64,000 nt of DNA from Bdellovibrionales bacterium CG10_big_fil_rev_8_21_14_0_10_45_34. GTDB lineage: Bacteria > Bdellovibrionota > Bdellovibrionia > Bdellovibrionales > 1-14-0-10-45-34. The position numbers and the translations under genes are program-made. The notes beneath the pieces were generated by a model that saw only the letters and a list, made by a program, of their open reading frames with translations, was not told where the DNA came from and ran no database searches. Below are positions 1 to 64,000 of this stretch, piece after piece (positions within the stretch are counted from its first letter, which is position 1; every line of letters starts with the position of its first letter). The stretch covers positions 62,001 to 126,000 of the forward strand of contig PEZS01000011.1 in the NCBI GenBank assembly GCA_002778785.1, in the 5' to 3' direction.

Positions 1-3000
1 GATGATGGCAGACTACCTCATCGTTACAGTGGTGTTTATATAGCCCAGCAAGGCGCCAAGATCGCCCCACCTCAAATTGGTGAACTGCTGTTAAAAAATG
101 GCAGTGTTTCACCCGATACTACGAGATCTGAGTTAGACATTTCTCTGTCGTCGACGGCGACCTACTTAGTGCCGGATATCAGAAAGAAACGAGATCAAAG
201 AAATCGCATAGAAAACCCGACAGGACTTAGTAGCAGCATCTTCGCTATTGACCCTGGCTGGGATTCTGGAGACAACGGGTTTAACTTAGTGGCTTTGCTT
301 TCAATATCAAATAACGCAAGCGTGCCCCAGAGATTTCAGCCTTTTCGAGTTGATGCAAGTTTCACCAAGCTTCTAAACGTCTCCCAAGTGCTGATTCCCA
401 AAAGCGATTCAACGGCGACTTTATACATTATCTATTCGGTTGATACTTCCGAGGCTGGCAGCGAGGGCGCCTCAGGCAGGACTCTCTGCAAAATCATCGA
501 CATCGAGTACTCACATGGTGCCATTAACTCAAATGGTTCAAGAGATGTAATTATTTCGAAAGAGCAAGCCTATCTCGGCACCGATTTAAATGATCGACTC
601 CATTTGGATCGTTCGGGAAGCTTACTTATCCAGACTGATGGCGCTGAAAAACGCGAGGGTCGAAAAGACATCGTTAGCTTTATGAATCTCTCCGTTGGTA
701 CACGATTGGAAGTACGAACGAGAGAATTTTCAACTAGCGGCCTTCAATTACTGAGCACTCAGACCGCAGAAGGGGCCGAAGGTTCCGTAGGGTCGCTTAT
801 ATCGACCTCAAACAACATGATGCAGGAGTCTTGGAAAGTATACGGCCTCATGCAGTTTGCTAAGAGACTTGCAGCCATGGGAATCGATGTCGATTCCACT
901 TTTAAAAACGTTAAAGGCAGCAATCAGGGCAATGAAAGCAAAGACGGAAATGCGAAGAAGAATAGGACGCAAGTCAAATTTGACCAGCTCCGTGAAACGG
1001 CAAGACGAAAAGTAGCCAACGGTAAAATCCTCATTAAACTAGGGAACGACGGTCGATCCAAATTTTTCTCTGATTTTTTCGAGCACATTGTACGGTTAAA
1101 CTCCCAACGCGGAGAACATGAGTATAGGGACAAGTGGTTAAGGGCATCAGATCTCGGCATTTACTTTTCTGGAAAGGACCTAGATCCACAAGATATCCGC
1201 TTGAATCAAGGAAGAATTCTCACTGATTCTAGCGAACCTACAGCATTGTTTGTCGATTTACGGGGATTACTCGATTGGGTGGAAGGAAGAATTGAGCAAC
1301 AAAGCGAAGATTTCGCGGCAGACCCTGTGAACTCTTCAGACCTGGATTCGATGGCCTCGTCATATAGCGACTCTGCCGCGGGAGTTCAGATGGGCGAAGA
1401 TGGGCCCTCAGGTGATGAAACTGCTGACTTAAGAGTCAAACTAATTGAGGGAGCGCTAAATCAACTCGTCGGTTCAGACTCAAAATTAACTAACCATGCA
1501 AATACAATTCTTGTGGGAACTTTCGAAGACATTGAGTACATCAATAGCGCGCTCGGTAAAACGGGCAATTCGCTTGATTCTTTTGGCCTCGAGGTAAACT
1601 CGAGTTTTGCCAACAATGTATTTTCAGCTGGCGATCCACAGTCTGGTGAAGTTCCTAGCGCAGTAAAAGATGCGATGGAGCACCCAAGTACTATTACAGA
1701 GGAAAAGATCATTGACTCCGTCTTTGAAGAGCTCAGAAGCGCGGCGACCCCAAATGCGGAAACTGCAGTGAATACGGTGTTCTTAATTCCTGATGAACTG
1801 CTCAGCTACGTTAATCGCATTGTGACAAGTGTATGGGCAGACACACGACCGGCCCGCGCCAGCGAACTTTGGAGTTGTCAAAATTCGCGATTAAAGTTGT
1901 TCCTCGCCTCCTCCGGTCTCGTTTCTGTTTTGGAAGCTTCCAAACAGCCTGCCAATACCTTGGCCTTCGACCATTTAAAACAAATGGACCCCGCTCAGGG
2001 AACTGCGAGTGTATTTGTAGGAGACCTCGATACTATCCGTAAGATGGGACGGCACATCTCTCAGTCTGCAAAAGGGCCACTACATATTTCTGATCCTCTT
2101 GACCCAGAGCGATTGGCAACACCTCACTTTCTTTACCTACTAGCAAATGACGGCTCTGTTCCTGGTGAAATACCTCAAGACAGAACAGGTAAACGGTCGA
2201 AGAATCGCGGTAAGTCTATAATACTTTTGGGAACTGAATCGCAGTGGGAAAAACTACAAGGAGATTTAACCCTTGAGAACAATCTTGGCCTTGCCAAGAT
2301 GTTCACCATTAAACGAATCGAACGCCCGACCGTCGAAGCAAGGGTATCTAGAATTGAAGATATTTTAAACGAATTCAAACTCGGAGAACTTGGATATAGA
2401 TTCGATATCTCGACAAGGTCGACTTCGCAAAAGAATATTATCGTTAACTCGACTTCATCTAGCAAAGAATTTGCAGAGTATCTGGTCAATCGGGCAGATA
2501 ATATATCAACCGAAAACAAAACCGAAGTCACAAGTAATTATGTCCGAATGGAAACGAACTTGCGCGACTTGATTAAGAATGATTCAGAGATTCGAAGAAC
2601 AAAAGTACTTGATCGTACATTTGCTGAACGAGTTCTTGCCAAGGCGTTTGGCCTAGCTCTCCATTATGAAATTCTGCCAGAAGATGATCCCATTCGAATT
2701 TTGCAAAGAGATGACGGAACTTTTGCTGCCATGGAACTGCAAAGAAGAGGGTACAATGGGCCAATTGAACTAAAGCTTAAGTTTATCAAGGCGCTCGCAA
2801 ACCAATCACAAAATACTTCTGTGCTGCCGATTCCTAGTTCGCAAATTATTTACGGTCGCGGAGGCACCGGAAAAACTCTTCTGTGGACGACTACCGTCCT
2901 AGGTGTTCTGAACAGAAAGTTATACGATTTCGCAAATGGCGCAGAGAACGAAGATGCGTCAGCGATGATGATTGATGTTAGCAAAGTTGCAACTGTGAGC

Positions 3001-4794
3001 AATTCTCGAGATGTCTATAGCGAGGACCTCGTTGACGACAACTTCGAGGACATTGAGGAACACTTACTTCGATTTTTAAGCGGCCCAAATGGATACCGTG
3101 GTTATGTATTGCTAGATGATTTGCATAAGGCCCCTTCCGATGTTCTTAAGAGGTTTATTACTCTTATCAATTCTCTGTTCTCAGCTCCCAATGGCATATT
3201 TACTCGTCGGCTCAGAAATGGAGAAGTTGTAAGCTTTCCAATTCGAAACTTGAGCTTAACTATAACTTTGAATCCCCCCTCAGACATTAGCAAGATTAAG
3301 AAGTTCGGAGGATCCGGAACTAAAGTAGACGTGGGAAGCATTTTAGCGTCCTTGAACACCGACGAAAATTCTGTTGAAACATCCTTTGTCACACGCTTTG
3401 GCACCATCATTCCCCTTGACGTATTTCCCGTAGAAGCTAAAGGGCCGCAGCTGCAGAAAGCAGTATCCGAACTGTCGAAGCAGTATTTTGATAGCGCAGG
3501 AAGACTCACTCTTCTTGGTCCTCAAGTTGCCCAACGAATTGCTGACTCCTTTAAAGAGACTAACGTGCGCGAGTTCGTGCCGGAGGCCTCAAGAAGTATT
3601 ATGCAACTTTCACGACGTGGCTCTAATCAGTCCAATCTTGTTTCGATTGTCATTCCTAAAAGTCGCCTTCGAAAGGCTTCGACTTCATCGGGTTACGAAT
3701 TTGGAGGGTTAAACTCCACGTCAACCAAGAATGATCCCTTTGAGGTTGAAGGCCGTGATAGTACGAGGATTGCAACAATTATTGAAGATAACTTTACATC
3801 AGTCCCTATAGATCATGGTTTTGATGGACGTCTCTATTTAACTGAGATGTTGGTCGACTCATTCAGAACCACACTCTATCAAACACTCATAGAAGGAATT
3901 CAAGAGAGCCAAGCATTTTTAAATATTCAAAACAGGGGTGAGGACGCCGGCGGCATCTTAGTTTATGCCATAAATACGAATCTAAAAGCGAGACCGTTTC
4001 TACCGCTAAGTTTGTTGCAACTGTTCCCCGAACACTATGGGATCAGAAATGTGGTCGACGCAAATACGTTTAGGCAGGGAATTCAACTTATTTCACGAGC
4101 CGAGGAAAATTATTTCCCCGTTAATTTTGGTGTGCAGTCCTCGCTGGCAGAGCTATTGGGCTCAGAAAGCCTTAGGAACTATCGAAGAAGTGACGTTTTA
4201 TCTACCTTCTCTACAGTGCTCTTAGACCCAGTAAGGCAGTTTCTTGAGAAAATATCCTACTTCAAAACTCAAGATGGAAATTTGACTCCTAGTCAATGGA
4301 TCGATTTGCTCCCTGAGTCGGGAAAACCAGAGTCGGCGAAGCAAACTAAGAGAGCAATGCTTGTTATCGCCCACCAAATTCTCGACGCTTTTTTTAAATT
4401 TGCCCATGAGATCAACGATCGAAATGTGCATGAGTCGAGAAGTCGAGGAAATACCAGAAGTCCCGATTTATACGATATTTCGCGCCTATTCATGATCGTG
4501 ATTGATAAATCTATCAGCGCTCTCCCGTGGAGTTCGCTACAGAGAACCGTAAGCGAAACACTTATAGAAAGCACCAAGTCTCTACAACTTGCACAGGATC
4601 GCAGATTTCAAAACTATTTCTTTCAAACAGAGAATACGTTAGTTAGGCCCGGCGACCCTATGACTTTAGAATACGTGTCGGCTAGCTATCCTCCTTACAA
4701 GAATCTGGAGAAAAACGATGGTTTGAGGGAAAAGAACTCCAATTTCGAGTCTTCCTGCCGATTGTTTTTTTCCGAAAACATGGGTGAGAAATGA
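1..4794 (+). CDS. Giant Clp/AAA+-like ATPase, 5' end outside window
   Basis: Frame 1 is open from the first base, so the visible 1597 residues are only the C-terminal part. A GTG at 169 exists but nothing marks it as the start. The first ~700 visible residues are mostly beta-rich and unrecognised. Around residues 740-790 there is a sensor-1-like stretch (ILLGTES, then a conserved ErPtVE pattern) that resembles the end of a Clp/ClpB D1 module. A clear Walker A GRGGTGKT lies at 952-959, a Walker B-like VLLDDLHK at about 1036-1043, and a sensor-1-like TITLNPP at about 1087, reminiscent of MoxR/dynein-type AAA+ proteins. The long remainder is unknown. The stop overlaps the next start (ATGA), so the two genes are translationally coupled. 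Function is unknown; I infer an ATP-driven remodelling machine working with the VWA protein that follows. Confidence 0.8.
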   Translation, partial: DDGRLPHRYSGVYIAQQGAKIAPPQIGELLLKNGSVSPDTTRSELDISLSSTATYLVPDIRKKRDQRNRIENPTGLSSSIFAIDPGWDSGDNGFNLVALLSISNNASVPQRFQPFRVDASFTKLLNVSQVLIPKSDSTATLYIIYSVDTSEAGSEGASGRTLCKIIDIEYSHGAINSNGSRDVIISKEQAYLGTDLNDRLHLDRSGSLLIQTDGAEKREGRKDIVSFMNLSVGTRLEVRTREFSTSGLQLLSTQTAEGAEGSVGSLISTSNNMMQESWKVYGLMQFAKRLAAMGIDVDSTFKNVKGSNQGNESKDGNAKKNRTQVKFDQLRETARRKVANGKILIKLGNDGRSKFFSDFFEHIVRLNSQRGEHEYRDKWLRASDLGIYFSGKDLDPQDIRLNQGRILTDSSEPTALFVDLRGLLDWVEGRIEQQSEDFAADPVNSSDLDSMASSYSDSAAGVQMGEDGPSGDETADLRVKLIEGALNQLVGSDSKLTNHANTILVGTFEDIEYINSALGKTGNSLDSFGLEVNSSFANNVFSAGDPQSGEVPSAVKDAMEHPSTITEEKIIDSVFEELRSAATPNAETAVNTVFLIPDELLSYVNRIVTSVWADTRPARASELWSCQNSRLKLFLASSGLVSVLEASKQPANTLAFDHLKQMDPAQGTASVFVGDLDTIRKMGRHISQSAKGPLHISDPLDPERLATPHFLYLLANDGSVPGEIPQDRTGKRSKNRGKSIILLGTESQWEKLQGDLTLENNLGLAKMFTIKRIERPTVEARVSRIEDILNEFKLGELGYRFDISTRSTSQKNIIVNSTSSSKEFAEYLVNRADNISTENKTEVTSNYVRMETNLRDLIKNDSEIRRTKVLDRTFAERVLAKAFGLALHYEILPEDDPIRILQRDDGTFAAMELQRRGYNGPIELKLKFIKALANQSQNTSVLPIPSSQIIYGRGGTGKTLLWTTTVLGVLNRKLYDFANGAENEDASAMMIDVSKVATVSNSRDVYSEDLVDDNFEDIEEHLLRFLSGPNGYRGYVLLDDLHKAPSDVLKRFITLINSLFSAPNGIFTRRLRNGEVVSFPIRNLSLTITLNPPSDISKIKKFGGSGTKVDVGSILASLNTDENSVETSFVTRFGTIIPLDVFPVEAKGPQLQKAVSELSKQYFDSAGRLTLLGPQVAQRIADSFKETNVREFVPEASRSIMQLSRRGSNQSNLVSIVIPKSRLRKASTSSGYEFGGLNSTSTKNDPFEVEGRDSTRIATIIEDNFTSVPIDHGFDGRLYLTEMLVDSFRTTLYQTLIEGIQESQAFLNIQNRGEDAGGILVYAINTNLKARPFLPLSLLQLFPEHYGIRNVVDANTFRQGIQLISRAEENYFPVNFGVQSSLAELLGSESLRNYRRSDVLSTFSTVLLDPVRQFLEKISYFKTQDGNLTPSQWIDLLPESGKPESAKQTKRAMLVIAHQILDAFFKFAHEINDRNVHESRSRGNTRSPDLYDISRLFMIVIDKSISALPWSSLQRTVSETLIESTKSLQLAQDRRFQNYFFQTENTLVRPGDPMTLEYVSASYPPYKNLEKNDGLREKNSNFESSCRLFFSENMGEK

Positions 4795-7700
4795 AACGAG
4801 ATACTTACGTAAACAAAAGTTTTTTCGGCATCGCAAAGTGGTACTCAGTTTTGTTTGTTTTTTGTTCAGCAGTTGGCTACGGCCAAGGCCAAAAAGATAA
4901 CTCTTCTCATCAGAAAAGCGGGGCGTGTGATAACCTCCTTGTGGCTGGCCAGGCTGGTAAAGTTGAAATTGTAGGAAGTGGACGCAATGACGACGTAATG
5001 CCATTTTTAGAGCAAGAGGTTCAGGACATAATGGGACCTGGCGGCATTGCAGATCGGCTAGGAATACCACTTCCTCACGGGCAGGTTAACTTCGCTCCGT
5101 CTGACGTTTTGACCTCGATGGCGGCTGTAGGGCGCCATCCGATAGGACACTCTCATGATGGTTACGGAATTGTTTCGGGGTCAGCCGGCGCCGGCGGCGT
5201 ACTAGAGTTTGTAACTCCCGCCTGCACCACCTGCCGTTCCTACTATCAGGACTCCACCAATCCAATGGAGCAAGTTGCGATTCTTCATCATGTTGTTGGG
5301 CATAATCACTTCGCTGCAAGAAACCCGAGGGCTAGACAGCGAAATTCTGATCCAATGGAAGCCGCTCTCAGGTTACACAACGCAGTTGCCGCTGCGAGAG
5401 CTGAGGTTGGAGACGACGAACCAGAAGTGTTTTATCGCTTTCTGCAGTCGACCTATTCTCTGCAACCTTTTAATGGAGCACTTTTCCGATCGCCAGAGTA
5501 TTTTGCAAACTCCAAGTTTCACCAGCCGGGTCACTCTCTGGTCGAGTTTGGGGGCGCGCTAGATCAAAACTCCCTCCAAGCACTCGTGGCGGCCATTCCT
5601 GCGTCAGCCCCAGAATGGAAGAAGAAGATTGCAAAGGAATTTGAAGAGGTTTACCGAAGTTATGGCTACTACTCGCCGTTCAAAATCATGAACGAGGGTT
5701 GGGCTACAATTTTAATGGAAATATTGCCTACACATTCAAAGTGGGCCAACAATGATGAATACCAGTTTAGGCTTGCTCATCTCATGACCGGCGTCGCCTA
5801 TCCGGGCTTGTCGAACCCCTACTGGCTTGGGCGAGAAGCGTGGCGAAGACTTCGAGCACGATTTAATGAAAAACCTGAAATTAAAAATCTTAGCCCTTTT
5901 GAAAGGGACAAGAAGTTTATCAGCTACGCTGACGAGTTGATTAGAACAACGGCTAATGATTACGATTTCCTGCGACTAGCCCTTGATGAAAGTTTTGTAC
6001 TTGAACATGGGCTGTACATCCAGAGAAAACTTGAAATGGATGAAGTAGACTGGAGCCTGCCAGGTGATGACAACCTCCCTTGGCCGTACGCTCAATATGA
6101 AGTTGACAGTACCAACCCCCAAGAAGTTATTCGTTTCATCGCCGATTTGGTCGCCGACAAGGAAAAGTCCGCCCCTCCTGTCGGTATCGTTAGTTTTAAG
6201 GGAGCAGGAGATAGCTCACTCCAGTTTCGCTCAGCTTCTTTTAAAAAGGTGCCTATTAATAGATCGGAACTCGGGCAAGCACTCTATGTATTTAGCCAGA
6301 TTATCGAGCGACCTATATCATTTGACGGTTGGTTTATTTTAAAAGGAGTTGATTCGGCTTCGCAGGATAAATCTCTGCCATCTCCGCCATGGTACAGACC
6401 TACTGCTGCTAAGATGGAAATGCTTCCACTTCGTGTTAAGGTCTCACCAGAAGGAAAAGTAGATATTAGAGTTCTAAGATATGGTGCGGAAGATTCCGCT
6501 CAACCCATGTCTATAGACTGGAGCACTGTAGAGATCGATAATGGCGAGTTGGCGTCTTGGATTCAAAGTGAAATTGAGAAACTTAAGGGATCTTTAGAAG
6601 GTCGGATTCAGTATTTTCACGATCATACCGGCCTTACCGTAAGTCGCGCGGGACGTGAATCCTTTAGTAACAGATTTCGAGAGCTTGTTACCACTATCAC
6701 GAACGGACAGCTTAATGAATTTCGTAGTCAGGTAATCCATCAGACTCCTCACCTACCAGAAGCTTTGCTCCGCTATGCAGACATGCTCAGAAGAATCTTG
6801 CCAGAAAGAATGCGTGCTTTCGCTCAGGGCAAGCTTCGTTCTAAAATTGGGCGAAATGGCACGAAGATTTCCGTCTTCCCGCCTATTCCTCACATTGATT
6901 GGGACTGGAAGGGTTTAGAGGCTTTTGAAAAGTGGCAAAAAGAACAAGCTGACGACAAACGCCATGGCTACTACTTAGTTCAAAATAATGCAGGACTTGC
7001 GAATACGCTCGCGTCGATCGCAAAAGAAGGCGTTTACGAAGTCAATGGACCGTTCGACCATTTGCGTTTTCAAGAACTGGCAGATGATAGGCAAGGAAAT
7101 GACGATCCAAATCAACAGATGAAGACCTCGAGTCTTGCACCAGTTCCTAGCGCTGACTCCTCTTTGTTTGTACCTTCAAATGTTTTAGCTAAAGAATACG
7201 CCAAAAGAGTTTGGGCGCCTACGCAGAAAGGTACTTCCGTTTCGAATTCACAAACGGGGCTATCGTGGGATTCAAAAAGTAAAAAAGCCTTTACTGATGT
7301 ACCTAAGGAGTTGCTTTTAGCTGCTGGGGACCGAAAAATCGGTTCAGACCCTAGAAAGAAGCGGAAGGGCGATCGATACTGGGGCCCAGATGACTCCCAA
7401 GAAAAAGGGGATGGCGACGGCGAAGAAGATGGTGAAGGAGACAGTGAAGAAAGTGACGACGGCGAAGGAAAAGAACCCAATCCTGGAGTACCTGGTGAGG
7501 ACGGTTTTATAGAGATTCCTGATGATGCGTTCGCCACAATCTTAACTGAGCTTTTTGAACTTCCAAACACGCGGCCAAAAGCAGCTGGCGATAAAAAGCG
7601 AGAAGATGTGAGAGCTGGCGAAATGCACCAGGTTAGCGGTGAAGTCCTTTGGGATTCTATGGCTGACCGAATTATCTCCTTAGGTAAAGCTTCCTTACAA

Positions 7701-8351
7701 AGACAGGGCGCTGTAAAGCCCACGGCGAGAGAATGCTATGAGGAAGGCGTGAAATTTCTTACTGACACAGATTTTATTGTGCGAGGTAGAGAGGTAAGGC
7801 CTTCCCCTGAAATTCAAGCCGTCTTAGTTTTTGTTATTGATATGAGCGGAAGCATGAGCGGGGAACCCTACCGGATTTTGAGAAAAGTCCTCAGAAATAT
7901 GCGACTCCTCTTGAAAAAGAAATATAAAAAGATCGATATTCGAATTGTAGGTTTTAGTGGCGAAGCAAAAGAATTCAAAGAGGAAAACTGGCACAAATTT
8001 TTTATCGGTGGCAGCACTGATTACGTGCAAGGCCTATCACTTGCTGAAAAAATACTTTCAACGTACTCAGCAAGTTCGTACGACAAGTATGTGGTCATCG
8101 GCGGGGACGGGCAGGATGTAAATCCTCAGGGAACAATTAACTTCACTAAAAAATGGGCACCAATGCTTCAATACCTTTCATTCATACTTACAGATGTTTA
8201 CGGTATTGGAGTTGATGGACTGCCAATTGCTTCCTTCTACGCTCAGCAATCCAAGTCTGATCCTTACTTTGGATTTTCTTATGTTTCGGATGCCCTTGGC
8301 TCCGAGGCCAAGGTCATGAATGATCTGTTTGGCAAGAATAAGAAAAAGTAA
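4791..8351 (+). CDS. SpoVR-like domain fused to DUF444-type VWA domain, with N-terminal signal
   Basis: 1186 residues. Residues ~10-31 form a basic-then-hydrophobic signal or anchor. Residues ~150-420 carry SpoVR-family hallmarks: an HHVVGHNHF motif near 166, NEGWAT near 301, and an NPYWLG segment followed by a DYDFLRLAL-like motif. A highly acidic Gly/Asp/Glu linker follows at ~870-905. The C-terminus (~1005-1186) is a VWA domain with the MIDAS motif DMSGS at 1017, a downstream GGSTD Thr and a GGDGQD segment; the EAKEF...GGSTD region resembles DUF444 (YhbH/YeaH). SpoVR and DUF444 proteins are normally separate cytoplasmic partners of the kinase PrkA, so a single exported fusion is unusual. 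The start overlaps the stop of the AAA+ gene. I infer a metal-binding adaptor of the neighbouring AAA+ ATPase. Domain calls are by motif only. Confidence 0.8.
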   Translation: MKRDTYVNKSFFGIAKWYSVLFVFCSAVGYGQGQKDNSSHQKSGACDNLLVAGQAGKVEIVGSGRNDDVMPFLEQEVQDIMGPGGIADRLGIPLPHGQVNFAPSDVLTSMAAVGRHPIGHSHDGYGIVSGSAGAGGVLEFVTPACTTCRSYYQDSTNPMEQVAILHHVVGHNHFAARNPRARQRNSDPMEAALRLHNAVAAARAEVGDDEPEVFYRFLQSTYSLQPFNGALFRSPEYFANSKFHQPGHSLVEFGGALDQNSLQALVAAIPASAPEWKKKIAKEFEEVYRSYGYYSPFKIMNEGWATILMEILPTHSKWANNDEYQFRLAHLMTGVAYPGLSNPYWLGREAWRRLRARFNEKPEIKNLSPFERDKKFISYADELIRTTANDYDFLRLALDESFVLEHGLYIQRKLEMDEVDWSLPGDDNLPWPYAQYEVDSTNPQEVIRFIADLVADKEKSAPPVGIVSFKGAGDSSLQFRSASFKKVPINRSELGQALYVFSQIIERPISFDGWFILKGVDSASQDKSLPSPPWYRPTAAKMEMLPLRVKVSPEGKVDIRVLRYGAEDSAQPMSIDWSTVEIDNGELASWIQSEIEKLKGSLEGRIQYFHDHTGLTVSRAGRESFSNRFRELVTTITNGQLNEFRSQVIHQTPHLPEALLRYADMLRRILPERMRAFAQGKLRSKIGRNGTKISVFPPIPHIDWDWKGLEAFEKWQKEQADDKRHGYYLVQNNAGLANTLASIAKEGVYEVNGPFDHLRFQELADDRQGNDDPNQQMKTSSLAPVPSADSSLFVPSNVLAKEYAKRVWAPTQKGTSVSNSQTGLSWDSKSKKAFTDVPKELLLAAGDRKIGSDPRKKRKGDRYWGPDDSQEKGDGDGEEDGEGDSEESDDGEGKEPNPGVPGEDGFIEIPDDAFATILTELFELPNTRPKAAGDKKREDVRAGEMHQVSGEVLWDSMADRIISLGKASLQRQGAVKPTARECYEEGVKFLTDTDFIVRGREVRPSPEIQAVLVFVIDMSGSMSGEPYRILRKVLRNMRLLLKKKYKKIDIRIVGFSGEAKEFKEENWHKFFIGGSTDYVQGLSLAEKILSTYSASSYDKYVVIGGDGQDVNPQGTINFTKKWAPMLQYLSFILTDVYGIGVDGLPIASFYAQQSKSDPYFGFSYVSDALGSEAKVMNDLFGKNKKK

Positions 8352-8663
8352 AAGCAAAAGTATTTATATAGAGGTAAATGTTGGTTCCGCTCGTCGCAGG
8401 TGGATCCGTACTTGCCTCCTTTTGGACACACGCGGGCTTTGGAAGCAATTCGCTTGAGGAGTTGAGCCTTTCCAATAAGAAATTCTAATGGAAAATAGAG
8501 GGTTTTGATTGGCACTTATAGATATTTTTCACAACCTTTTTCATTCAATTGCCATTTACTCGCAGTGTGAAAGGATTCAGCCCAAAGTATTCCTCTTTCA
8601 AAAAAAGCGTTTAATGCAATGTCTGAGGGTTAGGACAAATTCAGTCGTAAAGAAGGAGCATTC
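8352..8663. other. 312-bp gap within the AAA/VWA cluster
   Basis: No credible gene. A short inverted repeat TTTCCA...TGGAAA lies near 8467-8492, and an AAGGAG ribosome site sits at the right edge, seven bases before the next start. I see no convincing sigma-70 or sigma-54 promoter, so whether the third gene is co-transcribed cannot be decided by eye. Confidence 0.4.
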
Positions 8664-9992
8664 ATGACAATCAATTTGAAAACGTTTTTCCAAAGCTACT
8701 TAGGTCATTCTTCATCAACTACTGGAATGGTTTTATTTCAGGTAGCTGGGGTGCTCGTACTTTTACTTAATGTACTTTTCTGTTCGATTACAGCATTTGC
8801 GAGTAACCGGTCGGAGTTAGATTACTGTGAAAACCTCGTTCAGGCCCCCAGTAAAGTAGACCCAACTCCTGCTATTCTCCAGCCTACAACTACAAGGCTT
8901 GAAATCCCGGAGGACTCTGAAAACTTAAGAAGGCAAAGCCAAATTGCGAAGTCCAAGTTAGTTGGAAGAGACGCCTTACTGCAAGATTTGCTTAAGACCA
9001 TCGAAGCAAAAGCGGCGTTTTCGAGTAAAACCGACGCCCCTATTCTATCAATTATGGCAGTTGGTCCTACCGGAACCGGAAAGAGCCAGCTAGCAAAGGC
9101 GCTTGCGGCAGCTCTACATGGGGATGAAGGCAAAGTCCTTAGAATAAACATGGGTGAAGCAATCGGCGACTACAGCCTGGGGGGGGCGCCGCCGGGACTT
9201 GCTGGAGCGGACACTCCACCGATGCTTAGCAACAGTCAACTGAGTTCTGTAACTAGTGAAAAGAGTGAAGTATCAATTGTTTTAGTCGACGAAATCGAAA
9301 AATCCAAAGCATCTCATTTGGGTGCGAAAGATTTGTTAGATATATTTTTATCGGTGCTTGAGGGGCACTTCACTACCGGTAAAAACCAAACCGTGGATCT
9401 CGGTAAGACCGTATTTATTTTTGCGTCAAACACCGGCACTGCGCAAATTGCCAAGCGAAAAACCTCGATTGGTTTTGTTAAAGATATCGAAGAAGTCAGC
9501 GTAGTATCAGAAGCATCAAGTATTCGAGGTGACGCAAATGGGAGTAGTTTTTTGGCTCTTTATAAAAGTTCTGTTGAAGCATCTTTTAAACCAGAGTTTT
9601 TGAATAGAATTGACCACCTAGTTTTATTCCCCCCACTAACAAGTCAAGAACTTGCTAAAATAGCTGAAATCACTTTTGAATCCTCAAAGAACAACTTTCT
9701 GGATAATCTTCCGCCAACAATTTTTTCTGTCGATTATGAAGTGTATGAATGGATTTCTGAACAAGCAATAGAGCCGGAGAAATACAACGGAAGAGCCGTG
9801 AAGCGAGCAACTGATGTGCACTTGATTAGTCCGTTGCGTCAGATTTTGTTACCGTTTGCGATTAAAAATTCAAATCGCTTACCTATTGGCGACAACTACA
9901 TTGAAATACACGTGAAATTGAGTCATCAGAGAAACGGCATTGAGTTTTTTAGAAATGTATACGGGCCTGCAGTCCACCCTAACCGCAAGTAA
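8664..9992 (+). CDS. Signal-bearing ClpB D2-like AAA+ ATPase
   Basis: 442 residues. The ATPase core looks intact and matches the second AAA+ module of ClpB/HSP100: Walker A GPTGTGKS at 134-141, Walker B VLVDEIEK at 206-213, sensor-1 Asn in FIFASNTG at ~258, an arginine finger in FLNRID at ~315 and a sensor-2 Arg in GRAVKR at ~376. The ClpB N-domain, first AAA+ module and coiled coil are absent. The first ~47 residues contain a long hydrophobic segment ending AFAS, which reads as a signal peptide or single membrane anchor. ATP is not normally available in the periplasm, so the protein is either anchored with its C-terminus in the cytoplasm or exported in an unusual way. The start has an AAGGAG site. 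The neighbourhood suggests it works with the two genes before it. Confidence 0.82.
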   Translation: MTINLKTFFQSYLGHSSSTTGMVLFQVAGVLVLLLNVLFCSITAFASNRSELDYCENLVQAPSKVDPTPAILQPTTTRLEIPEDSENLRRQSQIAKSKLVGRDALLQDLLKTIEAKAAFSSKTDAPILSIMAVGPTGTGKSQLAKALAAALHGDEGKVLRINMGEAIGDYSLGGAPPGLAGADTPPMLSNSQLSSVTSEKSEVSIVLVDEIEKSKASHLGAKDLLDIFLSVLEGHFTTGKNQTVDLGKTVFIFASNTGTAQIAKRKTSIGFVKDIEEVSVVSEASSIRGDANGSSFLALYKSSVEASFKPEFLNRIDHLVLFPPLTSQELAKIAEITFESSKNNFLDNLPPTIFSVDYEVYEWISEQAIEPEKYNGRAVKRATDVHLISPLRQILLPFAIKNSNRLPIGDNYIEIHVKLSHQRNGIEFFRNVYGPAVHPNRK

Positions 9993-10028
9993 GACATGTA
10001 GCAAATTGGCGAAGTCTATTAAAATTCT

Positions 10029-10223
10029 CTAGCGGTACTTGCAGATGCCAAGCAATTTCTCGACGTCGTTGCAAAAGTAGACTTGGCATCTTGGATCGCT
10101 GACTTGGCCATTCCATTCGAAGTAGGCTCTTTTGTTTCCTAAGTTTGGATCGTCTACGTATTTCATTTGTGCTTTGGTACAAGTTCCAAAATACGTACAC
10201 GAAATCACTGACCCCGGAGGCAA
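10029..10223 (-). pseudogene. Cys-rich open frame after the Cys-repeat gene, possible remnant
   Basis: A 64-codon frame directly downstream of the large Cys-repeat gene, in a different frame and just after an in-frame TAG. It could only start at a TTG and has no ribosome site. The peptide has five Cys and several Trp/Tyr/Phe, a composition like the end of the neighbouring protein, so it may be a decayed duplicate of that C-terminus. It may equally be chance. Confidence 0.25.
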
Positions 10224-10267
10224 GCTGCGAGACTAGGTCTTGCAGCTTCAGAATAAAGGGGACAGGC

Positions 10268-12625
10268 TCAGTTGCACGTTCTTTTGTAAACACAGTTGAC
10301 GCGCCACTTGTGATTGTTCGGGTACCTGCAAAACCATGGACCACTTCCAAGGTCTTTCCACCAAGTCCCGTCCCATCCAAAGCGGTTTGAGTTTCCGCCT
10401 TGGAAGCATGTGCCAGGAGCTTGATTGAAGTTTGGAGCCGAATCAGAAGGCGAATGCTGAACCCTGTTCTCAAAGCAAGTCAGCGGCGTTCCCATCGGAA
10501 GTGGACTGTTCTTTAAGTACGAGAACATTCCAGAAGTCCAAGAGCTCTTTGTGCAATCATCATTCAGATCACCATATGTAGCGTGATAAAACTCCGCTCG
10601 TGCGAAGCTCCAGGACGACGAAGTATCAAGTGGAGGAAGACAATTTAACGTCTCCCCTGGACTCACCTCAACACGTCGACAAGAGTTGCTTCCGCTTCCT
10701 CCCGTTACGCATTCCTGCCCAATAACGATGCCGGAACACGAGTGGTTTGCAGGCTCTGCATCGCAAGACCCAATTGTTGATATTTGGTTTCCTGGTATTT
10801 GAAAACCCGTAGGTGTCGAAGTGCCATTGTCACAGCGGTACTGAACCAAGTTCTGATAGATTCCGTAGAGGACCCCGCCGTAAGGACAACTCAAAGGCTG
10901 CTTTCTAGTGCCCTCAACTTCGTACCACGTTGTTAAATGCTTACGACTTCCACAATCTTTAGGAGGTGGTGGATTGCACGCTCCTTCGTACCCAATGAAA
11001 CTGCCTTGGCTGGTTCCACTCGTTGCGCTCTGCCCATTGTTACAACTGTATTGAGTCAGAGACTCGTAAAGTTTAAATTTATTGCCACCATGCGCGCAGA
11101 CTTCAGGTACTTTAATTGGCGCGCCTTCAATTTGCGTCCAACTGGAACCATGTGAATTATTGCCGCAAGTTTTTGGGGCGCACGACCCTTCAGTACCTTG
11201 TGACTCTCCTTTTCGCGGATCGACTTGTGGCTTTGGTCGGATGGTTCCATCAAAGCACTGATAAAGAATCTCTCGCGCGTAGATATCAAAGTAGCTGGCG
11301 CTAGAATCATATTCGCAAACTTTTGGTTCTTTTGTTGTTCCTTCAACGATGTACCACTCATCAAGATGCTTTCTGGCATCACCGCAATCTCTTGCCGGCG
11401 GTGGACACTCCCCTGTTCGCGACACCAGATCTCCCGGGCGAGAGTTCCCAGTAAGACTGCTTGAACCATCGTCACACCTATATTCCACCTGTTTCTTAAA
11501 TAGTTCAGTGATTGTGCTTTCGCTGTTTGTACAATTGATGACATCTTCGGTTCTCTCTTCCGAATCTTGCCACCACGTACTGCCATGCGGATGATTGCCG
11601 CAAGAAGCCGGCGGCGGCGGATTGCACGCCCCTGTTTCACCAATTTTATTGCCCTTCAAAACTTCTGTCGTCATCTGAGTGTTGAAGCAAGTATCTTTAA
11701 TAATTCTCTCAAACAAAAAGACCAAATTACCACCGTGCTGACAGCTTTGCGGCACTTCTAAAACTCCGTCCGCTTTGCTTCGTGAAGTATCGTGCTCCAT
11801 ATCTGCACAGTTCGTCGTTGGAGCCGAGTTGCAGGACCCCGTCGTAACTCCTGGCTCAACGAGCTCAGGCTCTCCGATTTGAGAAATTGTGCCATTGTCA
11901 CAAGTCTTCTGGACGCTTGTTTGATGGGTGGTTACAAGACTCCCGCCGTAAAGACATTCGCCAACAGCGATAGCCGGATCACCTGACTCCTGCCAAATTT
12001 CTCCATGAGCTCGATCACCGCAACCCACCGGAGGCGGAGTTCCGCAGGAGCCCTCCTGACGTATGGGGCCCACCCTTTGAGTATTACCTGTGGGTTCAAT
12101 GATTCCTTGATCGCAGCGGTACTCAGTTTTGTCGGTATAAACATTCATCAAGTTGCCCGGATACAAACAAATCGCAGGCTCTTTGACCTCGGCATCAACT
12201 GTCCACACCGAGCCATTACTCTGACTGCCACAATTGGTCGTGGGCTCCGTGTTGCATGCGCCTTGCCTACCAATTTCTTCTTCGCGAGCAGGCGTTTGTG
12301 TTCGGCCAGTCGTACCGGAGTTACACGCGTACTCCAACCATATACGATAATGTATTTGAAGGTTTCCACCATTGGTTCCGCAATCGCCCGCCCGCCACTC
12401 CTCCCGGGTCGCCTCTTCAAAGACGTCTCCGTGTGCAATATCGCCGCAAGGCAGGTTCGGAGGGCCGACTATTCCGCCCGGCTCAATGCCATCGCCAAAA
12501 TTTTTTTGAGGCGCTGTATTCTCCAGAACACGAAACTCCGCCGGGGCGCAGTTTTTATAGGTGACGCTAATGCCCGTAAGCAAGGAAATGACTAAAAACC
12601 ATCGAGTGAATCCAGAACCCAACAT
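10268..12625 (-). CDS. Exported Cys-rich protein with eight tandem repeats
   Basis: 785 residues from the ATG at 12625, chosen because GGAGG lies five bases upstream and a hydrophobic signal begins there; the frame extends further upstream without support. The signal ends in TYKNCAP, which could be a non-canonical lipobox. After a short linker there are eight repeats of about 55-80 residues. Each opens with CG followed by His/Gly (for example CGDIAHG, CGNNSHG, CGSRKHL), has an internal Cys before GG, then a CDNG-like Cys, and closes with G-S/A-C, often followed by a Pro-rich joint. Four Cys per repeat suggest two disulphides each, fitting an extracellular location. A different Cys-containing C-terminal domain of ~130 residues follows. 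Function is unknown; an adhesin or surface scaffold is plausible. One diverged copy of the repeat appears in the lipoprotein at 53 kb. Confidence 0.85.
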   Translation of the reverse strand: MLGSGFTRWFLVISLLTGISVTYKNCAPAEFRVLENTAPQKNFGDGIEPGGIVGPPNLPCGDIAHGDVFEEATREEWRAGDCGTNGGNLQIHYRIWLEYACNSGTTGRTQTPAREEEIGRQGACNTEPTTNCGSQSNGSVWTVDAEVKEPAICLYPGNLMNVYTDKTEYRCDQGIIEPTGNTQRVGPIRQEGSCGTPPPVGCGDRAHGEIWQESGDPAIAVGECLYGGSLVTTHQTSVQKTCDNGTISQIGEPELVEPGVTTGSCNSAPTTNCADMEHDTSRSKADGVLEVPQSCQHGGNLVFLFERIIKDTCFNTQMTTEVLKGNKIGETGACNPPPPASCGNHPHGSTWWQDSEERTEDVINCTNSESTITELFKKQVEYRCDDGSSSLTGNSRPGDLVSRTGECPPPARDCGDARKHLDEWYIVEGTTKEPKVCEYDSSASYFDIYAREILYQCFDGTIRPKPQVDPRKGESQGTEGSCAPKTCGNNSHGSSWTQIEGAPIKVPEVCAHGGNKFKLYESLTQYSCNNGQSATSGTSQGSFIGYEGACNPPPPKDCGSRKHLTTWYEVEGTRKQPLSCPYGGVLYGIYQNLVQYRCDNGTSTPTGFQIPGNQISTIGSCDAEPANHSCSGIVIGQECVTGGSGSNSCRRVEVSPGETLNCLPPLDTSSSWSFARAEFYHATYGDLNDDCTKSSWTSGMFSYLKNSPLPMGTPLTCFENRVQHSPSDSAPNFNQAPGTCFQGGNSNRFGWDGTWWKDLGSGPWFCRYPNNHKWRVNCVYKRTCN
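10763..12448 (-). repeat. Coding tandem array of eight four-Cys repeats
   Basis: Eight diverged protein-level repeats inside the Cys-rich gene. Unit starts are marked by PCGD, NCGS, GCGD, NCAD, SCGN, DCGD, TCGN and DCGS, each with a His-Gly or similar pair a few residues on. DNA identity is low, so the array is old rather than recently expanded. Confidence 0.8.
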
Positions 12626-12761
12626 GGAAGCCTCCACATCAATGTATCGGAATAGGAATGCCCCATCTTGAGATAAAACTGGCAGCACCGATTCGGGGTT
12701 ACAACTCAAGCGCCAAGGTTGCGGGTTTCTCACTTTGAGACGGTGCATTCTGACTTCACAG

Positions 12762-12782
12762 CCATAGGCCGGCCTCCTATGG
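12762..12782. promoter_or_regulatory. 7-bp inverted repeat between divergent genes
   Basis: CCATAGG, seven bases, then CCTATGG: a perfect inverted repeat in the spacer between the Cys-repeat gene and dcd. It has no T-tract, so an operator is likelier than a terminator. No binding protein can be named. Confidence 0.3.
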
Positions 12783-12827
12783 TCTAGCTCCGGACGAATT
12801 CATGGGTTTCAATCTTAAGGGGGGTAG

Positions 12828-13361
12828 ATGATTTTATCTGATGAAGAGATTGCGCGGAATATACAGAAAGGCTCTATCGTCATTGAGCCCTTTGACCCCA
12901 GGTGTTTGGGTTCAAATTCGTACGACGTGCACCTGGGTGAAACGCTCGCCCTTTATAAAGAGAAAATACTCGATTCGAAGAAAGCAAATTCTCTGGAGTA
13001 CTTTAAGATTCCAGCAGTTGGGTTTGTACTTGAGCCCAATCAACTCTATTTGGGTGTCACTCAAGAGTACACAGAGACCCTTGAGCACGTTCCCTTTTTA
13101 GAGGGTAAAAGCAGCGCGGGTAGACTCGGTATCGATATTCACGCCACAGCGGGTAAGGGCGATGTCGGTTTTAAAAACTATTGGACACTTGAAATTTCCG
13201 TCAAGCTTCCTGTACGAATTTATGCAGGTATGCCGATCGGTCAGTTGATTTACTTTGAGATCAAAGGCGACGTAAACGTAAAGTACGACTCTAAGCCTTC
13301 AGCAAAGTACAACGAAAGGGCTTCCCTACCTGTAGCTTCTCAAATGTGGAAGAACTTTTAG
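12828..13361 (+). CDS. dcd: dCTP deaminase
   Basis: 177 residues, slightly shorter than the E. coli enzyme (193). It deaminates dCTP to dUTP, feeding dUMP and then dTMP synthesis in the cytoplasm. The family core is present: EGKSSAGRLG at 92-101, HATAG near 105, and WTLE with the presumed catalytic Glu122, followed by MPIGQL. A bifunctional dCTP deaminase/dUTPase cannot be excluded without alignment. The start is an ATG behind a G-rich stretch (GGGGGG) that can serve as ribosome site, although the spacing is short. It stands alone, divergent from the Cys-repeat gene and convergent with the next. Confidence 0.9.
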   Translation: MILSDEEIARNIQKGSIVIEPFDPRCLGSNSYDVHLGETLALYKEKILDSKKANSLEYFKIPAVGFVLEPNQLYLGVTQEYTETLEHVPFLEGKSSAGRLGIDIHATAGKGDVGFKNYWTLEISVKLPVRIYAGMPIGQLIYFEIKGDVNVKYDSKPSAKYNERASLPVASQMWKNF

Positions 13362-13467
13362 TTCACTGAATTGTGGCCGCTAAAAACATTTCAACAAGAA
13401 GGTTCTCAAATATTTTTAATAAAGGACACAGGCGTAAGCCACGCCAACCTGGAGACAACCGCTAAAG

Positions 13468-14940
13468 CTATCGATCTGATGATTGAGTTATTCTAGGGCC
13501 CGCTGCCGCGCTCATTAGATCGCGATATTGAGGCGTGGCAAGCTCGAGAAGGGTCTTCACCATATTCACTTCGTTGTTCGAAACAGGGTCAATCTTTCTA
13601 AGTTCTTCGCTCAAAAACTTGACCACATCTGCAAAAATCAGAACATCTTGGTCGGTAACTGAAGCTCTCAATCCACTTTCTTTAAGAGGAGCAAACTCGC
13701 TCAACACGTCCTGCTCCCAGTTCGGCGAAGTTTCTGCAATTCGCACCTGCTTCGCATATTGGTAATCTTTCAAAAATTCTGAGTTGAGCGCTCTCATTAG
13801 TTTTTCAAGTTGCGTGACTGTTTGGATGAGAGATTTTTGCAAAGGCGTGTGTACAGCGATCGGGCCACCTTCAAAACTCGATGAACCGAAAACAATCTTA
13901 GAAACGTCTTGTTCGACTTCAACAGAAATCTTACTGGCACTCGCTTGATTTCCTGTGTTACTCAGACTTTGTTGAACAGATGGAGGCGAAGAACTCTGAA
14001 TCTGAGCTATTGCTTCTTCAACATGACGCTTAAACTCCGATCCCACAGTCTCGAACTTATTATCCTGCGGCTTCTGATAAAGAGCCGTTACCCAGCGCCT
14101 CGTGTTTTGGCGTAGCTGATTACCCACGGCCGCTACATAGACAGCGGTGGCTTCTGCTTTTTGGCCAAATACATTCAGTGCATATGCCTCCATGCCTTGA
14201 AATCGAATTCTGAGGCCCTCTGGTATGTCGAGCAAGTTCAATGCTTGGTACTGATTTTCGATCGACCGAACGTAGCTAACTTTCTCAAGAGAACCACCAG
14301 CTAAAGTCACTCGGGTTGGGCCTAGATCTCTCTTTGCTTTATAGTAGCCGAGTGTCGCTTTCGAGGCAATAGAGAGCTTAATGAGTGGCTTCGAAACCTC
14401 TGCGCTTCTACTATTGTTGCCGCCGGTATTCACTTCGAGCTCACCTTCTTCTGACTTCGACGACTGCGAAGCTGCTGGACTCTGTGTTTCTTCAGATTCT
14501 GTCAGCATGTATATAAGAGAATACTTGAGATTTAAACGGTGACCTCGCGTACCTGTTTGACTCCCGGTCTCGTTGCCTACTTGGCCTTCTCGATTGGTCG
14601 AAACATTCGAAGCGTCTGCACGACCGCTCTCGGTATCAAGCGCAACTGATTCTAATACGATATCTAGCAGTACTGCCTTGCCTTCGAGATGCAACTGCTC
14701 TTCTAAAACTGTAGAGTAAAAGACCTCGATAGCCTCAAGAGCCAAAGGTTCGATATTAGGTGCGACTTCTGGTCCAAGACTTTTTGGGACAGACGAATCT
14801 ATTGCTGAAGAATTTCCGCGAAACGCGCTAGCCGCTGGAGATATCCAGTAAAAGAGCTCACAGCTTTTTTCATTGAACACTTGTTCGGCAAAAGAATTTA
14901 CGCTCGAACACGTCAAAAATATCAAAAACAAATACTTCAT
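13468..14940 (-). CDS. Exported protein of unknown function, CxLF family
   Basis: 490 residues with a clear signal peptide (about 19 residues ending SFA). The ATG is preceded by GGAG eight bases upstream. The mature protein starts with a Cys-Glu-Leu-Phe motif, contains a Ser/Glu-rich low-complexity insert at ~110-180 and is otherwise helical. A segment with LEA...Y...E spacing resembles the protein encoded just upstream at 15166-15777, which also opens with CxLF, so the two are probably paralogues. I recognise no domain. Likely periplasmic. Confidence 0.7.
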   Translation of the reverse strand: MKYLFLIFLTCSSVNSFAEQVFNEKSCELFYWISPAASAFRGNSSAIDSSVPKSLGPEVAPNIEPLALEAIEVFYSTVLEEQLHLEGKAVLLDIVLESVALDTESGRADASNVSTNREGQVGNETGSQTGTRGHRLNLKYSLIYMLTESEETQSPAASQSSKSEEGELEVNTGGNNSRSAEVSKPLIKLSIASKATLGYYKAKRDLGPTRVTLAGGSLEKVSYVRSIENQYQALNLLDIPEGLRIRFQGMEAYALNVFGQKAEATAVYVAAVGNQLRQNTRRWVTALYQKPQDNKFETVGSEFKRHVEEAIAQIQSSSPPSVQQSLSNTGNQASASKISVEVEQDVSKIVFGSSSFEGGPIAVHTPLQKSLIQTVTQLEKLMRALNSEFLKDYQYAKQVRIAETSPNWEQDVLSEFAPLKESGLRASVTDQDVLIFADVVKFLSEELRKIDPVSNNEVNMVKTLLELATPQYRDLMSAAAGPRITQSSDR

Positions 14941-15165
14941 AAACAGGCTCCACTTTTATTGGCGAGTTCAAATCCTTGAGAAACAAGGTGTTTCCCCTGA
15001 GAAGTGCGGAACTGAGCTTCGCAGAATTTTACCACAGGCCAACCTTGTTCCTCGAGATAAAACAAGATGTCCATAAATATCATGTAATCTTTTGTCAGAA
15101 GGCCAAAAAACCAACACTCCTCTTATTTAGAGTTACAGAACACCTCAATCAGTAAAGGCCTGAGC

Positions 15166-15777
15166 TCATCTCCCAAACTTGCGGTGGATGTCTTTAACTA
15201 TTTCCCATTCGTGAGACGTCATTCCAAATGCCTTTCTTGGATTGCGGCCCATCTGAATATAAACCTCTTCTTTATCGATTTCTGCCATTAGTGCGGAGGC
15301 GTACTTTACTTTCTGAAGCGAACGGATTTCATCGCCCTTTAGGTCTTGCGTCCAAATCACGGAGTGACTCACTTCTAACAGCGGAAGCATTCTTACATAC
15401 TCAGATAGAGCGCCATCTCTATAGTAGACTTTGTAGTTTACCTGAAACGAGCCTTGGATAGTTAGAGGTAAGACGCCGTCTATTCTAATGTCGAGCACTC
15501 GAAATCGTGTTTTTTGGGCGAGCTCTTTGATAGCGTTCTTATAGAGCCACCCGTGAAAAGCCTCTAAGTGAAAGTCGGCTGGAGTTGCAAATGGCGATCG
15601 CCACATAAAGCTCGAAAGACTCGAAAACAATTGGCAGGCACTAGCTGCTTGACGAGGCATTGGCGAGTCCTGATCCACGGAGGCCCGCGCCTCAAAACCG
15701 AGTGTAAGGAAAACAAACATAAGAAAGAGATAATTTAGCCGCTGTGTAGGACTTTTTATTCGACCGGTTAAATTCAT
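15166..15777 (-). CDS. Small exported protein, probable paralogue of the CxLF protein
   Basis: 203 residues. The N-terminus is basic, followed by a hydrophobic stretch ending EARAS (signal peptide). The mature part begins with ACQLF and has a segment (LEAFHGWLY, then KELAQ and a beta-rich region) that can be laid against the larger protein encoded downstream. It lacks the low-complexity insert and the C-terminal half of that protein. Both lie on the minus strand, separated by 225 bp in which I see no gene. Function unknown. Confidence 0.68.
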   Translation of the reverse strand: MNLTGRIKSPTQRLNYLFLMFVFLTLGFEARASVDQDSPMPRQAASACQLFSSLSSFMWRSPFATPADFHLEAFHGWLYKNAIKELAQKTRFRVLDIRIDGVLPLTIQGSFQVNYKVYYRDGALSEYVRMLPLLEVSHSVIWTQDLKGDEIRSLQKVKYASALMAEIDKEEVYIQMGRNPRKAFGMTSHEWEIVKDIHRKFGR

Positions 15778-15855
15778 CGGCGAAAATCTAACTCAACTCT
15801 TTTCGATCTGGCACAATACGTGAATTAATTACAGAGTAACGAGGAGGTGTTGCCA

Positions 15856-16659
15856 ATGAAAAACGTCATCTTAAATAGGATGGCCATGGGGGCCTTAGTA
15901 GCGACGATTTTTGTCGCCTGTGGAAAGAATGAAGACAATAACGGCGCTGGTGCCCCGGCTGCTCCCCAGATCGCGCAGTGTCCGGGACAAGTGCTCACAG
16001 ATATTGGTTGCTTGAACCAAGACATGGCCTGTGTTGCTGAGAACCCCAATATGCCAGGTGCTATTTTTGGTAGAAACCCTGCCGATAACCGATGCTATCC
16101 TCAGGCGGGATATCGCCCACCGCAAGCAGCTCCAGGTAGCTCTCTCAGGGGCTTTGTAGACAGTATATCCAATCAAAAAGTTTATCAGGACATGCTATAT
16201 GAAACTAGCCAAGGCAATCTATGTACGAACAATTCATCATTTTGGAATTGGGGATTTGGTGGCTACAGTTGTGACTCTTGGGACAATCGCGCCGAATTTA
16301 CACTAACGGGCAACAACATAACGAGTCCAAACCAGCAAGAGTTACTGGATGTAACTTGGATGGCGATCCCTGATCATTTGGGAAATGGCAACCAAAACAC
16401 CTTTATGCCGATGGGCGGATTTTTCTCGATACCATTTCAAATGATCTATTTTATGCTCTCGGACGGTGGGTTTGCACTTCAACAACAAACAGCGACCGTG
16501 GTATCAGTGCCCGTTCTGCGTATAGAAAGTGGCAGTGGTCAACCCCTTGGCTCCGCAGCTACGAACCCCATAAGCGTTAATGTATTTTATAAAAATCAAC
16601 TTTTTGGACGTGGAACGCTGGGTATTGCAAACGGCTATGTTGTACAGCCTCACTGGTAA
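15856..16659 (+). CDS. Lipoprotein of unknown function
   Basis: 267 residues from the ATG at 15856, which has GGAGG eight bases upstream; a GTG nine bases earlier is less likely. The signal ends in the lipobox FVAC, so Cys is lipidated, and GKNEDN follows, allowing outer-membrane sorting. The mature protein is rich in Asn, Gly, Pro and aromatic residues, with Cys residues in the first half that may pair. No family recognised. Confidence 0.78.
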   Translation: MKNVILNRMAMGALVATIFVACGKNEDNNGAGAPAAPQIAQCPGQVLTDIGCLNQDMACVAENPNMPGAIFGRNPADNRCYPQAGYRPPQAAPGSSLRGFVDSISNQKVYQDMLYETSQGNLCTNNSSFWNWGFGGYSCDSWDNRAEFTLTGNNITSPNQQELLDVTWMAIPDHLGNGNQNTFMPMGGFFSIPFQMIYFMLSDGGFALQQQTATVVSVPVLRIESGSGQPLGSAATNPISVNVFYKNQLFGRGTLGIANGYVVQPHW

Positions 16660-16716
16660 TTCAGAGTCTAGAGCGGCTTGGGCGCCACTTTTTTGTAATT
16701 CTTTCAAAAAATAGTG

Positions 16717-16746
16717 TTGACGGGCATTTACAGCCGAGTTTCAATT
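16717..16746 (+). promoter_or_regulatory. Probable sigma-70 promoter of the HU gene
   Basis: TTGACG at 16717-16722 and TTCAAT at 16741-16746, with an 18-base spacer. The position, about 50 bases before the HU start, fits a strong housekeeping promoter with a short leader. The -10 match is only fair. Confidence 0.45.
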
Positions 16747-16799
16747 CTCTTTAAGAAGGCAACAATTGGTTCATTAGAAGACACAACATAGGAGAGAAC

Positions 16800-17072
16800 A
16801 TGAACAAAGCAGAACTCATCGAGAAAATCGCAACAGAAACCAAGTCAACAAAAGCCCATGTCGAAAGAATGCTTGATTGCACTATCGACATCGTTCGCAA
16901 GTCAGTAAAAAAAGGTGACGAAGTGAAGTTGGTTGGATTTGGAACTTTCTCTAAAGCTAAGAGAAAAGCAAGAACTGGCCGCAATCCACAAACTGGAAAA
17001 GCTATTAAGATTCCAGCTACTTGGTACCCAAAGTTTCGCCCAGGTGCTGAATTTAAAAATCTTGTAAAGTAA
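16800..17072 (+). CDS. hup: HU-family DNA-binding protein
   Basis: 90 residues, the standard HU/IHF length. It bends and packages DNA as a dimer. The family pattern is complete: an N-terminal helical pair beginning MNKAELIEKIA, GDEVKLVGFGTF in the centre, the DNA-binding arm with GRNPQTGKAI, and a C-terminal FRPGAEFKNLV. Whether it is the HU or IHF type cannot be settled from motifs alone. A GGAGAG ribosome site precedes the ATG. A strong terminator follows within 30 bases. Confidence 0.95.
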   Translation: MNKAELIEKIATETKSTKAHVERMLDCTIDIVRKSVKKGDEVKLVGFGTFSKAKRKARTGRNPQTGKAIKIPATWYPKFRPGAEFKNLVK

Positions 17073-17100
17073 GTATTAATTAGAGACGCCTTCAATATAA

Positions 17101-17127
17101 GGCTGGCATTACTGCCAGCCTTTTTTT
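17101..17127 (+). terminator. Rho-independent terminator after hup
   Basis: GGCTGGCA, loop TTAC, TGCCAGCC, then seven T residues: a textbook intrinsic terminator. It ends only 14 bases before the pfkA start. Confidence 0.93.
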
Positions 17128-17141
17128 ATGCTCCCCTACGT

Positions 17142-18158
17142 ATGACAAATCAAGCTAGCAGTTCAATCCAAACATTCGACCCCAATAATTTAAAGAAGAT
17201 CGGCATTTTTACCAGTGGCGGCGATGCTCCTGGTATGAATGCTGCCTTACGCTCAGCCGTTAGGTCAGCAATCCATCGAGGCCTTCAAGTGGATGGAATC
17301 CTTCAAGGCTACAATGGAATGATTAAGGAAGAGTTTGAGCCGCTGAACTTAAGATCTATGGCCAATATTATTCAGCGTGGTGGAACCATTCTGAGAACAG
17401 GACGCAGTCAGGAGTTTCTAAAGCCTGAAGTACGAGCTGCAGCCGTGCAGGGCCTTAAGAAACGAAAGATCGATGCACTTGTGTGTATTGGCGGAGACGG
17501 CTCCTTTCGAGGTGCTCATGCGCTTTGGAACGAGCACAGTATGCCGGTCGTAGGAATTCCCGGCACAATCGACAACGATATTTTTGGAACAGACCTTACG
17601 GTTGGCTTTGATACGGCTGTTAACACGGCGCTGGATGCGATTGACCGAATTCGAGATACGGCGGCAAGCCACGATCGACTCTTCATAGTTGAAGTCATGG
17701 GCCGTGACTCTGGGTTTATAGCGGTAGAAGTCGGTATCGCCGGCGGGGCGGAGGAGGTTTTTGTTCCTGAAACGGAGTGCGATCTAGATAAGACGATACT
17801 GCGCCTCAAGCAGGCTTCAACACGCGGAAAGCTCAGTAGTATTCTTGTAGCAGCAGAGGGCCCCACACCCGGACGTGCCTACAAGATCGCCGAGGAGATA
17901 CTTGCAAAATCAGGCCTCGACGCCAAAGTTTGTATTCTAGGGCATGTGCAAAGAGGCGGAGCTCCAACTGCACTTGATAGAAACCTGGCAACACGTTTAG
18001 GGGGCGCCGCGATTGATGCACTTCTTAATGGATATTGCGATGCAATGGCGGGAATGCAAGCTGGCGAAGTGAATATAGTTCCTTTCACAACAGTTTATTC
18101 GCAGAAAAAGCGAGTGCCAGACGATCTTCTCAAGCTACTTGAAATCGTTTCAAGCTAA
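17142..18158 (+). CDS. pfkA: ATP-dependent 6-phosphofructokinase
   Basis: 338 residues, close to the usual ~320. It phosphorylates fructose 6-phosphate in glycolysis. Motifs: SGGDAPGMNAALR at the nucleotide site, GGDGS (Gly rather than Asp, the ATP-type signature) and PGTIDND (Gly rather than Lys, also ATP-type), a RD motif near MGRDSGF, and GHVQRGG. The ATG at 17142 has no ribosome site, and the only bases between it and the upstream terminator are CTCCCCTACGT-like leader. Expression must come from terminator read-through, a promoter inside hup, or leaderless initiation. No better start is available downstream, since the next ATG is inside the nucleotide-binding motif. Confidence 0.93.
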   Translation: MTNQASSSIQTFDPNNLKKIGIFTSGGDAPGMNAALRSAVRSAIHRGLQVDGILQGYNGMIKEEFEPLNLRSMANIIQRGGTILRTGRSQEFLKPEVRAAAVQGLKKRKIDALVCIGGDGSFRGAHALWNEHSMPVVGIPGTIDNDIFGTDLTVGFDTAVNTALDAIDRIRDTAASHDRLFIVEVMGRDSGFIAVEVGIAGGAEEVFVPETECDLDKTILRLKQASTRGKLSSILVAAEGPTPGRAYKIAEEILAKSGLDAKVCILGHVQRGGAPTALDRNLATRLGGAAIDALLNGYCDAMAGMQAGEVNIVPFTTVYSQKKRVPDDLLKLLEIVSS

Positions 18159-18291
18159 GATAAAACTTTGAATTATTTCTTCCACGCAGAACTCGAACCT
18201 GAGAACCATTGGTGCTTGTGATCTTAGAGCAGCTAAAAGAAAAGAATATGGCGGTGTTTAAAGAGCTGAACACTCCGTAAGAGGCTGTTTT

Positions 18292-18317
18292 CTTTGTCGC
18301 CCCACTGACCGACAAAG
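18292..18317. promoter_or_regulatory. Perfect 8-bp inverted repeat at pfkA/lysR 3' junction
   Basis: CTTTGTCG, ten bases, CGACAAAG. It lies between the convergent ends of pfkA and the LysR gene. No T-tract follows on either strand in the right place, so it is a poor intrinsic terminator; it may still protect 3' ends. Confidence 0.35.
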
Positions 18318-18324
18318 CTAAATG

Positions 18325-19224
18325 TCACCTGAAATGACTCTTGAGATATTCTAGGAACTTTTCGACCCTGCCAGACAAGAACTTCCTACTAGATGTAACT
18401 GCATACACGTCACCAAAACTTTCAACTCGATGGTTTTTCAGAACTTGTACAAGGTCACCACTTTCTAGTAAGCCCTTGATCTCCCACCGAGAACGCAATC
18501 CAATTCCTAAGCCTTTTAGCGTAAGTTCCGTTGCCAACAGACCACTGTCAGTAAGAATAGATGTTTCATTGACGAAATCCCTCAAATAAGACTTCCTATT
18601 GTTCAAAAACATTCGATCAAGATAGGCCGGAAGCAATATCAAGTTGTGATTAATTAGATCCTCCGGCTTCCGCGGTCTCGTACGGCCTTGGAAATAGTTT
18701 ACATTTGCACAAAAGATAAGTTCATTGGGCGCAATCTTTCTGTGTACGAACTCGGCGCCTTGAGGTTCTCTTACGACTCTAATCGCAATATCTACACCTG
18801 ATTCCACGATATCGACAATCTGTTCGGAAAGGCGAATGTCAAAGGAGACACGAGGATGTTCCACTTTGAAGGCGGCTAATATATTCGGCAGTACGCGAAC
18901 CGCAAAAGAGGGAAGACACGCCAGAGTGATTACTCCACGAAGTTCGCGGGAGTGATCGTTAAGTGCGTTTTCCATGTCTAACGTTTTTTCAAGCAGTTGT
19001 TCCACTTGCAAGAGGAGCTGTCGCCCTTCGTGAGTAGCACTGACGTGCCGGGTAGTTCTGTGAAAAAGACGAATACCCAGGCTGTCCTCAAGTTTTGAGA
19101 TTTTTTTGCTTAAGAGTGGCCCGTTGATTCTAAGGATACCTGCTGCTCGACTAAAGCTGCCCTTTTTGGCAACCCAATAGAAGGATTCCCAAAGGCTCAG
19201 ATCAGTGATTTTAATTCTTTCCAT
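18325..19224 (-). CDS. LysR-type transcriptional regulator
   Basis: 299 residues from the ATG at 19224; a TTG seven codons upstream is possible but less typical. Residues ~8-65 form the winged helix-turn-helix (GSFSRAAGILRINGPLLSKK, then LEDSLGIRLFHRTTR), and the rest is the LysR substrate-binding domain. It is divergent from the oxidoreductase at 19332, the usual arrangement for a LysR regulator and its target. The start codon lies within a perfect 11-bp inverted repeat, and no ribosome site is seen for either start, so autoregulation by binding at its own start is plausible. The inducer is unknown. Confidence 0.9.
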   Translation of the reverse strand: MERIKITDLSLWESFYWVAKKGSFSRAAGILRINGPLLSKKISKLEDSLGIRLFHRTTRHVSATHEGRQLLLQVEQLLEKTLDMENALNDHSRELRGVITLACLPSFAVRVLPNILAAFKVEHPRVSFDIRLSEQIVDIVESGVDIAIRVVREPQGAEFVHRKIAPNELIFCANVNYFQGRTRPRKPEDLINHNLILLPAYLDRMFLNNRKSYLRDFVNETSILTDSGLLATELTLKGLGIGLRSRWEIKGLLESGDLVQVLKNHRVESFGDVYAVTSSRKFLSGRVEKFLEYLKSHFR

Positions 19225-19238
19225 ATAGGAAAGAATTA
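19212..19238. promoter_or_regulatory. Perfect 27-bp palindromic operator over the lysR start
   Basis: TAATTCTTTCC, five bases ATATA, GGAAAGAATTA: eleven perfectly paired bases with a short centre. It contains the T-N11-A geometry typical of LysR sites and covers the lysR start codon. In lysR mRNA the same sequence would form a hairpin with the AUG at the loop edge. Confidence 0.6.
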
Positions 19239-19331
19239 TATTCAATTTTTCTATATTATTTCCAGTGCTTTTTTGAGTTAGAACCTAAATTCGATCGCAG
19301 TTACGGCAAAACCCAAAAAAAGGAGATAACG

Positions 19332-20441
19332 ATGAAAGCCTTCCCATTATTCGCAGTCTTTATGCTTGGCCTTTCGGGGCAAACGTGGGCAATTGGCAGC
19401 ACCGCCCCTTTAGAGTGCAGCGGCTTGCTGACTGCCCCTCTCATGTTGGCTATAGGTTTTAGAAAAAATCTTAGCATTGAAGAAACAGACGCCCTCATCG
19501 AAGCGCGACTCCCCAGACCGGCTGCAAATGGGTTCGATGTGGAAGTTCGAATTTCTGCTGTCTCACTTAACCCCGTCGATACCAAACAAAGAAAAGGCCG
19601 CGAAATAACAAACGAAACTCTTCAAATACCCGTTTGGGATGCTGTCGGCATCATTTCAAAGATCGGCGATCAAGTCGACCACCTTAAAGTGGGTGACAGG
19701 GTTTTCTACTCAGGCGATCTCAATCGGCCCGGGGCGGCCTCTGAATACCACGTAGTGGATTCTCGCTTAGTAGCTCTGGCGCCAAAGTCGATCAGCGACG
19801 CCGAAGCTGCAGCACTACCACTCACCAGCCTGACAGCCTACGAAGGCCTATTCGAGCAGCTAAGAGTCATCCCAGGAAAGACCATTCTGGTAGTTGGTGG
19901 GGCCGGAGGAGTAGGCTCGATGGTTATTCAGCTTGCAAAGCTTGCTGGCCTCAATGTTATCGCAACAGCATCACGAGACGAAACAATTCTGTGGGTAAAA
20001 TCTTTTGGCGCTAATTCGGTGATCGATCACAGAGAGAGACTATCGGAGGGCTTAAAAAAGATAGGCGTAGACAATGTTGACTATATTTTTAATGCTGCCG
20101 ACACTGCGACATACTGGAGTCAAATGGAAGAAGTCATCCGCCCGTTTGGAAGGATTGTTTCGATTGTTGAAAGTTCGATACCGCTAGATTTAACAATCAT
20201 GATGAAAAAGAGTGTCACGTTCTCTTGGGAACTTATGTTTACGCGGTCCCTGTTTCAGACAGAAGATATGCAGGAGCAATCTAGAATTCTCTCGAAGATT
20301 GCATCCCTCGTAGACGAAGGCAAGATTCGCTCCACAATTTTCCGCTCAATGTCTCCGATCAATTCCGAAAATATGAAAGAGGCTCATAGACTGCTTGAAT
20401 CTGGAAAATCCATAGGGAAAATCGTCATCTCCGAATGGTAG
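19332..20441 (+). CDS. Zinc-type/quinone oxidoreductase-like MDR protein with a signal peptide
   Basis: 369 residues. From about residue 37 the protein is a medium-chain dehydrogenase/reductase of the NADPH:quinone reductase-like branch: SLNPVDTKQRKG, then GDRVFYSG, and a Rossmann motif VVGGAGGVGS at ~187-196. The catalytic zinc Cys residues are not evident. The first ~20 residues are a good signal peptide (hydrophobic core ending GQTWA) and the ATG has an ideal AGGAG six bases upstream, so translation from there is well supported. An exported NAD(P)H enzyme is odd: no twin-arginine motif is present to carry a folded cofactor-loaded protein. A later ATG at 19443 would give the plain cytoplasmic enzyme but has no ribosome site. 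Probably controlled by the divergent LysR protein. Confidence 0.85.
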   Translation: MKAFPLFAVFMLGLSGQTWAIGSTAPLECSGLLTAPLMLAIGFRKNLSIEETDALIEARLPRPAANGFDVEVRISAVSLNPVDTKQRKGREITNETLQIPVWDAVGIISKIGDQVDHLKVGDRVFYSGDLNRPGAASEYHVVDSRLVALAPKSISDAEAAALPLTSLTAYEGLFEQLRVIPGKTILVVGGAGGVGSMVIQLAKLAGLNVIATASRDETILWVKSFGANSVIDHRERLSEGLKKIGVDNVDYIFNAADTATYWSQMEEVIRPFGRIVSIVESSIPLDLTIMMKKSVTFSWELMFTRSLFQTEDMQEQSRILSKIASLVDEGKIRSTIFRSMSPINSENMKEAHRLLESGKSIGKIVISEW

Positions 20442-20570
20442 ACAAAGTACGCAAGGGCTGCGAGCCAACCAGTTGTGAGCAAAAAAATAGCTCGCTGAAA
20501 TTGGATTGACCTTCGAGTGTCTAGTTTTTGATCACCCCTGTTCAAGTTCTTGTTAGGTGTCTAGGCTTGG

Positions 20571-20587
20571 CTGACAAAAATTGTCAG
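20571..20587. promoter_or_regulatory. 7-bp inverted repeat upstream of lipoprotein gene
   Basis: CTGACAA, AAA, TTGTCAG, about 100 bases before the start at 20680. It is a possible operator. No clear promoter pair was found around it. Confidence 0.3.
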
Positions 20588-20679
20588 AGCGGCGATACAA
20601 TCGTGCTCCCATGGTTTAGATCTTGCTGGTTCAATGATAGGACGCTTCAACGGAAGGTCAGATTGCCTGGGGGGGTATT

Positions 20680-22392
20680 ATGGCATCATCGTGGAGAACA
20701 AGAGCTCTCTATTCAGTTACAACTGTTTTGGGATTCATCGTACTGGGGTATTCGGCCTGCTCGCCATACCAAGCGGCTAGGACCACCGATCTCGCAGGCT
20801 CTAGCGACACTGCGAACAGCGAGGCGGTAATACCTTCTGATGGTGAGGGTTCGCAAGAAAATCGTCTCCCTTACGACGAAATCTCATTTCGATCCAATCA
20901 AGATGTCCTTCTTTTAAGCGCAGGCGCAACTCCTAGCTGCGAACCTTTTAGTACATGGGGCTGGCGATGGAGCGTGGATGACATGGCTAACAAACGCACC
21001 GACTCTTGTCTGATTGAGCAGGCCAATATCCTCTTCGACCAAATCTATCGAGACTACTCTAACCAGTCTCAAAACCTTCAATGTGAACCTGAAAACTCGC
21101 TTTATCTCGACTCGAGGGCTGAGATGCTCAATCTGTGGGATCAAGTTTCCAGTCGTTTCGAAAGGGCCGAGTCTTACACATCCCAGCTTTACTATTTCAA
21201 TATGAGACTGAGTGCATTCGATGCATTGCACGCTGGGCGCCAGACTACTTGTAAGGATATCACCGTCGAACCGGTCCAAATCACAGCTCAGGCTGCTTGG
21301 AGAAATTCGAGATTACCGGGCAGGGCTTTCGTTGAACTCAGAGGAATCGATTTGAATCGGGTTACTCTTGTAAAGAGAAGTTTCGACGATGCTACTATTT
21401 CTGAGCAATCAAGTGATCGACTTTTAATAGAGATTCCCAACATGGTCGCAGGCTTTATGGTCACTACTATTGATCTCTTCAGCCAAAGTAATAAGGTGGG
21501 ATCAGTTCTACTCAGTATACCCTCTGAATGGTCTACAAACCGAATTACTCGCGTCGAAAAAGTAGGTCAAGACCGAACCGGCTTTCTGCTTCGAGCTTGG
21601 GGTCATATCTATGCTACGGTGGTTAAAATCGAATCGAATTGTGGGCCAGTACAAATCATTGAAAGCAAAGCGACTGTCGACTTTCGAATGAAAGAAGTAA
21701 GCCAATCTGTTTGCGACTTTACCTTTACCTTCTTAAGAGGTGAGAAAACGGTCCTTTCAAATATAGCAACAGGAGTAGCCGAAACCCATGCTAAACCAGC
21801 ACCATATTTGTCTCATTTCTATACTGATAGGGTGATTGTATCAGAAAACCGCTCCTATGTTGTCATCAAAGGAAGTAATTTTTCTGAAAAGGGCGACAAT
21901 AACATTGTCAGCGACTGCTCTTTGATTGAGAAGGTGTACGATGGCGTCGATGGAGCGGGCCAGGCAGGAATTCGACAAATCAATTTGCGCATCGAAAGCC
22001 CGACGGAAGATCGAAATTGCCAAATTCAGGTCAAGCGACCCGACGGGTTGATCAGCAATATTGTTGCAGCGAAATTTCTAGCGAAACCCAGATGTTCAAT
22101 TGAGCTTAGTCAAAACGGACTCGTGGCAAACAAAGTCGGACTGTCTGTGAGTACTCTGCTAAAGTTCACTCGACGAGGCTCTGCGAATGGCCCTCTTTTC
22201 TGGAGAGCTACCGAACCAAATGGTTTCGTGCGCGATTTCTTTGAGCAAGGAGAGCTAGCGGCAAGCAATTCTGTTTATGATATTAACTATACGGGCATCA
22301 CACCGGGCGTCTGGTGGGTTGACTCGGAAGTCAGAACGGATACCGGCAGCGTATCTTGCGGACGCTTTTCCGTAACCGTGATCGGCAACTGA
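20680..22392 (+). CDS. Large lipoprotein with beta-rich tandem domains
   Basis: 570 residues. The hydrophobic signal ends in YSAC, an acceptable lipobox despite Tyr at -3. A Ser/Asp-rich linker follows, then a Cys-containing helical domain (about residues 80-190), then several beta-rich Ig/IPT-like segments of ~90 residues, two of which carry a single Cys at equivalent places. A G-run (GGGGGGG) five bases before the ATG serves as ribosome site. No family recognised. The layout fits a surface lipoprotein on a stalk. It is convergent with flgE, with a shared terminator. Confidence 0.78.
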   Translation: MASSWRTRALYSVTTVLGFIVLGYSACSPYQAARTTDLAGSSDTANSEAVIPSDGEGSQENRLPYDEISFRSNQDVLLLSAGATPSCEPFSTWGWRWSVDDMANKRTDSCLIEQANILFDQIYRDYSNQSQNLQCEPENSLYLDSRAEMLNLWDQVSSRFERAESYTSQLYYFNMRLSAFDALHAGRQTTCKDITVEPVQITAQAAWRNSRLPGRAFVELRGIDLNRVTLVKRSFDDATISEQSSDRLLIEIPNMVAGFMVTTIDLFSQSNKVGSVLLSIPSEWSTNRITRVEKVGQDRTGFLLRAWGHIYATVVKIESNCGPVQIIESKATVDFRMKEVSQSVCDFTFTFLRGEKTVLSNIATGVAETHAKPAPYLSHFYTDRVIVSENRSYVVIKGSNFSEKGDNNIVSDCSLIEKVYDGVDGAGQAGIRQINLRIESPTEDRNCQIQVKRPDGLISNIVAAKFLAKPRCSIELSQNGLVANKVGLSVSTLLKFTRRGSANGPLFWRATEPNGFVRDFFEQGELAASNSVYDINYTGITPGVWWVDSEVRTDTGSVSCGRFSVTVIGN

Positions 22393-22394
22393 AA

Positions 22395-22416
22395 AAGGCT
22401 GCCGTTAGGCAGCCTT
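22395..22416. terminator. Bidirectional terminator between lipoprotein gene and flgE
   Basis: AAGGCTGCC, GTTA, GGCAGCCTT. The nine-base stem starts two bases after the lipoprotein stop. Read on the minus strand it is followed by TTT, so it can also end the flagellar transcript. Confidence 0.75.
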
Positions 22417-22495
22417 GATTTAACAAACTTCCTATCCGCTATTACCAAAATGAAATCTGGTAAATTCTGGTATTAACGGTAGAGCGCCCAGCTAA

Positions 22496-23782
22496 TTATC
22501 TCTTCAAGTTGATAATCTCAGCTAAGAGTTCATCAGTCGTAGTTATAGTTTTGGCGTTAGCCTGAAATCCCCTTTGGTTCTGAATCAGATTGATGAACTC
22601 ATTCGCAAGGTCGACCGTGGATCGCTCAAGAGACTTCGCAAGTAGCTTGCCTCGCCCCGATGAATTGGGGCGACCGATTGAAGCGGTACCTGAATCTCTC
22701 GATTCTTTAAATCGGTTATTACCAACCTTGAACAAATTCTCAGCGCTTTCAAACTTTGCCAAAGCGATCATCGCCAAATCTTCAGCCCGTCCGTTGCTGT
22801 ACAAAGCCGTGAGTCGACCATCATCACTGAAAGACAAGTTTGTTATAGTACCTGCGGCCGATCCATTCTGGTTCCAGGTAATCACATCAGACTCTTTACC
22901 GTACTGCTTTGAACCAACAATGCCCTTGCCGGCATCCGTGGTGATCGCATCACCGAAATCGATCTTGATCTGTTGATCCTGAAGAGCTCCCCCCTTAAAA
23001 TTGAAGGCTGTTTCAGTCACTTCTTCAGTGTCAAGCTTACCGTCAACTGTAAATGTGATTTGCCCTTGAAGAACCTGAGACATCTCACCCTCAGTGCCAC
23101 CTTCTATTTCTTGACCCGGAACCAAGCCGCGAACAGTCCATGTTCTGTCTGCAGTTTTGTTAAAGAACATTGTAACAAGGTGTTTGTTGCCTTGCGAATC
23201 GTAGATCTCAACGCCAGTTGAGTACTGGGAAGTGTTGTACGGATCTTTCGGATCAAACTCGGCTTTTATCTCCGCTCGAGAATCAAGGTTCATCGAAATG
23301 TTGACTTCTGATGTACCCTTGGCCGGCACAAGCGCTCGTGGAAAACGGATATCACCAATTTTATTAACAACCGTTCCCTTTTCATCTATTTCAAATCCCT
23401 GCACTCGTTGATCATCATTTGTTATTAGAAAACCTTCTCGGTCAAATTTGAAGGATCCGTCTCTTGTAAAAGACTCTCCATCCGAACCACGAGCAACAAA
23501 GTAGCCATCGCCCGAAATCGCAAGATCTGTCGCCTTTTCGGTGGAATCGATGTTACCTTGTGACAAGATTGGGTTCACTGCGCCGATCTTAACACCGCGA
23601 CCAATTTGATTACCGCCTAGAATACCCTTCAGGTTCTTCGCGATAATGTCTTGAAACTCAGCACGACTTGTTTTGAATCCAGTCGTGTTGGCATTGGCAA
23701 TGTTGTCACTCACAACACCCAACGCTTCACCCTGAGCTGCTAATCCAGATACACCTGTGTAAAGAGATGAAAGAACACTCAT
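22496..23782 (-). CDS. flgE: Flagellar hook protein FlgE
   Basis: 428 residues from the ATG at 23782, chosen because AAGGAGG lies five bases upstream and the conserved N-terminus SVLSSLYTGVSGL begins there. It polymerises into the hook that joins rod and filament. The N-terminal rod-class motif DNIANANTTGFK and the C-terminal helical FlgE signature (DLANEFINLI, ANAKTITT, ELLAEIINLKR) are both complete. It is the last gene of the block and is separated from the preceding gene by 120 bp with several inverted repeats, so it may have its own control. Confidence 0.95.
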   Translation of the reverse strand: MSVLSSLYTGVSGLAAQGEALGVVSDNIANANTTGFKTSRAEFQDIIAKNLKGILGGNQIGRGVKIGAVNPILSQGNIDSTEKATDLAISGDGYFVARGSDGESFTRDGSFKFDREGFLITNDDQRVQGFEIDEKGTVVNKIGDIRFPRALVPAKGTSEVNISMNLDSRAEIKAEFDPKDPYNTSQYSTGVEIYDSQGNKHLVTMFFNKTADRTWTVRGLVPGQEIEGGTEGEMSQVLQGQITFTVDGKLDTEEVTETAFNFKGGALQDQQIKIDFGDAITTDAGKGIVGSKQYGKESDVITWNQNGSAAGTITNLSFSDDGRLTALYSNGRAEDLAMIALAKFESAENLFKVGNNRFKESRDSGTASIGRPNSSGRGKLLAKSLERSTVDLANEFINLIQNQRGFQANAKTITTTDELLAEIINLKR

Positions 23783-23798
23783 CCCATCCTCCTTGATT

Positions 23799-23867
23799 CC
23801 CGCGTCAGTCAATCAGCGGGGTTAAGGAGAGACCCCCTTTTCAAGCTAAAAGAACATATGTTCTTTT
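23799..23867 (-). promoter_or_regulatory. Structured flgE leader with overlapping hairpins and a 20-bp palindrome
   Basis: In minus-strand order: a perfect 20-bp palindrome AAAAGAACAT/ATGTTCTTTT (23848-23867) whose 3' arm is U-rich; then GGGGT...ACCCC (arms 23832-23836 and 23818-23822); then CCCGC...GCGGG (23816-23820 and 23799-23803), just before the flgE ribosome site. The last two hairpins share three bases and cannot form together. Confidence 0.5.
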
Positions 23868-23902
23868 TACTCTGCTAGGTCCAGCCTCTCATATTTAATA
23901 AG

Positions 23903-24316
23903 TTAGAGCACTACTGTACTGTCTATATTCGTAAACACGTTCTCCTTTAATGCTTCTCTGTCCATTGCTGTGATAACTGTCCTATTTGTCACACTCACTA
24001 CGAGGGCCGAATCACCCATCAATACCAAAGTATCCTTTGAGCCTTTATCTGCGGCCTTATTTACTAATTCATTGAGTTTGGCGATCTGATCAGGCCCCAT
24101 CGTAATTCCGCGCGACTTCATTCTCTCGATAGAATGATTTGAAAACTTCAAACCTTCACTTTGAGAGGTCGTAGGTAGTTTTGCTTCCGCTGTTTTTTCA
24201 GCTTGCCCCTTTAAAACATCGCTGAAGTTCGGCCCATTCGTAATTTCAGAGCCACTTTTAGGAGCAACACTACCTACCGAAGACTGCGGAGATGAAATGG
24301 GTTTGATATCAACCAT
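23903..24316 (-). CDS. Flagellar operon protein (TIGR02530-type)
   Basis: 137 residues. The C-terminal ~85 residues match the conserved 'flagellar operon protein' found between flgD and flgE in many bacteria: KFSNHSIERMKSRGI, then DTLVLMGDSALVVSV, then RTVITAMDR and ENVFTNIDS. The N-terminal 50 residues are a disordered Ser/Pro-rich leader. Its role in hook assembly is not established as far as I know. It overlaps flgD by 8 bases. Confidence 0.88.
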   Translation of the reverse strand: MVDIKPISSPQSSVGSVAPKSGSEITNGPNFSDVLKGQAEKTAEAKLPTTSQSEGLKFSNHSIERMKSRGITMGPDQIAKLNELVNKAADKGSKDTLVLMGDSALVVSVTNRTVITAMDREALKENVFTNIDSTVVL

Positions 24317-25274
24317 TGTTACCTCCTTCTTCTATAATTGGCCCAAGCTCACCTTCTATTTCCGGTGGAGCACCTGGGACGTTTAGACTACTGCTATCAA
24401 TACTACCTTCTGCTGCATTTACCGCACTCGGTGGTTGAGTCGACACTTGTTTAGCAGTCTGCGTGCTTTCTTTAAGAGAGGCGTCTTCCAAACGTGAAAT
24501 GTCTGTCAAGCGAACGGCCTGATCGCCGACCAGAAGCAAAGGACCTTCCTTTGAGTAGTTGATTCCGGTTACAGTACCTTCCACTCTATTTTGAATTGAG
24601 AGTTTTTTGCCATCCTCACCGACTGCAGAGACTGAAAATCTGTAGTCTCCCGCACGAGCCGCCTCACCATTATCTTGGATGCCATTCCAGGTGAACTTAT
24701 GTTCACCTTCTTTTAGAGCTGCTAGCTTGATGTTTCGCACATCTTTGCCGGACTTATCAGTAATTTGTATTTTAATCTCTTGAGCATTTGCGGGGAGTCG
24801 ATACGAAACGTCGTGAACCTTGTCGCCTGGTTGTCGCTGAATGCGAGAAGCATCGGCGACAACTCTCTTTCCAATAAAATTCAATGCTTGAAAATTTGAA
24901 GTTGGCTCTTGAACTTTTTTGAGCCCCTGCAGACCCTCATTTATATTAAACAACTGCTCTAAGCTGGTGAATTGAGCCAACTGAGACGCCATTTCATGGC
25001 TTTGAAGGGGGTTCGTAGGATCTTGGTGTTTGATTTGTGCTAGCATCAACTTAAAAAATGCGTCTTTGCCCATTTCAGAGTCTCCGACACCCTGACGCGC
25101 TTTGGGAGGCTGGTAGTTTGGATCCGCAATCTCGTTAAGAACTTGCCCTACGTCTTTGTCGTCAAAATGTTTTTTCTGCTCGCCCGCACCAACAAATTGT
25201 CGAGTGTCCTTTTGAAACTGTGGTTCTTGAGGAGCAGAAGAATATGTTTTGGTCGATCTTGCTACGTTAATCAT
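24309..25274 (-). CDS. flgD: Flagellar hook-capping protein FlgD
   Basis: 321 residues. FlgD caps the growing hook and is lost when the hook is complete. The N-terminal export/capping motif KDAFFKLMLAQIKHQDPTNP lies at ~70-90, followed by EMASQLAQFTSLEQL, then a FLgD-type beta domain with the FnIII/tudor fold (FTWNG...ARAGDYRFSV). N- and C-terminal extensions are longer than usual, with a Ser/Glu-rich tail. It starts with an ATGA overlap on the fliK stop. Confidence 0.93.
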   Translation of the reverse strand: MINVARSTKTYSSAPQEPQFQKDTRQFVGAGEQKKHFDDKDVGQVLNEIADPNYQPPKARQGVGDSEMGKDAFFKLMLAQIKHQDPTNPLQSHEMASQLAQFTSLEQLFNINEGLQGLKKVQEPTSNFQALNFIGKRVVADASRIQRQPGDKVHDVSYRLPANAQEIKIQITDKSGKDVRNIKLAALKEGEHKFTWNGIQDNGEAARAGDYRFSVSAVGEDGKKLSIQNRVEGTVTGINYSKEGPLLLVGDQAVRLTDISRLEDASLKESTQTAKQVSTQPPSAVNAAEGSIDSSSLNVPGAPPEIEGELGPIIEEGGNNG

Positions 25275-27271
25275 GCAACTAAGTGAATCCCATTCTGGTT
25301 ACGTGGCCGATTGGCAGGTCTTATATCTTCGGGCTTCTTTTGAGCGGCCTCATCGCCCACTCTATCAATACCTTCCCTTTGAGGAATACCAAAGAAACCC
25401 TCTCGAAACGATTGGTTAAAATCTTTGAAACTTCCTAAAAATTCTCTGGCATTCTCACGGCCTGTATCGCGGTTAAGATCCGGCTGGGTTTCAGCCCTGT
25501 CTGCCGTATTTACTTTGAACTTATCCAAACTCAGCTTGTGCAATTCAAGATTTGACTTCAGATCCCCTAGGTTTGACTCAATGAGCTTTTTGGCCTCTGG
25601 CGTATCAGTTAGCAAGTCGACTTGAACCTGTCCACTCTCCACCTTTACTTTTAAGTCGACGTTACCAAGCCCCTCCGGAGCAAGTTTGACTTTCATTTCA
25701 CCGCCGCCCTGATTCGCCAAGACTCGCGCCTTATCCATAACTTGCTGAATATTTTGATATTGTTCTTCTAAGCTTGCTACACGGAAATCTGTTCGACTCG
25801 AGAGAATTTCGCCTGCCCCACCGACAGCCATTGGTTTAGCATGGCTCACGTTAATGATGGCAGTCTCACCGTCAATTCCTTCCGCGGAGCCTGCAGCGTT
25901 TGACGTAAGGCCAGACTCACCTAAATCAAAAGTTTCACTTTGCGGAGACTCCGATAGATCTTGCAAATTCGCATTTAGTTTTGTCAAAAGCTCATTCAGC
26001 TTAGCTTCTGTTGCCTGATCAAGACCATTCAGGTTTTCAGCTCCACCCGCCTCAGACGACATTGGCGTTGCGCCTCCATTGCCGCCTGCTGCCCTCAGGT
26101 AATTGTTCTTTGCCCGGACATTCATAATTGATTGGCGACCGCCCGCAGTTTCATTTAAAAGAACTTTCTTATCATTTAAATTCAACGATTCCTCAAATTC
26201 AGAAGGAGCAACTGATTCAACTTCTAGTGATTCAATTTCCAAATCACCCATGTGGTCTAAGTCTTGAATGGTCTTTCCACCTGTCACGGCAGCAGCCGCC
26301 ATCAAGGTACTTGGCTGTACACCAGAACCACCCGATGCGACTTCGGCCATGCCATTTTTGCCAGACACCACACTTGCTACCTGAGGTGTCGTTCGAATAA
26401 CCAGCGTTTCATCTGAAGCCTTTGGGGCGTTCTGCGACAGTTTGGCGTCGACAAAGAAGTTATTTTGAAGCCCGGTCAGTTCGCCAAGTTGTCGCTGCTG
26501 CTTAGCAAATCGCGCATCTTGAACATCCATGTTTGCCACAAGGTCTTTATCACTTAGAAAGCCGTCGAAATCCTTGGTCGCCATTCTGCTCAACATCTTG
26601 TTGTACATTTCGGCTAGGTTCTCGGTGTCGTCGCCGCTGAGTTGAAGAGATTGAGACAACTCGTCTACACCGCGCTCGGGATCATCCGCCAGAGTGTTGG
26701 GATCGAGTTGACTCATAGCTGCCAAAACCAGAAAAGAGGGCACTCCCAATTCTCTTTCAACTTCTTCGACAAAATCCTCTACGACCTGAGCGTCTTCTAT
26801 AGGGGCGTCTTCCATTAGGTCGGCCGCAACACCAGTATTTGTTTGCTGGGCAGGTGACCGTACCTGCAAGGATTTCATTTCTTCAGAGCTCATCTGCTCT
26901 TCTAAAGTCTTATTCGGCACTTCAGCGTGAGATTCTCTCGCAGGTTTATGAGTGGACTGATTTGGTAACTGGCTAGTTTTGTTTCTTGATTCATCAGTAG
27001 ATGCTTCTCGGTGCTGAGATCTTATTTTAGAGTCAGACAAAGAATGGCCAGATTGCTCTTTTTCGGATGGCTTCACCGACTGACGTTTTTCTGAAAGAGT
27101 TTTAGAGAAATCATTGCTTGAGCTTTGCGACCCCTCACCTCGACTTCCGGTTCGCGGGGGAACTGAGCTTGTTGTCTGCGAATTCCTTTCAAGCGCTCCT
27201 TTGGATACGGCGGCAGTTTCTACCGTAAGAGGAGCTAGCTTGTTAAGATTGGATGCCGCCGATACGTTCAC
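25271..27271 (-). CDS. fliK: Flagellar hook-length control protein FliK
   Basis: 666 residues. FliK acts as the molecular ruler and substrate switch of flagellar export. The C-terminal Flg_hook domain is clear at ~520-590: GGGEMKVKLAPEGLGNVDLK, then QVQVDLLTD and a helical L-rich segment. The long N-terminal region is low in complexity, Ser/Gln/Glu-rich, as in other FliK proteins, and holds the variable ruler. The start is GTG, overlapping the stop of the preceding gene in GTGA. Confidence 0.9.
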   Translation of the reverse strand: MNVSAASNLNKLAPLTVETAAVSKGALERNSQTTSSVPPRTGSRGEGSQSSSNDFSKTLSEKRQSVKPSEKEQSGHSLSDSKIRSQHREASTDESRNKTSQLPNQSTHKPARESHAEVPNKTLEEQMSSEEMKSLQVRSPAQQTNTGVAADLMEDAPIEDAQVVEDFVEEVERELGVPSFLVLAAMSQLDPNTLADDPERGVDELSQSLQLSGDDTENLAEMYNKMLSRMATKDFDGFLSDKDLVANMDVQDARFAKQQRQLGELTGLQNNFFVDAKLSQNAPKASDETLVIRTTPQVASVVSGKNGMAEVASGGSGVQPSTLMAAAAVTGGKTIQDLDHMGDLEIESLEVESVAPSEFEESLNLNDKKVLLNETAGGRQSIMNVRAKNNYLRAAGGNGGATPMSSEAGGAENLNGLDQATEAKLNELLTKLNANLQDLSESPQSETFDLGESGLTSNAAGSAEGIDGETAIINVSHAKPMAVGGAGEILSSRTDFRVASLEEQYQNIQQVMDKARVLANQGGGEMKVKLAPEGLGNVDLKVKVESGQVQVDLLTDTPEAKKLIESNLGDLKSNLELHKLSLDKFKVNTADRAETQPDLNRDTGRENAREFLGSFKDFNQSFREGFFGIPQREGIDRVGDEAAQKKPEDIRPANRPRNQNGIHLVA

Positions 27272-28059
27272 TTCCTCATATACCCCGCAAGTTTTTCAGA
27301 AAGACGCTGTGCTTTATCTGTACCGATAAGATTCATAATATCTGCTGCACTTTTCTTCTTCATTTTTTCCAGAATTTCTACGGCTAGGGCCTCATCAATT
27401 TTTTCAAACACCTGCGCCGCACTCTGCGGCTTCATATTCGAGTAAAACTCGACGAGCTTTTCAACTCTCTCTTTGTCTGCTTTCACTCGGTCGTCTAGGT
27501 GGGTGGAAATTTGACTTCGCAAGACGTCTAACTCCTTTAGCCTTTTTTCTATCTCTACCTCTCTCTTATGCAAATCGCTCTCCAACTCGACCAATTTTTG
27601 TTCTCGATCGTCCAGCTCCCTTTTTTTATGCTCTAACTTATTGAAAACAGCTATCTCTGCCTCACTCCACTCCACTTTAGAAGGGTTTGCCTTTTTTTCT
27701 AAATCATTGTTGGTCGAGGAACTACTTGCCGTGTTCGCGCCTGAAGACTTGGACATATTTGCCTTGGCTTTAGGCTGACTCTTGGGCGTCGATGGGCCAT
27801 CCTCTGCAAATACATCAGAGAAAGCACCGATACGAATTCTTCTAAAGTAGGATTCAACGAGTTCAAGATTATCTAATGACCAAAGGCCCGCTCCCAACAA
27901 GACAACCGCCATTGATAGCTCAATAATCGGAAACTGGCCCTGCTTCTTTGGCTGGGAACGTCTCCCCTTTGAGGCCACAGGCTTTAACTGCACCTTCTGT
28001 CGATTCTTAGAATTTTTCTTTCGCACTTTTTTGAAAAAATCTGTGTAGTCAGTGCTCAT
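27268..28059 (-). CDS. YlxF/MotE-like flagellar membrane protein
   Basis: 263 residues with a basic cytoplasmic N-terminus, one membrane segment at ~45-65 and a Ser/Ala-rich linker. A long charged coiled coil (~130-210) and a C-terminal MgtE-N-like helical domain (NMKPQSAAQVFEKID, then AADIMNLIG) complete it. The position between fliJ and fliK equals that of ylxF in the Bacillus fla/che operon, and the architecture resembles MotE, a chaperone for a motor protein. The role is inferred from synteny. The start overlaps fliJ by 11 bases. Confidence 0.75.
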   Translation of the reverse strand: MSTDYTDFFKKVRKKNSKNRQKVQLKPVASKGRRSQPKKQGQFPIIELSMAVVLLGAGLWSLDNLELVESYFRRIRIGAFSDVFAEDGPSTPKSQPKAKANMSKSSGANTASSSSTNNDLEKKANPSKVEWSEAEIAVFNKLEHKKRELDDREQKLVELESDLHKREVEIEKRLKELDVLRSQISTHLDDRVKADKERVEKLVEFYSNMKPQSAAQVFEKIDEALAVEILEKMKKKSAADIMNLIGTDKAQRLSEKLAGYMRK

Positions 28060-28498
28060 CTTCCACCTTCTTTATAAACTGTGCCGAGGCCACTTCATCC
28101 AGCCTCTTTGTTTCTTTCTTTGCCATCTTTCTTTTCCAGGCCTCTATCCTGCGTGCCTGCAAAATTTCATAACTTTTGAGCACTTTCTGCTCTTCAATCA
28201 ATTCCTCTTTAAGCCTCATCACTTCTTCGCTGGCCGCCTTAATAGTCTTATTTTGTCTATTTATTCGAACTTTTTGCCCTTCATCAAAATCAGAATGAAG
28301 CAGCAGGAGGTTTGGCGCAAAACTTCCCTCTGATCCCTTGCTCCTATCTGAGTAGGAACGATCCAGATTCTTTTTTAAATCAAATGCCTTTCGATTGAGC
28401 AACTCCACTTTGTGATTTGCATCAGAAAACTCAGCTCTCTTAACGTCTCTTTGTCTCGTCTGGATAGATATCAGTTTTTCGAAAGGTTTGTTTTTCAC
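28049..28498 (-). CDS. fliJ: Flagellar export chaperone FliJ
   Basis: 149 residues, almost entirely coiled coil with alternating Lys/Glu, the expected FliJ fold and length. FliJ links the FliI ATPase ring to the export gate and escorts substrates. Sequence conservation in this family is poor, so the call rests on length, coiled coil and its place directly after fliI. The start is GTG, overlapping the fliI stop by 4 bases. Confidence 0.82.
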   Translation of the reverse strand: MKNKPFEKLISIQTRQRDVKRAEFSDANHKVELLNRKAFDLKKNLDRSYSDRSKGSEGSFAPNLLLLHSDFDEGQKVRINRQNKTIKAASEEVMRLKEELIEEQKVLKSYEILQARRIEAWKRKMAKKETKRLDEVASAQFIKKVEDEH

Positions 28499-29859
28499 AA
28501 CCTACCCTCCGAACTCGCAAGAATTGTTTCGATTTCATCAAATCCGATTTCTAAATTGGTTGGCTCTCCTTCAGACTGTCTGAGAAAATCGTCAATCTTG
28601 CCTTTAAGGTCGACAGCTCGATCAAGGTGGGCATCATTTCCTCTTTTGTAAGCACCAATTTGAAAGAGATCTTCGCTTTTTTGATAAGCTGACATGAGCG
28701 ATCTTAATTCTCGGCTCAGACTTATTTTTCTTTCGTCTACGACAAATCGTTGAACGCGACTTGTACTTGCCAAGACATCAATGGCTGGGAAGTGTCCTTG
28801 TTCTGCCAGTCTCCTGTCGAGTACAATGTGTCCGTCAACAATTGACCTAACCTGATCACCGATTGGGTCGTCCATATCGTCTCCTTCAACAAGGACCGTA
28901 TAGAGTCCGGTAATACTTCCTTTCTTTTCAAAGGAACCGGCCCTTTCCAGCAGACGAGGTAGAAGCCCAAAAACACTTGGAGGATACCCTTTCGTTGTTG
29001 GCGGCTCACCAACGGTGAGTCCGATTTCTCGCTGGGCCATCGCAAACCGCGTAACAGAATCCATAATAAGCAGGACATCACTCCCCGAGTCGCAATACGA
29101 CTCTGCTACGGCAGTAGCTACGAATGCCGCCCTCATCCGAAGCAGTGGACTCTCATCACCGGTAGCAACTACGATGACAGATTTCTTTAACCCCTCTTCG
29201 CCCAGGTCGTTTTCTATAAACTCGCGCACCTCTCGTCCGCGCTCTCCCACCATGGCAATAACATTGATATCAGCCTTTGAGTTCTTTGCGACCATCGACA
29301 TGAGCACTGACTTTCCAACTCCGGAACCAGCCATTATCGACATCCTTTGACCAGTGCCCATTGTCGCAAAGGCGTTGATAGCCCTCACGCCAATGTCAAT
29401 TGGCTCGCGTATTGGCTCCCGAGACATTGGATTAGCAACACTTCTATAGAGCGGAAAATCCACCAAATCTTCTAATGGTCCTTTGCCATCAATTGGTTCA
29501 CCCAAAGCGTTGATCACTCTGCCGAGCAAGGCCGCGCCACAACCCACCGTCGCTATCGAATTGCGCAAGATAATGCGACTACCTAAGCCGACACCTCGGT
29601 GGTCTCGAAAGGGCAAAAGCAAAGCGCGCCGATCCCTAAACCCGACGACTTCACAAGGCACAGGTTCTTTACTTAAAGAGTGGTAGACCTCACACAAGCT
29701 ACCCAGGAGGGCTCCAGGTAAGTATCCTTCAATCAAAAAACCCACAATCTTAGTTACTTTACCGATCTCAAGATAGAGCTTTTGTCCCTCGAGAACTCTC
29801 TCGACTCGGCCCAAATTGAATGCAGAATTTATCTTTTCAACATTATCGATTTCGCTCAA
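28495..29859 (-). CDS. fliI: Flagellum-specific ATPase FliI
   Basis: 454 residues, full length. It is the ATPase of the flagellar type III export apparatus, at the cytoplasmic base. The F1-beta-like core is complete: Walker A AGSGVGKS near 180, GERGREV, the Walker B region LLIMDSVTRFAMAQREI, and the family motif GEPPTTKGYPPSVF. The start codon is TTG with an AAGGTG ribosome site at good spacing. fliH lies 15 bases upstream. Confidence 0.95.
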   Translation of the reverse strand: MSEIDNVEKINSAFNLGRVERVLEGQKLYLEIGKVTKIVGFLIEGYLPGALLGSLCEVYHSLSKEPVPCEVVGFRDRRALLLPFRDHRGVGLGSRIILRNSIATVGCGAALLGRVINALGEPIDGKGPLEDLVDFPLYRSVANPMSREPIREPIDIGVRAINAFATMGTGQRMSIMAGSGVGKSVLMSMVAKNSKADINVIAMVGERGREVREFIENDLGEEGLKKSVIVVATGDESPLLRMRAAFVATAVAESYCDSGSDVLLIMDSVTRFAMAQREIGLTVGEPPTTKGYPPSVFGLLPRLLERAGSFEKKGSITGLYTVLVEGDDMDDPIGDQVRSIVDGHIVLDRRLAEQGHFPAIDVLASTSRVQRFVVDERKISLSRELRSLMSAYQKSEDLFQIGAYKRGNDAHLDRAVDLKGKIDDFLRQSEGEPTNLEIGFDEIETILASSEGRL

Positions 29860-29874
29860 AATTCACCTTTTTTG

Positions 29875-30633
29875 CTAAGCTACATTGTCACGGATCTTTG
29901 GACGCCTTTGAGCAATCAAGTCCCAAGCCCTCGCGAGTCTTTCTTCAATAGTTGCATCAATCGACCCGTGATTGGTCTCTATGTAACATCCACCTTTTTT
30001 AATCTTTTCCGATTTCGAAAAACGGAATCGATTTAAAAAGTCGAGCTCAGAATCTGAACTTGCCCTTAGGCGCTCAACTGTTTCAAAGTCTTTCTCTGAC
30101 AATTCAACATTCACCTGTTCTTCGTCGCCTATATCTTCGACGACTGCCCTAAGTAGCTCTTTAATCAGATCCGGATCCTCTTCGATTTTCTGAAAAGAAA
30201 TCTTCGACGCAATGGCATAGGTTAGTCGGATGATCTGACCTTCCTCTGATTGAATCAAATCACTCTTAAGGCGATTCATTTTTGCGACGAGGTCAGCGAG
30301 CGCCTTTAGATCAGAACTAATTTGTTCCTTTGCCTCAACGTAGGCATCTTCTTTGCCTTCTTTAAGGCCTAAGCTGTAGGCCTCTTTGTAGGCCTGCTCC
30401 TCTATGCCTTTCATCTTTTCGACCGTCAGTTTCTCAATCTCACCTTCAAGCTTCTTTTGCTCTAACTCAGAGAAATGAAGCCGATCAGCAAGCAGGCTAC
30501 TCATTCGAAACTCTTCCTTCGAGTCTATCGGCCTCTTTGCTCTCGCGCCCCCTTCGAGCTTTGGTGGCTCAAACTTCGCTACCAAAACTGCTGGCCTCAC
30601 TGCTTCTTTAGGTCCTTTATCAGACAAGCGCAT
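29875..30633 (-). CDS. fliH: Flagellar export protein FliH
   Basis: 252 residues from the ATG at 30633; a TTG seven codons earlier is also open. FliH binds and restrains FliI. The middle is a long charged helix with the A/E-rich GxxxA-type segments (YKEAYSLGLKEGKED), and the C-terminus is the globular FliI-binding domain ending in a basic helix. An Ala/Pro/Lys-rich N-terminal stretch precedes it. The start lies 14 bases inside fliG, with GGAGG directly against the ATG, a tight overlap that implies coupled translation. Confidence 0.85.
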   Translation of the reverse strand: MRLSDKGPKEAVRPAVLVAKFEPPKLEGGARAKRPIDSKEEFRMSSLLADRLHFSELEQKKLEGEIEKLTVEKMKGIEEQAYKEAYSLGLKEGKEDAYVEAKEQISSDLKALADLVAKMNRLKSDLIQSEEGQIIRLTYAIASKISFQKIEEDPDLIKELLRAVVEDIGDEEQVNVELSEKDFETVERLRASSDSELDFLNRFRFSKSEKIKKGGCYIETNHGSIDATIEERLARAWDLIAQRRPKIRDNVA

Positions 30634-31654
30634 CCTCCGAACCACCACGAGCAATTAAGATCTTGCCTTCTTGTTCAAGTTTTCTTGCCGTATTCACAAT
30701 CACCTGCTGAGCCTGCTCCACATCCGAAAGTCTTGCGGGACCCATATTTTCTAAATCTTCCTTTAGCAATTGTGCTGCCCTCTGAGAAATGTTCTTGAAA
30801 ATCTTGTTTCTAATTTCGTCTGTAGCAGTTTTAAGGGCCAAAAGAAGTTTGTCATTGGGCACTTCTTTAAGAAGTGACTGGATGCCTTTATCATCAATTT
30901 TGACAATATCTTCGAAAACGAACATAAGCTTTCTAATCTCTTCAGCGAGTATGGGATCCTTCTCTTCTAAGCGACCCATGATGGCCGTTTCTGTATTCTT
31001 ATCCATGACGTTCAACATTTCCGCTACAGGTTGAACACCGCCAAGCGCAGCTTGTTCAACAGTTCCCATGTTAGAGAGCTCATCTTTTAATACATTATTG
31101 ATTTCATTAATCAGTTCTGGATCCACATAGTCTAAATTAGCCATACGTAGCACAACTTCAGCCTGAAGTGTCTCTGGCAATCTCTTGAGCACCTCACTTT
31201 TCTTCTCTGGCTCCAAGTGTGCAAGTATAACGGCAATTGTCTGCGGATGTTCATTGATGAGAAAGTTCGCCAAGGACTTTGCATCAACGACCTCTAACGA
31301 CTCAAGGCTTCTTGCTCCGGAGCCGCCGACGTTCAAGTGGCCTAGAATTCCCCGAGCTCTTTCTTCTCCAACCGCCTCAACTATGTTGTCTTTGTTAGAT
31401 ACGTCATCAGAGAAAATATAGTCCTCAGACTCACTAATCATTTCATAGTACTCTTCAAGGACGCGTTTTGTGACATTGACTGGCACGACTCTGTACCGAC
31501 CCATCAAACTCACTAACTTTCTGATATCGTTGTCATCGCAGAAGCGAAACAAAGATCGAGTAGCCCCGGGCCCCAGATAGTTAACAAGAATTGCTGCCTT
31601 ATCAAATCCTCGCAAATCTTCAAACTTTAAGTTCTCAATCTTTTTAACGCCCAA
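30620..31654 (-). CDS. fliG: Flagellar motor switch protein FliG
   Basis: 344 residues. FliG forms the C-ring part that touches the stator and sits on FliF. Recognisable features are the N-terminal FliF-binding domain (DKAAILVNYLGP), the EHPQT motif (NEHPQTIAVILAHLEP) of the middle domain near 133-150, and the C-terminal torque helix region (IRKLMFVFEDI) with its charged residues. The start is TTG behind GGGGGTAAGG; no better start exists, because the conserved region begins directly after it. Confidence 0.95.
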   Translation of the reverse strand: MGVKKIENLKFEDLRGFDKAAILVNYLGPGATRSLFRFCDDNDIRKLVSLMGRYRVVPVNVTKRVLEEYYEMISESEDYIFSDDVSNKDNIVEAVGEERARGILGHLNVGGSGARSLESLEVVDAKSLANFLINEHPQTIAVILAHLEPEKKSEVLKRLPETLQAEVVLRMANLDYVDPELINEINNVLKDELSNMGTVEQAALGGVQPVAEMLNVMDKNTETAIMGRLEEKDPILAEEIRKLMFVFEDIVKIDDKGIQSLLKEVPNDKLLLALKTATDEIRNKIFKNISQRAAQLLKEDLENMGPARLSDVEQAQQVIVNTARKLEQEGKILIARGGSEDALV

Positions 31655-31668
31655 GCCTTACCCCCAAC

Positions 31669-33321
31669 TTAAAAGTCTTTTCGCACCAACCACAAACTTA
31701 GTGCGTTTGCTGCCTTCTCGTTATCCTTTTCTACCAACGACATAATTCGATCTTTCAACAGCTCGGATTCAGCCTTGTCTGGGTCGATTGAGTCTTCAAT
31801 CATTGGCAGGGCTGCACTCATCCCAGGCAGACTTCCATCAACCGACTGCAACTCTTCGAGCTCTTCAATGGTTTTAGGAAGCATGTCATCGACAGATTCT
31901 TGAAAGCTTTCGGTGACCCATTTCATGAATGGCCTAAGTACTAAAAAGAAGAAGACTGCAAGACTCAAACCGATAACTAGCCATTTAAAGATATAGGTAA
32001 TTAGTTTCCTTCGCTCTAGCCGACTCAGCAATTGTTCAGACTCTCTAAAGTCTTCTTGATTGAACTGCATTGACTCTATTTTTATGGCATCGCCGCGCTG
32101 CTCATCGAATCCAATAGAGTTTCGCACCAGGGCTTCGTACTTTTGAATGTCTTCTAAGGGTCTTGGCTGCCATGCCTCTTCTACTGTTCCATCGTCCTTC
32201 GTGTTGACTGAAGTCACGCCGTCAACAAGCACGGCAACAGTTAGTTTTTCTATCTGCCCAGGGGTTTCTGTTATATTGCGAACTGTTTTGGGGACTTCAT
32301 ATTGGGTTACTTTTGCCTCTTTCGCGACATCCTGTCTAAAACCGACTTGGCCAGCCTCATCCGCCCCAGGGATATTAGCTCGAGCTCCCGCCACACCAGT
32401 CGGCGTAGTTCGATTGCCATTGAGCTTTTCTTCTTCGGTGCGAGTCTGTAACACGGCAGTCTTATCAGGATCAACAGTTTGTTCAATCGCTGTGATCTTG
32501 CGTAGATCCATCTTCGCGCTCACACGCGCAATGACTCGACCTTCCCCAACAACCTTTCCGAGAATACTTTCAATTCTTTCTTCTAACTTCCGCTCTGCTT
32601 TTTCTTTTAGCTCGAGCATATCATTGCTAAGATTAAGATCACTGTCGTATTTGTTGTCGCTAAGATGGCGCCCTTTCGAGTCGACAACGTTTACGCTATC
32701 CGGGCTCAAACCCTCGACTGCCGACGACACAAGGTAAGTGATCCCGCTGACTTGATCTTTGGTTAGGCTTTTGCCGGGCAGGATGTCAAGGACGACGCTG
32801 GCCTTTGGCTTTTCTGATTCTTCGAGAAATGTTTTCTTCGGCGGAAGCGCGAGAATAACCTTACTCTTCGCTATGACATCCAATGTATTTATGGCCCTCA
32901 TGAGCTCGCCCTGCAAGGCCCTTTGATAATTGATTCTCTGAACATAAGAAGTTGTGCCGAAATCTTGTTTTTGAAAAAGCTCAAATCCCAAGTTGCCTAT
33001 GTTCGCTGATCCCAGGTCGGTCATTATCGCCATTTGAGTTGTCGGAATAAACTCAGGCGGAATCAACACTGTATTGCCTTCGCCCCCAATCTGAAATGGT
33101 ATGTTTCTCTCTTTAAGTTTCGTCATAATGAGAGGCATCTGATCGCCAGGCACATCTTTAAGGAATGTCACATAGTTTGTTTTGCCCAGCATAAGACTCA
33201 AGAATGCCGCGGTGGTAAATACTAAAACAAGAGAGAGCAGAACCGCCCACTTGCGAGCCGGGCTGAGATTCTTATAGAATTCTCTGAACTGAATAACGAG
33301 CGAAGTAATTAACCGCTGCAA
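31669..33321 (-). CDS. fliF: Flagellar MS-ring protein FliF
   Basis: 550 residues with the typical layout: first membrane segment at ~25-45, ring-building periplasmic domains (TSYVQRINYQRALQGEL motif), a loop region, and a second membrane segment at ~455-480. The C-terminal cytoplasmic FliG-binding tail ends in a LSLWLVRKDF-like helix. It is the platform on which the rod and switch are assembled. The start is TTG with GGGAGG five bases upstream. Confidence 0.95.
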   Translation of the reverse strand: MQRLITSLVIQFREFYKNLSPARKWAVLLSLVLVFTTAAFLSLMLGKTNYVTFLKDVPGDQMPLIMTKLKERNIPFQIGGEGNTVLIPPEFIPTTQMAIMTDLGSANIGNLGFELFQKQDFGTTSYVQRINYQRALQGELMRAINTLDVIAKSKVILALPPKKTFLEESEKPKASVVLDILPGKSLTKDQVSGITYLVSSAVEGLSPDSVNVVDSKGRHLSDNKYDSDLNLSNDMLELKEKAERKLEERIESILGKVVGEGRVIARVSAKMDLRKITAIEQTVDPDKTAVLQTRTEEEKLNGNRTTPTGVAGARANIPGADEAGQVGFRQDVAKEAKVTQYEVPKTVRNITETPGQIEKLTVAVLVDGVTSVNTKDDGTVEEAWQPRPLEDIQKYEALVRNSIGFDEQRGDAIKIESMQFNQEDFRESEQLLSRLERRKLITYIFKWLVIGLSLAVFFFLVLRPFMKWVTESFQESVDDMLPKTIEELEELQSVDGSLPGMSAALPMIEDSIDPDKAESELLKDRIMSLVEKDNEKAANALSLWLVRKDF

Positions 33322-33337
33322 GCGTGCCTCCCTTTAA

Positions 33338-33640
33338 TCATACCTGCATTCTCATGATCTCTTGATACGCATCTATGAGTTTGTTTCTAACCTGAACCAT
33401 GAGCCTCAAAGCAATATCTGCCTTTTCCATAGCAACCATCGTTTCGTGTAAACTTTGGCGGTCGCCAGCAACAAGCTTCTGTGCCGAAAGGTCAGCATTC
33501 TTTTGAAGAGAATTTACAGATGTAATGGCATCTTTAAGAGTGCTCGCAAATGCAGTAGAATCTTGAGAGCTACCAATGGACTTCCCTTCAATACCGGGAA
33601 GTCTTACTGTGCTCGGCAATCCAATTTTTAAGCCATCCAT
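33338..33640 (-). CDS. fliE: Flagellar hook-basal body protein FliE
   Basis: 100 residues from the ATG at 33640, with GAGGG seven bases upstream; a TTG two codons earlier sits too close to that site. FliE connects the MS ring to the rod. The C-terminal family pattern is present: LVAGDRQSLHETMVAMEKAD, then ALRLMVQVRNKLIDAYQEIMRMQV. It lies between flgC and fliF, the common order. Confidence 0.93.
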   Translation of the reverse strand: MDGLKIGLPSTVRLPGIEGKSIGSSQDSTAFASTLKDAITSVNSLQKNADLSAQKLVAGDRQSLHETMVAMEKADIALRLMVQVRNKLIDAYQEIMRMQV

Positions 33641-33670
33641 GGCCAATCCCTCATTCTTATTTTATCTAGA

Positions 33671-34108
33671 TTATCTACCTATTTCTAGTGCACTTAATGC
33701 CATTTTCTTTGTGGCATTCATTGTCGAGACGTTGGCCTCGTAGCTTCTTGTGGCTTGAATCATGTTGGTCATTTCCTCCATCACGTTAATATTGGGGTAG
33801 GCTACATAACCTTGTGCATTCGCATCTGGGTGGTTTGGCTCGTATTTCAACAAAGGAGCTCCGCGATCAATGTGAATGTCGTCCACCTGGACCTGTGAAA
33901 CCGCCCTCTGACTCTCATCAGTTAAAATTTCTCCGAATGTCTTCTGGTCAGGCACAGAGACAAGAACAACGTCTTTTCTTCGGTAGGGACCTCCCTCGGC
34001 CGTGCGAGTGGTATTGACGTTGGCAATGTTTGACGAAATCGTATCAAGTCGCTTTCTTTGAGCAGCCATTCCGCTAGAAGATACTCTCATTCCACTTAAA
34101 AAATCCAT
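33671..34108 (-). CDS. flgC: Flagellar proximal rod protein FlgC
   Basis: 145 residues. The N-terminal rod-class motif (SSGMAAQRKRLDTISSNIAN followed by VNTTRT) and the C-terminal EEMTNMIQATRSYEANV motif are both intact. FlgC is one of the proximal rod subunits, exported without a cleaved signal. The ATG overlaps the last base of flgB. Confidence 0.95.
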   Translation of the reverse strand: MDFLSGMRVSSSGMAAQRKRLDTISSNIANVNTTRTAEGGPYRRKDVVLVSVPDQKTFGEILTDESQRAVSQVQVDDIHIDRGAPLLKYEPNHPDANAQGYVAYPNINVMEEMTNMIQATRSYEANVSTMNATKKMALSALEIGR

Positions 34109-34521
34109 TACCTACCACCCTCACTAATCGCGTATTTAAGCTGTCCAAGTTTTTTACGCATTAGCTCAACGGATGTTTGATAAAGTAGGTTATTTTCGGC
34201 AAGCTCCACCATCTCCCGTTCAAGGTTCACCGAGTTTCCGTCAGGCGACACTTCCGCATCTGGGTTGTCATAGACATCGGGCTTTACCGACAGTAGTTCG
34301 GTCTGATGATCTCTCATTGGACCGGCGTCAGTGATTCGATTGGGACCAAGTCCGTCTAGATCGAGCGCTTGTTTAAGCTCTGCCTCGAAGTCAACTTTTT
34401 TGGCTTTGTACCCTGGAGTCTCCGCGTTCGCGATATTTGACGTAGTAACTCCATGCCTCGCAAGCCTGAGATCAAGCGACCGAGAAAGACCGTCAATTGT
34501 TTTGTCATACAGTCGGTTCAT
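34108..34521 (-). CDS. flgB: Flagellar proximal rod protein FlgB
   Basis: 137 residues. The rod-class motif (RHGVTTSNIANAETPGYKAK) lies at ~23-42, and the C-terminal helix with MVELAENNLLYQTSVELM is complete. FlgB starts the proximal rod. The ATG overlaps the stop of the sigma-54 activator by 4 bases, so the regulator and the structural genes are one transcript. Confidence 0.95.
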   Translation of the reverse strand: MNRLYDKTIDGLSRSLDLRLARHGVTTSNIANAETPGYKAKKVDFEAELKQALDLDGLGPNRITDAGPMRDHQTELLSVKPDVYDNPDAEVSPDGNSVNLEREMVELAENNLLYQTSVELMRKKLGQLKYAISEGGR

Positions 34522-35450
34522 AGCGCTCCTTGTGTACGATATTCATTTATCTTGTTTCGTAGTGTGCGAATGCTGATTCCCAGAATGTCGGCGGCCTGGG
34601 TGCGGTTCTGATTTGTAAACTCTAGTGTTTTAATGATGAGAATTCTTTCAACATCTTCTAGCTTCATTCCGGGAGAAATAAAATTGCCATTTTCTTCTTC
34701 TGCTGTGATTTGTAGATCGTGAGGCTGTATTTCGGGTTCCTGGGAGAACAACACAGAACTCTCAATCACATTCTGAAGCTCTCTTATGTTTCCAGGCCAA
34801 GAGTAAGACAGCAAGAGTCTCCATGCATCGGTACTAAACGTTTTAAGTCCTCGTTCATTGCTTTCACACGATACCGCTAAAAAATGCCTGGCCAATCTTT
34901 TGAGATCTTCCGGACGCTCTCTGAGCGGCGGCAAATCAAACTGGACGACCTTCAGTCGATAGTAAAGGTCATCTCTAAATTCCTTTTTTTGTATCATCTC
35001 TGTTAACGAGCGGTGTGTCGCCGCTAGAACTCTTACGTCTATTTTGCGGATCGAGGATGATCCCACTCGCCGAAGCTCCCCCTCTTGAAGGACCCTCAAA
35101 ATTTTTGCTTGAGCCTCTAGTGGGAGCTCTCCAACTTCATCGAGAAAAAGCGTCCCGTTGTGGGCTGCTTCGAACTGCCCAGCATGTTGATTGATTGCAC
35201 CTGTGAATGAACCTCTCTCGTGCCCAAACAATTCACTTTCTATCAGCCCTGACGGGATTGCGGCACAGTTGACGGCGACGAAGGGTCCTGAAAAACGTTG
35301 GCTCTTTGAATGAATGAACCTCGCAAGCAACTCCTTCCCTGTTCCGCTTTCTCCGGATATAAGAACAGAAGCCTTACTCGCAGCCACATTTTCTGCCAGG
35401 CGAAGTATTCGAATCATTCTCGGATCAACGGTGAGCATTTCTTGATTCAA
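34518..35450 (-). CDS. Sigma-54-dependent flagellar activator lacking a receiver domain
   Basis: 310 residues made of only two parts. The first is the AAA+ sigma-54 interaction domain: Walker A GESGTGKE at ~33-40, the loop motif GSFTGA instead of the usual GAFTGA, Walker B GTLFLDEVGEL, RDDLYYRL and the R-finger region. The second is a C-terminal Fis-type helix-turn-helix (NRTQAADILGISIRTLRNKI). There is no N-terminal receiver or sensory domain, so control must come through abundance or a partner protein. The TTG start has AGGAGG seven bases upstream and overlaps the preceding stop in TTGA. It is placed to activate the flagellar genes, as FlrC or FlgR do elsewhere. Confidence 0.92.
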   Translation of the reverse strand: MNQEMLTVDPRMIRILRLAENVAASKASVLISGESGTGKELLARFIHSKSQRFSGPFVAVNCAAIPSGLIESELFGHERGSFTGAINQHAGQFEAAHNGTLFLDEVGELPLEAQAKILRVLQEGELRRVGSSSIRKIDVRVLAATHRSLTEMIQKKEFRDDLYYRLKVVQFDLPPLRERPEDLKRLARHFLAVSCESNERGLKTFSTDAWRLLLSYSWPGNIRELQNVIESSVLFSQEPEIQPHDLQITAEEENGNFISPGMKLEDVERILIIKTLEFTNQNRTQAADILGISIRTLRNKINEYRTQGAL

Positions 35451-38311
35451 GGCTTTGCCTCCTGTTTTTTGGCCGAACTCTTCTTGAAGTCAGAGAGTGC
35501 CGGAATTCTCTTAAGATACTTTTTGTAGCTATCTTCGAAGTTAACTTGGTTCATTTGATCTTTTGCTAAAGAGCTCCAATAACTAGCTTCGTTGCCATCA
35601 ATCTTTTGGAAGATTTCTTCAGCGCGACGGATCTCCCCCATCTGTATATAACTCTTTCCCAAAAGAAATTTGAGTTCTGGCACTTGCGTGGTGTCTCCAA
35701 GTTTATTGAGGCATCTCTCAATTGTGGCGGCCGCTTGCAAAACTTCGCCTTCTTGGATTTGATATTCATGAAGTCTTTTTGTGATGTCAGTAAGAGCACG
35801 TTTTTGCTCGTCAGAGTCTACAGACATTTGCTCTTGACTCATCTTTAAAAGGTCGAGCGCACCCTGACGATCTTTGTTGTTCCAACGATTTTGTGCCACT
35901 GATAGCACAACTCTCACAACATTATCCGTCACTCCTTCGTTAGCCTTTAGCATTTCGACAACTTTCGCATCAGATAAGTTAAAATCTCCACGTCTTTCTT
36001 GAATTTGCGCCAGCAGAGTCGCCACCTCAGCTCGCTGTTCATCATTGAACTCTGTAGACCCCTTAATTTTATCGAGCACTTCGTAGCTCTTGAGTAGCTC
36101 CCCCGATTCAAAAAGAGCTTTAGAATAGTGAAATCTCATAATGTCGATTGCCGGTAGTTCTTCAAACGCCTTTAATCGAATTCTTTCAATGTCAGATAGT
36201 CCTTCCACTTGGCTTAAAGCTAAGCCAATCTCGCGCGCCGACTCTTTATAAAGCCCCAATCGGAAGTAACCCATACCCAAAATATAAGGTACGTCCGAGC
36301 GGCTTGAGTTTTTTAACCAACTATCTGAGTTCTTTGCAAAGATTCGTAATGTGTTTACTTTGTTAGGATTGTCTAAACTTTCTTTTAACTGCCCGACAAT
36401 TCCCTGCACAATTCGATTCTTAAAATGTCCCAAATGGGGCGAGCCTGCATTCGACTTGTAGTAGGTCTCCAGTCGAGAGATCATGTCTTCGAAATTTTTT
36501 CTTTCATACAGTGCATCGGTTATAATAACTTCCGCAAAATCTCGAGATGAAGCGAACGGAATTTCACTTGCTAAGTCAAGGATAGTGTCGATCTTTATGC
36601 CAACTTCTTGTGGCTTTGCGGTGGCCAGCTGAGATCCCAATGTGCGAATTTTGGCCACTGCTGCGCCAGGAGATCCTCTGTATTTGAACTCGCTCTCTAG
36701 GTAAGCACCTAACGATCTTTCTTTGTTGACCCCGTTTTGCTCGAGAATTTCTCCAATGCGGGTTAAACAGAAGCCTCCGTTGATGTGCTTCGGAAACAAT
36801 CTCAAAAACTCGCGATATCCCTCAAGGGCGGTTTTAGAATTGCCCAGCCAAAACTGACTTTCAGCCCGGTTGAATATGGCGTTCTCATAGACTCCTACGA
36901 ACTCAGGGTAGTTCTTAACGGCACCTTCATAGGCTTCCGTAGCCTGCTTGTATTTGTTCTCAAGAAAGTAAAGATCACCTTTTTGGTAGGCGGCTCTGGC
37001 CTGAATCCTTCTATCTTGACTCAATTTCTCTATTTCGTTGTAGACATCAAGAGCCTTAGAGTATCGGTTTAACATCCGGTAGGCATCTGCAGCAGCAAAC
37101 ATCATCTTTGATCGAAGCGAGGAATCTGGTCTCTCAACCAAAAAGCTCTGTATTTGTGAAAGTGCTTTTAAAGCCTGTTTTTCTTTTAAATAACTGAAAA
37201 CGAGAAGCTGACTCGTTCGATCGAAAAGAGGTGACTCTGGGTAGTTAACAAGTAGACCTCGATAAGAGTCTAGAGCTCGCCCATAACCCTCTTTGTCTTG
37301 CTCATTCTCCGCCAATTGCAGATCTATATCTGCCTTTATGAAGTCGAGAATTTGATCGTACTTAGAGGTAGGGAACTCCTGCCTAAACAATTGAAGAGCT
37401 TTGAGGTAAACTGCAAAGCGCCCTTTTTTAAAGAGAAGCAATAACAACCTTGCCTGCTTGTTTTCTCTCGTATCGTCAGGCTCCATCTCATACTCTGGAG
37501 GGTGAGATTTGATTTCTTGCAGCTCACCCCCTTCTAACATCAAAACAGGAAACCTTAGGTAGACCATTTGTTCTGAGCGAATTATGGCCTCTCGCTTAAC
37601 TTCGTATTCAAGTAAGTCGAAACGATCTTCTGCTTTTTCAGAATTCGTACTTTCAATCAAGTAACTTGACGGACCCTTTGAGAGATCAGCACTCGCGGCA
37701 TCTCCCTGATCTGAATTCGCCTTTTGTTGTGCCCCAGTGGGATTATTTTGAACGGTTGCCACGCCTTCAGATTGGCTATCCTTCGATTCGTTAGATTTCC
37801 TCAGCGCGCTTTCTTGCCCTTTTGGCGATACGCCGCTTGGGGCGGCTTTACTTCTTTTAGATACCGTGGCGACATCTCTTTTGGTTTTTTTCATTTCTCC
37901 AGGAAACAAATCTACGATGACTCGGGCGGGAGTGTCTGTTAAGTAGTCGAAAAACTCTACGCCTGGTTTGGTTTTTATAGTGATGACATCTTTTTCAGAA
38001 GTACTCCCTACAACTTCTACCGAGGAAATGAGATCGTCTTTCCACTCAGTCAGGGCTTTGCGAGTTTCTGCGTTTAACGTAGGAACTGTGATACGCAGTG
38101 CCCCTCGAACATCTTCAATTCTATAATCCCAGTGGTCCTTATGATCGAAGGTAAGTTCGGTAGCCTCTTCTCTCTTGAGTACTTGTCCCCTGACTGCAGA
38201 ATGACCTTCAGCAAAAGCTGCGACCGCAACCGCGACGATAGCCCAGAGAGAAAAAATTCTCAGTGCGATGGCGCGTTCAATAAACTGACTTTGGCCGAGT
38301 AGTGGATGCAA
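35447..38311 (-). CDS. Exported TPR-repeat protein heading the flagellar operon
   Basis: 954 residues. A signal peptide ends near residue 35 (AVAVAAFAEG). Residues ~45-150 form a beta-rich AMIN-like domain (RGALRITVP, then PARVIVDLFPG). A Ser/Lys/Gln-rich linker follows to ~220, and the rest is a run of TPR/helical repeats (ALDVYNEIEKL, YKQATEAYEGAVK, YREFLRLFPKH and others) extending to the C-terminus. The start is TTG with AAGGGG six bases upstream, and a sigma-54 promoter match lies just ahead. It is probably periplasmic. Its place as first gene of a flagellar operon suggests a role in motor or envelope assembly, but no function is established. Confidence 0.85.
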   Translation of the reverse strand: MHPLLGQSQFIERAIALRIFSLWAIVAVAVAAFAEGHSAVRGQVLKREEATELTFDHKDHWDYRIEDVRGALRITVPTLNAETRKALTEWKDDLISSVEVVGSTSEKDVITIKTKPGVEFFDYLTDTPARVIVDLFPGEMKKTKRDVATVSKRSKAAPSGVSPKGQESALRKSNESKDSQSEGVATVQNNPTGAQQKANSDQGDAASADLSKGPSSYLIESTNSEKAEDRFDLLEYEVKREAIIRSEQMVYLRFPVLMLEGGELQEIKSHPPEYEMEPDDTRENKQARLLLLLFKKGRFAVYLKALQLFRQEFPTSKYDQILDFIKADIDLQLAENEQDKEGYGRALDSYRGLLVNYPESPLFDRTSQLLVFSYLKEKQALKALSQIQSFLVERPDSSLRSKMMFAAADAYRMLNRYSKALDVYNEIEKLSQDRRIQARAAYQKGDLYFLENKYKQATEAYEGAVKNYPEFVGVYENAIFNRAESQFWLGNSKTALEGYREFLRLFPKHINGGFCLTRIGEILEQNGVNKERSLGAYLESEFKYRGSPGAAVAKIRTLGSQLATAKPQEVGIKIDTILDLASEIPFASSRDFAEVIITDALYERKNFEDMISRLETYYKSNAGSPHLGHFKNRIVQGIVGQLKESLDNPNKVNTLRIFAKNSDSWLKNSSRSDVPYILGMGYFRLGLYKESAREIGLALSQVEGLSDIERIRLKAFEELPAIDIMRFHYSKALFESGELLKSYEVLDKIKGSTEFNDEQRAEVATLLAQIQERRGDFNLSDAKVVEMLKANEGVTDNVVRVVLSVAQNRWNNKDRQGALDLLKMSQEQMSVDSDEQKRALTDITKRLHEYQIQEGEVLQAAATIERCLNKLGDTTQVPELKFLLGKSYIQMGEIRRAEEIFQKIDGNEASYWSSLAKDQMNQVNFEDSYKKYLKRIPALSDFKKSSAKKQEAKP

Positions 38312-38337
38312 ATTGAGACCCCTTCACAGAAACTAAG

Positions 38338-38353
38338 AGCACGTTTAGTGCCA
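38338..38353 (-). promoter_or_regulatory. Sigma-54 promoter of the flagellar operon
   Basis: On the minus strand the sequence is TGGCACTAAACGTGCT. It has the invariant GG and GC at the exact spacing and matches the -24 box TGGCAC fully and TGC of the -12 box. Transcription would start near 38328, about 17 bases before the TTG start and just upstream of its AAGGGG ribosome site. Confidence 0.72.
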
Positions 38354-38520
38354 GCTCGACAAAGGGCAAGCTTTCGGAAAATCTGGGTCGTTTCTTTCGT
38401 GAATTTGGGGCGAATGTGGTGACCCTACCGATTAAAGCTTCGAAAGGAGCGTCAAACACACTAACTTTTTCGCATAGGCCTGTCGAAAACGTGACACTTG
38501 ACCTATGGACCATCGGCGGT

Positions 38521-38547
38521 CAAATTCCAGTAGAACTTAGCCGATTA
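38521..38547 (+). promoter_or_regulatory. Possible FliA (sigma-28) promoter before the mla operon
   Basis: CAAA, fifteen bases, GCCGATTA, against the consensus TAAA-N15-GCCGATAA: one mismatch in each box and exact spacing, about 20 bases before the ATG at 38568. A TTGACC/GGTCAA inverted repeat (38498-38523) borders it. An overlapping TATATA offers a sigma-70 alternative. Confidence 0.4.
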
Positions 38548-38567
38548 TATATAAGAGAAGAAGCACC

Positions 38568-39077
38568 ATGAACAAGCAACGACGCCAGCTCCGACATCTT
38601 TTTGTAATATTGATTCTTTGCACCAGCCAAAGTGCGTGTGTATCGATAGGTCCCAGGTCTTCCGGAATTGAAAGATCTCAGATTGCGCGGGTAAAACCTC
38701 CAGGTTCACCATATTCAGAAGTCGATAGAGGTGCGGCTGATGCTGTTTGGAGAAGCTCTAAAACCAGCAGCTCCATTTCTTATTTTACGACTTGCTCGCG
38801 TGAAACCGACGACACAGTGGAAGCCCTGAAGCAAAATTCCCTCCGTGCATTATCAGAGGTCCAAATCCTTTTAGAAGAACGAATTCAGATCAACAAAAGG
38901 GGGGGACTACAGGTGATCGCTTCGGGCTATCTCGATGGGGTTCCAGTAAAAACTCAACTCGTCATCTTCAAGAAAGACTGGTGCAATTACACGCTGAGCT
39001 ACGTTGGGGTACTTCACAATTTCGGTGCTGAGGTAGAAGTGTTTCAGGCTTTTGTAGACCGCTTTGAGGTGCCCTAG
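38568..39077 (+). CDS. Lipoprotein at the head of the mla operon
   Basis: 169 residues. The signal ends in SQSAC, with Cys followed by VSIG, a plausible lipobox. The mature protein has one Cys pair candidate (TTCSRE and DWCNYT) and a helix-then-beta pattern. It fits a periplasmic lipoprotein that helps the Mla transporter, by operon position only. The stop and the mlaE GTG share a base (TAGTG). Purine-rich AAGAGAAGAAG precedes the ATG. Confidence 0.75.
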   Translation: MNKQRRQLRHLFVILILCTSQSACVSIGPRSSGIERSQIARVKPPGSPYSEVDRGAADAVWRSSKTSSSISYFTTCSRETDDTVEALKQNSLRALSEVQILLEERIQINKRGGLQVIASGYLDGVPVKTQLVIFKKDWCNYTLSYVGVLHNFGAEVEVFQAFVDRFEVP

Positions 39078-39862
39078 TGTTTTCTCAAACGACTCAAGCC
39101 TTTGGACTCTTCATGCTCGGCATCGTTGAGTATTTCGGTGGCACGGCAACAATGCTCACAGGTTGTGCAAAAGAATTTTTCTCAGGAAAATTCTACTTCA
39201 AGTTGACGCTTCAGCAGATCTATCAAATCGGCGTGCGCTCATTAAGTTTGGTTCTGGCCGCCGCATTGAGTACGGGCATGGTCATGTCACTACAGTTCGG
39301 ATTGGGTCTCGAGAAGTTTGGCGGCAAACTGTATGTTCCCAAAATTGTTTCTCTTTCAATATTGAGAGAGCTTGGTCCGGTATTTACAGGACTCATGGTT
39401 GCGGGTCGCGTGGGGGCTGGAATTGCCTCCGAGATTGGATCCATGGTCGTAACCCAACAGATCGACGCGATAAGGGCGCTTGGGACGTCTCCCGTACGAA
39501 TGATTATAATTCCAAGAATTGTCGCGCTTGTGATTGCACTGCCAATTCTAACTATTCTTGCAGATGTCGTCGGTATATTTGGAGCACTGATTGTGGGCGT
39601 TTACGAACTCAAGCTCGACCCACATTTCTTTTTGCAGAAAGTATTTGCGACCAACACTATTGCTGACTTTGGTGTTGGTGTTTTGAAAACAGTATTCTTC
39701 GGGTTTGCTATCGGAGTAACTGGTTGCTTTTATGGCTTTCGCGTTGGCAGAGGCACTCAGGGCGTGGGCATAGCCACGACTCAAGCAGTCGTTGTGAGTT
39801 CAATTCTTATCGTGGTGAGTGATTTCTTTTTAACGAAACTGTTTTGGATTCTTTTTGAATGA
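39077..39862 (+). CDS. mlaE: MlaE-family permease of an MCE lipid transporter
   Basis: 261 residues with about five to six membrane segments. The family motif ELGPVFTGLMVAGRVGAGIA, followed by EIGSMVVTQQIDAIRALG, lies at ~97-140 and is diagnostic of MlaE/YrbE. It is the inner-membrane permease moving lipids between the membranes together with MlaF and MlaD. The start is GTG, overlapping the lipoprotein stop by one base. Confidence 0.94.
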   Translation: MFSQTTQAFGLFMLGIVEYFGGTATMLTGCAKEFFSGKFYFKLTLQQIYQIGVRSLSLVLAAALSTGMVMSLQFGLGLEKFGGKLYVPKIVSLSILRELGPVFTGLMVAGRVGAGIASEIGSMVVTQQIDAIRALGTSPVRMIIIPRIVALVIALPILTILADVVGIFGALIVGVYELKLDPHFFLQKVFATNTIADFGVGVLKTVFFGFAIGVTGCFYGFRVGRGTQGVGIATTQAVVVSSILIVVSDFFLTKLFWILFE

Positions 39863-40593
39863 AAAAAGTGATTGAAGTAAAACATTTTAAAAAACGATTT
39901 GCCACCAAACAGGTCCACGAAGATGTTTCGTTTTGTGTCTATGAGCATGAATGCCTCGGTCTGATTGGAGGATCGGGGGTTGGAAAAAGCATTATCTTGC
40001 GCTCCCTCATTGGACTCGAAAAACCGGACAGCGGTGAAATTTGGGTTGAAGGGCAGGAGATTTCTCGGCTCTCCGAGACTCAGCTCGTAGATATTCGAAA
40101 GAGAGTTGCTTACGTCTTTCAAGGTGGAGCTCTTTTTGACTCAATGTCTGTCTTTGACAACTTGGCGTATTCACTTCGTGAACACACTTTTATGAAAGAA
40201 GTGGAGATTCAGGATAAAGTGTTGTCACTGCTCAAGGAGTTTCGTTTGGAAGGCAATGACAAGATATTTCCTGCCGATTTGTCAGGTGGAATGCAAAAAC
40301 GTGTCGGACTCGCGAGAGCTATCATTTTAGGACCAAGTTGCATCCTCTATGATGAACCAACAGCGGGGCTAGACCCCTACAATACAAAGAAAATTCAAGA
40401 CATGATATTGAGACTAAAGAGCGCGGGCACTACTTCAATTCTTGTTACTCATGACATGCCCACGGCCCTAGCTGTGTGCGATCGCATTATAATGCTCGGA
40501 GAGGGCAAAGTCATTGCAGACAAGTCGCTTGAAGACCTTGTGGCCTCTCACGAAGGACCTATTAAAGCATTTATGGACGGTGAAATACCATGA
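39859..40593 (+). CDS. mlaF: MlaF-type ABC ATPase
   Basis: 244 residues, full length. Walker A GGSGVGKS at ~36-43, signature LSGGMQKRVGLARAI, Walker B CILYDEPTAGLDP, and the switch His in VTHDM are all present, so the ATPase should be active. It powers the MlaE permease at the inner membrane. It overlaps mlaE and mlaD by ATGA-type junctions, so the three proteins should be made in step. Confidence 0.95.
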   Translation: MKKVIEVKHFKKRFATKQVHEDVSFCVYEHECLGLIGGSGVGKSIILRSLIGLEKPDSGEIWVEGQEISRLSETQLVDIRKRVAYVFQGGALFDSMSVFDNLAYSLREHTFMKEVEIQDKVLSLLKEFRLEGNDKIFPADLSGGMQKRVGLARAIILGPSCILYDEPTAGLDPYNTKKIQDMILRLKSAGTTSILVTHDMPTALAVCDRIIMLGEGKVIADKSLEDLVASHEGPIKAFMDGEIP

Positions 40594-41441
40594 CAGTGGA
40601 TCAAAAAAAATTCGAATACAAAGTAGGTGCTTTTGTCGGCATCGGCGTCCTTTTGTTTTTGGCGCTAATTCTTTTGTTGGGTGGCGATAGGGCTCTTTTT
40701 ACAAGTTCCTACCTGGTTAAAATTAAGCTGAGCTCTGTTGAAGGACTTAACATAGGTAGCGTCGTTCAGCTAAGTGGTTTACGCGTTGGCAACGTAAAAG
40801 AAATCGACATTGATCCCGAAAGCCAAAAGCTTTTAGTAACATTGCGCTTGGACAGAAAGTACCAAGATCGAATCACGCAAGCCAGTGCCGGCTCACTGCG
40901 AACTCAGGGTGCTTTAGGTGACAAGTATATCTATGTCGACCCGGGGCCTCAGGGCGAGCCTGCGCTGCAAGATGGGCAGTTTTTGATGAGTGATACTGAG
41001 GGCGATTTTTTAAGCATGCTTTCAAAAAGAGGGAGTGAGATCGAAAGGGTTTTTGAAATTCTCGAAGAAACCGAGAAATTGTTGAAGTCACTCAATGCGG
41101 GGGGACAGTCCACCTACCTTGTACCTGAACTAGTGAGCGGCGCCAAAGAGCTCAATGATCTTATGATTGATCTGCGCCAACTCGTTGGAGCAAAATCAAG
41201 ACAAGGGGCAAAGTCTAGTGAGTTGTCTCCAGGAAGCCGTCAGGATTCCCAGACATTAATGTCCGCAACTAAGCACTTGGCCAGCATTCTTAGAAAAATA
41301 GATTCCGGCGAGGGCACACTAGGCGCACTTGTTAACGACGCATCTCTTCACGACAAAATTAAAAGCTTTTTAGGATCTTCCCCACGCGAACAATATATGA
41401 AAGAGGTCATACGCGGGACCATCAAAAGCCAAGAGCGTTAA
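40590..41441 (+). CDS. mlaD: MlaD-type MCE-domain protein
   Basis: 283 residues: one N-terminal membrane anchor (~13-30), a single MCE domain at ~38-120 (VEGLNIGSVVQLSGLRVGNV, then GALGDKYIYVDPG) and a helical tail of ~150 residues. MlaD hexamers form the periplasmic lipid channel above MlaE. The tail is longer than in E. coli (183 residues total), as seen in MCE proteins that bridge more of the periplasm. MlaB and MlaC homologues are not in the window. Confidence 0.92.
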   Translation: MTVDQKKFEYKVGAFVGIGVLLFLALILLLGGDRALFTSSYLVKIKLSSVEGLNIGSVVQLSGLRVGNVKEIDIDPESQKLLVTLRLDRKYQDRITQASAGSLRTQGALGDKYIYVDPGPQGEPALQDGQFLMSDTEGDFLSMLSKRGSEIERVFEILEETEKLLKSLNAGGQSTYLVPELVSGAKELNDLMIDLRQLVGAKSRQGAKSSELSPGSRQDSQTLMSATKHLASILRKIDSGEGTLGALVNDASLHDKIKSFLGSSPREQYMKEVIRGTIKSQER

Positions 41442-41561
41442 ATCGCCTATAAGGCATCAACGCCTTTGCAGGATTTTTGCCCACCTGATGACTCTCTGTT
41501 AAAATGAAGATGAGGCGTCCTAAAACGCAAGGCTGCTGCATGCTAAGCATTCTCCATAAAA

Positions 41562-42329
41562 TTAATTCGCGATTTTAAAGCGAGAAAACGAGAGCTTGTA
41601 GATCTCGAGTACTTTTTGTACAAGTTCATCTCTTTGGGCATCGTCGATAGCCAAGAACTGTAGGCCTGCACGGAACAATCCGCTTCCACGGCTTCCCACA
41701 CTGCGCACATAGCGCACGTCTGCGCGCAATTTTTTTGTAAAGTCTTCTCCCGCCAGGATTTCAATTTCAAGGTTCATCCCCTTACTAAGATGAGTGGGGG
41801 TATCGTACGCTGAAAACTCAAGCGCCGCTCCGCCAGCACTGATATTTGAGATCAAAAACTCTTCATCGTGCGGAACTTTATCAATGCTCTTTATCTTTAG
41901 CTTGGCAGTGTACCTAATTGGTATCTCCACCCTATAGAAATCTCGCCGCTGTAGCTTGAAAATGTCTTCTTTAAGCGAAAAGAGGTAAGTGTTTGCGTAG
42001 AGAACTTTCACAAAACCTTTTGTAAAGTATCGATCGCTACCAAGTGAAAATGTGCAGAAGATTTCTTCTTGATCTCGAAACTCTCTCTCCCCCTCACCAT
42101 GTGTGACGATGAGTCCGTCTTTTTTTCGTAAAGCTTTCACTGTTATGAAGGACTTGTTTGTTGTTTGACAATAAAGGGTTGTCTGCGCGCCTACGATGTT
42201 TTCAATTATTTTGTCACGCTCAGCTCTAGTTTGAACTTTTTGAAAAAAGCTCTGAGGTGAAAGTTCTGCCGGAATCATATAAGTTTTATCGACAAAACTA
42301 GTACCCGCTTGCAGCCCTTCGAGCCCCAT
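41562..42329 (-). CDS. PilZ-domain protein, likely c-di-GMP responsive
   Basis: 255 residues. The N-terminal ~110 residues form a beta-rich YcgR-N-like or related domain. The C-terminal PilZ domain carries the two c-di-GMP signatures: LQRRDFYRVEIP (RxxxR) at ~125-136 and NISAGGAAL (N/DxSxxG) at ~161-169. It may brake motility or control another surface process; the flagellar operon lies nearby but is not contiguous. The start overlaps the HNH gene by 32 bases, so the two are co-transcribed. Confidence 0.85.
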   Translation of the reverse strand: MGLEGLQAGTSFVDKTYMIPAELSPQSFFQKVQTRAERDKIIENIVGAQTTLYCQTTNKSFITVKALRKKDGLIVTHGEGEREFRDQEEIFCTFSLGSDRYFTKGFVKVLYANTYLFSLKEDIFKLQRRDFYRVEIPIRYTAKLKIKSIDKVPHDEEFLISNISAGGAALEFSAYDTPTHLSKGMNLEIEILAGEDFTKKLRADVRYVRSVGSRGSGLFRAGLQFLAIDDAQRDELVQKVLEIYKLSFSRFKIAN

Positions 42330-42825
42330 GGGTCACAATCAGGTACAATTGCCAGGACTCAGGTACTTGCACAGTGTCAATCGAAAGTCCAGGCTCTGGG
42401 AGCCACTTTGGTTCGTCGGGCTTCATTTTCAAAGGCATCCTCGCCTCTTCGGGCGTCTTGTTACTTTTTTTCTGGTTACAGGGCTTACACGCGGTAACAA
42501 CATTTAACCAGTTTTTGTCTCCACCTCGAGAAGCCGGCAGGACATGGTCTAAAGTCAGCTCCCTTTGAAGAGGTTTCACGCCGCAATACTGACACTCAAA
42601 GCTGTCTCTCAAATAGACATTCTCTCTTGAGAACCTGATGAAAGATTTTCTTCTGAATCGTGTGTACTTTTTTAAGCGAATTATACTGGGAATTGGGAAG
42701 GTTTCTCTAATTGTTCTGGCAAAAAGATGGTGTGTGTCTAGAACGTCTACCTTGCCTTGAAACCACAAGATAAACGCCTTTTGCCAATTGACGACTTGGA
42801 TAGGTTCAAAACTTGAATTCAACAA
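42298..42825 (-). CDS. HNH endonuclease family protein
   Basis: 175 residues. It has the common RHS of free-standing HNH proteins: an N-terminal LNSSFEPIQVV motif, FECQYCG (first zinc Cys pair), LTLDHVLPASRGG with the catalytic DH, and TACKPCNQKK (second Cys pair). The start is uncertain. TTG at 42825 has no ribosome site, whereas an excellent AGGAGG lies at 42860-42865 with no ordinary start codon in frame at the right distance. Relatives usually have a few more residues before LLLNSSFEP, which would require a rare codon such as ATT at 42843. Cellular role unknown. Confidence 0.82.
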   Translation of the reverse strand: MLNSSFEPIQVVNWQKAFILWFQGKVDVLDTHHLFARTIRETFPIPSIIRLKKYTRFRRKSFIRFSRENVYLRDSFECQYCGVKPLQRELTLDHVLPASRGGDKNWLNVVTACKPCNQKKSNKTPEEARMPLKMKPDEPKWLPEPGLSIDTVQVPESWQLYLIVTHGARRAASGY

Positions 42826-42895
42826 CAGTACTCGTGCCGAAATCTCGTTGAAGGCTGGACCTCCTGTTAATACCCGTTAAATAATCGTTACAAAA

Positions 42896-43306
42896 CTAAA
42901 CATATATATCAAGCCATACCTTCGCGTACTGACCAGACGAGTTCGAATCAGAGCCTTTGGCTGTCTTTCGAACTGCACTTAGGTAGGATCGCATTCCTCT
43001 TTGCATTCCACTTACGCTCATCCAACTAAATGTAGGGCTTGCGTCTGCATCGCTTGATTCCATCTCACTGTGAGAATCAACTACCACCTTAGGTCTCTTA
43101 CCTGACCTTTGTTTGAACTCTTCAAATACAGCCCATAGACCCCTCTCGTAAAAGCTGAGTCTGCTCTGTACGGACTGTTCATTCAGGATAGGATCGCTTT
43201 GGTCTGCCCCAAGTATCGGGGTCACTTGCTGATTTTCTTTTGCATTACCCAGCGCAGAATCAAGTTGAGACGCAGCCGTCCACGACCCAAGTGACACTAT
43301 TTTCAT
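42896..43306 (-). CDS. Small protein of unknown function
   Basis: 136 residues beginning MKIVSLGSW, with no signal peptide or membrane segment. It is Ser/Gln/Asp-rich, has a basic central stretch (FKQRSGKRPKVV) and an acidic patch after it, and ends YAKVWLDIYV. AGG repeats before the ATG may serve as ribosome site. It lies just upstream of the HNH-PilZ pair on the same strand. No family recognised. Confidence 0.55.
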   Translation of the reverse strand: MKIVSLGSWTAASQLDSALGNAKENQQVTPILGADQSDPILNEQSVQSRLSFYERGLWAVFEEFKQRSGKRPKVVVDSHSEMESSDADASPTFSWMSVSGMQRGMRSYLSAVRKTAKGSDSNSSGQYAKVWLDIYV

Positions 43307-43446
43307 GCCTGGGCCTCTTAAGCTTCTTATCGGCTAAAGTCTAGTATTCATTGAGTCGGTTACGTCTTGTACTGAGACAAGGTTTCTTGAGAGCGGCGTC
43401 CTAACTTTGTCGCTCTCACCCGCAGCAAAACACTCTCAAGTGCAGA

Positions 43447-43531
43447 GTGCTAACCGCCATGGATGTTAAGTGCTGAGGTGCCAAGCGCTGGGTCTAAGTG
43501 ACGGCTGCTAAATGCTGGGTGCTAAGCGCCT
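43447..43531. repeat. Degenerate ~14-bp tandem repeat array
   Basis: About six imperfect copies of a unit close to GTGCTAAGCGCTGG, differing in several bases and slightly in length. It starts in the intergenic space and runs into the last seven codons of the gene at 43508. It shares the 12-base core CAGCGCT-T/A-GGCA (minus strand) with the array at 56657. Confidence 0.6.
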
Positions 43532-44650
43532 TACGACAACGATAGATCCAACCTGTGGCATGACGTCACCAGATCCAGTGTCTCGTCGCAAGAGAGTTCG
43601 AATGTCATTGCTTCCTAACGGATAGTCACTGTCACTGATTTTCACAAAACCAGCAGAAACAGTCGGAACGAAACTCAAATACTCGCTGCGACAGGGTTCC
43701 CCTTTCCAGGTGTGCTGCACATTCAAGACAGTGAGCTCATCGTCCGGCTGTAGACCTAGTTTTTGCCCTTTATTGAGATGAAGGTAAATTCTATTAGGAT
43801 CGACTGGATCTCTCTCTATGTAAGAAACGTGTGTGTACCAAGCATGTCCAGTCTTCGCCAGATAAGGAGTATTCTGAAAGTGTGTCTCCACACCGACCGC
43901 CAAACGGTTGAGCGCTCCACTGGCCAGCTGACTTCCAATCTTATTGAGGTGTCCGTCAAAATAAACTTGCGGCACTGCAAAAGTGAAGCCCCTCAAAGAA
44001 ACGCTTCCATTAAGGTTCACAGACATACTTGTAACGCCGTGACTACCTACTTCGAAAAAGTTGTTATTGTAACTTTGCTTAGCGATCAAATTTAACTTGC
44101 CATCTGCTTTACTAAATTTAGCACCTACAGCTGCAGAGTCCAAAACTGAAGAGTTAGGAAAGCCGTAGCCCACTTGAACTCCGCCAACTTCGTAGAGCTG
44201 AAAGCCAGGCATAGAGCCCGAAATAGCAAACATGGGCTCACTTTTTACGCACGCCGGTGCTTCTGAAAAGTTTGCATTCGAAAGGTGGTGGTAGCCATTC
44301 ATTTGAGTAAGCACCATCCCAGGAGCTGATAGCGGCTGAAATTTATAGTTGAGATCTTCTGCAGTAATCACGTTGTCTGGAAAGAACTCACCATGGTTGA
44401 TTATCGTCTCAGCAAATTGATGATTAAAAAGATAATGAAAGTTTAACTTCAGCCCCTGCCGAACTTCAAAATCGTTAGCCGCAATGCTTGCAAGCCTTAC
44501 TAACTTCTTTAGCTTTCTCGCCTCAGAGGTTTGGCTAAATAGCAGGCTCAGAATAATAAACACGAGATAGACAAGTTGGATGTCTGATCGCCTCGATGAA
44601 AGTGCCTTTTCATTGGCTCTTTTGTTTGCGATTTTTTTAGCTCTTTTCAT
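43508..44650 (-). CDS. Exported protein of unknown function, partner of pseudo-subtilase
   Basis: 380 residues. The N-terminus is very basic (MKRAKKIANKRANEK), followed by a hydrophobic signal/anchor ending at SEARK near 45. The mature protein is beta-rich with a Cys pair candidate (PACVKSE and EPCRSEY) and a C-terminal region repeating hydrophobic strands (YIERDP, RIYLHLN, IVVVRRL). Similar pieces (beta-rich, DELDVGSILVGQGG versus LGLQPDDELTVLN) occur in the larger upstream protein, hinting at a shared domain. It overlaps that gene by ATGA, so they form an operon. Function unknown. The last codons lie in a degenerate repeat array. Confidence 0.7.
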   Translation of the reverse strand: MKRAKKIANKRANEKALSSRRSDIQLVYLVFIILSLLFSQTSEARKLKKLVRLASIAANDFEVRQGLKLNFHYLFNHQFAETIINHGEFFPDNVITAEDLNYKFQPLSAPGMVLTQMNGYHHLSNANFSEAPACVKSEPMFAISGSMPGFQLYEVGGVQVGYGFPNSSVLDSAAVGAKFSKADGKLNLIAKQSYNNNFFEVGSHGVTSMSVNLNGSVSLRGFTFAVPQVYFDGHLNKIGSQLASGALNRLAVGVETHFQNTPYLAKTGHAWYTHVSYIERDPVDPNRIYLHLNKGQKLGLQPDDELTVLNVQHTWKGEPCRSEYLSFVPTVSAGFVKISDSDYPLGSNDIRTLLRRDTGSGDVMPQVGSIVVVRRLAPSI

Positions 44651-46635
44651 CGCCCGCCCCCTTTTTCTAAAATAGTTTTAATACCTACTATTGCATTTTG
44701 AGATTGAAACACCGGAATTTTTGCAGACTCTACGAGAGTGACTCCGTCGCTAAAAGCAGATGACGGTACGACAGGTTGAAAATCGACAACAACAACATCG
44801 ATGTCAGCTCGACGTGACAAACTTTGAAACGCGGTAAAAAGCTCACCCGAATGAACGTCGCCGTAGGCTCCAATAACCTTGTATGGAATCAAATGGATAT
44901 TATCTCTGAGCTGTCCAACGGCTTTTTTCGCCCACTTAGTTGTCTGACCGAAGTCATCGTGAGGCCTTTTATCCCAAGAAATAAAATCAAAACCGCTGTT
45001 ATCTATGTATGCTGCCAACTGCGGATCAGAGAGATTCAGGCCTGAGCCCAAAACGGCAACACGTAGCTTTCGAACATTTCTAGTTTGACTGACATATGCC
45101 GACTCTTTTACGTCGACCGATGTCACGCTTTTGGTCTTTAAGGTTTGTCGCTCGTAGTAATCTGAGGATAATGCTTTTGCGCTTAGCGTGCCGGAGTCAC
45201 TGTGTTTAATGTAATCTTGATCGAGTTCATTGTAGTATCGATAGAGGCCGTATCCGCCCATGAGCCCCATCATCATACTCTCTAACCACCCGACTTTTCC
45301 GAGATGACAACTCTGAAGACCATCGAGAAGCTTGCGGGATTGTGAATCGCTTGCCGATATTTCGCGCGAGACAGTGTTTATCGCGTCCGTCTCACCTGAT
45401 GCATTTAATTTGTAGCTCTGAACTTGCCAAGGATCAAAATGACCATCTGTCCACCTTAACACTTCCCCTACGTAGGGCTTTCTCGAATTCCAAAGCGCCG
45501 GAGTCACTCGGCTCACTTGCCCATTCACGTTTGCCTGAACAAAATAGGTATTGCCCCCTTGGCCAACAAGAATTGAACCCACATCCAGTTCGTCGTCAAA
45601 TCCTCCTTCGACAAGAAACCTATTGTATTCAGTGCTTATAATTTGAGTCTGCCAGGTTTGCCCAACTTCACTCACGAATTTTTCGACCGCAAGAGGCACA
45701 ATTTCTTCTAAGGCTTCACGCAGTGCTTTTCGCTTTTGAATATCAACAGCAACAGACCAACCGGCATATTGAAAACCGATTGATAGGTATTTCCCTTTTG
45801 CTTGGAGTTCGTACTGGTAATTGTCTAATACTGAGTTGAGGTTGTCGGAAGTTTTAATTTCTACTAACGAGCGAAAGGCGAAAGTCTTCTTTTTAAACTG
45901 GAATCCGAAACCAAGTATTGAGAACGAAAGTCCTTCGTCGGAGTTCGCACCGAAGTTGGATCTAAAAGGGCCCCAACCGGAAGTCTTCATGCTCTCACCA
46001 AAAAAATTGGGAACTCTACAGCTAGTTTGAGCTTCGTTGTTTGGCTGAACAAATTCGTTATCTGTGACGAAGTCTACGCCATCATTGTAGGGGTTTTCAG
46101 TTTGCTGAGTGAAACCATAGACCACTCTGTTACTTCGCTCGCCCGAAATATATTGGAGCTCTTTGATTTCTGGCGTCCAGGTTAGGCGGTTCGCGCTGAG
46201 GGCTTGGGTGACTTTGTCACTAATATGACCGTCAAAACTAGAAGGTTTGATAGCTGATGAAACTTCGCGAAACTGCAGCTCCGATAAAAAATGATTCCAG
46301 TCTGTTCGGGAGTGACGAGTCTGCAGCATTGTAACCAGAGAAGGACTACTTGAAAGCTGGACTGTCGACATCGGCTTTGCTAGGCCATGTAGTGTCGATT
46401 GATCCAGCATCCTGACGACAAACCTTCCAGATTTAAAAGCCTCTTGTGCAATGAGATAGGATACGTCTTGTCCAAAAAATTCTCTTTTCCCATCCATAAA
46501 GGTAATGTGACGATCTCTTGCCACAACAACATCGACCTTCGTCTTGGGTAGTCTCTGCGCAGAAACGTCTAATGAAATCGCCGAAGTAAAAAGGGCCAGT
46601 GAGGCAGCAGCTGATCGCCAAAGAAGTCGAGTCAT
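44647..46635 (-). CDS. Exported protein ending in a dead subtilisin-like domain
   Basis: 662 residues from the ATG at 46635, chosen because a signal peptide (ending DVSAQ) begins there; the frame runs further up without a supported start. The first ~520 residues are mostly beta-rich and unrecognised. Residues ~524-662 align by pattern with the first half of an S8 subtilase: VAVLGSG where VAVLDTG holds the catalytic Asp, DDFGQTTKWAK where DxxGHGTHVAG holds the catalytic His, and LIPYKVIGAYG followed by a helix and VVVVDFQ in place of the strand before NMSLG. Asp and His are replaced and no GTSMA Ser motif exists, so it cannot cleave. It may be a scaffold or inhibitor-like pseudoprotease. Confidence 0.72.
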   Translation of the reverse strand: MTRLLWRSAAASLALFTSAISLDVSAQRLPKTKVDVVVARDRHITFMDGKREFFGQDVSYLIAQEAFKSGRFVVRMLDQSTLHGLAKPMSTVQLSSSPSLVTMLQTRHSRTDWNHFLSELQFREVSSAIKPSSFDGHISDKVTQALSANRLTWTPEIKELQYISGERSNRVVYGFTQQTENPYNDGVDFVTDNEFVQPNNEAQTSCRVPNFFGESMKTSGWGPFRSNFGANSDEGLSFSILGFGFQFKKKTFAFRSLVEIKTSDNLNSVLDNYQYELQAKGKYLSIGFQYAGWSVAVDIQKRKALREALEEIVPLAVEKFVSEVGQTWQTQIISTEYNRFLVEGGFDDELDVGSILVGQGGNTYFVQANVNGQVSRVTPALWNSRKPYVGEVLRWTDGHFDPWQVQSYKLNASGETDAINTVSREISASDSQSRKLLDGLQSCHLGKVGWLESMMMGLMGGYGLYRYYNELDQDYIKHSDSGTLSAKALSSDYYERQTLKTKSVTSVDVKESAYVSQTRNVRKLRVAVLGSGLNLSDPQLAAYIDNSGFDFISWDKRPHDDFGQTTKWAKKAVGQLRDNIHLIPYKVIGAYGDVHSGELFTAFQSLSRRADIDVVVVDFQPVVPSSAFSDGVTLVESAKIPVFQSQNAIVGIKTILEKGGGR

Positions 46636-46797
46636 TTCATTTATTGGGACCTGACAAATCGAAGTCGCCGTATGCTTTGCTTTTATTCGACGTGCCAGCA
46701 AGCCCAACAAGCTAAGGGCGATACGCCTGTAACCGATTGAAACTTTGACACAATTTTCTAACTCACTTTTGGCCGTTCTCATAGACAAAGAAAGATT

Positions 46798-46865
46798 CGG
46801 ACCGAAAGTCGACAGACTTAAGAAGGGTGTTATAGACAAACTGTCGAACCTCTTCTCAAGGTCCG
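46798..46865. other. Nested inverted repeats (possible structured leader)
   Basis: Outer arms CGGACC (46798-46803) and GGTCCG (46860-46865); inner arms CGACAG (46810-46815) and CTGTCG (46841-46846). The pairing is perfect in both arms and centred. It lies within 46636-47142, a 507-base stretch without a supported gene, upstream of the pseudo-subtilase start. Confidence 0.35.
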
Positions 46866-47055
46866 AAATTCATTACCTAGATCAAGGGTTTACAAAACTG
46901 GTTGCTCCAAAGCCCTAGTAAAATCAAGACTTTTGAAGAGTTCTAGAATGAGAGCCTCAAAAAAATGTCAATGAAATGGTGGCTTAATCGCGACACAAAT
47001 CCCAGAAAAACTGTCGTTTGAAGTTACAAAAGAACTTCGGGTCCCACTGCGATTA

Positions 47056-47089
47056 CTGATCGAATTTGTCTGATCGAACTTGTCTGAGC
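47056..47089. repeat. 14-bp direct repeat, two and a half copies
   Basis: CTGATCGAATTTGT, CTGATCGAACTTGT and a partial CTGAGC. One mismatch separates the two full copies. It lies in the same 507-base gap. No function suggested. Confidence 0.55.
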
Positions 47090-47142
47090 CCAGACACTTA
47101 ATTCGCTATAGAACAGAAAATTATTTCGACGAGGGAAATTTC

Positions 47143-47553
47143 TTAATAAGAGGGGAAGGTCCTAGAAAGCCTATAAAGCTTCCCTCTTAAAAGCCTTTCT
47201 GCGTCTGTGTACTCGTAAATACCCTCGTTAGATGCGTCCAAAGTCACGAGTCTGCCAATCAATTCGTTAGCGAGCTTGTTGGGATTAACATTTGCCTCTT
47301 GATCTCTGACAGTTACGTCGCCCGTATTACAAAAATCTGACTGGAACGCCTTCATCAATGCGACATCTTTCGAAAAATTAGGACCTAACACCGAAAATAG
47401 AAGAACATCTGTTTCACTAATCGTAGTGACATCTGAACACACGATTTCTGCGCTAGTCAGTCGCCCACCCATGCAGTCCTGCTGCTGACAAGAAAATGCA
47501 TTGCTACTCAAACCAACCAAAGCTAACAAAATTACGACTGAAAACTTTTTCAT
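47143..47553 (-). CDS. Small secreted Cys-containing protein
   Basis: 136 residues with a clear signal peptide (MKKFSVVILLALVGLSSNAFS). The mature protein starts CQQQDC and has two further Cys residues, so two disulphides are possible. No domain recognised. It stands alone, with no partner on the same strand within 150 bases. Probably periplasmic. Confidence 0.7.
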   Translation of the reverse strand: MKKFSVVILLALVGLSSNAFSCQQQDCMGGRLTSAEIVCSDVTTISETDVLLFSVLGPNFSKDVALMKAFQSDFCNTGDVTVRDQEANVNPNKLANELIGRLVTLDASNEGIYEYTDAERLLRGKLYRLSRTFPSY

Positions 47554-47712
47554 TTTACAACTCCATCAAAGAGAATGCAGAGGCTTAAATCACCATTCAA
47601 CTCTAAAACAGCTCTGCCAATTATTTTATAATCACCAATCACGACAAACACCATCAAAAGATATGCCATTTGATAAAATCGCTAAATATTTACACAGCAA
47701 CCGATAGAAGCT

Positions 47713-48717
47713 TTACGTAGTGGGGCTAACGAGATCAGTTAACCCTAGATTTGGCAAACTGACAAAAACCTCGGCACGGATGGGGCAGTTCTCAAGCGGA
47801 CATTCTTGACAATATTTGGAGCGGCATGGGTCCATATGCAGATGAAGCTCGCCAAACTTTCGCCCCACTTTTTCATAACCACTGATAACGTCATTTTCAA
47901 ACTCACTCAGTATTTCGTGGGCCCGTTGGACATCCCAAAACTCCGGCACGACAACGTGAGCATCGACATGATGGAAAGGCCCTGAGCGAATCACCCGTGT
48001 GTAATGAAGTGAAATCACGCCTGGCCGCAGATTCCCAATAAAGAGAGATCTCAATTTTTCGATGACATTTTCGTCTTCAGCATCCATCAAGCCACTGATA
48101 GATTGCCCAAGCAGTCGCACTCCTGTGTAGCCAAGCCAAATGGCAACTCCGCCAGCAAACAATGGATCAATCCAGGGAATTGATGTGATTTTAACAACGA
48201 TCAAAGCAACTACAACCACAAGGCTTGTCCAAAAGTCCGAGAAGAGGTGCGCTCCGCTTGCAACAAGTGCGAGCGATCCATACTGGCGGCCAATTTTTCT
48301 GAGGTAAAATCCAACGGCCAAATTAACTAAACCTGCAGCAGCAACAAGTCCTAAACCTATATCGATTCGCTCGACTTGGGCGCCTTCAAAAAGCTTCTGA
48401 ACAGCCGTATAAACAATCAGAATTGCAGCAAAAAGTATAAGACCGCCCTCAAAAGCTGCCGAAACATACTCGATTTTGCCGTGTCCATAAGGATGATCGC
48501 GATCCGCCGGCTTTGAGGCCACATGAAGAACCGTCAATCCAACGACGGCAGCAATCACATTGACAATGCTCTCTAGCGCATCAGAAAGCACCGCGCTTGA
48601 TCCAGTCAAAGAATAGGCCGTAAATTTTATTGCCAGGAGCGCAAGCCCCACAATGAGACTTATCCAACCAGCAGCTTTCACCTTATGATCGTATAGGTTT
48701 TTCGTTCGTCTTTTCAT
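47713..48717 (-). CDS. Cation diffusion facilitator metal exporter
   Basis: 334 residues with about six membrane helices and a C-terminal cytoplasmic metal-sensing domain, the CDF layout. Metal site residues: SDALES in helix 2, GHGKIE in the loop, and HLFSD (HxxxD) in helix 5, compatible with Zn but not proof of it. The second acidic residue of helix 2 seen in YiiP is Ser here. The C-terminal tail adds a Cys cluster (C-x4-C-x2-C-x4-C, residues ~303-316), which is uncommon in CDF proteins and may bind metal. It exports divalent cations by proton antiport in the inner membrane. Confidence 0.9.
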   Translation of the reverse strand: MKRRTKNLYDHKVKAAGWISLIVGLALLAIKFTAYSLTGSSAVLSDALESIVNVIAAVVGLTVLHVASKPADRDHPYGHGKIEYVSAAFEGGLILFAAILIVYTAVQKLFEGAQVERIDIGLGLVAAAGLVNLAVGFYLRKIGRQYGSLALVASGAHLFSDFWTSLVVVVALIVVKITSIPWIDPLFAGGVAIWLGYTGVRLLGQSISGLMDAEDENVIEKLRSLFIGNLRPGVISLHYTRVIRSGPFHHVDAHVVVPEFWDVQRAHEILSEFENDVISGYEKVGRKFGELHLHMDPCRSKYCQECPLENCPIRAEVFVSLPNLGLTDLVSPTT

Positions 48718-48825
48718 TACTGATCAGAGTTTACTCGGCGATCAACACAATTGCCAAGTAGGGAGTTGATCCTATCGCATGCCTTCAAAATAGGTGCACC
48801 TTGTTTGCTTACGGAGAAGCATTAC

Positions 48826-50598
48826 CTACTGACAGTCACTGGGGCTTTCATTGCCGCCACCGCCACCTTGACTAGGATTTGGAAGATCCGGCCCGCCGGG
48901 AACTTGCGGTATTTGAATCTCCACATACTCTGCGAGTGTTAGAAGATCGAGAGACTTGCCGCCGTTTATACGGCCTGAGTAAGTAGATTTTGATGGCGAA
49001 CCAGCAAGTAGCATCTCCTCGGCTTTTGAAGGCTCTAGTTTTAACTGAGTTCTGCTGTAGACCCATCCAATTACAAGACCTAATGCTCCCGCAACGGTCG
49101 GAGCGGCCATTGAAGTACCTCTTAATGAACCATACTGGTTCGACGGCATTGTAGATAAAATCTCTCTGCCACCAGGAGCCGCAATGCCAATGAATCGTGA
49201 AGAATAATTTGAGAAGTCACTAAAACTGCCTGTTTCCCAGTCGAACGACCCAACTGCAACAGCACCATCTATAGAGGCCGCATAACTTGCAGGAGTATAA
49301 AATTGAAAATCGAGAGACCTTGCTTCATTGCCGGCTGCAATCACTATAGTGGCCCCCTTAGACACCGCGTACTCCATCGCTTCAGCAGTGGTCTCCGCAC
49401 GCCCTGGTCCACCCAGACTCATATTAATAACATGGGCTCCATTGTCTGCGGCGTACCTGATAGCGTTGTCGATGTTGGCAGTTTCGCCGTAAGGTGACGA
49501 GCCAAAGACATTGAGTGCCATAATGCGCACTTTGCTTGGCATAACTCCTGTGCCGCCTTTGCCATTCCCACCCTTCGCAGCAGCGATTCCCGCAACGTGA
49601 GTGCCATGAAAGTTACCATTCCAGTTACCTGTGGGAGAAGGATCATTCTTTTTATCTGCAAAGTTATACCCGATAAGATCGTCGACATATCCGTTGCCAT
49701 CATCGTCGATACCGTTAGCAACTTCGTGAGGATTCCGCCAAATATGATCGTAGAGATCCTCTTGCCGCCAATCAACTCCACTATCAATGATTGCAATGAC
49801 AACTTCGCGCTGAATTCCGGTAGCGTTGTTGTAGAACTTTTCCCAGGCGGCTGCAGCGTTTATGGCTCGCAGGTGACCCTGTTGAGCACTCTTTGGATCT
49901 TTGTCAAATTCCGCTGACAGGTGATACTTTACCGAATCCCCTAGGCCTACAATACATTCATTTTCTTGGGCCATTTGTTCAAGTTCCGACGCGAGCATAG
50001 TTCGATCGATTTGAAAGTTGAATGTCTTTATTTGGGAGGATGTGGAGTTCTTGTTTTTTGAAAATGCTGTCGACAAGCTTTGCTGTGATTGTATGCCTGC
50101 GATCAAGCTCGAAAATGTGTCACCTGTAGGGCCATTTTCGAGTGCGCATTCGACATCTAAACTCACCGCAAGCTCGCTATTTTTGTCAATAGCAAAGCTG
50201 GCGTGATTCTCCGAACCTTGCTGGTGACTTGCCTTCGCAGAAACACTCGCTTCTTCACCCCCACCTGACATCGCAGCTCTAAGTGATTGAGTGTACGAGA
50301 GGCCCTTCTTTGCAGCCAAAGTGTGAAGCTTCAATTTTACGTTTTGAAATCGCGATGGAAACTCTGTTGATGTATCTTTTTGGGCCTTAACAGTCTTTGC
50401 TGACAACAAAGTCAATTTTGAATCCTGCGCCTGGGCCTGACTAGCAGATGAAGGAATCACGCACTGCTGGCTAGACCCAGAGCCTTGTTGCTGATTGCCA
50501 AAGTGCTCCTCTAAGGAGCCTTTAATTATATCCTCTTCACAGGCAGTGAGTACGAGAAATGAACACACGAATGCGAGACGCCAAAACCCTTGCACCAA
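48826..50598 (-). CDS. S8 subtilisin-like serine protease, lipoprotein
   Basis: 590 residues. Signal ends in the lipobox LTAC, so the protease is lipid-anchored at Cys20. A ~250-residue N-terminal region with Ser/Gln/Ala-rich parts precedes the catalytic domain. The triad is intact: Asp272 in IIDSGVDW, His331 in FHGTHVAG, Ser496 in GTSMAAP, with the oxyanion region around VINMSLGG. A calcium-loop-like stretch NGIDDDGNGYVDD lies between Asp and His. The C-terminus is Gly-rich. It should be an active surface or periplasmic protease, likely useful for degrading prey proteins; that use is inferred. Confidence 0.95.
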   Translation of the reverse strand: MVQGFWRLAFVCSFLVLTACEEDIIKGSLEEHFGNQQQGSGSSQQCVIPSSASQAQAQDSKLTLLSAKTVKAQKDTSTEFPSRFQNVKLKLHTLAAKKGLSYTQSLRAAMSGGGEEASVSAKASHQQGSENHASFAIDKNSELAVSLDVECALENGPTGDTFSSLIAGIQSQQSLSTAFSKNKNSTSSQIKTFNFQIDRTMLASELEQMAQENECIVGLGDSVKYHLSAEFDKDPKSAQQGHLRAINAAAAWEKFYNNATGIQREVVIAIIDSGVDWRQEDLYDHIWRNPHEVANGIDDDGNGYVDDLIGYNFADKKNDPSPTGNWNGNFHGTHVAGIAAAKGGNGKGGTGVMPSKVRIMALNVFGSSPYGETANIDNAIRYAADNGAHVINMSLGGPGRAETTAEAMEYAVSKGATIVIAAGNEARSLDFQFYTPASYAASIDGAVAVGSFDWETGSFSDFSNYSSRFIGIAAPGGREILSTMPSNQYGSLRGTSMAAPTVAGALGLVIGWVYSRTQLKLEPSKAEEMLLAGSPSKSTYSGRINGGKSLDLLTLAEYVEIQIPQVPGGPDLPNPSQGGGGGNESPSDCQ

Positions 50599-50650
50599 AC
50601 CCCCTCTTTCTTCATCGACAACCCGAAAAGTCCCCGTGAATACTGCCCAA

Positions 50651-50671
50651 AGTGATTAAGACCTAATCACT
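50651..50671. promoter_or_regulatory. 8-bp inverted repeat upstream of the subtilase
   Basis: AGTGATTA, AGACC, TAATCACT, located 50-70 bases before the subtilase start. A related CACTTAAGTG palindrome, followed by another TGATT, lies at about 50692-50705. Repeated AGTGATT half-sites suggest a regulator site, though a weak terminator for the small gene upstream is possible. Confidence 0.4.
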
Positions 50672-50717
50672 CGGATCTTCCAAATCTGAGACACTTAAGT
50701 GATTGGGATGGGTTAAT

Positions 50718-50990
50718 TTATTTGCGGCGGCGCTGAGAGCCTAAAGCTGGTGTAGGAAGAACTTCCGTCATCTCTTGGCGAAACTCACTTCTGTAGTGAA
50801 CGAAGTTTTTCATCTCATTCCGCTCTCTAGAAATGATGACAAGCCTGTCGTCGTTATGAAGCTCTCCTTTAATGCCAATGTCATCAAGATCTAGACGATT
50901 CTTGGCTAGAGAGACCGCAGAAACAACAAAAATTCCTGAAACCAAAAATACGATTAGTAGGAAGGAGAATACAATTCTTTTGCTCATCAT
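50718..50990 (-). CDS. Small single-pass membrane protein
   Basis: 90 residues: basic start, one hydrophobic segment at ~6-28, then a charged periplasmic tail containing RLVIISRERNEMKN and ending in a basic cluster. No family recognised. It lies about 120 bases upstream of the subtilase on the same strand, so it could be co-transcribed. Confidence 0.6.
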   Translation of the reverse strand: MMSKRIVFSFLLIVFLVSGIFVVSAVSLAKNRLDLDDIGIKGELHNDDRLVIISRERNEMKNFVHYRSEFRQEMTEVLPTPALGSQRRRK

Positions 50991-51215
50991 AGAGAATATT
51001 CTGCCAAAAACTTACACCTAATGACAAGTCAAGACCCTGTCAAATGCCACAAATGCTTCGATATGCGATTCACTTGCCCTAAGTCGCGCTCACTGAGCGA
51101 CTCTTAAACAGTTTTGTCAAAAATCTCGTAGGGTGAATTTTGGACCTTTGAATAGTTTTGACACTTTTTGAAGAGCTTAATCCACCTAGCCAACTAACCG
51201 AACTACAATTTAACG

Positions 51216-52871
51216 ATGGTCCTAAAACTTTATTCCCGTGCGGGTTTCATGGCTCTTTCACTTTTACTTGCCTCCTGCGGCCAACCGCTTACGACGGCTA
51301 CACAGGCTCCGGCATCCACTGAGGGTTCAACAAACGGTGGCCAGACCTGTCCGAGTAAAGCAGAAATTAGAAATTCGATTTTCGATGAGATATACAAAAA
51401 TGCCGAGACAGCTAACAACTACACAGCAGTACAAGTTTCTTTACAGGCTCACTCATCAAAAATTGTAAGTTCGTTGAGTCACAAGTGGAAGCTTGTCGAT
51501 GACACCTCTCTCAAAGGTTTTTCTGTGGAGAGCGAAAACGAAATTCTCAGTTTAGTTTCAAAATCACTATCTGGCATTTCAAGCGCATCGTCTTATGTGG
51601 TATTGGATCACAGGGCAGCAATCATCGATGAAGCCAGGTATGTAGCGGGAGTAACTGGTCAACCTGCTAAGGTAAGGTTCAAATCACTTCAGCAAAGTCC
51701 GATGAGTCCAGACGAAGCTCTGATTGCTATAGCATCGTTGGAAGCTGGAAACAGAACCACTCAGTCGGCCATCGAAGCACAAGAACATATTGATGCTGCG
51801 GTCTCTGCTATTGAGTCAAAGCTTATTGCAAGCGGTGTATGCAGTCCGGGCCTTCCGGGGCCAACAGAAGGCAGTGCTGGAGGAGATTCGCCCTCTGGAG
51901 GCGATGTTCCGCAGTATACGGACTTGCTCTCTTATTGGAAGGCTTCTCTTAATCCAGCAGTGTACGGAGCTTGGAAGGCTTTTAGTGTCGCGTATCAAAA
52001 CTGTGATGCAATTAGTAGACCCCCTTTAACAGCAAGTTCTCCATATACCGAAGGCATTGTCGAACAAGGAAGAAATCCCGACAACGGCGGAGTTCTGCGA
52101 GTCATTTCCAGCTTAGAAAAAGTGAATGCGACTCATCCCTACGCTTCTGGATGGCTAAGGCAAAATGACTCCTGCTTTCACCTTCCTAGTTCGCCTCTTA
52201 TATATGACTTCGGCGGAAAGCCAAAAGCCACCAGTTCGGTGGATTCGAATCTTGATTATTTCTCTAACTCTGGCTCGGGCTCGAAAGCTTTAGGTACGGA
52301 TTGCACAGGATATGTATTCTCTGCTCTCGCATCTGCCGGGCTAAGGTTGACGACTTCTGGTCGGTTAAGAGCAATTTCGGTGAACGCCTATCACTCTAGC
52401 TATTTTGCAAAGCCTGAAGCTTTACCTTTTGATTGTTTAAATCGCATTGAAGTTAGCGCTAGTCATTCCATTCTTGCTGGCGATATTGTGGCTATCAACG
52501 GTCATGTTTTTATAATCGACCAAGTTGGAGAGGACCCTTTTGGGTTAAGAAAAAAGAAAACTTCCGAAAGTTGCACTCTTTCATCGATAGACGTGTCGGA
52601 TTTTGATTTCTATCTTGCGCAGAGTAGTCCAAGCAAAGGGGCTGTTGGTATCAACAGGTTCCGAGGATCTGACTACTTGAATAGCTCGCCATCAATGGCG
52701 CAGATCGTGAAACTTTACGCCGTCGAAGCGTGTAAGAGTTTGTTTGATGGAATAACTAGGCGCCCTAAGTTCTCCTCAGGTGCAATCACACGGCACAAAG
52801 GAACACCCGAGTGCATTGATAGACCCATCGAGCTGGCGCGCGAATCGTGCGTCGCGGCCTGTCCACTATGA
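51216..52871 (+). CDS. NlpC/P60-like lipoprotein, probable cell-wall peptidase
   Basis: 551 residues. The signal ends in the lipobox LASC (Cys21). A Thr/Ser/Gly linker and a helical region lead to a second linker at ~210-232. The C-terminal part holds an NlpC/P60-type arrangement: TDCTGYVFSALASAG with the presumed nucleophile Cys363, then AGDIVAINGHVFIIDQV with His430. The third catalytic residue cannot be assigned by eye. Such enzymes cut peptidoglycan stem peptides, which fits a predator or wall remodelling. Extra Cys pairs near the C-terminus are unusual for the family. Divergent from the small membrane protein; no ribosome site is obvious before the ATG. Confidence 0.75.
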   Translation: MVLKLYSRAGFMALSLLLASCGQPLTTATQAPASTEGSTNGGQTCPSKAEIRNSIFDEIYKNAETANNYTAVQVSLQAHSSKIVSSLSHKWKLVDDTSLKGFSVESENEILSLVSKSLSGISSASSYVVLDHRAAIIDEARYVAGVTGQPAKVRFKSLQQSPMSPDEALIAIASLEAGNRTTQSAIEAQEHIDAAVSAIESKLIASGVCSPGLPGPTEGSAGGDSPSGGDVPQYTDLLSYWKASLNPAVYGAWKAFSVAYQNCDAISRPPLTASSPYTEGIVEQGRNPDNGGVLRVISSLEKVNATHPYASGWLRQNDSCFHLPSSPLIYDFGGKPKATSSVDSNLDYFSNSGSGSKALGTDCTGYVFSALASAGLRLTTSGRLRAISVNAYHSSYFAKPEALPFDCLNRIEVSASHSILAGDIVAINGHVFIIDQVGEDPFGLRKKKTSESCTLSSIDVSDFDFYLAQSSPSKGAVGINRFRGSDYLNSSPSMAQIVKLYAVEACKSLFDGITRRPKFSSGAITRHKGTPECIDRPIELARESCVAACPL

Positions 52872-52968
52872 CCATTTTGTAGAGCTCAATGACCAATCAA
52901 ACATACATTTATAAACTGAGAGCACAACTTGCCATTTATCTCTACGAGCTAGAGGTAATAAAGGGCAG

Positions 52969-52999
52969 GCCTCTGTAAGCGGTATGGTACGCGAGAGGC
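52969..52999. terminator. Imperfect hairpin between convergent genes
   Basis: GCCTCT (52969-52974) pairs with AGAGGC (52994-52999), with an inner GCG/CGC. It lies between the convergent genes at 51216 and 53007. No T-tract follows, so it is a candidate only. Confidence 0.35.
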
Positions 53000-53006
53000 A
53001 ACTGAC

Positions 53007-55142
53007 CTATTTAAGAAGTGGGTGTACGTAGTTGGTGTTTTGTTCTTTCGAGACGAGATTGCCTTGGTCATCGTAAATGCGGGTTTCATTATCAAGCGTA
53101 AAGGACGTGATGAGAGCCGGCATGGAATAGTAGCTACCGTTGTGGACAAAAAGCCCTATATCCACTCTGTTTGAAGGCAAAGTTGTACCTCCGTTGTTGG
53201 TTCGTGGGTGGTAGTCAATTTCGATATCAACTTCAGAAGCATTAGAATTTAGTGGTTGAATTCTTACCTTGTCGTCGCCACTGCGAAGAACCTTCCAATG
53301 ATACGTCAGCTTTCTGCCATTGACGTCAAAACTTGTAGCTGCGCTCACTCGCATCTTTTTTGTAAATTCGTTTCCTCGAAATATGCGATTAATAAGCCAA
53401 GGACCAGTGTACAACTGCTCACTCGGAGACGAAAAGGTCTCGCTCTTAATAGCAACTTGAGCGACCGGCGGAATTTCCATAGCAGAAATTCCGTTCGTGA
53501 AGTTAATAAGGTCTAAGCACTTCTGATTTGTAAAGTCAGTACCAATTGCTGTCGGGTGGCCGGCTCCCGATAGATAGACTTCGTCCGACCCGGCCCTTAT
53601 TCTTCTTCGGGCCATTACAAGGACAGCCATCAACAGACCTCTTTCAACAAGCGCCGTCTTCACTTCTGGTCGCATTGTAGCCAACACACACGCGTCGAGG
53701 CCTCCGGCGTAGATTTCGCTACCTGATGATCCTTGTGAGATACCTACAAAAGGTTGATTGAGGTGAAAGTGATCGACGGAATCATGATCGGTGTGTTCAG
53801 GGTGGTAATTAATCTGATTCTGTCTAAATATCTTGTAGCTACTCTCTATCTTATATCCAAAATGCATATGGTATCTTGGTAAACTTGCCCAATTCTCTCC
53901 AGAGGTAACAGCGAGCGAAGCATTGCCCCAGACTACTTTTCCTGGAATAGCTGTGGTCTGAAAACCTGTTCGATCTTCAGGCAATCTTCGAATCTGTGGA
54001 AACTGATCAAACCACCAGTTGTTACCATGAAGGTTGTCGTGGTTTGCATACCAATCGTTGATATTTCCTGCTGCTGAGCCATCACTCCACAATTTCTGAA
54101 AAAGAATCCCCAACGCACCTGAGGTTAGCTTGTGAATTGGCGGTAGCGTTGTTGGGCGCAGAATTTCAATAGGAATTCTAGCAGTAGCGGTGGACTTTGA
54201 ATCTTGAGCCGCCACTTCTATCTCGTAGGAACCATAGTATGTCGCATCTACTGTCCATGTAATCTCGTTAGCCGATATGACTGTTAGTTTTTGAGAGATG
54301 GGCATTTCATTTCCGCTTCGCCACAACTTTCGAATCGCAGTCACAATCGCGCCAGAAGAATTCTGAAATTTTAGTGGAATCGAAATGGGATAGAGCTCAT
54401 CGAGCTCAGTCGATACAGTTATTTTTGAAACAGGCTGAATAGCAAAGCCTCCTGGCACTGGAGCGGGTGTTGGTGCTGGCGTGGGAGTTGGCGTTGGCGC
54501 GGGAGGCGCCTCAACTGTACAGGATAGTTGAGTATAGCTACCTGTCCACGCAGTAAAAACACCGTTATTGCAAGTGCGCGACTGAGTTTCGCTCACGCAC
54601 TGAGACCCTTGAGGCACGCTCGCATCTTTGAAACGAATACGCGTTTGAGACTGCCCATGTGGTGTGCCGCTGCATGAGAGCGGCGCTGGTGCTGGTGCTG
54701 GTGCTGGTGCTGGTGCTGGTGCTGGTGCTGGTGCTGGTGCTGGTGCTGGTGCTGGAGAAGGATTACCTGGCTGACTGCCCAAGTCTTCTTCTGCCGCGTC
54801 AGCATTCTCGCCTTCGCTTTGCCCACCCTCTTCAAGAGCCTCGGAAGAGGAAAATCCCTGGCTACTTTCGCCAATTGTTTTCATGCCTTCGCCTGAACAG
54901 GCACCCAAGAGGAACAGCGAAAAAATAGCAAATAGCAAATTAAATTTTGTACGGCTGAAAAGCGTTCGACCGAAAAGTAGTTCTGAAAACTGACGCTTCC
55001 ATGTGAGCGCGAAAAATGCAAACAGCTTACTCGTGAAAGAAGAAATCTGATTGTGAAGGACAGCCAAGTATGTCTTCTTAACTTGAAACACACGAATGGT
55101 TTCTCGAATCGATACAATCAGAATGTTTGATGTTGGGCCCAT
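53007..55142 (-). CDS. Surface lipoprotein with Ala-Pro linker and one four-Cys repeat
   Basis: About 711 residues if the ATG at 55142 is used, but the lipobox LLGAC lies ~82 residues in and no ribosome site marks any start, so the true start may be a later codon such as TTG at 54938. After the lipobox comes an acidic/Ser linker, then an (Ala-Pro)n linker encoded by a hexanucleotide tract, a four-Cys repeat (CSGTPHG to SC) like those of the protein at 10 kb, and a second Pro/Thr linker. An Ig-like domain follows, then a large C-terminal domain containing YPEHTDHD, GISQGSSGSE and RPEVKTALVERGLL. I know of no function for that domain; SQGSSGS resembles a serine-nucleophile turn. Confidence 0.78.
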   Translation of the reverse strand: MGPTSNILIVSIRETIRVFQVKKTYLAVLHNQISSFTSKLFAFFALTWKRQFSELLFGRTLFSRTKFNLLFAIFSLFLLGACSGEGMKTIGESSQGFSSSEALEEGGQSEGENADAAEEDLGSQPGNPSPAPAPAPAPAPAPAPAPAPAPAPAPLSCSGTPHGQSQTRIRFKDASVPQGSQCVSETQSRTCNNGVFTAWTGSYTQLSCTVEAPPAPTPTPTPAPTPAPVPGGFAIQPVSKITVSTELDELYPISIPLKFQNSSGAIVTAIRKLWRSGNEMPISQKLTVISANEITWTVDATYYGSYEIEVAAQDSKSTATARIPIEILRPTTLPPIHKLTSGALGILFQKLWSDGSAAGNINDWYANHDNLHGNNWWFDQFPQIRRLPEDRTGFQTTAIPGKVVWGNASLAVTSGENWASLPRYHMHFGYKIESSYKIFRQNQINYHPEHTDHDSVDHFHLNQPFVGISQGSSGSEIYAGGLDACVLATMRPEVKTALVERGLLMAVLVMARRRIRAGSDEVYLSGAGHPTAIGTDFTNQKCLDLINFTNGISAMEIPPVAQVAIKSETFSSPSEQLYTGPWLINRIFRGNEFTKKMRVSAATSFDVNGRKLTYHWKVLRSGDDKVRIQPLNSNASEVDIEIDYHPRTNNGGTTLPSNRVDIGLFVHNGSYYSMPALITSFTLDNETRIYDDQGNLVSKEQNTNYVHPLLK
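54685..54755. repeat. Hexanucleotide microsatellite (GCTGGT)n
   Basis: About eleven to twelve uninterrupted copies of GCTGGT, encoding Ala-Pro repeats on the minus strand. Because the unit is six bases, copy-number change by slippage lengthens or shortens the linker without shifting the frame. Confidence 0.95.
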
Positions 55143-55336
55143 GAAAACTATAGCTGCAACCGGCACGCCAAATTTTTGAGCATCAGCTAAACTTTAGCTC
55201 ATCTCATGAAAAGTATGTTGTCACTGGCTGCTTTTTCGACGATTTAAAGACTCGTTTTCAGTCTCATTTTGCAAAGACACTCAGCTTGCGACGTTCACAA
55301 TCTGCAACTTAACTCTGCTTGTAGTTCTCATTCTGA

Positions 55337-55364
55337 GCCGCCTAAAAAAATGTTCCTAGGCGGC
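55337..55364 (-). terminator. Hairpin after recA
   Basis: TAGGCGGC/GCCGCCTA arms of eight bases around a 12-base loop, starting 13 bases beyond the recA stop. The distal T-tract is missing, but an A/T-rich loop and high GC arms make a good 3' stem. Confidence 0.55.
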
Positions 55365-55376
55365 ACTTCACTGGTG

Positions 55377-56543
55377 TTACTGCTTACGGGTTGACTTAGC
55401 TTTAGCTGCAACGGGTGTTTTTGGTGATTCGTCGACTACAGACTTTGAATCCACCGCAGAAGAAGCTGCTTTTGTTGCCGCCGCCTTCTCAGCAAGTTCT
55501 TGAGCTGCTGCGCGAGCCGCTTCTGAGCCAGCCACTTTCACACCATTTGCCTCAAGAATTTTATTGCGAAGCTCTAAAGCAAGCTCTGGGTGCTCTTTCA
55601 AGAAATTCTTAGCTTGGTCTCGACCTTGCCCCATTCTCTCACCATTAAGACTAAACCAAGCTCCTGCCTTATCGATGAAGTTTTTATCAACACCTAAATC
55701 AAGAATCTCACCCACTTGCGAAATCCCTTCACCATAAAGCAAATCAAATTCAATTTTTGCAAATGGTGGGGCCATTTTATTTTTCACAACTTTTACAGCG
55801 GTTCTGTTACCAACAGCTTCGTTAGCGCTATTAGTGATAGCACCAATTCTACGAACATCTAGGCGAACGGAAGAGTAAAACTTTAATGCGTTTCCGCCTG
55901 TAGTTGTCTCTGGGTTTCCGAACATGACTCCAATTTTCATACGAATCTGATTGATAAATACAACTGTCGTTTGACTGCGGTTGATCGCTGCAGTGAGTTT
56001 TCTCAGAGCTTGCGACATTAAACGCGCTTGCAGACCCATATGAGAGTCGCCCATGTCACCCTCAATCTCAGCTCGTGGAGTCAGTGCTGCGACAGAGTCG
56101 ACAACTAAAATATCAACGGCTCCAGATCTCACAAGAGTTTCTGTGATCTCAAGAGCTTGCTCGCCCGTATCAGGTTGTGAAATCAAAAGATCCTCAACGC
56201 TCACTCCTAGTTTGCGCGCATAAGAGACATCCAGTGCATGTTCAGCATCTACGAATGCAGCAACTCCACCTTTTTTTTGTGATTGGGCAATGGCAGATAA
56301 AGCAAGAGTCGTTTTGCCAGAGCTTTCTGGTCCATAAATTTCAATGATACGACCTTTCGGAAGGCCTCCAATACCAAGAGCAATATCTAGCGAAAGTGAA
56401 CCGGTTGGGATGATAGGAATATCTTTATAAAGATTGTCTCCCCCCAATTTCATGATCGAACCTTTACCAAACTGCTTTTCAATCGAGCTAATTGCGAGGT
56501 CGAGAGCTTTGAGTTTTTCAGAACCGACTTGAGGTGTTTGCAT
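55377..56543 (-). CDS. recA: Recombinase RecA
   Basis: 388 residues, full length plus a Lys/Ala/Ser-rich C-terminal tail of ~45 residues. Walker [33 protein letters not shown], the [19 protein letters not shown] loop, [21 protein letters not shown], and the C-terminal [12 protein letters not shown] are all intact. It performs strand exchange and stimulates LexA cleavage. An AAAGGAG ribosome site precedes the ATG. I see no E. coli-type SOS box upstream. Confidence 0.98.
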
Positions 56544-56656
56544 GGAAGTCTCCTTTTTGTAAAATGCTTGAGATGAAACAGGCTAGATTAATTTAGCATG
56601 ACCGATCTATGTGAACCCATAGAGTGCCCTAATGGCAAGCCTCTAAGGCCTTTTGC

Positions 56657-56696
56657 GCCTAGCGTTTTATTTGCCTAGCGCTGAATTGGCCTAGCG
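56657..56696. repeat. Three 16-bp repeats with GCCTAGCG core
   Basis: GCCTAGCG recurs at 56657, 56673 and 56689, an exact 16-base period with A/T-rich spacers. The third copy overlaps the cinA stop. The minus-strand core CAGCGCTAGGCA differs by one base from part of the array at 43447. Confidence 0.65.
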
Positions 56697-57182
56697 TTCT
56701 TTCTGATTGGTCAATGCTTTTAAAAGTCCTTGAATCCCTTTAGCGGCACTTTGTCTCTGAATGCTTAACCTGTCACCATCGAAGCGTGATTGCCACACCT
56801 CTTCAAAATAGGGGCCAACAATAGCCATCCACACAGTTCCTACAGGTTTCTCATCTGTTCCGCCGTCCGGACCAGCAATCCCTGTTACGGATAACGCCCA
56901 GTCCACCCTCAGCACCTTCTGCGCTCCCAGAGCCATCTCTAGCGCTGTCTCTCGACTGACTGCGCCAAACTTTACGAGAGTGTTCTCAGAAACTTCGAGC
57001 ACATTGTTCTTCACGGCATTGCTATAGCAAACCACCGCACCTTCAAAAACCTTTGATGAGCCGGGCACTTGCGTGACCAAAGAGGCAATTAACCCGCCTG
57101 TGCAGCTTTCAGCAAAACCGACAGTTTGCTGGTTTGCCTTTAAGGCTTCGACTAAATCTGAGTATTGCGAATTTAAATCCAT
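56691..57182 (-). CDS. pncC: CinA C-terminal-type NMN amidohydrolase
   Basis: 163 residues from the ATG at 57182; an ATG five codons earlier is equally open and no ribosome site decides. This is the free-standing CinA C-terminal domain (PncC), which converts nicotinamide mononucleotide to the acid form in NAD recycling. The motifs AESCTGGLIA, CYSNAVK, GAVSRETALEMA and SVTGIAGPDGGTDEKPVGTVW are complete. Its nearness to recA is conserved in many bacteria. The N-terminal CinA domain is absent. Confidence 0.9.
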   Translation of the reverse strand: MDLNSQYSDLVEALKANQQTVGFAESCTGGLIASLVTQVPGSSKVFEGAVVCYSNAVKNNVLEVSENTLVKFGAVSRETALEMALGAQKVLRVDWALSVTGIAGPDGGTDEKPVGTVWMAIVGPYFEEVWQSRFDGDRLSIQRQSAAKGIQGLLKALTNQKER

Positions 57183-57239
57183 GTAAAAGCATGGCATTCA
57201 TAACTGAGAGTTCAACCAGAAATTTTGAAGGCAAGAGTC

Positions 57240-57266
57240 TTGCTGCTGTTGCCACAGTAGCAGCAA
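57240..57266. promoter_or_regulatory. 8-bp inverted repeat before pncC
   Basis: TTGCTGCT, eleven bases, AGCAGCAA. It lies between the end of the gene at 57333 and pncC. No T-tract, so either a weak 3' stem or an operator. Confidence 0.35.
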
Positions 57267-57332
57267 ATCAGTAGTGACGTCATGTACGAAGGCATGGCAA
57301 CGCAAGCAACGAGCAAAAGTTATTTGTCGCTC

Positions 57333-58535
57333 CTACAATGTTGGAGAGCCTAAAATTATGGGAGCAGTATACGCTTCTACTCCAAGTTGGTAATAAATAT
57401 AAACCGGTGCCCCACTAAAAGGACCATAAAGTTCACGAATCGGTTTATAAAACAAATCAATATCTTTTTTCAGGTCCAAGTAAACCGGATTAAGATTCAT
57501 CTCTGCATCAGCAAAAGCTTCAAGACGACGCTTCCTGCGAGCCTCAATTATCGCTAGCTGAACTTGTGCCAACCATTTAGAAGCGTTAGCTATCGCAGCA
57601 CCCGATTCATATCGTAAGTAGGTTTTCTGCCAACTTTCTTTAACTTCCGACTCTGGGGTCGGTTTACTCGGCTGCGTAGCTGCTCCGCGACGCCTCTCTC
57701 CATCTAGCACGCTAAAAGTCTTCTGGCTTTGCAAGGTGAGGTGCTTAAGTAACGCACTAAAGATTTCTATTTCTTTTTTCAGTTGGGCTTCTACTTCCGC
57801 CTCAGCATCTAAGTAGCTAACTTCAGCGGCTGGCGTTAACGTCCAGCGAACCTTGTACTCTAACAGTTCTGCAATTCGCTCATCCAGCAACATCTCTACA
57901 ACCGCCGGGCTCGGAACACCCAATTCTGGCCGGCCCCTGTACCAATGCCAATTGCCCGATCCTTTCTCAATCTTAAGCGCCTCTGACTTTTGTTGAACCT
58001 TTATACGAGAAACCCGTTCGTGAATGTTTTCGTAGATGTTATTGACTCTAAACTCCTGATTGGCAGTCCTCTCCGAAATGTCACTGTAGAGTTTTAGTTT
58101 TTCATCAGAAGAACTCATCCTCTGGCCTATTTTGTTACGCAGTGATTCGAGTCGAGCCCACTCTACTTCGGTCTCGTAGAGTGCATCCAGTCTCATCCCA
58201 AAGACTTCTTGCGTTGCCATGACAACTTCAAAGTTTTGTGGGTAGCCTCGGATTTTGTTGGCCACGCGCGAGAAATACCTCATTGAATCTGCAAGCACAC
58301 CCCTTGCCGAATCGTAAATATTCTTGAGAGCTCTTGGCGGCACCAATACTGGTGGCTTGGGATAACTCGGATACTCCAACACCAACAACATCGCGCAAAA
58401 TTCAGGGGGTTCTTGATGAGCCTGACTTAACTTTGCGAAATACGCTGGAGGTGTAAAGTCTGCTTTCGCTTGGGGCAGCACAACACCTATCAAACTAAGC
58501 ACTAAACCGTACTTAAAAAACTGCCAATTTCTCAT
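57333..58535 (-). CDS. Exported helical protein of unknown function
   Basis: 400 residues from the ATG at 58535, chosen because a signal peptide (ending QAKA) begins there; an ATG at 58601 would add 22 residues. The mature protein is largely alpha-helical and charged, with possible coiled coils at ~75-160 and ~225-270 and a Pro-rich segment at ~52-62. A Cys in PEFCAML near the N-terminus is the only one seen. No domain recognised. It is probably periplasmic. Confidence 0.65.
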   Translation of the reverse strand: MRNWQFFKYGLVLSLIGVVLPQAKADFTPPAYFAKLSQAHQEPPEFCAMLLVLEYPSYPKPPVLVPPRALKNIYDSARGVLADSMRYFSRVANKIRGYPQNFEVVMATQEVFGMRLDALYETEVEWARLESLRNKIGQRMSSSDEKLKLYSDISERTANQEFRVNNIYENIHERVSRIKVQQKSEALKIEKGSGNWHWYRGRPELGVPSPAVVEMLLDERIAELLEYKVRWTLTPAAEVSYLDAEAEVEAQLKKEIEIFSALLKHLTLQSQKTFSVLDGERRRGAATQPSKPTPESEVKESWQKTYLRYESGAAIANASKWLAQVQLAIIEARRKRRLEAFADAEMNLNPVYLDLKKDIDLFYKPIRELYGPFSGAPVYIYYQLGVEAYTAPIILGSPTL

Positions 58536-58660
58536 AATCAGGTACCGTACAAAGTTTGCTGAAAAATAGCCTCTCGAAGGCATCACAATTTGTGTTGTCA
58601 TGATTATACTGGATTCGGGGCCCGGGCGTGAGGGTAATGATTACACGACGGGCAGAATTT

Positions 58661-59119
58661 TTAGAGCAGTGGCTCTACGAATCTCACCAGGATCAGGAGT
58701 GAAACCATTGCAAGCAATCCAGCAAGTAAATCATCTAAAACTGTGCCCACAGCTCCCTTTACATTTTGATCGATCCACCGAATACCCAGGGGCTTAAAGA
58801 TGTCAAAAAATCGAAATAGCAAGAATCCCACCAAATAGTATTTCCAGCTCACAGGCACCAAAAGCAGGGTAAGCATCTGCCCAACTACTTCATCGAGCAC
58901 AATCTCAGAAGAGTCATGTGTCTTTGCCTGCTTTTCGTACCGCGAGATTATAATCACAGAAAGGGTCGTCAATGTGAGCAGTACAAGACCGTCATAGATA
59001 AGATTTCCCCGAAAGAGGGTAGCGGCCGCAAAAAGACCCAGCAGGCTTCCAAAGGTGCCCGGAGCCTTTGGCAAAAGACCCAAGCAAAACCCTGTCGATA
59101 AAAACTTAACTAAAGTCAT
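58661..59119 (-). CDS. pgpA: Phosphatidylglycerophosphatase A
   Basis: 152 residues from the ATG at 59119, with AAGGA six bases upstream; an earlier start lacks support. It removes phosphate from phosphatidylglycerol phosphate in the inner membrane. The PgpA signatures are present: PKAPGTFGS near 17-25, SSEIVLDEVVGQ, and the C-terminal FKPLGIRWIDQNVKGAVGTVLDD. About three to four membrane segments. The pgpA-cinA-recA neighbourhood is common in proteobacteria. Confidence 0.93.
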   Translation of the reverse strand: MTLVKFLSTGFCLGLLPKAPGTFGSLLGLFAAATLFRGNLIYDGLVLLTLTTLSVIIISRYEKQAKTHDSSEIVLDEVVGQMLTLLLVPVSWKYYLVGFLLFRFFDIFKPLGIRWIDQNVKGAVGTVLDDLLAGLLAMVSLLILVRFVEPLL

Positions 59120-59241
59120 AGGAATTCCTTGAAGGTTTACAACTAACACATATTTTTCAGATGAACACTAAACCATTACAGACGACTTGAAATCACACCA
59201 ATGAGCGTCCCGAATTGAAGCATTACAGGGGGCGGAGGCAA

Positions 59242-59418
59242 ATGTCGGACGAATGGCCAGAAAGCTGGCTCTGTAAACTTCCGATACCTTTTTGTGAGCG
59301 ATCAAAAGGATCCGGCATCCGGCCAACTCAACGATATATTAAAGCTTGCCTTTATGAAAGGTGCCAGCGATGTGCATTTGAAGACGGGCTCGGTACCGAT
59401 GGTTCGTCTTCATGGTGA
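59242..59418 (+). other. Possible leader ORF overlapping the pilT start
   Basis: An ATG with GGCGGAGG just upstream opens a 58-codon frame (MSDEWPESWLC...) that runs 125 bases into pilT in another frame. It has the only good ribosome site in front of pilT. It may couple translation of pilT or be chance. Confidence 0.3.
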
Positions 59419-60775
59419 TTTAGTGCCCCTCGATGCGCATGCGCCCCGGCTCAATGGCGAAACAATGGTGGCAATCGCCCGATCTCTTATGAGCGATGTG
59501 CAGTGTCGCCTGTTTGATGAATTCAAAGAACTTGATTTGGGTTACGGCATCTCGGGAGTAGGGCGGTTTCGCGTTAATGTTTTTATGCAGCGTGGAAGCC
59601 TGCGAATGGTCTTTCGAGCACTTAAAGACAAAATTCCCACATTAAAAGATTTGGGCTTACCCGCTGTTGTTGAAAAAATCGCCGAAGGCGAACGCGGTCT
59701 CATACTTGTAACAGGAGTTACCGGATCTGGAAAGTCGACAACAATGGCTTCGATGATCGATCACATCAATCGAAAGTATCGAAAACATATTATCACTATT
59801 GAAGATCCCATCGAATACCTTATTAGAGACCGCACCTCATTGATTACGCAGCGTGAGCTAGGAACTGACACACCATCCTTTTCACGGGCCCTTCGTGCGG
59901 CACTTCGGCAAGATCCTGATGTCATTATGATCGGTGAGATGCGCGATACCGAGACGATTCACACCGCACTCCAGGCCGCAGAGACGGGACACTTAGTTAT
60001 TTCAACTATGCACACAGCTGACGCTCAAGAGACGATCAACCGCATATTGGTTCACTTTGAACCTCATCAGCAACTGCAGATTCGTTTGCAACTTGCCAGT
60101 GTTATTAGGGCCGTCATTGCGCAGAGACTTGCACAAAAGTCGGATCGATCTGGTAGCGTGCCCGCGGTGGAGATTATGATTTCAAATGCTCGTATCCGCG
60201 ATATGATCATTCAGCCAGAAAAGACCCGCGATATTCCTATGGCGATCGAAGAAGGTTATGTGAGTTATGGTATGCAGTCTTTCGATCAGTCTTTAATGGG
60301 ACTACTCAAGCATAGAGTCATTGATGTTAGAGAAGCCGTGCAACTATCGAGTCGCCCAGAAGACTTTGAGCTTCGACTCAAGGGTGTCCATAGCCAAGAA
60401 GATCAGCGCTGGAAGAACTTCGAAACAAGTCAGATGATCGAAAGCAGCTTTCGAGAACCTATTGATGCGCCTATTGAACTTCAAACTGTGTACAAAGGAG
60501 TCGAGTTTAAAGGCAAACCAGCGAGTCAGGATCGCCCCTCCATTCCAAATTCAATCCCTAAGCCAGCAACACCAGAGCCTAACGAGAAAACTTTCGTCAC
60601 TCAGAATCAGACGGTGCGCCAAAAACCCGAGCCCATTCTCACCGAACGAACTGAGACGGAACCTGATAGCGAGCTTGAGCTTGAAATTACAAAAGAAAAA
60701 AAGCTTCCAACTATAAACAATCCCAAAGTGACTCCCTTAAAAATTCCGCTTCGACCTATCAAAAAGGCGAAATAA
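59294..60775 (+). CDS. pilT: PilT-type retraction ATPase with C-terminal extension
   Basis: 493 residues. The first ~350 match PilT: ASDVHLKTG, Walker A GVTGSGKST at ~143-151, the Asp box IITIEDPIEY, Walker B VIMIGEMRD, the His box STMHTADA, and RRAL-type RLAQKSDR plus AIEEG near 315. It powers retraction of type IV pili at the inner membrane. Beyond ~365 there is a ~125-residue disordered, Pro/Glu/Thr-rich extension that standard PilT lacks. The start is GTG without a ribosome site of its own; an ATG at 59354 is too late because it removes a conserved helix. Confidence 0.93.
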   Translation: MSDQKDPASGQLNDILKLAFMKGASDVHLKTGSVPMVRLHGDLVPLDAHAPRLNGETMVAIARSLMSDVQCRLFDEFKELDLGYGISGVGRFRVNVFMQRGSLRMVFRALKDKIPTLKDLGLPAVVEKIAEGERGLILVTGVTGSGKSTTMASMIDHINRKYRKHIITIEDPIEYLIRDRTSLITQRELGTDTPSFSRALRAALRQDPDVIMIGEMRDTETIHTALQAAETGHLVISTMHTADAQETINRILVHFEPHQQLQIRLQLASVIRAVIAQRLAQKSDRSGSVPAVEIMISNARIRDMIIQPEKTRDIPMAIEEGYVSYGMQSFDQSLMGLLKHRVIDVREAVQLSSRPEDFELRLKGVHSQEDQRWKNFETSQMIESSFREPIDAPIELQTVYKGVEFKGKPASQDRPSIPNSIPKPATPEPNEKTFVTQNQTVRQKPEPILTERTETEPDSELELEITKEKKLPTINNPKVTPLKIPLRPIKKAK

Positions 60776-60960
60776 GGAGCTAAAACCCAGATCTGTGCGA
60801 AACTCGGAAACTTCAAGCAAGTGTTCCTCGAAATGAAGAAGCTTCGATGTGATTTTTGCCCGAAGGAATTGCCACCACATCCTACTAAAAAAATCGACTA
60901 TCCGTTAAGGGGCTTGATTTCAACTTGATACTGCCATTCGCTTATCGTATCCAGTCTAGT

Positions 60961-61410
60961 ATGACCGACCAGGAACGTTTATTTCATTCTGCCCTGCGAA
61001 TCTTAGCAAGACGAGCCCACTCACGATGGGAGCTTCACAAAAAACTTTCAACGCGAGCCGAGCAGGAAGTTGTCTTGTCCACACTTCAGCGACTTGAAGA
61101 TGAAGGCTGGCTAGAGGATGAAAACGAGATCGCTCTGCGCTTCGAGGAAGAGCTCCACCGAAAAAACAAGAGCCATCGCTATATTGCTCAGAAGATGTCT
61201 CAAAGGGGGCTTTCCCAACCAGCGGAAAATTTGTCCAAGGAATGCGAGAAAATTAGGAACATTCTGAAGGACCGACTACCCGAATGGGCTTCTCTCGATT
61301 ACAATGAACGAACCCGTTTAATGCAAAAACTTGTTTTTAAGGGCTTTAGCCATTCTGCCATTAAATTGGCCGTGAAAAATGAAGGATCTTATGAAGAGCC
61401 AAGAGGTTAG
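60961..61410 (+). CDS. recX: RecX-family regulator of RecA
   Basis: 149 residues from the ATG at 60961; a TTG at 60925 would add 12. RecX caps and limits RecA filaments. The family pattern is visible: ALRILARRAHSRWELHKKL, LEDEGWLEDENEIALRF, and the last helix with KLVFKGFSHSAIKLA. The weak conservation typical of RecX leaves some doubt, but the position between the recA region and alaS matches the usual recA-recX-alaS order. It overlaps alaS by 20 bases. Confidence 0.88.
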   Translation: MTDQERLFHSALRILARRAHSRWELHKKLSTRAEQEVVLSTLQRLEDEGWLEDENEIALRFEEELHRKNKSHRYIAQKMSQRGLSQPAENLSKECEKIRNILKDRLPEWASLDYNERTRLMQKLVFKGFSHSAIKLAVKNEGSYEEPRG

Positions 61411-64000
61411 ATCGCGATTTTTAGATTATTTTAAGAAGCACAGTCACGAAGTCGTCCGAAGCTCTTCACTGATCCCCGTTGGTGATGAAACATTGCTGTT
61501 CAATAACGCCGGAATGAATCAATTTAAAGGCGTCTTTCTTGGTACAGAAAGACCCTCTTACTCTAGGGCTGTCAGCAGTCAAAAGTGTGTGCGTGCAGGT
61601 GGCAAGCACAACGATCTCGACAATGTGGGATTTACAGCTAGACATCATACCTTTTTTGAAATGCTCGGTAATTTTTCGTTCGGAGACTATTTTAAGAAAG
61701 AAGCCATTCACTTTGCATGGGAATTCCTCACAAAAGAGCTCGGTATAAGTAAGGATCACCTTTATGTAACCGTTTTCGAGGACGATGACGAAGCTGCCAA
61801 TATCTGGATGAATCAAGAAAAGTTACCTGCGAGCAAAATCTCTCGATTTGGCGAAAAAGACAATTTTTGGAGGATGGGAGACACCGGCCCTTGCGGACCA
61901 TGCTCTGAGATATTTTTCGATCATGGCCCCGAATATGGTTGTCAAAAAAAAGAGTGCGCTGTTGGTTGCGACTGTGACAGGTTTGTTGAAATCTGGAACC
62001 TCGTTTTTATGCAGTTTAACGAAACGAGCGAAGGGCTTCAGCCTCTACCTAACCCCAGTATCGATACCGGAGCAGGGCTTGAAAGATTGAGCGCTGTTAT
62101 GCAAGGCACGCCAGTAAACTACAACACGGATCTCTTTTTGCCGATGATTTTGGAGGCTAGCCACTTAGCCAAAGTGGAGTACGGTTTTGACAAAGAAACG
62201 CAGAGCTGCGTTTCCAAATTTGTTAAGAGTTCAAACCTCGATAAGAAATTGACCTCGTTAAAGGCCGCCACCGCAGAAACGGATGCATGCTTTAGAGTCG
62301 TCGCAGATCACGTGCGCTCGACTTCATTTTTGATGGCAGATGGGGTTATTCCCTCTAACGAAGGCAGGGGCTATGTGCTCAGGCGCATTCTTCGACGGGC
62401 GGTAAGATACTCCCAAAAGCTGACAACCGAAAAATCTCTCATCGTGCCTTTAGCGCAGTTATTGATTGATCAAATGAGTGTGGCTTATCCCGAGCTTGCG
62501 AAGCGAAAAGAAACTATACTTAAAACACTCGAGAGCGAAGAAGAGAGATTTTTGTCAACGCTTCATCAAGGAACTGAAATTCTTGAAAGGAAGATATCTG
62601 ATCTCAAAAATAAAGGCCGGGGCTCGCTTGATGGAGCTACAGCATTTCAACTTTATGACACTTTTGGATTTCCGATCGATTTAACGGCGCTCATGCTCAA
62701 AGAAAAGGGTATGGGTCTAAATGAAGACGAGTTTAACAAAGTTTTCGAAGAAAACAGAAAGAAGAGCCAAAAATCTTGGAAGGGCGCCGCTCTCAGCGAT
62801 AATAAGTTAGCAATTGCTCAGTGGGCGTCTAGTTTTTCGAAAACACAATTTTTAGGATACCAATCACTCGACGCAGAAGGCGAGATTCTGGGACTTTTTT
62901 CTCAGGGCTCTTCCGATGAGGTGGCACCATCTGCCGGAGAGTCAGTTTTTGTGATTTTTGACAAAACCCCTTTTTATGCAGAAGGCGGCGGCCAAATTGG
63001 CGACACGGGGTATCTGCTAAAAGACAAAAAGATTGTCGCCGAAATTATCGATTGCCAAAAATTCGATGACCGCTTTGTCCATGAGGTTTCTCATCTCAAA
63101 ACGACTCTCAAAAAAAATGAAGCCTATGAACTGCAAGTTAAAAATGATGATCGCCAAGAAATTGCTAGTCATCATTCAGTAACCCACCTTTTGCATGCGG
63201 CCCTTAGAAAAGTTTTAGGAAGTCATGTTACCCAAGCCGGATCTCTTGTTGAAGCAAACCGACTGCGATTTGACTTTTCGAATCCAAAACCGCTATCAGA
63301 CGATGAGATTCAGCATGTCGAGGCTCTTGTGAATCGTGAAATAGCGCAAGGCTATAACGTTTCGCCAGAAGAAATGAGTTTTGATGAAGCCCTTAAACGC
63401 GGCGCGCTTGCTCTGTTTGGCGAAAAGTATTCTGATCAAGTACGAGTTGTTTCGTTGGGTAGTTTCTCGATGGAACTCTGCGGAGGTACACACGTGAGTA
63501 ACACCGCTCTCATTCGCGCCTTCCGAATTGTTCAAGAAACAGGAGTCAGCAGTGGTATCCGCAGAATTGAAGCAGTAGCCGGTGAAACGGCTGTTAGGCT
63601 GCTGCTTGCCCAATCTCGCGATTATGACTTGAGCCGAAAATTGGCAGGACTAGAACCCTTCAGTATTGAGGCTCATGCATCCTCTGAAAAGTTAGCTAGC
63701 AAATCCCAAAGTGATCTCTCTGACTGGGTTACACAGCAGCAATCAAAATTGAAAGTTCTCGACAAGCAAATCCAGTCCGCGAGATTGAGCTCGCTTGACC
63801 CGCGAGGATTTTCAAAAGATGCGTTCTTATGGGCGAGCGTTAATGTGGTGCCTGCACTTGTTGAATCGGACGATCGTAATCTTTTAAAGGCGCTCACTGA
63901 TAGAATCCGTGACGTTAACGCAGCAAATACTATTGTTCTTGTTATCGGTCGTAGTGAAGGGCCAACCCAACCGGTTATCGTAGCTTTGACAAAAGATCTT
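61391..64000 (+). CDS. alaS: Alanyl-tRNA synthetase, 3' end outside window
   Basis: 870 codons visible and still open at the window edge, so only a few residues are missing. The ATG at 61391 begins MKSQEVRSRFLDYF, the usual start. Class II motifs at the N-terminus (IPVGDETLLFNNAGMNQFKG, then FFEMLGNFSFGDYF) make alanyl-adenylate; GRGYVLRRILRRAVRY and the editing-site HHSVTHLLHAAL and CGGTH (near 697) follow. It charges tRNA-Ala and clears misacylated Ser/Gly. The start lies inside recX, suggesting coupled expression. Confidence 0.97.
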   Translation, partial: MKSQEVRSRFLDYFKKHSHEVVRSSSLIPVGDETLLFNNAGMNQFKGVFLGTERPSYSRAVSSQKCVRAGGKHNDLDNVGFTARHHTFFEMLGNFSFGDYFKKEAIHFAWEFLTKELGISKDHLYVTVFEDDDEAANIWMNQEKLPASKISRFGEKDNFWRMGDTGPCGPCSEIFFDHGPEYGCQKKECAVGCDCDRFVEIWNLVFMQFNETSEGLQPLPNPSIDTGAGLERLSAVMQGTPVNYNTDLFLPMILEASHLAKVEYGFDKETQSCVSKFVKSSNLDKKLTSLKAATAETDACFRVVADHVRSTSFLMADGVIPSNEGRGYVLRRILRRAVRYSQKLTTEKSLIVPLAQLLIDQMSVAYPELAKRKETILKTLESEEERFLSTLHQGTEILERKISDLKNKGRGSLDGATAFQLYDTFGFPIDLTALMLKEKGMGLNEDEFNKVFEENRKKSQKSWKGAALSDNKLAIAQWASSFSKTQFLGYQSLDAEGEILGLFSQGSSDEVAPSAGESVFVIFDKTPFYAEGGGQIGDTGYLLKDKKIVAEIIDCQKFDDRFVHEVSHLKTTLKKNEAYELQVKNDDRQEIASHHSVTHLLHAALRKVLGSHVTQAGSLVEANRLRFDFSNPKPLSDDEIQHVEALVNREIAQGYNVSPEEMSFDEALKRGALALFGEKYSDQVRVVSLGSFSMELCGGTHVSNTALIRAFRIVQETGVSSGIRRIEAVAGETAVRLLLAQSRDYDLSRKLAGLEPFSIEAHASSEKLASKSQSDLSDWVTQQQSKLKVLDKQIQSARLSSLDPRGFSKDAFLWASVNVVPALVESDDRNLLKALTDRIRDVNAANTIVLVIGRSEGPTQPVIVALTKDL

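What the first reader, a model, noticed from the sequence alone, without database searches (positions are those of the whole stretch)
1..9992. Candidate new AAA+/SpoVR-VWA/ClpB-like system with export signals
Three consecutive same-strand genes carry a giant Clp-like AAA+ protein, a SpoVR-like domain fused to a DUF444-type VWA with an intact MIDAS motif, and a complete ClpB D2-like ATPase. The known module keeps PrkA, DUF444 and SpoVR as separate cytoplasmic proteins; MoxR-VWA pairs are also separate. Here the SpoVR-VWA fusion and the ClpB-like protein start with signal or anchor segments. The first two genes overlap by ATGA. I infer a membrane-bound or envelope ATP-driven remodelling complex.
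Basis: partly seen in the sequence, partly recalled or inferred. Interest (0 to 1): 0.88.

Follow-up and report, generated by a model that had tools for sequence, protein, structure and literature searches.

The report
Exported PrkA–SpoVR–VWA ATPase operon
Many relatives of Bdellovibrio carry three neighbouring genes for what looks like an exported version of an energy-driven protein machine that other bacteria keep inside the cell, which raises the question of where it gets its ATP.

Summary
The SpoVR–DUF444(VWA) fusion is real, and its MIDAS and SpoVR H..GH/E motifs are almost invariant in relatives. Gene 1 is cut by the window start; in full it is 2112 aa, with a signal-peptide-like N-terminus and a Clp-type AAA+ core. 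The missing partner lies just upstream, outside the window: a PrkA-like AAA+ protein, also with a signal-peptide-like N-terminus. PrkA-like, giant and fusion form a tight operon in Bdellovibrionota: 27 of 369 genomes searched, 14 families. Nearly every N-terminally complete member of all three families has a hydrophobic, signal-peptide-like start; none of 227 canonical homologues passes the same test. The genome also keeps a canonical PrkA and a normal DUF444–SpoVR pair, so this is an additional, exported variant of that module. The ClpB-like third gene is identified correctly but was not found beside the operon elsewhere. Best reading: an extracytoplasmic AAA+/MIDAS remodelling machine with SpoVR as its probable metal-site effector; client and ATP source are unknown. 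In passing: exported ClpB–M41 protease fusions, and a terminal CxxL[L/F] motif enriched on exported proteins.

The parts
1..4794 (+). Giant AAA+ protein, residues 516-2112 of 2112 (start lies upstream at G000:C11:60456); Clp-D2-type AAA+ core, unassigned N-terminal ~1000 residues
   Evidence: ORF; hhalign to ClpB D2 97%, E 1e-11; family in 27 of 369 phylum genomes
2854..2877 (+). Walker A of the giant (residues 1467-1474, GRGGTGKT)
   Evidence: Kept in nearly all relatives: K1473 30 of 33 covered rows, the rest gaps
3106..3120 (+). Walker B of the giant (around D1554 D1555)
   Evidence: 29 of 29 covered rows
4791..4794 (+). ATGA overlap of giant stop and fusion start
   Evidence: Sequence; -4 bp spacing also most common in relatives
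4791..8351 (+). SpoVR-DUF444(VWA) fusion, 1186 aa
   Evidence: Pfam; gene-order conservation
4791..4886 (+). Signal-peptide-like N-terminus of the fusion (residues 1-32)
   Evidence: Hydropathy rule; canonical homologues 0 of 227
5262..6050 (+). SpoVR core (residues 158-420) with H167, H171, E302
   Evidence: Pfam; invariant in 29 of 29 exported and 25 of 25 canonical rows; confident in model
7743..8192 (+). DUF444-type VWA with MIDAS (D1017, S1019, S1021, T1076, D1106)
   Evidence: Pfam; conservation; Foldseek VWA matches incl. Rea1-MIDAS
8396..8415 (+). Weak terminator-like hairpin after the fusion
   Evidence: Consensus scan only; fewer found than in shuffles
8664..9992 (+). Exported-looking single ClpB-D2-type AAA+ protein; neighbour, probably not part of the conserved unit
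   Evidence: not found beside the operon elsewhere

Best explanation
This is an exported, derived version of the cytoplasmic PrkA-DUF444-SpoVR module: a three-gene operon in the order PrkA-like AAA+ ATPase, 2112-aa Clp-type AAA+ giant, SpoVR-VWA fusion. All three proteins leave the cytoplasm through N-terminal signal peptides and probably form one complex in the periplasm. Inferred mechanism, by analogy with AAA+/MIDAS pairs such as MoxR-VWA and Rea1: the AAA+ rings bind ATP and pull on or remodel a client; the Mg2+-bound MIDAS of the VWA domain grips an acidic residue of client or ring; SpoVR, held on the same chain, acts on the remodelled client through its conserved H..GH/E site, which looks like a metal site. 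Shown: domain content, kept catalytic motifs, operon conservation, signal-peptide-like starts, correlated divergence, one branch for the fused clade. Inferred: physical complex, periplasmic location, ATP use, SpoVR catalysis, client.
For: DUF444 and SpoVR in 13 of 13 fusions. AAA_PrkA in 8 of 9 and PrkA C-terminal domain in 7 of 9 PrkA-like members; hhalign to canonical PrkA 99.5%, E 4e-22, 591 columns; family profile hits solved serine protein kinase 9xip at E 8e-27. Conserved order and tight spacing. Signal-peptide-like starts in nearly all complete members, 0 of 227 canonical. Walker, sensor, Arg-finger, MIDAS and SpoVR residues kept. Distances correlate 0.72-0.82. Fused VWA is one side of a branch, 99/97. 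Canonical PrkA and DUF444-SpoVR are also present in the genome.
Against: No experiment; export rests on a hydropathy rule, not SignalP. The periplasm is not known to hold ATP. The giant is absent between the other two in L040 and L042, so it may be dispensable. The window's own PrkA-like member scores below Pfam cut-offs. The giant model failed and its N-terminal half is unassigned. Correlated distances do not separate a functional unit from shared species history.
Confidence: 0.62

Rival explanations
1. The proteins are exported but act outside the producing cell, for example delivered into prey or released where prey or host ATP is available, so the ATPases are fuelled by the victim.
For: Carriers are Bdellovibrionota, a phylum with predators; Bdellovibrio 109J is reported to use host nucleoside monophosphates during intraperiplasmic growth (cited in PMC7529429), so nucleotides reach the predator's envelope. 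Other exported AAA+ proteins occur in the phylum.
Against: The genus with ~3.8 Mb single-contig genomes (g4, possibly Bdellovibrio) lacks the system. No secretion partner was found; carriers named so far are MAGs of unknown lifestyle.
Confidence: 0.15
2. The proteins are exported but the AAA+ cores no longer use ATP; they are structural scaffolds or nucleotide sensors.
For: ATP is not expected in the periplasm; the 422-aa ClpB-like neighbour has an odd Walker A (GPKGSGKD).
Against: Walker A Lys, Walker B acids, sensor Asn and a conserved Arg are kept in essentially all PrkA-like and giant members.
Confidence: 0.1
3. The N-terminal segments are not signals and the system is a cytoplasmic or inner-face membrane-tethered paralogue of the PrkA module.
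For: No SignalP or experiment; orientation not measured.
Against: Positive N-region, hydrophobic core and AxA-like end recur in three unrelated families across 14 GTDB families; canonical homologues 0 of 227. The proteins are Cys-poor, median 2-3 per protein.
Confidence: 0.06
4. One reading: giant, fusion and the ClpB-like protein.
For: Same strand, adjacent, all exported-looking; a second ClpB-like paralogue (L003:7934-9202) flanks the operon on the other side.
Against: No ClpB-like gene of this type was found beside the operon in the other loci. A 312-bp gap with a weak terminator-like hairpin separates it. In G116 a different exported protein (ClpB-like AAA plus M41) lies downstream.
Confidence: 0.05

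Closest known systems
PrkA(YeaG)-DUF444(YeaH/YhbH)-SpoVR(YcgB) module
   Same: All three protein families are present in one operon; MIDAS and SpoVR H..GH/E residues are shared.
   Different: Signal-peptide-like starts; SpoVR and DUF444 fused in reversed order; a Clp-type AAA+ giant inserted; ~25% identity; separate clade.
MoxR-vWA ternary systems, including the beta-propeller type (Kaur et al. 2020, PMC7159879)
   Same: AAA+ plus MIDAS VWA plus a large third protein.
   Different: bpMoxR scores are below cut-off (17.3 vs 27 bits); no Pfam propeller in the giant; the searched terms SpoVR, PrkA, DUF444 and signal peptide do not occur in that paper.
Midasin/Rea1
   Same: The VWA model matches Rea1-MIDAS (E 5.4e-05); same logic of AAA+ ring plus MIDAS.
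   Different: Here AAA+ and MIDAS are on separate chains, apparently outside the cytoplasm, with SpoVR attached. Analogy only.
ClpB/Hsp104 D2 and torsins (ER-lumen AAA+)
   Same: Giant core and gene at 8664-9992 are ClpB-D2-type; torsins are a known non-cytosolic AAA+ precedent (own knowledge). An exported ClpB-like relative also hits Pfam Torsin.
   Different: The giant is otherwise unlike ClpB; the 442-aa protein lacks the ClpB N-domain, D1 and middle domain; torsins live where ATP is supplied.

Membership tests
PrkA-DUF444-SpoVR module | PrkA-family AAA+ protein with PrkA C-terminal domain | tested here: met
   8 of 9 and 7 of 9 relatives, hhalign 99.5%; the window genome's own member is below Pfam cut-off
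PrkA-DUF444-SpoVR module | DUF444 and SpoVR proteins encoded next to it | tested here: met
   Both domains in the same operon
PrkA-DUF444-SpoVR module | DUF444 and SpoVR as separate proteins | tested here: not met
   Single fused ORF, SpoVR first; canonical loci have separate ORFs
PrkA-DUF444-SpoVR module | No export signal (cytoplasmic) | tested here: not met
   Signal-peptide-like starts here, 0 of 227 canonical
MoxR-vWA beta-propeller ternary system | bpMoxR ATPase above family cut-off | tested here: not met
   17.3 bits vs 27
MoxR-vWA beta-propeller ternary system | beta-propeller in the third component | tested here: inconclusive
   No Pfam hit in the giant; no repeat signal in its N-terminal half; no usable model
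ClpB (for 8664-9992) | D2 AAA+ module | tested here: met
   NCBIfam ClpB E 1.6e-38, profile 553-843
ClpB (for 8664-9992) | N-domain, D1 and middle domain; full-length score over cut-off | tested here: not met
   442 aa, 132.6 vs 1232 bits cut-off
Extracytoplasmic ATPase | Located and active outside the cytoplasm | not testable with these tools
   Needs topology reporters, fractionation and ATPase assays

The most novel reading that the evidence does not exclude
Bdellovibrionota run a set of ATP-driven AAA+ machines outside the cytoplasm (this PrkA-like/giant/SpoVR-VWA operon, ClpB-like proteins and ClpB-M41 protease fusions), powered by ATP that reaches the periplasm, possibly from prey, and perhaps sharing a terminal CxxL[L/F] docking motif.
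Probability: 0.35. Interest if true: 0.93.

Novelty: new variant of a known kind. Interest (0 to 1): 0.82.

Why it matters
The textbook view is that the bacterial periplasm holds no ATP, so envelope proteostasis is ATP-independent. A conserved operon with two exported-looking AAA+ ATPases whose Walker, sensor and Arg residues are kept makes that view directly testable in one phylum. It also gives a fused, exported version of the PrkA–DUF444–SpoVR module, whose cytoplasmic form is widespread and stress-induced but has no settled biochemical function. The papers I read give a yeaG/yeaH lag phenotype after nitrogen starvation (PMC4664914) and disagree on kinase activity (PMC4664914, PMC13001217).

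Tried and rejected
Trio of giant, fusion and ClpB-like gene: rejected as the unit, since the ClpB-like gene is not found beside the operon elsewhere. Degenerate ClpB D1 in the giant's residues 1040-1400, suspected by eye: no profile support (hhalign 0.3%). Giant as a PrkA derivative: no good support (5.8% to canonical PrkA, 50% over 38 columns to the PrkA-like family). AlphaFold of the giant's C-terminal 1113 residues: pLDDT 44, discarded. E~1e-4 giant hits across the phylum: short matches around the P-loop, mostly in ~430-aa frames, taken as ClpX-type noise. TLC ATP/ADP carrier as ATP source: no hit, and uninformative because all controls were silent too. Defence system: no PADLOC hit for the three core proteins. 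Rfam in 1-12000: nothing. Genome sampling outside the phylum: not possible, the centre must be a G handle. Searches of the held literature found no exported PrkA/SpoVR system; that library lacks most subscription journals.

Full report
WHAT IS IN THE WINDOW. The three ORFs are as described, with one caveat: the first is cut by the window edge. The window is G000:C11:62001-126000. Reading upstream (L003) shows the whole locus on one strand: ileS-, lspA- and lgt-like housekeeping genes (named by eye); a 422-aa AAA+ protein (clp1, L003:7934-9202); a 920-aa ORF (L003:9590-12352; the natural start is probably an internal ATG); the giant (L003:12456-18794, 2112 aa); then the fusion (window 4791-8351) and the 442-aa ClpB-like protein (clp2, window 8664-9992). 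Giant and fusion overlap by ATGA.

IDENTITIES. The fusion has DUF444 (E 1.5e-18) and SpoVR (E 2.3e-12) above Pfam cut-offs. Both domains are found in 13 of 13 family members scanned, best 1.8e-31 and 6.5e-23. The upstream 920-aa protein is PrkA-like. Its own Pfam scores are below cut-off, but 8 of 9 family members hit AAA_PrkA and 7 of 9 the PrkA C-terminal domain. The family profile matches a solved 'serine protein kinase' (9xip, E 8e-27), and profile-profile comparison to canonical PrkA gives 99.5%, E 4e-22 over 591 columns. The giant has no Pfam hit alone and only generic AAA hits in relatives; hhalign places its core on ClpB D2 (97%, E 1e-11). So 'Clp-like AAA+' is right for the core, while the first ~1000 residues remain unassigned. 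clp2 is a single ClpB-D2-type module; clp1 is a weaker relative of it.

CONSERVATION OF THE UNIT. I searched the fusion against 141 genomes of the order and the giant against 369 genomes of the phylum. The giant is found at E 7e-74 or better in 27 genomes of 14 GTDB families (counted from the table). Neighbourhoods show the order prkA-like, giant, fusion almost everywhere the contig allows. The prkA-giant gap is -4 to 97 bp, and the giant-fusion gap is most often -4 bp. Exceptions: the giant is absent between the other two in L040 and L042, prkA-like is divergent in L186, and L180 has fusion before giant. Pairwise distances among 15 genomes with all three correlate at 0.82, 0.72 and 0.78; none of 60 (fusion-prkA) or 40 (fusion-giant) permutations reached the observed value. 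That test does not separate co-inheritance of a unit from shared species history. The fused VWA domains form one side of a branch (99/97, all 200 bootstrap trees) apart from canonical DUF444, including those of Bdellovibrionota; some branches are long. No ClpB-like gene of the clp1/clp2 type was found next to the operon elsewhere.

EXPORT. A hydropathy rule (12-residue core, positive charge before it) was applied to N-terminally complete members and to canonical homologues. Strict passes were 21 of 28 fusions, 12 of 19 PrkA-like and 17 of 21 giants. Most failures miss only on charge or by a few tenths in hydropathy; two fusion entries are frame-broken fragments without the true start. None of 154 canonical DUF444/SpoVR nor 73 canonical PrkA proteins passed. 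Most starts end in AxA-like sites. This is inference from sequence; SignalP was not available.

ACTIVE SITES. In the rows that cover each position, MIDAS D1017, S1021 and D1106 are unchanged in 27, T1076 in 25 of 27, and S1019 is Ser or Thr. SpoVR H167, G170, H171, E302 and G303 are unchanged in 29 rows, and also in 25 of 25 canonical SpoVR proteins. PrkA-like K248 (20 rows), E453, N493 and R512 (21 rows), and giant K1473, D1554, D1555 and R1647, show no substitution (a few gaps). Such retention argues for working ATPases, a working MIDAS and a working SpoVR site. That the SpoVR site binds metal is my inference from the H..GH and E pattern; the listed structural matches do not cover that half.

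STRUCTURE. The fusion model (54-row alignment, mean pLDDT 62.9) is confident in the SpoVR core and in the VWA domain. The listed Foldseek matches are VWA domains, first CMG2 and Rea1-MIDAS, also a 19S proteasome chain. The giant model failed.

RELATION TO THE KNOWN MODULE. In the canonical loci fetched, PrkA, DUF444 and SpoVR are separate genes, mostly in that order. This genome keeps a separate DUF444–SpoVR pair (C6) and a canonical PrkA (C16). The exported system is therefore additional. It differs in export, in the SpoVR–DUF444 fusion in reversed order, and in the giant. In E. coli, yeaG and yeaH mutants show the same altered lag after nitrogen starvation (PMC4664914), while B. anthracis PrkA is described as an AAA+ ATPase without detectable kinase activity (PMC13001217). 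The MoxR–vWA ternary-systems paper does not contain the terms PrkA, SpoVR, DUF444 or signal peptide (PMC7159879).

MECHANISM. See the best explanation. The open problem is energy. Bdellovibrio 109J was reported to use host nucleoside monophosphates during intraperiplasmic growth (cited in PMC7529429), so nucleotides can reach a predator's envelope. ATP in the periplasm of the carriers here is undemonstrated, and their lifestyles are unknown.

WIDER PATTERN. A ClpB search and its follow-up turned up many other signal-bearing ClpB-like proteins of about 650-1460 aa in the phylum. Three of those scanned carry an FtsH-type M41 protease domain, one in this genome (L222) and one directly downstream of the operon in G116 (L225). 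A short C..[LFIM][LFIM] motif occurs within 35 residues after the signal in 16 of 147, and in the last 25 residues of 15 of 147, signal-bearing ORFs, but in only 2 of 7300 random internal windows of 35 residues. The sample is enriched for these families, so the rates are not genome-wide. A looser form of the motif is in 17 of 27 fusions and 13 of 19 PrkA-like proteins near the N-terminus, and in 23 of 33 giants at the C-terminus.

VERDICT. A real, conserved and, as far as I could find, undescribed exported variant of the PrkA–DUF444–SpoVR module. Identity and conservation are firm; export is likely; mechanism and energy source are hypotheses.

Noticed in passing
L222:4154-8455 (own genome C6), L231:2774-6220, L225:2097-5984: Signal-peptide-bearing ClpB-like AAA+ proteins fused to a C-terminal FtsH-type Peptidase_M41 domain (M41 E 3.6e-19, 1.6e-11, 1.9e-21). 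In G116 one lies directly downstream of the SpoVR-DUF444 fusion.
   Followed up: partly
L223, L224, L226-L230, L232-L240: Many further ClpB-like AAA+ proteins of about 650-1460 aa with signal-peptide-like starts across Bdellovibrionota.
   Followed up: partly
window 4791-8351 (residue C46), L003:12456-18794 (C2101), L222:4154-8455 C-terminus and L222:8459-11629 N-terminus: A short CxxL[L/F]-type motif just after the signal or at the extreme C-terminus of exported proteins; two neighbouring genes in L222 share NRCADLLSG at C- and N-terminus. Enriched at termini against internal windows.
   Followed up: partly
L222:8459-11629: Exported-looking protein with a C-terminal FGE-sulfatase (formylglycine-generating-enzyme-like) domain beside an exported ClpB-M41 fusion.
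   Followed up: no
L003:7934-9202: Exported-looking single ClpB-D2-type protein with an odd Walker A (GPKGSGKD), a paralogue of window 8664-9992, upstream of the operon.
   Followed up: partly
window 10268-12748 (- strand): 826-aa ORF made of about nine Cys-rich repeats of roughly 65 residues (seen by eye in the translation).
   Followed up: no
L179:1-5590, L177, L180: Second system copies and a tandem duplicate of the fusion in family f15; in L177 and L180 the giant is followed by further exported-looking ORFs of similar sizes.
   Followed up: no

What the first reader, a model, noticed from the sequence alone, without database searches (positions are those of the whole stretch)
8664..9992. 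ClpB D2-like ATPase with a signal peptide or anchor
All ATPase residues are present but the N-terminus is a hydrophobic segment ending AFAS. Periplasm has no ATP, so either the domain faces the cytoplasm from an N-out anchor or it is a secreted ATPase acting inside another cell.
Basis: partly seen in the sequence, partly recalled or inferred. Interest (0 to 1): 0.6.

Follow-up and report, generated by a model that had tools for sequence, protein, structure and literature searches.

The report
Exported ClpB-type ATPase in predator phylum
A protein-unfolding motor of the kind that normally works inside cells, where its fuel ATP is found, carries an export signal here, sits among other exported motor proteins, and has similar exported relatives in other bacteria of the Bdellovibrio phylum, so where it gets its fuel is an open and testable question.

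Summary
ORF 8664-9992 (+) is one ClpB-D2-type AAA+ ATPase (PF07724, E 1.4e-24) behind a Sec-type signal peptide ending AFA|S; a Shine-Dalgarno-like AAGGAG precedes the first ATG, and no plausible start lies after the hydrophobic segment. Walker A, Walker B, sensor 1, arginine finger and sensor 2 are present; the pore-loop tyrosine is not.

It is not alone. It ends a five-gene, 16-kb cluster in which every product has a signal peptide: a dead ClpB-D2 paralogue, a PrkA homologue, a 2112-aa AAA protein, a SpoVR-DUF444/VWA fusion, and this gene. The large AAA protein recurs in 26 of 368 Bdellovibrionota genomes, exported single-D2 Clp proteins in 8 of 368. Intact N-termini carry signal peptides; canonical cytoplasmic paralogues, also present in this genome, do not. 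Three families keep a cysteine just after the signal peptide (C-x-x-hydrophobic-L); the large AAA protein has a like motif at its C-terminus.

So this is Clp and PrkA-SpoVR machinery moved out of the cytoplasm, with ATPase motifs conserved. Most likely it works where ATP exists outside the cell, for example in prey; that step is inference. Localisation was not tested.

The parts
8664..9992 (+). exported single-D2 Clp/HSP100-type AAA+ ATPase (442 aa)
   Evidence: AAA_2 E 1.4e-24; ClpB D2; signal peptide by rule
8664..8801 (+). signal peptide, aa 1-46, hydrophobic core aa 22-46, predicted cleavage AFA|S
   Evidence: sequence; rule-based scan; no SignalP available
8653..8658 (+). Shine-Dalgarno-like AAGGAG, 5 nt before ATG 8664
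8826..8828 (+). Cys55, the only cysteine of the mature protein, in the terminal motif C-E-N-L-V
9063..9086 (+). Walker A GPTGTGKS (aa 134-141)
9183..9206 (+). pore loop GAPPGLAG, where ClpB has GAPPGYVG: tyrosine lost
9276..9293 (+). Walker B IVLVDE (aa 205-210)
9585..9614 (+). arginine-finger stretch FKPEFLNRID (aa 308-317)
9786..9806 (+). sensor 2 NGRAVKR (aa 375-381)
4791..8351 (+). exported SpoVR (PF04293) - DUF444/VWA (PF04285) fusion, 1186 aa, signal peptide, mature Cys46 invariant in its family
1..4794 (+). C-terminal part of an exported 2112-aa AAA protein (starts 1.5 kb before the window, G000:C11:60456; signal peptide; Walker A GRGGTGKT; C-terminal C-x-x-F-F tail); overlaps the next gene by 4 nt
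   Evidence: Off-window members of the cluster: PrkA homologue L008:9591-12353 and dead Clp-D2 paralogue L008:7935-9203

Best explanation
The gene encodes a Clp/HSP100 D2-type AAA+ ATPase that is exported across the inner membrane by the Sec route and cleaved after AFA. It belongs to an exported set of AAA+ and VWA proteins derived from the cytoplasmic PrkA / DUF444 (YeaH/YhbH) / SpoVR (YcgB) stress system. Outside the cell's own cytoplasm it hydrolyses ATP to remodel or assemble proteins, perhaps as a ring with its catalytically dead paralogue (the first gene of the cluster). The ATP most likely comes from another cell, such as bacterial prey in or on which the bacterium lives. Shown from sequence: the D2 fold by homology, intact catalytic motifs, signal peptides on this gene and the whole cluster, recurrence in the phylum, the terminal Cys motif. 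Inferred: actual export, ATP use outside, hetero-ring, prey as ATP source.
For: ORF, start and motifs. Signal peptides in the cluster and homologues, by a home-made rule: PrkA-like 15 of 15 exported-type; SpoVR-DUF444 22 of 27 (four misses are broken or truncated ORFs; one, L259, reads as a signal peptide by eye); large AAA 17 of 20 (three misses are fragments); exported Clp 7 of 7 intact by rule, plus G316 and G271 by eye. Controls: canonical DUF444/SpoVR 0 of 30 (a 31st row was a mis-filed exported fragment), canonical PrkA 0 of 1, full-length ClpB/ClpA 0 of 9. Canonical PrkA, DUF444 and SpoVR coexist in this genome. Full-length homology of the exported PrkA-like family to canonical PrkA: hhalign probability 99.7, E 1.5e-25, 629 columns. 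Walker motifs kept at 20-35% identity. Phylum counts: 26 of 368, 8 of 368.
Against: No localisation data. The signal-peptide rule is permissive: 121 of 229 other ORFs of at least 250 aa in the same loci also score, so the contrast with paralogues carries the weight. The Gram-negative periplasm is described as devoid of ATP (PMC10014586, PMC11366764, passages). The pore-loop Tyr is lost in this copy, which argues against ordinary threading. In the tree the window copy is a very long branch and its kinship with the other exported Clp proteins is unresolved. No ATP/ADP carrier (TLC) was found in 140 genomes, but nothing rang in the controls either.
Confidence: 0.6

Rival explanations
1. The hydrophobic segment is an N-out (type III) membrane anchor and the ATPase faces the cytoplasm, as an ordinary membrane-tethered Clp.
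For: In the window copy the n-region is weakly charged (one Lys in the first 20 residues) and 21 residues long; all catalytic motifs are intact, and the cytoplasm has ATP.
Against: AXA-type cleavage sites in the homologues; four gene families side by side all carry such segments, while their cytoplasmic paralogues do not. Several homologues have textbook short signal peptides (G160, G129).
Confidence: 0.15
2. The proteins are exported but no longer hydrolyse ATP: they are relics used as structural, nucleotide-free or disulphide-linked scaffolds in the periplasm or on the surface.
For: The paralogue L008:7935-9203 is dead (Walker B D-K, arginine finger lost); the window copy lost the pore Tyr; the periplasm is held to lack ATP; a conserved Cys, the only one in the mature window protein, suits covalent linkage.
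Against: Walker A, Walker B and arginine finger are kept in the window copy and in most other exported Clp proteins at 21-35% identity, and Walker A in 7 of 8 PrkA-like rows (the eighth lacks that region) and 7 of 7 large AAA rows.
Confidence: 0.2
3. A narrower form of the best explanation: the machine is delivered to the prey or bdelloplast and uses the prey's ATP there.
For: Phylum known for bacterial predators (lifestyle recalled); exported, Sec-type, no twin-arginine motif so not exported preloaded; conserved ATPase motifs.
Against: No secretion machinery was linked to the cluster; the large AAA component was not found in the 24 genomes of genus g4 among 368, and the lifestyle of this organism is unknown.
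Confidence: 0.3

Closest known systems
ClpB / ClpC / HSP100 D2 ring
   Same: D2 AAA domain with Walker A and B, sensor 1, arginine finger, sensor 2
   Different: no N-domain, D1 or middle domain; signal peptide; pore Tyr lost in this copy; 80-residue linker with one Cys
Torsins (ER lumen AAA+) with LAP1/LULL1
   Same: a ClpB-D2-like AAA+ in an extracytoplasmic compartment, with an active and a catalytically dead AAA partner (PMC4358337, passages)
   Different: torsins lack the arginine finger and borrow it from LAP1; here the active protein has its own and the dead one lacks it; no torsin among the 48 PDB sequence matches
Skd3 / human CLPB of the mitochondrial intermembrane space
   Same: single ClpB-D2-type ATPase outside the matrix, in the compartment held equivalent to the periplasm (PMC10014586, passages; PDB matches to 'Caseinolytic peptidase B protein homolog' E 1.9e-13)
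   Different: no ankyrin match; different N-terminal part; that the intermembrane space gets ATP through porins is recalled; the periplasm is not known to
PrkA (YeaG) - DUF444 (YeaH/YhbH) - SpoVR (YcgB) system
   Same: all three components are homologous, PrkA over its full length
   Different: exported; SpoVR and DUF444 fused; extra 2000-aa AAA protein; Clp-D2 proteins added. The ordinary operon of Bdellovibrio, bd0228-bd0231, is in print (PMC5430801, passage)
MoxR-vWA-beta-propeller ternary conflict systems
   Same: AAA plus VWA logic; weak bpMoxR matches
   Different: matches below the curated cut-off; the paper's text holds no mention of SpoVR, PrkA or signal peptide (PMC7159879, term search)

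Membership tests
ClpB/HSP100 disaggregase | D2 AAA domain with catalytic motifs | tested here: met
ClpB/HSP100 disaggregase | two AAA rings, N-domain and middle domain in one chain (about 860 aa) | tested here: not met
   442 aa, D2 only
ClpB/HSP100 disaggregase | aromatic pore-loop residue in D2 | tested here: not met
   GLAG in the window copy; Tyr kept in G160, G132, G129, G337, G131, G271
Torsin | signal peptide and extracytoplasmic place | tested here: inconclusive
   signal peptide by rule; place not tested
Torsin | no arginine finger of its own | tested here: not met
   FKPEFLNRI present
Skd3/CLPB | ankyrin repeats before the D2 domain | tested here: not met
   no ankyrin match in Pfam
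PrkA-DUF444-SpoVR system (neighbouring genes) | PrkA AAA and C-terminal domains, DUF444/VWA, SpoVR together | tested here: met
PrkA-DUF444-SpoVR system (neighbouring genes) | cytoplasmic proteins without signal peptide | tested here: not met
Sec-exported protein | n, h and c regions with an AXA site, no twin arginine | tested here: met
   home-made rule, not SignalP
active ATPase outside the cytoplasm | ATP hydrolysis at that place | not testable with these tools
   needs protein and localisation experiments

The most novel reading that the evidence does not exclude
Bdellovibrionota have moved a whole ATP-driven protein-remodelling and stress-signalling apparatus (Clp-D2 rings, PrkA, a giant AAA protein, SpoVR-VWA) out of their cytoplasm. 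It is held together by a shared terminal C-x-x-hydrophobic-L motif and runs on the ATP of another cell, making the bacterial envelope or the prey a site of AAA+ work as the ER lumen is for torsins.
Probability: 0.3. Interest if true: 0.92.

Novelty: new variant of a known kind. Interest (0 to 1): 0.78.

Why it matters
The Gram-negative periplasm is taught to lack ATP and therefore ATP-driven chaperones. Four families of AAA+/VWA proteins that look exported together, with ATPase motifs conserved across a phylum, put that rule to a direct test: either ATP reaches the outside of these cells, or they act in other cells, or the motifs serve another use. It would also give a bacterial counterpart to torsins and Skd3, and a candidate set of exported factors of predatory bacteria.

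Tried and rejected
A general secretion tag: I asked whether C-x-x-[LF] after a signal peptide is common in exported proteins. It is not: own-genome sample 2 of 70 against 3.9 expected by shuffling, G006 sample 5 of 75 against 5.4, and with a looser motif 4 of 84 against 4.7 and 6 of 77 against 7.2. The motif was found by looking before it was counted; the window plus L008 (6 of 14 against 1.27) is the place it was seen in, so that number is not a test. Its conservation in homologous families is the better evidence.

A downstream start: rejected. Structure prediction from the single sequence failed (mean pLDDT 34.5) and was not used; no fold search was run. An ATP/ADP carrier (PF03219) was not found in 140 genomes, uninformative because nothing rang in the controls. 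Promoter and terminator scan of 8200-10400 gave no more than shuffles. PADLOC matches are only shared AAA motifs. The single genome-contig scan with alignment A1 used one short pattern (K[IF][MV][NH]EGW[AS]) and returned mostly canonical SpoVR. A single origin of the exported Clp proteins could be neither shown nor rejected (AU p 0.41; six others form a clade at 88/98). Co-occurrence of exported Clp and the large AAA protein, 3 of 8 against 26 of 368, P 0.014, is suggestive only. Literature; no paper on exported PrkA, SpoVR or Clp proteins was seen in these listings, which cover open-licence PMC papers only.

Full report
What is there. The ORF at 8664-9992 (+) encodes 442 aa. Residues 126-318 match AAA_2 (PF07724, E 1.4e-24); the best NCBIfam match is ClpB, model positions 553-843, the D2 part (E 1.6e-38); the best PDB sequence matches are D2 regions of ClpC and ClpB (E 6e-29 to 1e-27). 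Walker A GPTGTGKS, Walker B IVLVDEIEK, sensor 1 ASN, arginine finger FKPEFLNRI and sensor 2 NGRAVKR are present. The pore loop is GLAG where ClpB has GYVG.

The start. AAGGAG lies 5 nt before ATG 8664, and an in-frame TAG ends at 8633. In-frame starts after the hydrophobic segment are TTG-109 and ATG-131, just before Walker A. The segment aa 22-46 ends ITAFA|S, a signal-peptidase-I-type site.

The neighbourhood. The window is G000:C11:62001-126000 of a 3.06-Mb genome. Reading 14 kb to the left (L008) shows five genes on one strand: (1) L008:7935-9203, 422 aa, Clp-D2-like with signal peptide, Walker B Glu replaced by Lys and arginine finger lost; (2) L008:9591-12353, 920 aa, PrkA-like (a likely start at ATG-53); (3) L008:12457-18795, 2112 aa, AAA, running into the window to 4794; (4) 4791-8351, 1186 aa, SpoVR (E 2.3e-12) plus DUF444/VWA (E 1.5e-18); (5) the gene in question. 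Genes 3 and 4 overlap by 4 nt; a 312-nt gap precedes gene 5, so it may have its own promoter (scan uninformative). The exported PrkA-like family aligns with canonical PrkA of the same genome over 629 columns (probability 99.7); each of the two PrkA Pfam domains is matched by 6 of 8 members. Canonical PrkA (C16), DUF444 and SpoVR (C6) are also present.

Relatives. In the order, strong matches to the SpoVR-DUF444 fusion occur in a minority of 140 genomes, beside the canonical DUF444. A profile of the 2112-aa protein hits 26 of 368 genomes of the phylum at E 1e-10; none of the 26 is in genus g4 (24 genomes; taken for Bdellovibrio-like from size and number only, no name given). G117 shares a contig of equal length and identical ORFs with JALHOQ010000057, 'Bdellovibrionales bacterium bin.161'; lineage. 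The gene order PrkA-like, large AAA, SpoVR-DUF444 recurs in most intact loci; G129 and G133 have PrkA-like and SpoVR-DUF444 but no large AAA match.

Exported Clp proteins elsewhere. A first search at E 1e-20 in 140 genomes showed only the two own copies as short signal-bearing frames. A profile of the two found better-than-ClpB matches in G271 and G160; wider profiles and reading of the ORFs gave, in all, 8 of 368 genomes: G000 (two copies), G160 (593 aa), G271 (broken by stops), G132 (649 aa), G131 (5' half at a contig end), G129 (576 aa), G337 (561 aa), G316 (544 aa). ClpB itself matches from 1.6e-77 on, and G316 lies in that range, so more may have been missed. In G129 the gene lies beside an exported TelA-like protein (PF05816, 31.1 bits, cut-off 30); in G316 it lies in a run of eight genes whose products begin with signal-like segments (by eye).

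Signal peptides counted. With a home-made rule (hydrophobic 11-mer, no charge up to an A/G/S-type -3/-1 site): PrkA-like 15 of 15 plus canonical PrkA 0 of 1; SpoVR-DUF444 22 of 27; large AAA 17 of 20; exported Clp 7 of 11 rows, where the four misses are one truncated Clp frame (L035), one ClpB fragment (L247), G316 (signal peptide by eye) and a G271 fragment without its N-terminus. Controls: canonical DUF444 and SpoVR 0 of 30 (the 31st row is an exported fragment of G271), ClpB/ClpA of at least 700 aa 0 of 9. Other ORFs of at least 250 aa in the same loci: 121 of 229, so the rule is permissive and neighbours are rich in envelope proteins; the paralogue contrast is the informative part. Rows whose 5' end lay within 150 nt of a locus end were dropped, and rows with the same inner sequence were counted once.

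The cysteine. The mature window protein has one Cys, nine residues after the predicted cut. A Cys follows the cut within 34 residues in 22 of 22 SpoVR-DUF444, 15 of 15 PrkA-like and 7 of 7 exported Clp rows with a called signal peptide; C46 is invariant in alignment A1 of ten. The large AAA protein has none there but ends with a like motif in 18 of 19 C-termini read. Background: a Cys in mature residues 1-30 in 25 of 82 and 28 of 84 exported soluble proteins of two genome samples. I read it as a link between components or to a common anchor; this is inference.

Kinship. In a careful tree of 30 D2 domains the six other exported Clp proteins form one group (88/98); the window copy is a long branch outside any supported group, and one clade for all seven is not rejected (p-AU 0.41). 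Several exported Clp sequences share a stretch before Walker B (TS-x-K/S ... V-x-I/V-V-L-V-D-E). So one relocation or several remain possible.

How it most likely works. Sec export (no twin-arginine motif) means it leaves unfolded and without bound ATP, so if it works as an ATPase it must meet ATP outside. Published texts call the periplasm devoid of ATP (PMC10014586 and PMC11366764, passages). In the mitochondrial intermembrane space Skd3/ClpB is the known counterpart (PMC10014586); in the ER lumen it is torsin with its dead partner LAP1 (PMC4358337, passages). In this phylum of predators a second cell is the obvious ATP source. I hold export likely (about 0.85), ATP-driven work outside about even, work in prey about 0.3.

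Verdict. The family names are known, the compartment is not, so I file it as a new variant of a known kind with high interest.

Noticed in passing
window 19332-20441 (+): Zinc-type alcohol dehydrogenase / quinone oxidoreductase (PF13602 E 1.7e-18) with a signal peptide and a single mature Cys in ECSGLL: another enzyme of usually cytoplasmic kind that looks exported.
   Followed up: partly
window 13468-14940 (-) and 15166-15777 (-): Two exported proteins without Pfam match, each with one mature Cys in the same motif (SCELF, ACQLF), 3-6 kb downstream of the cluster.
   Followed up: partly
window 57333-58601 (-): Exported protein without Pfam match, single mature Cys in EFCAMLL.
   Followed up: no
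window 10268-12748 (-): 826-aa protein with 43 cysteines after its hydrophobic segment and repeated CGxxxHG-type units.
   Followed up: no
L329:3289-12407 (G129): Run of exported proteins with an exported Clp-D2, a TelA-like protein above the Pfam cut-off and a 1128-aa protein.
   Followed up: partly
L323:1984-12714 (G316): Eight consecutive genes whose products begin with signal-like segments followed by a Cys, three of them near copies (SAAACKEIANTNNG), with an exported Clp-D2 in the middle.
   Followed up: no
L264:1-5590 (G291): Two tandem exported SpoVR-DUF444 copies.
   Followed up: no
L250, L242 (G271): The exported SpoVR-DUF444, large AAA and Clp-D2 genes are all split in this genome, which may be decay or sequencing error.
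   Followed up: no
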